Below are positions 1 through 14,457 of a DNA stretch of 14,457 bases, one piece after another. Position numbers and translations under genes: made by a program. The notes under the pieces were generated by a model. That model did not search any database and had not been told where the DNA came from. It worked only from the letters and a program-made list of their open reading frames with translations. Every line of letters starts with the position of its first letter. Position 1 is the stretch's first letter. Source of the stretch: an uncultured Collinsella sp. (GTDB taxonomy: Bacteria > Actinomycetota > Coriobacteriia > Coriobacteriales > Coriobacteriaceae); contig CAAECP010000220.1 of NCBI GenBank assembly GCA_900754385.1, positions 1-14,457 of the forward strand, in the 5' to 3' direction.

Positions 1-365
1 CCGCTTCCGCAGCACCCGCTGCCGAGGCAACGACCGCCAGCGACCTCAACGGCAAGCGCGTGCTCGTGCTCTGCCAGGGCGGCGGTACCTCGGGCCTGCT
101 CGCCAACGCACTGGCCAAGGCTGCCAAGGAGCGCGGCATCGATCTTGAGACCGCTGCCGAGGCATATGGCAACCACGTCGACATGCTCCCCGACTTTGAC
201 CTGGTCGTCCTGGCCCCGCAGGCCGCCAGCTACCTAGCCGACCTGCAAAAGGACTGCGAGCGCGTGGGCAACAAGTGCGTCGCCTGCCGCGGTAAACAGT
301 ACATCGAGCTCTCCCAGAACGGCGATAAGTCTCTCGCCTTCGTAAGCGAGCAACTCTCGAAGTAA
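1..365 (+). CDS. lacE: Lactose-type PTS EIICB, C-terminal EIIB end (partial)
   Basis: This is the 3' end of a permease gene cut by the left edge of the window; codons are read in frame from base 3. It begins with an Ala/Pro/Thr-rich linker and continues into a complete EIIB domain. The phospho-acceptor cysteine is the TGC at 72-74, in the context VLVLCQGGGTSGLLANAL, which is the LacE-type EIIB active-site loop. EIIB takes phosphate from EIIA and passes it to the sugar carried by the fused membrane EIIC domain, which lies outside the window. The middle of the domain (VLAPQAASYLADLQKDCERVGNKC) differs from the two complete LacE proteins here, which have DTDRLGI at the matching place, so this is a distinct paralogue. 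lacG-1 starts 66 bp downstream, and the two are probably one operon. The family call is firm; sugar specificity is inferred. Confidence 0.9.
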   Translation, partial: ASAAPAAEATTASDLNGKRVLVLCQGGGTSGLLANALAKAAKERGIDLETAAEAYGNHVDMLPDFDLVVLAPQAASYLADLQKDCERVGNKCVACRGKQYIELSQNGDKSLAFVSEQLSK

Positions 366-375
366 GTAACGCTCA

Positions 376-407
376 GGGCCAGCCGACCAGCCAAGACCGG
401 CTGGCCC
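376..407 (+). terminator. Hairpin between lacE and lacG-1, partial terminator or mRNA stabiliser
   Basis: GGGCCAGCCG (376-385) pairs perfectly with CGGCTGGCCC (398-407) around a 12-nt loop. The run after it is only TTCGATTT, so it is a weak intrinsic terminator at best. It starts 11 bp after the lacE stop and ends 24 bp before lacG-1. A comparable hairpin sits between lacE-3 and lacG-3. It may reduce read-through or protect the 3' end of the permease message. Confidence 0.6.
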
Positions 408-431
408 TTCGATTTAGACGATTGGATCATC

Positions 432-1871
432 ATGTCCGTTAACCCTGCTGGCGTCACCAACCCGCCTGCGCAGTTTCCCGAGGGCTTTGTCTTTGGCGGC
501 GCCACCGCTGCCTACCAGGTAGAGGGCGAGACCCGCACTCACGGTAAGGGCAAGGTTGCCTGGGACGACTTCCTGGAGGCCCAGGGGCGCTTCTCCCCCG
601 ATCCCGCTTCGGACTTCTACAACCAGTACCCCGTCGATCTGGAGCTGTGCGAGGAGTTTGGCATCAACGGCATTCGCCTCTCCATTGCCTGGAGCCGCAT
701 CTTCCCCAACGGTACCGGCGAAATCAACCCCGAAGGTGTCCAGTTCTATCACGATCTCTTCGCCGAATGCCACAAGCACCACGTTGAGCCGTTTGTCACG
801 CTGCATCACTTCGATACGCCGCTTCCCCTCTTTGAGAAGGGCGACTTCCTCAACCGCGAGACCATCGATGCCTTTGTGGACTTTGCCACCTTCTGCTTTA
901 AGGAGTACGCCGACCAGGTGACCTACTGGTTCACCTTTAACGAGATCTGGGCCGACGCCTCCAACACCTACATCGAGGGCACCTTCCCCGGTGGCGTCAA
1001 GGCGCATCTGGCCGAGGCCTTCCAGTGCGAGCACAACATGATGCTCGCCCACGCCAAGGCAGTACTGGCCTTCCACAACGGCGGTTTTAAGGGCAAGATC
1101 GGCGTCATTCAGTCGCTGGAGTTTAAGTATCCGCTCAACGAGAACGACCCCGCCGACATCAAAGCCGCCAACAACGAGCACGTGCTGCAAAACCAGTTCT
1201 TGCTCGACGCCACCTTCCGCGGCGACTACGCGCCCGACACCCTCGAGTGCGCCAACCGTCTGGCTGCCGTCTCGGGCGGCACCATCGAAATCTTGGACGA
1301 GGACCTCGAGATTATGCGCGAAGCCGCGCTCTACAACGACCACCTGGGCGTTAACAACTATCAGTGCCGTTTCTTGAAGGCTTACGATGGCGAGAACGAA
1401 CTGCACCACAACGGTACGGGCGAGAAGGGCACTGGCCGCTGGCGCGTTAAGGGCATTGGCGAGCATGTGAACAAGCCCGGCGTCCCCACCACCGACTGGG
1501 ACTGGATCATCTATCCCGAGGGCCTGTTCGATCTGCTCGTCTACATTAAGCAGCGCTACCCCAACTACAAGCAGATCTTCATCACCGAGAACGGCATGGG
1601 CTACAAGGACCCCTACAAGGACGGTTTTGTGGACGATCAGCCGCGCATCGACTACATCGAGCAGCACCTGCGCTGGTTGCTCAAGGCCATGGAGGTGGGC
1701 GTCAACGTGGGCGGCTACTTCCTGTGGAGCCTGCAGGATCAGTTTTCCTGGACCAATGGCTACAACAAGCGCTATGGCTTCTTCTACGTTGACTTTGAAA
1801 CCCAGAAGCGCACGCCCAAGGCAAGCGCATACTGGTATAAGCACGTGGCGCAGACCCGTCGTCTGGACTAG
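432..1871 (+). CDS. lacG: 6-phospho-beta-galactosidase, GH1 (LacG-like, copy 1)
   Basis: This is a 479-residue cytoplasmic glycoside hydrolase of family GH1, the usual full length. It should hydrolyse a PTS-delivered 6-phospho-beta-galactoside such as lactose-6-phosphate to galactose-6-phosphate and glucose. The acid/base is E171 in TFNEI and the nucleophile is E386 in ITENG. The 6-phosphate pocket of LacG (Ser-Trp-x5-Lys-x-Tyr) is present as S439, W440, K446 and Y448 in SWTNGYNKRY. The Trp after the Ser is the residue linked to galactoside preference in lactococcal LacG, whereas many 6-phospho-beta-glucosidases have a smaller residue there. The sequence resembles staphylococcal and lactococcal LacG along its length. 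The ATG at 432 has only a weak upstream ribosome site, which suggests translational dependence on the lacE upstream. It is closest to lacG-3 among the copies here. A dual 6-phospho-glucosidase/galactosidase activity cannot be excluded. Confidence 0.92.
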   Translation: MSVNPAGVTNPPAQFPEGFVFGGATAAYQVEGETRTHGKGKVAWDDFLEAQGRFSPDPASDFYNQYPVDLELCEEFGINGIRLSIAWSRIFPNGTGEINPEGVQFYHDLFAECHKHHVEPFVTLHHFDTPLPLFEKGDFLNRETIDAFVDFATFCFKEYADQVTYWFTFNEIWADASNTYIEGTFPGGVKAHLAEAFQCEHNMMLAHAKAVLAFHNGGFKGKIGVIQSLEFKYPLNENDPADIKAANNEHVLQNQFLLDATFRGDYAPDTLECANRLAAVSGGTIEILDEDLEIMREAALYNDHLGVNNYQCRFLKAYDGENELHHNGTGEKGTGRWRVKGIGEHVNKPGVPTTDWDWIIYPEGLFDLLVYIKQRYPNYKQIFITENGMGYKDPYKDGFVDDQPRIDYIEQHLRWLLKAMEVGVNVGGYFLWSLQDQFSWTNGYNKRYGFFYVDFETQKRTPKASAYWYKHVAQTRRLD

Positions 1872-1917
1872 CGGCTGGCGGGGTCGCCTGCCCACATAAC
1901 CTGTCCCCATTTCTCAG

Positions 1918-1966
1918 CCGGGGGCGGCACGTCACACGGCGCGCCGCCCCCGGTCTTTTTGTTTTT
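1918..1966 (+). terminator. Rho-independent terminator after lacG-1
   Basis: CCGGGGGCGGC (1918-1928) pairs perfectly with GCCGCCCCCGG (1943-1953), an 11-bp GC stem with a 14-nt loop, followed directly by TCTTTTTGTTTTT. It ends the lacE/lacG-1 transcript before the 65-nt repeat cluster. Confidence 0.93.
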
Positions 1967-1982
1967 GGGCTGGTCGGGAGCC

Positions 1983-2047
1983 GTTTGTCTCGATCTGTAA
2001 CATCTAGCCGAGTTTTTTGGTCCTAGCTGTTACAGATTGAGACGAAC
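1983..2047. repeat. 65-nt palindromic repeat, unit A1 (type 1 centre)
   Basis: The arms are GTTTGTCTCGATCTGTAACA (1983-2002) and TGTTACAGATTGAGACGAAC (2028-2047), inverted and almost fully complementary. The 25-nt centre contains CTAG on the left and CTAG on the right, which extends the stem, and a T-rich loop. It lies just past the lacG-1 terminator. Confidence 0.9.
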
Positions 2048-2063
2048 AGGATTGCTCTTTCCG

Positions 2064-2128
2064 AAGAATCTAAATCTGTAACACGTAGCCCGCTTTTGAC
2101 CGTCTACCTGTTACAAATCGAGACAAAC
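2064..2128. repeat. 65-nt palindromic repeat, unit A2 (type 2 centre)
   Basis: The core CTGTAACA ends at 2083 and TGTTACA starts at 2109, with a 25-nt centre between. Its inner stem is GTAG/CTAC where A1 has CTAG/CTAG, a compensatory C-G to G-C change. The outer seven bases of the left arm are not conserved. It is 16 bp after A1 and ends 10 bp before the stop codon of the convergent lacI-1. Confidence 0.88.
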
Positions 2129-2138
2129 GGAGTAGGAC

Positions 2139-3176
2139 CTAACCCCGTATGTCCCTAACAGTCGAGCGTTCGACCAGCGTACTCGGCACATGAATCGCCT
2201 CGATAGACGAGCTCTCTCCAATCGCCGCCTCAAACGCAAGCTTACCGACACCGCGCAAATCAAATCGCAGCGTCGTCAGCCGATTGTGAGGAACAAGTCC
2301 CTCGAGTGCGTCGTCGATACCAACCACGCTCACGTCGTCGGGCACGGACAGGCCCGCGTTCTCGAGCGCGGCGATAACGCCCAGCGCCATCTGGTCATTT
2401 GCCGCAAGCACGGCAGTCGGCGCCTGCGACCCGTCGGCAAGCACCTCGGCCGCAATCCGCTCGCCCATGGCGTACCCACTGTCCGCACTCCAATCGCCAC
2501 GCAGCATCGGAGCGGCATCGACATGCGCACGACCCAGCGTATCGCGCCAACCGGCCTCACGAAAACGCGAGGAAATCGAGTTTTCCGGACCCGCCACAAA
2601 CCGCATATTCGAGTGACCATGTTCCAGCAGATAATTGGTCAACAGCTCGCACGAACCATACTGGTCGGAGTCGATCGTCGTGCAGCGCGGATGCGCATAC
2701 ATGGACAGGATGACCGTTCGCACTCCCGGCTGGGGAACAAACTCCTCAAAATCGGGAGCCATGCGGTTCATGTTGAGAATCATGCCGTCGACGGGTCGCT
2801 CGACCATGCGGCGCGAGGCATCGGCAAGTGTATAGGGCTTGTCGCCGCCCATCTCGATCATAGTGACGGCAAAATCATGCTCGCGCGCCGCTTGCATGAT
2901 ACCCTCGAGCGTCGCCAGGTTACCGACACGTGTGATGTTGTACATGCACAGGCCAATAGAACGATACGACCCGCCGCGCAACGCCGTTCCAGCAAAATTG
3001 GGACGAAAGCCCAGCTCTTCCATGGCGGCCAGCACACGCTTGCGCGTCTTTTCCGTCACGTTGGGCATACCGTTGACCACGCGAGACACAGTCTGGCGGC
3101 TCACGCCAGCGAGCGCCGCAACCTCTGCCGCGCTCGCCGAACGACCATTCCTTGTCCGCTGAGCCATGCCTTCCAC
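2139..3176 (-). CDS. LacI-family transcriptional regulator (copy 1)
   Basis: This is a LacI/GalR-family regulator of about 345 residues. The N-terminal helix-turn-helix is AAEVAALAGVSRQTVSRVVNG (about residues 16-36 from the chosen start), followed by the hinge region and a periplasmic-binding-protein-like effector domain with family motifs such as AVLAANDQMALGVIAAL and VSVVGIDDA. I chose the GTG at 3176 because CAGG lies 5 nt upstream of it; the ATG three codons later (3167) has GGAAGG only 1 nt away, which is too close. An upstream in-frame ATG (3224) has no ribosome site and falls in the operator region. It is divergent from lacG-2 and has a palindromic site in its own leader, so it is probably an autoregulated repressor of the lacG-2/lacE-2 cassette. 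The effector is unknown; a galactoside or its phosphate is inferred. Confidence 0.9.
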   Translation of the reverse strand: MEGMAQRTRNGRSASAAEVAALAGVSRQTVSRVVNGMPNVTEKTRKRVLAAMEELGFRPNFAGTALRGGSYRSIGLCMYNITRVGNLATLEGIMQAAREHDFAVTMIEMGGDKPYTLADASRRMVERPVDGMILNMNRMAPDFEEFVPQPGVRTVILSMYAHPRCTTIDSDQYGSCELLTNYLLEHGHSNMRFVAGPENSISSRFREAGWRDTLGRAHVDAAPMLRGDWSADSGYAMGERIAAEVLADGSQAPTAVLAANDQMALGVIAALENAGLSVPDDVSVVGIDDALEGLVPHNRLTTLRFDLRGVGKLAFEAAIGESSSIEAIHVPSTLVERSTVRDIRG

Positions 3177-3227
3177 GCTAACCTGCTTCCCAACTATTCC
3201 CCGCGCCCATGGCGCATCGTACATACA

Positions 3228-3243
3228 TTGATAACGTGCTCAT
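3228..3243. promoter_or_regulatory. LacI-type operator candidate, site 1 (lacI-1 leader)
   Basis: TTGATAACGTGCTCAT is an imperfect palindrome centred on ACGT, sharing AACGTGCTCAT with site 2. It lies just downstream of the predicted lacI-1 -10 element, where a bound repressor would block transcription of its own gene. Confidence 0.55.
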
Positions 3244-3254
3244 GATACCCGAGC

Positions 3255-3284
3255 CATATACCACAACATGAAAACTTCTGTCAA
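3255..3284 (-). promoter_or_regulatory. Candidate sigma-70 type promoter of lacI-1
   Basis: On the minus strand, a consensus TTGACA -35 (3284-3279) and TATATG -10 (3260-3255) are separated by 18 bp. Transcription would start near 3247, immediately before operator site 1, leaving a leader of about 70 nt before the GTG start. Confidence 0.55.
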
Positions 3285-3359
3285 TCAAAACCGCTTACCG
3301 AACAAATACAACCGTTCGCGGCTGTTTGAAGTTGTTTTGTTTCTATACATCCCAGCCGG

Positions 3360-3397
3360 ATGTTAACGTGCTCATTGTCAAATGTTCACGTGCTCAT
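3360..3397. promoter_or_regulatory. Two LacI-type operator candidates, sites 2 and 3 (lacG-2 promoter)
   Basis: Site 2 is ATGTTAACGTGCTCAT (3360-3375) and site 3 is ATGTTCACGTGCTCAT (3382-3397). They differ at one base and their centres are 22 bp apart, about two helical turns, so they face the same side of the DNA. Site 3 has the symmetric core CACGTG with ATG and CAT ends. If TAAGAT at 3415-3420 is the -10, site 3 overlaps the -35 region. The likely ligand is LacI-1. Confidence 0.65.
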
Positions 3398-3511
3398 TTT
3401 GGTTCTAATTATTTTAAGATAGTGTTTATCGGGCTTTTTCACCGCTGAACGCTAACCAGGGAGCCTCCTGAGCGCAAACGCACAATATCGAACAGCGAGA
3501 CGAGAGGGTGT

Positions 3512-4960
3512 ATGCATATGTCTTTGCTAAACCGCGTACAGCAGCTGCCGAAGGGCTTTGTTTGGGGCGCCGCAACCGCCGCGTACCAAACGGAAGGTTC
3601 CACGAAGGTGGCAGGCAAGGGTAAGACCATGTGGGACGATTACCTTGTCGCCCAGGGTCGCTTTTTGCCCGACCCGGCCAGTGATTTCTACAACCGCTAC
3701 GAGGAGGATATCCGCCTTTCTGCCGAGCATGGGCTCAACGCCATCCGTGTGTCCATCGCCTGGACCCGCATCTTCCCCAACGGCGACGATGCCGAGCCCC
3801 TCGCCGAGGGCGTTAAGCACTACCACGAGCTGTTCGCCTGCTGCAAAAAGTATGGCGTCGAGCCCTATGTGTCCCTGCATCACTTTGACTCCCCCGCCGC
3901 CCTGTTCAACCAGGGCGACTGGCTCAACCGCAAGACCGTCGACGCCTATGTGCGCTATGCCGAGTTCTGCTTCCGCGAGTTCCGCGAGGTCAAGAATTGG
4001 TTCACCATCAACGAGCTCATCAGCCTCTCGCACTCCCAATACATCCAAGGCAACTTCCCGCCCAACCATCACTTTGATGTGACGAGCGGCATCCAGAGCC
4101 AGCACAACTTGCTCGTTGCCCACGCCCGCGCCGTCAACCTGTATAAGGATCTTGACGAGACCGAGCACCTGGGCGGCCGCATTGGCATGGTCAACGTCCT
4201 GACGCCGGCATATCCTGCCACCGACTCGCCCGCCGACCAGCACGCCGCCGACCTGTACAACGCCTTCTACACCGACTTCATCATGGACGGCGCCTTCCTG
4301 GGCCACTACTCCGCGCGCACCCTCTCACTCATCAACGAGATTCTGCGTGCCAACAACGCCACACTTACGGTTGAGGACAGCGACATGGAGGAGCTCGCCA
4401 AGGCGGCGCCCCGCAACGATATGTTCGGCCTCAACTACTATCAGTCGGCGTTTATCGCCGCCTACGATGGCGAGTCCACCAACAGCTTTAACGGCACCGG
4501 AGACAAGGGCACCTCGTGCTTTAAGTTTAAGGGCGTCGGGCAGCAGGTCGATATGCCGGGTATCCCCACCACCGACTGGGATTGGCTCATCTACCCGCAA
4601 GGCCTCTACGACACGCTCAAGCACATCAGCGCCACCTATCCCAACCTCCCCGTCATCTATATCACCGAAAACGGCCTGGGCCACAAGGACCCCGAGCCCG
4701 ACGCAAACGGCATCGTCGCCGATCCCGAGCGCATCGACTTTGTCGACCAGCACATGGAGAAGGTGCTCCAGGCGCGTGCCGAGGGCGTCGACGTCCAGGG
4801 CTACTTTATCTGGAGCCTGCAGGACCAGTTCTCGTGGGCCAACGGCTATAACAAGCGCTACGGCCTGTTCTACATCGACTTCGACACGCAAAAACGCTAC
4901 ATCAAGCAGTCGGCACTCTGGTACAAGGAGCTCGCCGACACTATGGCGGACGCGCAGTAG
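3512..4960 (+). CDS. lacG: 6-phospho-beta-galactosidase, GH1 (LacG-like, copy 2)
   Basis: This 482-residue GH1 enzyme is cytoplasmic and predicted to cleave 6-phospho-beta-galactosides delivered by the PTS. The acid/base is E168 in TINEL and the nucleophile is E386 in ITENG. The 6-phosphate and galactoside signature is intact as S441, W442, K448 and Y450 in SWANGYNKRY. It is the most divergent of the three copies here: GFVWGAATAAYQTEGSTK replaces the FVFGGATAAYQVEGETR of the other two, and it has small insertions around residues 210-220 and 400. That may mean a different aglycone or sugar. Two in-frame ATGs (3512 and 3518) follow AGAGGG; either could be used. It comes first in its operon with lacE-2, the opposite order to the other two modules, and is divergent from lacI-1. 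Confidence 0.92.
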   Translation: MHMSLLNRVQQLPKGFVWGAATAAYQTEGSTKVAGKGKTMWDDYLVAQGRFLPDPASDFYNRYEEDIRLSAEHGLNAIRVSIAWTRIFPNGDDAEPLAEGVKHYHELFACCKKYGVEPYVSLHHFDSPAALFNQGDWLNRKTVDAYVRYAEFCFREFREVKNWFTINELISLSHSQYIQGNFPPNHHFDVTSGIQSQHNLLVAHARAVNLYKDLDETEHLGGRIGMVNVLTPAYPATDSPADQHAADLYNAFYTDFIMDGAFLGHYSARTLSLINEILRANNATLTVEDSDMEELAKAAPRNDMFGLNYYQSAFIAAYDGESTNSFNGTGDKGTSCFKFKGVGQQVDMPGIPTTDWDWLIYPQGLYDTLKHISATYPNLPVIYITENGLGHKDPEPDANGIVADPERIDFVDQHMEKVLQARAEGVDVQGYFIWSLQDQFSWANGYNKRYGLFYIDFDTQKRYIKQSALWYKELADTMADAQ

Positions 4961-4981
4961 CGCATCGCCTCGCTTTCCCCC

Positions 4982-5028
4982 GAGAGGGGAGCGGCCCTAT
5001 GCGATACAAACCCAGCCGCTCCCCTCTC
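4982..5028 (+). other. Strong hairpin between lacG-2 and lacE-2
   Basis: GAGAGGGGAGCGGC (4982-4995) pairs perfectly with GCCGCTCCCCTCTC (5015-5028), a 14-bp stem with a 19-nt loop. No T-run follows, so it is not a standard terminator. It starts 21 bp after the lacG-2 stop and probably serves as an mRNA processing, stability or attenuation element. Confidence 0.6.
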
Positions 5029-5044
5029 TCCCCCTGGGACCGAC

Positions 5045-5075
5045 CCCGCCTGCACCCGGGCTTTTAGCAAGCGGG
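5045..5075 (+). other. Second hairpin in the lacE-2 leader
   Basis: CCCGCCTGC (5045-5053) pairs with GCAAGCGGG (5067-5075) with one mismatch. The interior CCGGGCTTTT could also form a smaller terminator-like hairpin with the upstream CCCG, so two alternative folds are possible. A possible -10 (TAAGAT, 5107-5112) lies downstream, without a clear -35. Confidence 0.35.
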
Positions 5076-5136
5076 AGACCATATAGGTTTTCAACGTCCA
5101 TGCCATTAAGATTTCATGCAAAGAGGAGCGTGAACT

Positions 5137-6897
5137 ATGGAATCGATCGTTAAGTTCTTGGAGAAAGGTCAGCCGTACTTCGACAAGGTCTCTAAGAACA
5201 TCTACCTTCAGGCCATTAAAGACGGCTTTTTGGCAGCAATGCCCATCATCCTGTCTTCTTCTGTCTTCCTGCTTATTTCGACCCTGCCGGGCGTTGTCGC
5301 CACGGTCGGCGGCTTTACGCTGCCCGACTGGTGGAACGTCGACGTCGTGAACTTCTGCAACAAGGTTTACAACTTCACGATGGGCGTCGTGGGCATCATG
5401 GTCGCCGGCACCACCGCAAGCGCGCTGACCGGCTCCAAGAACCGCCGCATGCCTGCCGGCAAGGCCATCAACGCCACGAGCACCATGGTCGCCGCCATGT
5501 GCGCTATGCTCATCTTGGCCGTTACCCAGACGAGTGCCAAGATCGACGGCGCCGATGTCTCGGTGTTCTTTACCGACAACATGGGCACCAAGGGCCTACT
5601 GAGCTCCTTTGTCGCCGCATTTGCCACGGTCAACATCTATGCCTTCTGCATTAAGCGAGACATCACCATCAAGCTGCCCAAAGAAGTCCCCGGCGCCATC
5701 GCCCAGAACTTCCGCGACATCTTCGCCTTCAGCTTCTCCATCCTGTTTGTCGCCGTCATCGACGTTATCTGCCGCACCTGCTTGGCCGTCCCGTTTGCCA
5801 ACGTCATCTCCACGCTGGTGAGCCCGCTGTTCGCCGCTGCCGATTCCTACGCCGGCCTCGCCCTCATCTGGTTCATGATCCCGCTGTTCTGGTTCATGGG
5901 CATCCACGGCCCCTCGGTCGTTAAGCCTGCCCTCAACGCCGCGCTTTTTGGCAACATCACCACCAACCTCGCCACGCTGCAGGCCGGCGGTCACCCCGCC
6001 CTCGCCCTGACCGAAAACTTCGGTAACTACATCGGCGAACTCGGCGGCACCGGCGCCACGTTCATTGTCCCGATCATCTTCCTGCTCTTTATGCGCTCCA
6101 AGCAGCTCAAGGCCGTCGGCAAAGCCTCTGTCGTGCCCGTGATGTTCGCCGTCAACGAGCCGCTGCTGTTCGCCGCGCCCATCATCCTCAACCCGTACTT
6201 CCTGATCCCGTTCCTGTTTGCCCCCGTGGCCAACGTCCTCATTGGTAAGTTCTTCATCGACTTTTTGGGCATGAACGGCTTTATCTATGCCATGCCGTGG
6301 GCACTCCCCGGACCGATCGGCACCTTCATCGACACCAACTTCCAGCCGATCTCTCTGGTCCTGGTTGTCGTCCTGCTGGTCGTTGACTTCTTGATCTACT
6401 ACCCGTTCTGCAAGGCCTACGACAACGTCCTGTGCAAGCAGGAGGCCGAGACCCTGGCCGAAGAAGAGGCCGAGGAGACCAAGGCCGTCAAGACCGCTGC
6501 CGCCCCCGCCGTTGAGGCTCCTGTTGTCGAGACCGCTTCTGCCACTGAGGCCTCCGCAGCTCCGTCCGCCCTTAAGGGCAAGGATCTGAGGGTTCTGGTT
6601 CTGTGCGCTGGCGCCGGCACCTCTGCACTGCTCGCCAACGCGCTTAAGGAAGGCGCCGACGAGCTGGGCATCGACATTACCGCCAACGCCGGTGCCTACG
6701 GCAGCCACTACGCCATCATGGACCAGTACAACGTCATCGTCCTGGCTCCGCAGGTTCGCACCTATTACAACGAGATGAAGGCCGACACCGACCGCCTGGG
6801 CATCACGCTGCTGTCGCCCAAGGGCAAACAGTACATCGACCTCACTAAGGATCCCAAGGGTGCCGTCGCCTGGATCGAGGAAAACCTCGAGGCATAA
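5137..6897 (+). CDS. lacE: Lactose-type PTS permease EIICB (LacE-like, copy 2)
   Basis: This 586-residue membrane protein transports and phosphorylates its sugar. The N-terminal EIIC domain (about residues 1-435) has many hydrophobic segments and begins with the LacE-like FLEKGQPYFDKVSKNIYLQAIKDGF. Family motifs are GIHGPS (H257 region) and VNEP (N340-P342), which lie in the sugar-binding part of this EIIC family. A Glu/Ala/Pro-rich linker (about 440-483) follows, then the EIIB domain with phospho-cysteine C490 in VLVLCAGAGTSALL. Length and domain order match LacE, which averages 560-590 residues. AGAGGAG lies 8 nt before the ATG. It sits 176 bp downstream of lacG-2 and is followed by a strong terminator. 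It needs a soluble EIIA, which is not in the window. The LacE family call is firm; lactose as substrate is inferred. Confidence 0.93.
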   Translation: MESIVKFLEKGQPYFDKVSKNIYLQAIKDGFLAAMPIILSSSVFLLISTLPGVVATVGGFTLPDWWNVDVVNFCNKVYNFTMGVVGIMVAGTTASALTGSKNRRMPAGKAINATSTMVAAMCAMLILAVTQTSAKIDGADVSVFFTDNMGTKGLLSSFVAAFATVNIYAFCIKRDITIKLPKEVPGAIAQNFRDIFAFSFSILFVAVIDVICRTCLAVPFANVISTLVSPLFAAADSYAGLALIWFMIPLFWFMGIHGPSVVKPALNAALFGNITTNLATLQAGGHPALALTENFGNYIGELGGTGATFIVPIIFLLFMRSKQLKAVGKASVVPVMFAVNEPLLFAAPIILNPYFLIPFLFAPVANVLIGKFFIDFLGMNGFIYAMPWALPGPIGTFIDTNFQPISLVLVVVLLVVDFLIYYPFCKAYDNVLCKQEAETLAEEEAEETKAVKTAAAPAVEAPVVETASATEASAAPSALKGKDLRVLVLCAGAGTSALLANALKEGADELGIDITANAGAYGSHYAIMDQYNVIVLAPQVRTYYNEMKADTDRLGITLLSPKGKQYIDLTKDPKGAVAWIEENLEA

Positions 6898-6928
6898 GAC
6901 GCTGACGCCACCTGCCGCTCGCAGAAAA

Positions 6929-6972
6929 AAAATGGCCCGTGCATCGATGCGTGATGCGCGGGCCATTTTGTT
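6929..6972 (+). terminator. Rho-independent terminator after lacE-2
   Basis: AAAATGGCCCGTGCATC (6929-6945) pairs with GATGCGCGGGCCATTTT (6953-6969), 17 bp with one G-T wobble and a 7-nt loop, followed by GTTT. The A-run on the left and T-run on the right mean it could act on both strands, stopping lacE-2 transcripts and any read-through from lacI-2. Confidence 0.92.
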
Positions 6973-6992
6973 TAGACCGCACCCGTCCTCCT

Positions 6993-7057
6993 GTTCATCT
7001 TAATCTGTAACATCTAGCCGAGTTTTTGGGTCCCAGCTGTTACAGATCGAGGTGAAC
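6993..7057. repeat. 65-nt palindromic repeat, unit B1 (type 1 centre)
   Basis: The arms are GTTCATCTTAATCTGTAACA and TGTTACAGATCGAGGTGAAC. The outer stem reads GTTCA/TGAAC where other copies read GTTTG or GTTCG with CAAAC or CGAAC, a compensatory change. The centre differs from A1 at only two positions. Confidence 0.9.
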
Positions 7058-7071
7058 GCACAGGCCAAGCC

Positions 7072-7136
7072 AAAAATCTCAATCTGTAACATGTAGACCG
7101 CTTTTGACCGCTTAGATGTTACAGATCGAGACAAAC
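7072..7136. repeat. 65-nt palindromic repeat, unit B2 (type 2 centre)
   Basis: The left core AATCTGTAACA ends at 7091 and the right arm TGTTACAGATCGAGACAAAC ends at 7136. The centre GACCGCTTTTGACCG resembles A2 and C2. It lies 14 bp after B1. Confidence 0.88.
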
Positions 7137-7151
7137 AGATGGGTCAATCCA

Positions 7152-7216
7152 ATCAATCTAGATCTGTAACACCTGGCTGGTCATTTCACTCCTAACTGTT
7201 ACAGATCGAGACAAAC
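7152..7216. repeat. 65-nt palindromic repeat, unit B3 (type 3 centre)
   Basis: GATCTGTAACA (left, ending 7171) and TGTTACAGATCGAGACAAAC (7197-7216) flank a 25-nt centre unlike the others (CCTGGCTGGTCATTTCACTC at its start). Only the arms and the centre length are shared, so this is the most diverged centre. Confidence 0.85.
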
Positions 7217-7232
7217 GGAATAAGCCGGGCCG

Positions 7233-7297
7233 AATTGTCTTAATCTGTAACATCTAGCCGAGTATTTCGGCCCTACCTGTTACAGATTAAGACGAAC
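7233..7297. repeat. 65-nt palindromic repeat, unit B4 (type 1 centre)
   Basis: The arms contain GTCTTAATCTGTAACA and TGTTACAGATTAAGAC, perfectly complementary over 16 bp. The TTAA/TTAA stem segment replaces the TCGA-type pairs of other copies on both sides. The centre starts TCTAGCCGAG as in A1 and B1. Confidence 0.9.
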
Positions 7298-7310
7298 AGG
7301 CCGAGCACGT

Positions 7311-8321
7311 CTACGCCCGCAGGTCCTTCACGCTGGAACGCTCGACCAGCACACCCGAGACAAGCGTACGGCTTCTGGAGCTCGGAGCTTCCAGACCTGC
7401 GACGACCTCGTTGAGCGCACGGACACCCAGCTCGCGGTGGCGAAACTTCACCGACGTCAGAATCGAGTTGGGAATCGTCTTATAGAGCTCATCGTCGAAG
7501 CCGATCACGGACACATCATTGGGCACACTGAGCCCTTTGTCACGTAGAGCCATCATCACGCCGTTTGCCATGCAGTCGTTAGCAGCGAGGACCGCCGTGC
7601 AATCGGGTTTATCGGCAAGCACAAGGCCCGCGGCATAGCCACTATCCGCATTCCAATCGCCTTGCAGAGGCTCGGGCGGCTCAATGCCACGCGCCTCGAG
7701 TGCCGCACGCCAACCTTTCATACGGCACTGGCTCGACAGCGACTCTTTCTTACCAGAGACGAAGTACACGTTTTTATGCCCGTGGTTCAAGAAGTACTCG
7801 CACGCCATGCGCGCGCCGCCCTCTTGGTCGTCACTGACGGTGGAGCAGGTAGGATGCTCCATCGGCGTAATAATCACCGTCTTGAGGTCTTTCGGCGCCT
7901 CAAAGCTATCAAAGTCATCGACCATCTGACGCAGGTTGAAGATCATGCCATCAACAGGCAGCTGCGACATTCTGCGCGCCGCATCGGCAAGAGTCATCTT
8001 CTCGCCTCCGCACTTCTTAATCATCGTGAGCGCAAAGCCGCGTTCTTCGGCGGCATCGGCGATACCGTCAATCATGTCCACGGCACCGCCCGACAAGTGA
8101 AACAGCACGACGCCGATGCAACCATAACGGCCCAACTTGAGCGAACGTGCGGCAAAGTTGGTTCGAAACCCGAGCGCCTCCATTGCGGAATGGACCTTAT
8201 CGCGTGTCGACTCGCGCACGCTATCGGGCTCGTTGATCACGCGCGACACCGTCTTGAGAGAAACACCCGCGGCAATCGCCACATCGTTCATCGAGACGTT
8301 TTTCTTGTCCATCGTTGCCAC
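7311..8321 (-). CDS. LacI-family transcriptional regulator (copy 2)
   Basis: This regulator is about 336 residues from the chosen start. The helix-turn-helix is MNDVAIAAGVSLKTVSRVIN (about residues 11-30), followed by the hinge and a sugar-binding-type effector domain (TAVLAANDCMANGVMMAL, VSVIGFDDE). The GTG at 8321 has GGAG 5 nt upstream and lies three codons before an ATG (8312) that lacks a well-placed site; lacI-1 has the same GTG-x-x-ATG arrangement. The recognition-helix residues (Leu-Lys here, Arg-Gln in copy 1) differ, which fits the different operator sequences beside each gene. It is divergent from lacE-3/lacG-3 and is probably their repressor. It resembles lacI-1 throughout (for example FALTMI, ADAARRM, PVDGMI), so the two are old duplicates. 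The effector is unknown. Confidence 0.9.
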   Translation of the reverse strand: MATMDKKNVSMNDVAIAAGVSLKTVSRVINEPDSVRESTRDKVHSAMEALGFRTNFAARSLKLGRYGCIGVVLFHLSGGAVDMIDGIADAAEERGFALTMIKKCGGEKMTLADAARRMSQLPVDGMIFNLRQMVDDFDSFEAPKDLKTVIITPMEHPTCSTVSDDQEGGARMACEYFLNHGHKNVYFVSGKKESLSSQCRMKGWRAALEARGIEPPEPLQGDWNADSGYAAGLVLADKPDCTAVLAANDCMANGVMMALRDKGLSVPNDVSVIGFDDELYKTIPNSILTSVKFRHRELGVRALNEVVAGLEAPSSRSRTLVSGVLVERSSVKDLRA

Positions 8322-8434
8322 TGCTTCTCCACTCGGTCCTCTATCGCTTGTTTTTTGCGTTCTAGCATACACTACCTGCCTGACTGATAAATCAACCGTT
8401 TACCGGACAATATCGACCACTCACCCGTAAATCC

Positions 8435-8463
8435 TTGTTGCTCTTCCAAAAATGTCTTACGTT
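8435..8463 (+). promoter_or_regulatory. Possible promoter of lacE-3
   Basis: TTGTTG (8435-8440) and TACGTT (8458-8463) are 17 bp apart, but both match the consensus only partly. A start near 8470 would lie inside the operator, the classic layout for repression. Confidence 0.3.
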
Positions 8464-8495
8464 GTCATTAACGAAATGACAACGTTGTCATTTCG
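8461..8495. promoter_or_regulatory. LacI-type operator: perfect 24-bp palindrome plus overlapping half-site
   Basis: Bases 8472-8495 are a perfect 24-bp palindrome around AATGACAACGTTGTCATT, with the ACGT centre typical of LacI-family operators. A further half-site GTTGTCATT (8461-8469) pairs with AATGACAAC (8475-8483) to form a second inverted repeat with a 5-bp spacer, so three half-sites share one stretch. It lies between lacI-2 and lacE-3, and LacI-2 is the likely ligand. Confidence 0.82.
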
Positions 8496-8500
8496 CAATG

Positions 8501-8519
8501 CCTTCCTTAATCAGGAAGG
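8501..8519 (+). other. Small hairpin in the lacE-3 leader
   Basis: CCTTCCT (8501-8507) pairs with AGGAAGG (8513-8519) around a 5-nt loop. It begins 5 bp after the operator palindrome and would lie near the 5' end of the lacE-3 message, where it could protect the RNA. The role is inferred. Confidence 0.4.
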
Positions 8520-8596
8520 TTTCCGGGCAGTCCTGACCATCCATCGACGACCAGTTCCATCCACATGCATCGCGCATCGAGCAGCAAAGGAGCTCT

Positions 8597-10375
8597 ATGG
8601 ACGCCATCGTAAAGATGCTCGAGAAGCATCAACCGTTCTTTGAGAAGATCTCGAGGAACATCTACCTCCAGGCCATTAAGGACGGATTCCTTGGGTGCAT
8701 GCCCATCGTCCTCACCTCTTCGATCTTCCTGCTGATCGCCACCCTTCCCGGCGTAGTCGGCATCACGCTGCCCCAGCCGCTCATCGACTGGTGCAACAAG
8801 CTGTATAACTTCACCATGGGCGTCATGGGCATCATGGTTGCCGGCACCACCGCCAAGAACTTTACGGCTTCCATGAACCGTCGCATGCCCGCCGGCAAAG
8901 TGCTCAACGACGGTTCCACCATGGTGGCCGCCCAGTGCAGCATGCTGCTGCTCGCAGTCACGCAGTTCACCACCAAGTTCAACGGCTCCGAACTTTCGGT
9001 CTTCGATTGCACCAGCATGGGCACGCGCGGTCTGTTCTCGGCCTATATCGCCGCGTTCATTACCGTTTGGGTCTATAAGTTCTGCGTCTCGCGCGATCTG
9101 ACCATTAAGCTGCCCAAGGAGGTCCCGGGCGCCATCGCTCAGAACTTCCGCGACATTATCCCCTTTGGCGGCGCCGTCATCATCTGCGGCATCATCGATG
9201 TCGTCGTGCGCAACCTCATGGGCGTTCCGTTCTCCGAGCTGCTTATTAAACTGCTTTCCCCGCTCTTTACCGCTGCAGAAACCTATCCTGGCCTTATCCT
9301 TATCCAGGCAGCCACCGCGTTCTTCTGGTTCATCGGCGTCCATGGTCCTTCGATTGTCCAGCCGGGCATCGACCCCATCCGTCTTGCCAACCAGGCCGAG
9401 AACCTGCAGGTTCTGCTGGCCGGTGGCCACCCCGCCCACTCCCTCACCTTTAACATGTCGCTCGTGGGTGAGTTCGGCGGCACCGGCGCCACGTTCATCG
9501 TGCCGCTCCTGCTGATTCTCTTTATGAAGTCCAAGCAGCTCAAAGCCGTCGGTAAGGCCTCGATCGTTCCTGTTGCCTTCGCCGTCAACGAACCGCTGCT
9601 CTTTGGCGCGCCGATGATCCTTAACCCCTACATGCTCATCCCCTTTGTTGCCGCCGGCTGCGTCAACGTGAGTGTTGCCAAGTTCTTTATCGATAACGTG
9701 GGCATGAACGGCTTCTCCTTCGTGGTGCCTTGGGCCACTCCCGCCCCCATCGGTATCTTCATCACCACGAACTTCCAGCTTATCGCCCTGGTGTTTGTCG
9801 CGATCATCATCTTGCTGGACGCCATCATCTCCCTGCCGTTCTTGAAGGCATACGATAAGCTGCTCTGCGACCAGGAGGCCGAGCGTGCCGCCGAGCTGGG
9901 TCTCGAGTCCGATGGTGCTGCCACCATCGCCGCCAGCACCTCTGCGCCCGCTGTCGAGCAGACCGCCGCTTCCGTCGAGCCGACCGCCGCTGCCGCCGAC
10001 AGCAAGCCTGTCGCCGATCAGCCCGAGACCGCTGCCGATGCATCCGCCAAGAAGGATGTCGATGGTCTGAAGGTCCTCGTCCTGTGCGCCGGCGCCGGCA
10101 CCTCTGCCATGCTCGCCAACGCCATCAAGGAAGGTGCTGCGCAGACCGGAGAGAACATCGCTTCCTCCGCAGGCGCCTATGGCCAGCACACTGCCATCAT
10201 GGATCAGTACGACGTCATCGTGCTCGCCCCGCAGGTTCGTAGCTACTACAACGACATGAAGGCCGACACCGATCGTCTGGGCATTAAGCTGCTCGCCCCG
10301 CGCGGCAAGGAATATATCGACCTTACCCGCGACCCCGCTGGCGCCATCAAGTGGCTCCGCGAGAACCTCGACTAG
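8597..10375 (+). CDS. lacE: Lactose-type PTS permease EIICB (LacE-like, copy 3)
   Basis: This is a 592-residue membrane permease with an N-terminal EIIC domain (about residues 1-435), an Ala/Pro/Thr-rich linker (about 436-488) and a C-terminal EIIB domain. The start MLEKHQPFFEKISRNIYLQAIKDGF (beginning at residue 6) matches LacE closely. Motifs are GVHGPS (H249) and VNEP (N331-P333) in EIIC, and phospho-cysteine C497 in VLVLCAGAGTSAML. AAAGGAG stands 4-5 nt before the ATG. It is divergent from lacI-2 with a palindromic operator between, and lacG-3 follows 76 bp downstream, so permease and hydrolase form one operon. It differs from lacE-2 mainly in the linker and in the loop between the first two hydrophobic segments, where lacE-2 has about ten extra residues. 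EIIA must come from elsewhere. The exact sugar is unknown. Confidence 0.93.
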   Translation: MDAIVKMLEKHQPFFEKISRNIYLQAIKDGFLGCMPIVLTSSIFLLIATLPGVVGITLPQPLIDWCNKLYNFTMGVMGIMVAGTTAKNFTASMNRRMPAGKVLNDGSTMVAAQCSMLLLAVTQFTTKFNGSELSVFDCTSMGTRGLFSAYIAAFITVWVYKFCVSRDLTIKLPKEVPGAIAQNFRDIIPFGGAVIICGIIDVVVRNLMGVPFSELLIKLLSPLFTAAETYPGLILIQAATAFFWFIGVHGPSIVQPGIDPIRLANQAENLQVLLAGGHPAHSLTFNMSLVGEFGGTGATFIVPLLLILFMKSKQLKAVGKASIVPVAFAVNEPLLFGAPMILNPYMLIPFVAAGCVNVSVAKFFIDNVGMNGFSFVVPWATPAPIGIFITTNFQLIALVFVAIIILLDAIISLPFLKAYDKLLCDQEAERAAELGLESDGAATIAASTSAPAVEQTAASVEPTAAAADSKPVADQPETAADASAKKDVDGLKVLVLCAGAGTSAMLANAIKEGAAQTGENIASSAGAYGQHTAIMDQYDVIVLAPQVRSYYNDMKADTDRLGIKLLAPRGKEYIDLTRDPAGAIKWLRENLD

Positions 10376-10390
10376 TTTCCTCCCTCTGTT

Positions 10391-10417
10391 GGTGCCCGGA
10401 TCCCCAGTTCGGGCACC
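10391..10417 (+). other. Hairpin between lacE-3 and lacG-3
   Basis: GGTGCCCG (10391-10398) pairs perfectly with CGGGCACC (10410-10417) around an 11-nt loop. No T-run follows. Its position matches the hairpin at 376-407 between the other lacE and lacG pair. Confidence 0.6.
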
Positions 10418-10451
10418 TCTCCCTATTCGTATCCCACAGAAAGGATGACTC

Positions 10452-11873
10452 ATGACCAACCCCATGCAGTTCCCCGACGGCTTTGTGTTTGGCGGCGCCA
10501 CTGCTGCTTACCAGGTTGAGGGCGAGACCCGCACACACGGCAAGGGCAAAGTGCCCTGGGACGATTTCCTGGCTGCTCAGGGTCGCTTCTCTCCCGATCC
10601 TGCAAGCGACTTCTACAACAAATATCCGGTCGATATCGACCTGTGCCAGCGTTTTGGCATCAACGGTATCCGTGTCTCCATCGCTTGGAGCCGCATCTTC
10701 CCCAACGGCACCGGCGAGATTAACCCCGAGGGCGTCGCCTTCTATCATGAGCTCTTTGCTACCTGCAACAAAGCCGGCGTCATCCCCTATGTCACGCTCG
10801 ATCACTTTGATACGCCCGAGGCCTTTTACCAGGACGGCGGCGAGGGTTTCCTGACGCGCACGACAATCGACGCCTTTGTCGAGTACGCCAAGTTCTGCTT
10901 TGCCGAGTTCACCGAGGTCAAGCACTGGTTCACGTTTAACGAGATTCCCGCAACCGCCGAGGGCAGCTTTATCGTCGGCAACTGGCCGCACGGCGAGAAG
11001 TACCGCCTGGACAAGGCCTTCCAGCTCATGCACAACATGATGGTGGCCCACGCCAAGGCCGTCGTCGCCTTCCACGAGGGCGGTTTTGAGGGCGAGATCG
11101 GCATTGTCCAGAACCTGGAGCCCAAGTATCCCCTCGATCCCAACAGCGCTGCCGACTGCGAGGCCGCCCGCATGGCCGACGTCATCAACAACCGCTGGGT
11201 GCTCGACGCCACTTTCCGCGGCCACTATGCAGCCGACACCATGGAGGCTGCGACCAAGCTGGCCCATATCGCCGGCGGCGAGCTCGACGTCCGCGACGAG
11301 GACATCGCTGCGCTGACCGCCGCGCTCCCCTACAACGATTGCCTGGGCGTCAACACCTACAAGTGCCAGTTCCTGCGTGCCGCCGAGGGCGAAAACGACA
11401 TCAACCACAATGGCACCGGCGACAAGGGCTCCTCGCGCTGGTTCCTCAAGGGCGTGGGCGAGTCATGCGTGCGCGAAGGCGTACCCACCACCGATTGGGA
11501 CTGGATCATCTATCCCGAGGGCCTGTACGACCTACTGCTCCGCATTAAGAACGATTACCCCAACTACAAGAAGATCTACATCACCGAGAACGGCATGGGC
11601 TATAAGGACGACTTCGAGGACGGATTTATCGACGACGCCCCTCGCATCGACTACATGCGTCAGCATCTCGCATGGGTCCTCAAGGCAATCGACGGCGGCG
11701 TAAACGTCGACGGTTACTTTGTGTGGTCGCTGCAGGACCAGTTCTCCTGGACCAACGGCTACAACAAGCGCTACGGCCTGTTCTACATCGACTTCGAGAC
11801 CCAGAAGCGCTATCCCAAGGCGAGCGCGTACTGGTACAAGAACGTCGCGGAGACCGGCCTGCTCATGGCCTAA
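10452..11873 (+). CDS. lacG: 6-phospho-beta-galactosidase, GH1 (LacG-like, copy 3)
   Basis: This 473-residue cytoplasmic GH1 enzyme is predicted to hydrolyse the phosphorylated disaccharide imported by lacE-3. The acid/base is E164 in TFNEI and the nucleophile is E379 in ITENG. The phosphate-binding and galactoside signature is S432, W433, K439 and Y441 in SWTNGYNKRY. AAAGGA lies 6 nt before the ATG. The N-terminal third is nearly the same as lacG-1 (FGGATAAYQVEGETRTHGKG in both), with differences around the acid/base (NEIPATAEGSF here, NEIWADASNTY in copy 1), a region that lines the active site and could change the accepted aglycone. It is the last gene of the lacE-3 operon and is followed by a strong terminator. 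Confidence 0.93.
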   Translation: MTNPMQFPDGFVFGGATAAYQVEGETRTHGKGKVPWDDFLAAQGRFSPDPASDFYNKYPVDIDLCQRFGINGIRVSIAWSRIFPNGTGEINPEGVAFYHELFATCNKAGVIPYVTLDHFDTPEAFYQDGGEGFLTRTTIDAFVEYAKFCFAEFTEVKHWFTFNEIPATAEGSFIVGNWPHGEKYRLDKAFQLMHNMMVAHAKAVVAFHEGGFEGEIGIVQNLEPKYPLDPNSAADCEAARMADVINNRWVLDATFRGHYAADTMEAATKLAHIAGGELDVRDEDIAALTAALPYNDCLGVNTYKCQFLRAAEGENDINHNGTGDKGSSRWFLKGVGESCVREGVPTTDWDWIIYPEGLYDLLLRIKNDYPNYKKIYITENGMGYKDDFEDGFIDDAPRIDYMRQHLAWVLKAIDGGVNVDGYFVWSLQDQFSWTNGYNKRYGLFYIDFETQKRYPKASAYWYKNVAETGLLMA

Positions 11874-11895
11874 CTTTTGCCGCATACCCCCTGTC

Positions 11896-11943
11896 GGCCG
11901 CATACGAATCCCCCACGGGTTCGTATGCGGCCTTTTTGTTTTT
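11896..11943 (+). terminator. Rho-independent terminator after lacG-3
   Basis: GGCCGCATACGAA (11896-11908) pairs perfectly with TTCGTATGCGGCC (11920-11932), and CCC/GGG in the loop can extend the stem. TTTTTGTTTTT follows directly. Confidence 0.94.
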
Positions 11944-11961
11944 GGTGGGCTCGAGCGGATC

Positions 11962-12026
11962 ATTCGTCTCGATCTGTAACATTTAGCAGGGATTTTCAAT
12001 CCTAACTGTTATAGATTTAGACGAAC
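11962..12026. repeat. 65-nt palindromic repeat, unit C1 (type 1-like centre)
   Basis: The arms are ATTCGTCTCGATCTGTAACA and TGTTATAGATTTAGACGAAC. The inner stem is TTAG/CTAA, where A1 has CTAG/CTAG and A2 has GTAG/CTAC, so the same base pair is T-A, C-G or G-C in different copies. Confidence 0.87.
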
Positions 12027-12041
12027 GGGCGACCAGGGCTG

Positions 12042-12106
12042 AAAGATCTCAATCTGTAACACGTAGCCCACTTTCGACCGTCTACCTGCTACAGATCAAG
12101 ACAATA
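12042..12106. repeat. 65-nt palindromic repeat, unit C2 (type 2 centre)
   Basis: The left core ATCTCAATCTGTAACA ends at 12061 and the right arm starts TGCTACAGATCAAGAC at 12087. The centre CGTAGCCCACTTTCGACCGT is nearly that of A2. The right end (ACAATA) has decayed. It lies 15 bp after C1. Confidence 0.86.
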
Positions 12107-12155
12107 AGATAGTCAAATCCGAACTTTCCAAGCAGTTATGAACCATGGTTTCTAG

Positions 12156-12232
12156 TTTTCGGTATAACGAACATACTTTCGGTATCATTTAATGATATTA
12201 TGATATCGAAAGTATGTTCGTGATACCGAAAG
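12156..12232. promoter_or_regulatory. 33-bp inverted repeat over the fic promoter and ribosome site
   Basis: The left arm (12156-12188) and right arm (12200-12232) are complementary at 30 of 33 positions, with an 11-bp AT-rich spacer. Each arm holds two copies of a TTTCGGTAT-type half-site, giving four half-sites in all. A good -10, TATGAT (12199-12204), sits at the centre, and the right arm runs into the AAAGGAG ribosome site. This layout suggests an operator for autorepression, possibly by the winged helix of the Fic protein itself. Confidence 0.75.
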
Positions 12233-12239
12233 GAGCCGC

Positions 12240-13472
12240 ATGCGCCAGTTCGATTACACCACAGTCCCAGCGGAACTCGAAGCAACTCCAATCACCAACC
12301 TCCTCCTCTCGATACGCGAGCATAAAGGCCGTCAGCTTGCTCTGAGTCAAGTCAAACCCGAGCTTCTATCGTCCCTAATGGAGGAGGCTAAGATCCAAAG
12401 CACCCGATCCTCCAACGGACTTGAAGGAATTGTTACCACCCAAAAAAGACTCAAAGCGATCATGGCGTATTCCGCCAAGCCAAGCTCCCGCGCAGAGGAA
12501 GAAATTGCTGGATACCGAGATGTGCTGTCGCTTATTCACGAGCAACACGATTCCATTCCCGTAACGCCATCGGTCATTCTGCAGTTGCATCGTGACCTCA
12601 TGGCGCACACGGCAATCTCGTATGGAGGCCATTGGAAAGATGGCGATAACGAAATCGTCTCCATTGACGATCAAGGAAATCGATTTGTGCGCTTTAGGCC
12701 CCCTTCGGCCCTAGCAACCCCGGGACTTATTAAAGAAGCCTGCCAGTCCCTCAACGATGCTTTATCTCGCCAAGTTTGCGATCCCCTCCTTATATCGCTC
12801 CGCTTTATCTTCGATTTTGTCAGCATCCATCCCTTCAACGATGGCAATGGCAGGATGAGCCGGCTCCTTACAACGCTGCTGCTCGAAAAGACTGGATACG
12901 ACGTTGCGCGTCACATCAGCATCGAACGACTTATTGAAGACAACAAAGCGCTTTACTACAACGCTCTCGCTGCAAGCTCCACTGGATGGAATGAAAATCA
13001 AAACACCGAAGTACCCTTTATCCGTTTCATGCTCGGAACAACCCTGGCCGCCTACCGACAGCTCGAGCAGCGTACCCTAATTGAATCAAGCACTCGTCCC
13101 ATGTCGAAGCAAGCGCGCATCGCTGTTCTATTTCAACAGAGACCCGGCGTCATTAAGAAATCCGACATCCGGTCCAACTGCCCCGATATCAGCGAGGTAA
13201 CCGTTAAACGAACCCTCGGTCAGCTTGTTAGTTGCAGCGCAATCGAAAAAACAGGAGCGGGCCGTTCGACGGGCTACATACTCAAAGACGTCCATGCTCT
13301 AGAACTATTCTTGCAATCCACAATACCCGATGGCGAGGCCGCAATAACAAAAGAGGCTCCAAAGGATAAGCTCCTTGAACGTGTAAACCACGCCGAGGAT
13401 GAAAGCAAAGAGGGACTCTATGAAGACTATGATTCATTCTCAAGGGACATAAAGACGAAATACGGAGTCTAG
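12240..13472 (+). CDS. fic: Fic-family protein with C-terminal winged helix (class II)
   Basis: This 410-residue protein has the Fic active-site motif HPFNDGNGRMSR with H197 as the catalytic histidine, D201 and the GNGR anion-binding turn intact. Such enzymes usually transfer AMP (or another phosphate-linked group) to a hydroxyl side chain of a target protein. The inhibitory-helix motif (S/T)xxxE(G/N) is on the N-terminal side as S58-x3-E62-G63, which places it in the self-inhibited class II, so no separate antitoxin gene is expected and none is seen. Residues of about 288-349 look like a winged helix-turn-helix (KKSDIRSNCPDISEVTVKRT). AAAGGAG is 4 nt before the ATG. Base and codon use are clearly AT-richer than the lac genes, suggesting acquisition by transfer. 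Its stop codon shares CTAG with the end of the convergent regulator remnant. The target is unknown. Confidence 0.93.
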   Translation: MRQFDYTTVPAELEATPITNLLLSIREHKGRQLALSQVKPELLSSLMEEAKIQSTRSSNGLEGIVTTQKRLKAIMAYSAKPSSRAEEEIAGYRDVLSLIHEQHDSIPVTPSVILQLHRDLMAHTAISYGGHWKDGDNEIVSIDDQGNRFVRFRPPSALATPGLIKEACQSLNDALSRQVCDPLLISLRFIFDFVSIHPFNDGNGRMSRLLTTLLLEKTGYDVARHISIERLIEDNKALYYNALAASSTGWNENQNTEVPFIRFMLGTTLAAYRQLEQRTLIESSTRPMSKQARIAVLFQQRPGVIKKSDIRSNCPDISEVTVKRTLGQLVSCSAIEKTGAGRSTGYILKDVHALELFLQSTIPDGEAAITKEAPKDKLLERVNHAEDESKEGLYEDYDSFSRDIKTKYGV

Positions 13473-13920
13473 TCATATCTCAGAATAGCCTCATCCTTGT
13501 TGCTCAAAGTTATTTGCTCGTCATTGTAAAGCGGTACCCCTGCGCCGGCAGGGGGGCAGAAGTATCGCCTGCCGATCCTGCTGGAGTCGGCAATCAGATA
13601 GCGCGTATCGGCCTTGCTAAAGGCGAGCTGCTGGATGCGGCCCTCGTCCATGTTGGACGTGGACACATCACCGTCCAAGATGCCGTTGGCGCCGATAAAC
13701 GCCGCATCGATGCCCAGCGCACGCAGGGTATCCTCGGCCGTTGGTCCCACAAAAGCGGCGGTGCGGCGACGGCACATGCCGCCTACCAGGCACAGGTCGC
13801 AGCCCTCGCGCGCCTCGAGCAGGCTAAAGGCCGAAAGCGAATTGGTCACATAGATGGAAGTCAGCTTGTCGGTGACTCGGAGAGCGCCAATGCGATCTCA
13901 CGACGGTTGCGCTCATTGTC
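13469..13920 (-). pseudogene. Broken DeoR-family (LacR-like) repressor, effector domain only
   Basis: The open part (below 13898) encodes a typical DeoR C-terminal sugar-phosphate sensor: LTSIYVTNSLSAF, LVGGMCRRRTAAFVGPTAED, AFIGANGI, NMDEGRIQQLAFSKA and YLIADSSRIGRRYF. These resemble LacR, the DeoR-type repressor of Gram-positive lactose PTS operons. An in-frame TGA lies at 13900-13898. Just upstream, in another frame, DNERNRREIALAL (13920-13882 approximately) matches the segment that normally precedes the sensor, so there has been a frameshift and loss of about 20 residues; another TGA (13923-13921) ends that piece. No DNA-binding domain remains. A short ORF from a GTG at 13849 exists but lacks the HTH and is unlikely to be a working gene. 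Its end overlaps the fic stop codon. Confidence 0.8.
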
Positions 13921-13941
13921 TCAATTAGATACTCAACGAAA

Positions 13942-13978
13942 TACGGCCCCGCAGCTCAAAATAAGCTGCGGGGCCGTA
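13942..13978 (-). terminator. Terminator hairpin after the EIIB fragment
   Basis: TACGGCCCCGCAGCT (13942-13956) pairs perfectly with AGCTGCGGGGCCGTA (13964-13978), 15 bp with a 7-nt loop. On the minus strand a short T-run (TTTCGTT) follows, fitting termination of the EIIB transcript 36 bp past its stop. The stem is well preserved although its neighbours have decayed. Confidence 0.75.
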
Positions 13979-14013
13979 CTATACACCGACGAATCAACGA
14001 CGGAGTGCATCTA

Positions 14014-14418
14014 CTATTTGGCCAGCTCCTGAACGATCCAGTCAATTGCACCTTCGGGATCGTTGGTAAGGTCGATATACTCCTTGCCCCTTGTGGTGAG
14101 CAGTTTAATTCCAAGGCGATCGGTATCGGCCTTCATAGCGTCATAGTACATGCGTGCCTGGGGCGCCAGAACAATCACGTTGTACTGATCCATCGTCTCA
14201 TAGTGGCTTCCGTACGCACCGGACTGAGAAACCAGATCGATACCCTTAGCAGCGGCACCTTCGCGAAGAGCATTTGCCAAGAGAGTCGAAGTGCCGGCAC
14301 CCTGGCAAAGCACAAGCACGCGGATCTGCTCCGCCTTGTCCTTTACCGCCTCGAGAGCTTTTGCGACATTTTCGAGGCTTCGGTAGTTTGTGTGACAAGG
14401 GGCTAGCCTAGGCAGCAA
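14014..14418 (-). pseudogene. Isolated LacE-type EIIB domain, remnant of a PTS permease
   Basis: From about residue 30 this reads as a complete EIIB domain: phospho-cysteine in VLVLCQGAGTSTLLANAL (TGC at 14307-14305), QSGAYGSHYETMDQYNVIVLAPQ, MKADTDRLGIKLL and GKEYIDLTNDPEGAIDWI. It is very like the EIIB of lacE-2 and lacE-3. No EIIC precedes it: an in-frame stop lies about six codons upstream, and the only start for the whole frame is a TTG at 14418, with a run (LPRLAPCHTNYR) that has no EIIB or linker character. In this family EIIB is normally fused behind EIIC, so this is most likely the tail of a deleted permease. Expression as a lone EIIB from the TTG, with GGGAG 9 nt upstream, is possible but weakly supported. 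Confidence 0.72.
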
Positions 14419-14457
14419 CGCTCTTCGCTCCCTTCACGCCCTTCTTCCTCGCCTTCA
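14408..14457 (-). CDS. C-terminal codons of an unidentified gene (partial)
   Basis: An open frame enters from the right edge and ends with KARKKGVKGAKSVAA and a TAG at 14410-14408. The lysine-rich tail looks like a genuine protein end but is too short to identify. It overlaps the start of the EIIB fragment by about 10 bp in another frame, so the break in the old permease gene lies near here. Confidence 0.3.
   Translation of the reverse strand, partial: KARKKGVKGAKSVAA

Follow-up and report, generated by a model that had tools for sequence, protein, structure and literature searches.

INTRODUCTION

The BIMEs of enterobacteria are often placed after transcription units and bind gyrase, IHF or Pol I. 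SlmA, Noc, MatP and ParB have tens of conserved palindromic sites across the chromosome, and these sites are short and single. Collinsella aerofaciens is common in the human gut, and we know of no study of how its chromosome is organized.

REPINs are the closest known design to the family described here. They consist of two invariant inverted 16-mers flanking a spacer, and some occur in tandem (PMC3116915); their populations are said to last for millions of years (PMC8049555). REP sequences of the GTAG/CGTC superfamilies are stem-loops of 20 to 40 nt with an unpaired GTAG or CGTC tag (PMC3733652), and the text of that source mentions neither Actinobacteria nor Collinsella. MITEs are marked by terminal inverted repeats together with a target-site duplication.

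RESULTS

Eight 63-bp dyads form three arrays

The window analyzed here is the whole 14,457-nt stretch of Collinsella DNA, for which an initial annotation had described eight palindromic repeats. A model derived from these eight repeats matched exactly those places on the plus strand (77.5 to 88.6 bits), and the window scan returned no ninth place up to an E value of 5. The same eight places also matched on the minus strand (36.6 to 59.4 bits), a consequence of the near symmetry of the unit. The units (bit scores from the eight-copy model) and the hairpins ahead of them are as follows.

1984..2046, plus strand: unit A1, 63-bp dyad, 88.6 bits (also by alignment)
2065..2127, plus strand: unit A2, 83.0 bits
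6994..7056, plus strand: unit B1, 80.3 bits
7073..7135, plus strand: unit B2, 79.3 bits
7153..7215, plus strand: unit B3, 82.3 bits
7234..7296, plus strand: unit B4, 84.5 bits
11963..12025, plus strand: unit C1, 80.5 bits
12043..12105, plus strand: unit C2, 77.5 bits
1918..1962, plus strand: terminator-like hairpin and T run, 3' of a lacG-type gene; by eye, absent from the terminator scan; stops about 20 bp short of array A
6933..6971, no strand assigned: terminator-like hairpin with an A run before and a T run after it; by eye, absent from the terminator scan; immediately precedes array B
11896..11942, plus strand: intrinsic-terminator-like site with a 16-pair stem; from the terminator scan, which gave 15 such sites in the window against 12.8 expected in shuffles; about 20 bp ahead of array C

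The constant distance between cores held in all eight units (25 nt), as did the regular spacing, with unit starts 81 bp apart in array A, 79, 80 and 81 bp in array B and 80 bp in array C. On the right side, C1 reads TGTTATAG and C2 reads TGCTACAG. A shared orientation had also been claimed; it applies to the T-rich centre of the window units, but not across the family, where adjacent units had the same centre polarity in 35 cases and the opposite in 33 (one array per locus group, 44 groups).

The family also proved as unfamiliar as first suggested. All 14 Rfam matches up to an E value of 5 lay under their gathering scores, those on the units themselves scoring 23.3 and 21.8 bits where 70 and 89 were required. 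No description of the 63-bp family was found among the non-subscription papers listed for repeats or palindromes of Collinsella and Coriobacteriia, or among those listed under more general terms.

Unit design and array geometry

In each unit, near-invariant inverted arms, RTCTCRATCTGTAACA and TGTTACAGATYGAGAY, enclose a variable interior of 25 bp, in which G/C blocks flank an A/T centre; the REPIN-type feature of two conserved inverted ends plus a spacer is thus present. As seen in a logo of 294 distinct units, the arms are near-invariant apart from free mirror positions that are purine-only or pyrimidine-only, and they have no palindromy of their own except the 7-nt TGTAACA. No GTAG or CGTC tag and no strong conservation of the flanks appeared in this logo. 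By arithmetic on its positions, the conserved blocks TCTC and TGTAACA and their mirrors sit close to multiples of 10.5 bp.

The arrays are intergenic and hold 1 to 8 units at a pitch of 80/81 bp, with 79 to 81 bp in 240 of 242 adjacent pairs (raw unit counts leave overlapping loci of one genome unmerged; distinct-unit counts are de-duplicated by sequence). This pitch is no integer of helical turns (80.5/10.5 = 7.67). Units within one array vary in interior and linker, and orthologous linkers had equal length in 188 of 204 comparisons despite 10.5% sequence divergence.

Sixteen half-site matches fell outside scored units, and none was an intact lone half-site. Twelve of them make six inverted pairs, unscored because of the fixed-length or score limits; two of the others are truncated, either at the end of a locus or by a run of N, and two lie in decayed units. 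On a relative's unbiased 669-kb contig, a fixed-length scan, which overlooks a unit with a 1-nt indel, gave 28 units, all scoring 39.3 bits or more, with all other positions at or below 0 and zero units in one shuffled copy; the repeats thus exceed what chance would produce. These bimodal scores indicate that decayed copies are rare.

The family is restricted to Collinsella

Exact cores numbered 18 to 47 per genome in 22 of 43 Collinsella genomes, with one core in a 23rd, and none was present in 259 sampled Coriobacteriia outside the Collinsella list. The 63-bp dyad family is therefore restricted to this genus. Its array carriers are the C. aerofaciens group, in which the arrays occupy dozens of intergenic gaps. 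Two genomes (G019 and G038) have one unit apiece adjoining a TetR-type gene, which was rejected as the partner protein, being present in just 2 of the 43 genomes. The single units of G037, near a contig end, and of G029, next to a truncated one, look like imports.

A bias toward the origin, as some architecture sites would be expected to show, was weak (p = 0.025 in G005 and 0.18 in G004, calculated from exact units alone with genome lengths assumed). Array A had a sole plasmid match, a 0.9-Mb record of C. aerofaciens that carries the label plasmid but is probably part of the chromosome, and array B matched no phage. Among three viral-contig matches, one was a Collinsella-like pair (L121); the other two look like chance. 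Carriage of the family by viruses or phages was rejected on these matches.

Mirror positions do not covary

The initial annotation had read compensatory changes as selection on a folded form. The changes it quoted are present in the sequence, but the statement that they keep the stem was too strong: the cited inner pair (C-G, G-C or T-A) is broken in three of the eight window units, and both sides changed in just 1 of 17 predicted pairs. With more copies (283 to 320 distinct units), no covariation was detected, which refutes the fold and not the existence of the family. At mirror pair -7/39, the counts were 74 A-C, 73 G-C, 69 A-T and 66 G-T, indicating independent variation. Watson-Crick pairing was below shuffled values both overall (62.5% observed versus 66.6%, z = -12.7) and at inner positions (32.9% versus 42.6%, z = -15.5), and inner pair 11/21 avoided pairing (z = -9.3). 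RNA or cruciform folding was rejected because of this missing covariation.

Arms are constrained at orthologous loci

Next, divergence between strains was compared at the same loci. Corrected for locus choice (all 32 arm columns, excluding from every record the unit through which its locus had been selected), it was 3.5% in the arms, 7.5% in the interior and 9.4% in the 40-bp flanks, so that whole arms are about 2.7 times less diverged than flanking DNA. Of 22 locus groups, 19 had arms less diverged than the flanks, and 3 had arms more diverged. Uncorrected values, biased downwards and restricted to strict arm positions picked after viewing the logo, were 1.1% for the arms versus 9.0% and 10.9%, with 14.4% at free R/Y positions. 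All divergence counts exclude array pairs with unequal unit numbers. In 48 of 400 comparisons, the type of the unit at a given place differed, and gene conversion between units could be an alternative source of the likeness of the arms.

Overall, the units are symmetric, with near-invariant and constrained arms, no covariation and a fixed pitch, and they are intergenic and inherited at the same loci. Since covariation is missing and the arms are constrained, double-stranded DNA protein-binding sites under selection fit better than RNA hairpins.

DISCUSSION

A putative site for an oligomeric DNA-binding protein

We tentatively favor, with confidence just short of even, a reading in which the 63-bp unit is a double-stranded site of an oligomeric sequence-specific protein and the arrays act in chromosome architecture or as operon boundaries. 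Two like half-sites, opposed across the dyad, would be bound by one such protein. The A/T centre, TA steps and G/C blocks may bend the DNA, allowing one complex to grip and bridge both halves, and usually two to four units at the 80/81-bp pitch could build a larger nucleoprotein complex in the gap that separates transcription units. The arrays would most likely serve in chromosome architecture or at the boundary of neighboring operons, as has been proposed for BIMEs and nucleoid-protein sites. Against this reading stand the three locus groups with arms more diverged than flanks, the alternative of gene conversion, the non-integral pitch, the weak origin bias and the lineage-private palindrome families described below. 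One 63-bp duplex is a ready bait for finding a candidate protein, and the family offers a clean test of whether dispersed bacterial palindromic repeats are host-selected sites or mobile DNA.

Mobile DNA

The best-surviving alternative, which we consider unlikely but credible, is REPIN- or MITE-like mobile DNA, with the arms as transposase recognition ends, the interior as filler and the arrays produced by local duplication. The REPIN plan of two inverted ends around a spacer, in some cases in tandem, equals that of the units, and long-lived REPIN populations have been reported (PMC8049555). Y1_Tnp (IS200/RAYT-type) genes are present in 37 of 43 Collinsella genomes, including all 22 array-rich ones. 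However, no unit lay within about 1.5 kb of any of the 20 Y1_Tnp loci examined among 85 matches listed (10 from array-rich genomes, 3 of these of long RAYT-like size), and a RAYT partner adjoining the units was rejected at these loci. In G004 and G005, none of the six Y1_Tnp matches comes within 110 kb of an exact unit. Intact lone half-sites, which are a notable feature of REP genomes, were not seen in the records scanned, and an insertion sequence with the arms as its ends was rejected on this ground.

Clean empty sites were not seen either, with none among 15 judged locus groups (13 places), that is, other strains' loci with both flanks adjoining in one unbiased contig; there was thus no empty site from which to define a target-site duplication of the MITE type. 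Units were held by 13 groups (11 places); one place had a unit with a 1-nt indel and one a decayed remnant. Sixteen more locus groups, with one flank only or with flanks apart, fell outside this count, and loci other than the judged groups were picked for holding a unit. At the dxs locus of array-less species, gene order was not conserved where readable. Moreover, the arms are constrained at single loci, a constraint superfluous to a copy that is purely selfish. The earlier suggestion of REP/BIME-like elements agrees with the distribution of the units, but not with their missing REP tag or with the absence of pairing by covariation.

Palindrome families private to other Collinsella lineages also speak for mobility. 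Two lineages without arrays (G043 and G038) have fixed-geometry families of their own; that of G043 is 64 bp long, with a half-site different from that of the 63-bp unit. Against mobility, G043 has 112 matches of its family (both strands counted) and no Y1_Tnp match. In this genome, what had looked like a gene flanked by two groups of half-sites is a repeated stretch interrupted by N. The TTGCGGTG dyads number 14, and their pairing test took the 13 of equal length. Such private families would be unusual for the sites of a housekeeping chromosome protein. It is conceivable, but rather doubtful, that the chromosomes of Collinsella lineages are marked by private sets of intergenic dyads of about 63 bp and fixed geometry, read by a fast-evolving architectural protein; if true, these sets would be a rapidly diversifying chromosome-organization code in bacteria.

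Operators and RNA elements

The units might instead be operators of a transcription factor for the adjacent genes, such as sugar PTS operons, which we judge improbable. The genes next to the window arrays are listed below.

432..1871, plus strand: 6-phospho-beta-galactosidase (lacG family), upstream of array A; NCBIfam TIGR01233 over cut-off
2139..3224, minus strand: LacI-family regulator, converging on array A; NCBIfam LacI-family models, all under cut-offs
5137..6897, plus strand: lactose/cellobiose PTS IIBC, upstream of array B; NCBIfam TIGR00410 barely over cut-off
7311..8372, minus strand: LacI-family regulator, converging on array B; NCBIfam LacI-family models, all under cut-offs
10452..11873, plus strand: 6-phospho-beta-galactosidase (lacG family), upstream of array C; NCBIfam TIGR01233 over cut-off
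12240..13472, plus strand: Fic-domain protein, downstream of array C; NCBIfam weak, under cut-off (Pfam Fic over cut-off for the gene in this position in a relative, L058)

All three window arrays thus lie among lactose-type PTS operons, and a number of arrays are found no more than about 140 bp ahead of a start codon. Nevertheless, the neighbors vary widely in function (RF3, dxs, aconitase, pantothenate kinase, PreP and others; 40 proteins scanned), and a sugar-gene regulon was rejected for this diversity. Furthermore, of 39 placed loci, 14 sit between convergent genes, where neither neighbor has its promoter, and arrays lie closer to stop codons (median 72 bp) than to start codons (median about 140 bp).

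That the arrays are RNA elements (terminators, mRNA-stabilizing hairpins or small RNAs) is highly improbable: although the consensus is foldable (17 pairs, folding term -14.99 kcal/mol) and convergent genes could be transcribed into the arrays, covariation is missing, free mirror positions show A-C as often as G-U (74 versus 66; 77 versus 78), the window arrays start about 20 bp past terminator-like hairpins, none of the eight window units has a T run after the stem, and no Rfam family exceeded its gathering score.

Comparison with known systems

The units share with REPINs invariant inverted ends of about 16 nt, a variable spacer, an intergenic position, tens of copies and an occasional tandem arrangement. 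Each REPIN end overlaps a palindromic REP, giving a long hairpin in single-stranded DNA or RNA, whereas the arms of the units do not, and their pairing is below that of shuffles. REPIN halves are small hairpins with a GTAG tag, and the halves of the units have neither. The cognate RAYT gene of REPINs is flanked by copies, in contrast to the 20 Y1_Tnp loci examined here, which no unit adjoins. The units further differ in that intact lone halves were not seen in the records scanned, in interiors and linkers that vary within an array and in their strict 80/81-bp pitch.

With the BIME/REP elements of enterobacteria, compared by description only, the units have in common that they are regularly spaced intergenic palindromes; BIME polarity alternates, whereas that of the units is random and their pairing is not conserved. 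Like the sites of SlmA, Noc, MatP and ParB, the units are palindromes present in tens, but here they are 63-bp dyads set in phased arrays.

Units and arrays

A model built from the eight units of the window, each a 63-bp dyad with inverted arms around a variable 25-bp interior, matched exactly the eight places named in the initial annotation; the near-symmetry of the unit gives matches on both strands. The spacing described there was reproduced, with the cores 25 nt apart in each of the eight units and starts within a cluster 79 to 81 bp apart, and the family is indeed an unrecognised one, as no Rfam family was found at gathering score. The single orientation ascribed to all units needs qualifying, since the polarity of the centre is random between neighbouring units (35 same, 33 opposite).

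The neighbours of the window arrays are lactose-type PTS operons, with three lacG-type genes, two PTS IIBC genes, and two LacI-type regulators, and each array begins about 20 bp past a terminator-like hairpin (two hairpins by eye, one by scan). A C. aerofaciens record of 0.9 Mb, NZ_OY725717.1, has the same genes annotated in this order. It is labelled "plasmid 6" and carries array A with the surrounding sugar genes and 15 matching places in total; it is probably a part of the chromosome mislabelled as a plasmid. Other features of the window were as follows.

12157-12231: 32-nt inverted repeat, arms 94% complementary and 11 nt apart, directly upstream of a Fic-domain gene; possibly an operator or hairpin
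13469-13849: open frame matching just the C-terminal part of DeoR-type regulators; apparently a gene remnant
14014-14418, close to the window end: PTS IIB-like frame

The consensus of 294 distinct units was WWT-RTCTCRATCTGTAACA-NCTAG-N-SSSS-WWW-SSSS-N-CTAGN-TGTTACAGATYGAGAY-AWW. These units were chosen by their TGTAACA and TGTTACA cores, and those letters are thus invariant by choice; the remaining arm letters, which were not used for choosing, were also near-invariant, except for positions taking only A or G, whose mirror positions take only C or T. The interior is free in sequence, yet it retains an A/T centre, G/C blocks, and TA steps. A fixed-length scan of an unbiased 669-kb contig gave 28 units in 11 arrays (lowest score, 39.3 bits), with no further position above 0 and no units in one shuffled copy; a unit carrying a 1-nt indel and a decayed half-site (one arm of the dyad) were found separately. 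None of the 11 arrays overlapped a gene by our own gene calls. Among 144 complete arrays from fetched loci, where loci of one genome can overlap, 12 had one unit, 51 had two, 57 had three, 22 had four, and single arrays had five and eight; neighbours in the fetched loci were 79 to 81 bp apart in 240 of 242 cases.

Distribution and other palindrome families

The array family occurs in one group of Collinsella only. An exact-core scan with one genome per species returned at least 120 stretches, and all 80 among the matches listed were from Collinsella. Across 43 Collinsella genomes, exact cores numbered 18 to 47 in 22 (here called array-rich), one in G037, and none in 20. Of 296 Coriobacteriia genomes, 21 were positive, every one of them also among the 43, and the cores were absent from the 259 sampled Coriobacteriia genomes outside the genus list. 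The eight-copy model had at least 47 to 109 matches, counting both strands, in each array-rich genome and two (one site, both strands) in each of G019, G029, G037, and G038.

Private palindrome families recur within the genus. G043 represents a species that lacks the arrays. An iterated half-site search of 400 kb from it gave 63 half-sites (AAAACSTMMTYTCGA, left and right halves often unlike). Of these, 46 fall into 23 inverted pairs whose start-to-start distance is always exactly 46 bp, each pair making a 64-bp dyad; another 12 are direct repeats 50 to 52 bp apart, some within a duplicated stretch, and 5 are unpaired. Within G043 the model of the 23 dyads had at least 112 matches, counting both strands; it matched none of the other 42 Collinsella genomes. 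Similarly, 24-bp palindromes formed six pairs in 400 kb of G038, every one with a spacing of exactly 52 bp; the model of these pairs had 28 matches genome-wide (both strands) and none in the remaining genomes of the 43. G041 and G017, sampled over 400 kb each, showed only hairpin-type palindromes by eye. A non-covarying 63/64-bp dyad plan was thus found in two of five lineages sampled. A second dispersed palindrome of the C. aerofaciens group, TTGCGGTG-N47-CACCGCAA, has 14 copies in 669 kb, 13 of them also 63 bp long and the remaining one with N46; inner GTTCC is accompanied by GGAAC in all three copies that carry it.

Palindrome families other than the arrays (L-numbers, fetched loci)
G043 dyads: L209-L228, e.g., L214:12658-13413; half-site AAAACSTMMTYTCGA
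G043 direct-repeat half-sites, 50-52 bp apart: L225, about 4350-4540
G038 24-bp palindrome pairs: L189-L208, e.g., L197:1796-1871; GCYYCGAGAGTTAACTCTCGRRGC
G017 hairpin repeat: L269-L288; CAAATCGGGGACGTACCT...AGGTACGTCCCCGATTTG
G041 hairpin repeat: L260-L267; GACAAGAT...ATCTTGTC; most copies in one contig
TTGCGGTG-N47-CACCGCAA: G002:C2 (joined contig), e.g., 143277, 245141, 442003

Pairing between the arms

No folding is selected in the array units, since changes on one arm go unanswered on the other. The compensatory changes pointed out in the initial annotation are real in the sequence, but they are selected cases among eight copies, and the selection on a folded form drawn from them was not borne out: mirror positions vary independently, as at pair -7/39 (283 units: A-C 74, G-C 73, A-T 69, G-T 66), and pairing is below that of shuffles. 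Across all 31 mirror columns of 320 units, pairing cells make up 62.5% versus 66.6% in shuffles (z -12.7), and within the interior 32.9% versus 42.6% (z -15.5); arm pair -6/38 is slightly above shuffles (94% versus 92%). The identical test on 13 copies of TTGCGGTG...CACCGCAA from the 669-kb contig gave z +1.9, and this small control, leaning the opposite way, therefore indicates that the test can register pairing. RNAalifold on the eight copies found both-sided change in 1 of 17 pairs, and that pair is broken in three of the eight.

Constraint and stability of the loci

A first comparison of orthologous arrays with equal unit numbers in different strains (138 pairs) put divergence at 1.1% for the strict arm positions and 7.6% for the interior; the R/Y positions reached 14.4%, and the 40-bp flanks 9.0% and 10.9%. 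Arms were less divergent than flanks in 24 of 25 locus groups. The arm figure is biased, because the logo had served to choose the strict positions and the loci had been fetched by exact arm match. When all 32 arm columns were used and the unit that had brought each locus in was omitted from its record (121 pairs, 161 unit comparisons), arms diverged by 3.5%, interiors by 7.5%, and flanks by 9.4%, with arms less divergent than flanks in 19 of 22 groups and more divergent in three. The arm constraint stands, at about 2.7-fold instead of 10-fold. Linkers differ by 10.5% in sequence and keep equal length in 188 of 204 orthologous comparisons, and gain, loss, or replacement concerns whole units.

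For fifteen locus groups of other strains, the two flanks lie next to each other in the unbiased contig, which gives 13 places. Units were present at 11 of these (13 groups), a unit carrying a 1-nt indel sat at one place and a decayed remnant at another, and no clean empty site was seen; another 16 groups, with a single flank or flanks apart, lie outside this count, and most other loci, being selected for holding a unit, cannot test absence.

Placement and a possible role

With a single representative per locus group (44 groups), 14 were convergent, 16 tandem, and 9 divergent, four lay on weak predicted ORFs only, and one was at an edge. Contig gaps of at least 100 bp comprise 55 convergent, 205 tandem, and 68 divergent; convergent gaps are therefore enriched (Fisher p 0.008), although sampling was biased, gap lengths were unmatched, and the gene calls were our own. 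Arrays lie nearer to stop codons (median 72 bp) than to start codons (median about 140 bp), and flanking functions were diverse among 40 proteins scanned. Proximity to ori, calculated from exact units and assumed genome lengths, was suggestive in G005 (p 0.025) and not significant in G004 (p 0.18).

Our tentative reading, which we hold at slightly less than an even chance, is that these are double-stranded protein-binding arrays. A putative protein would bind the units, might bend or bridge the DNA, and could play a role at operon boundaries.

Comparison with REP and REPIN elements

The main rival to protein-binding arrays is mobile DNA of the REPIN/MITE type, which we regard as rather unlikely. 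Its appeal lies in the layout, as the REPIN plan outlined in PMC3116915, a spacer between two invariant inverted ends, is common to both; REP families, according to PMC3733652, differ from species to species. Against it, the tagged hairpin half-site of REP/REPIN elements was absent from the array family when looked for, and no intact half-site was found standing alone. Genes with Y1_Tnp, the IS200/RAYT-type transposase domain, occur in 37 of the 43 Collinsella genomes, and none stood beside a unit in 20 fetched loci drawn from 85 matches (10 in array-rich genomes, three of these of long RAYT-like size); all six matches in G004 and G005 had no exact unit within 110 kb. G043 had no Y1_Tnp match, yet it has a large palindrome family of its own. 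Because tagged hairpin half-sites, intact lone halves, and, at the Y1_Tnp loci checked, adjacent units were all lacking, we do not class the array family as REPIN, and describe it as partly REPIN-like in layout.
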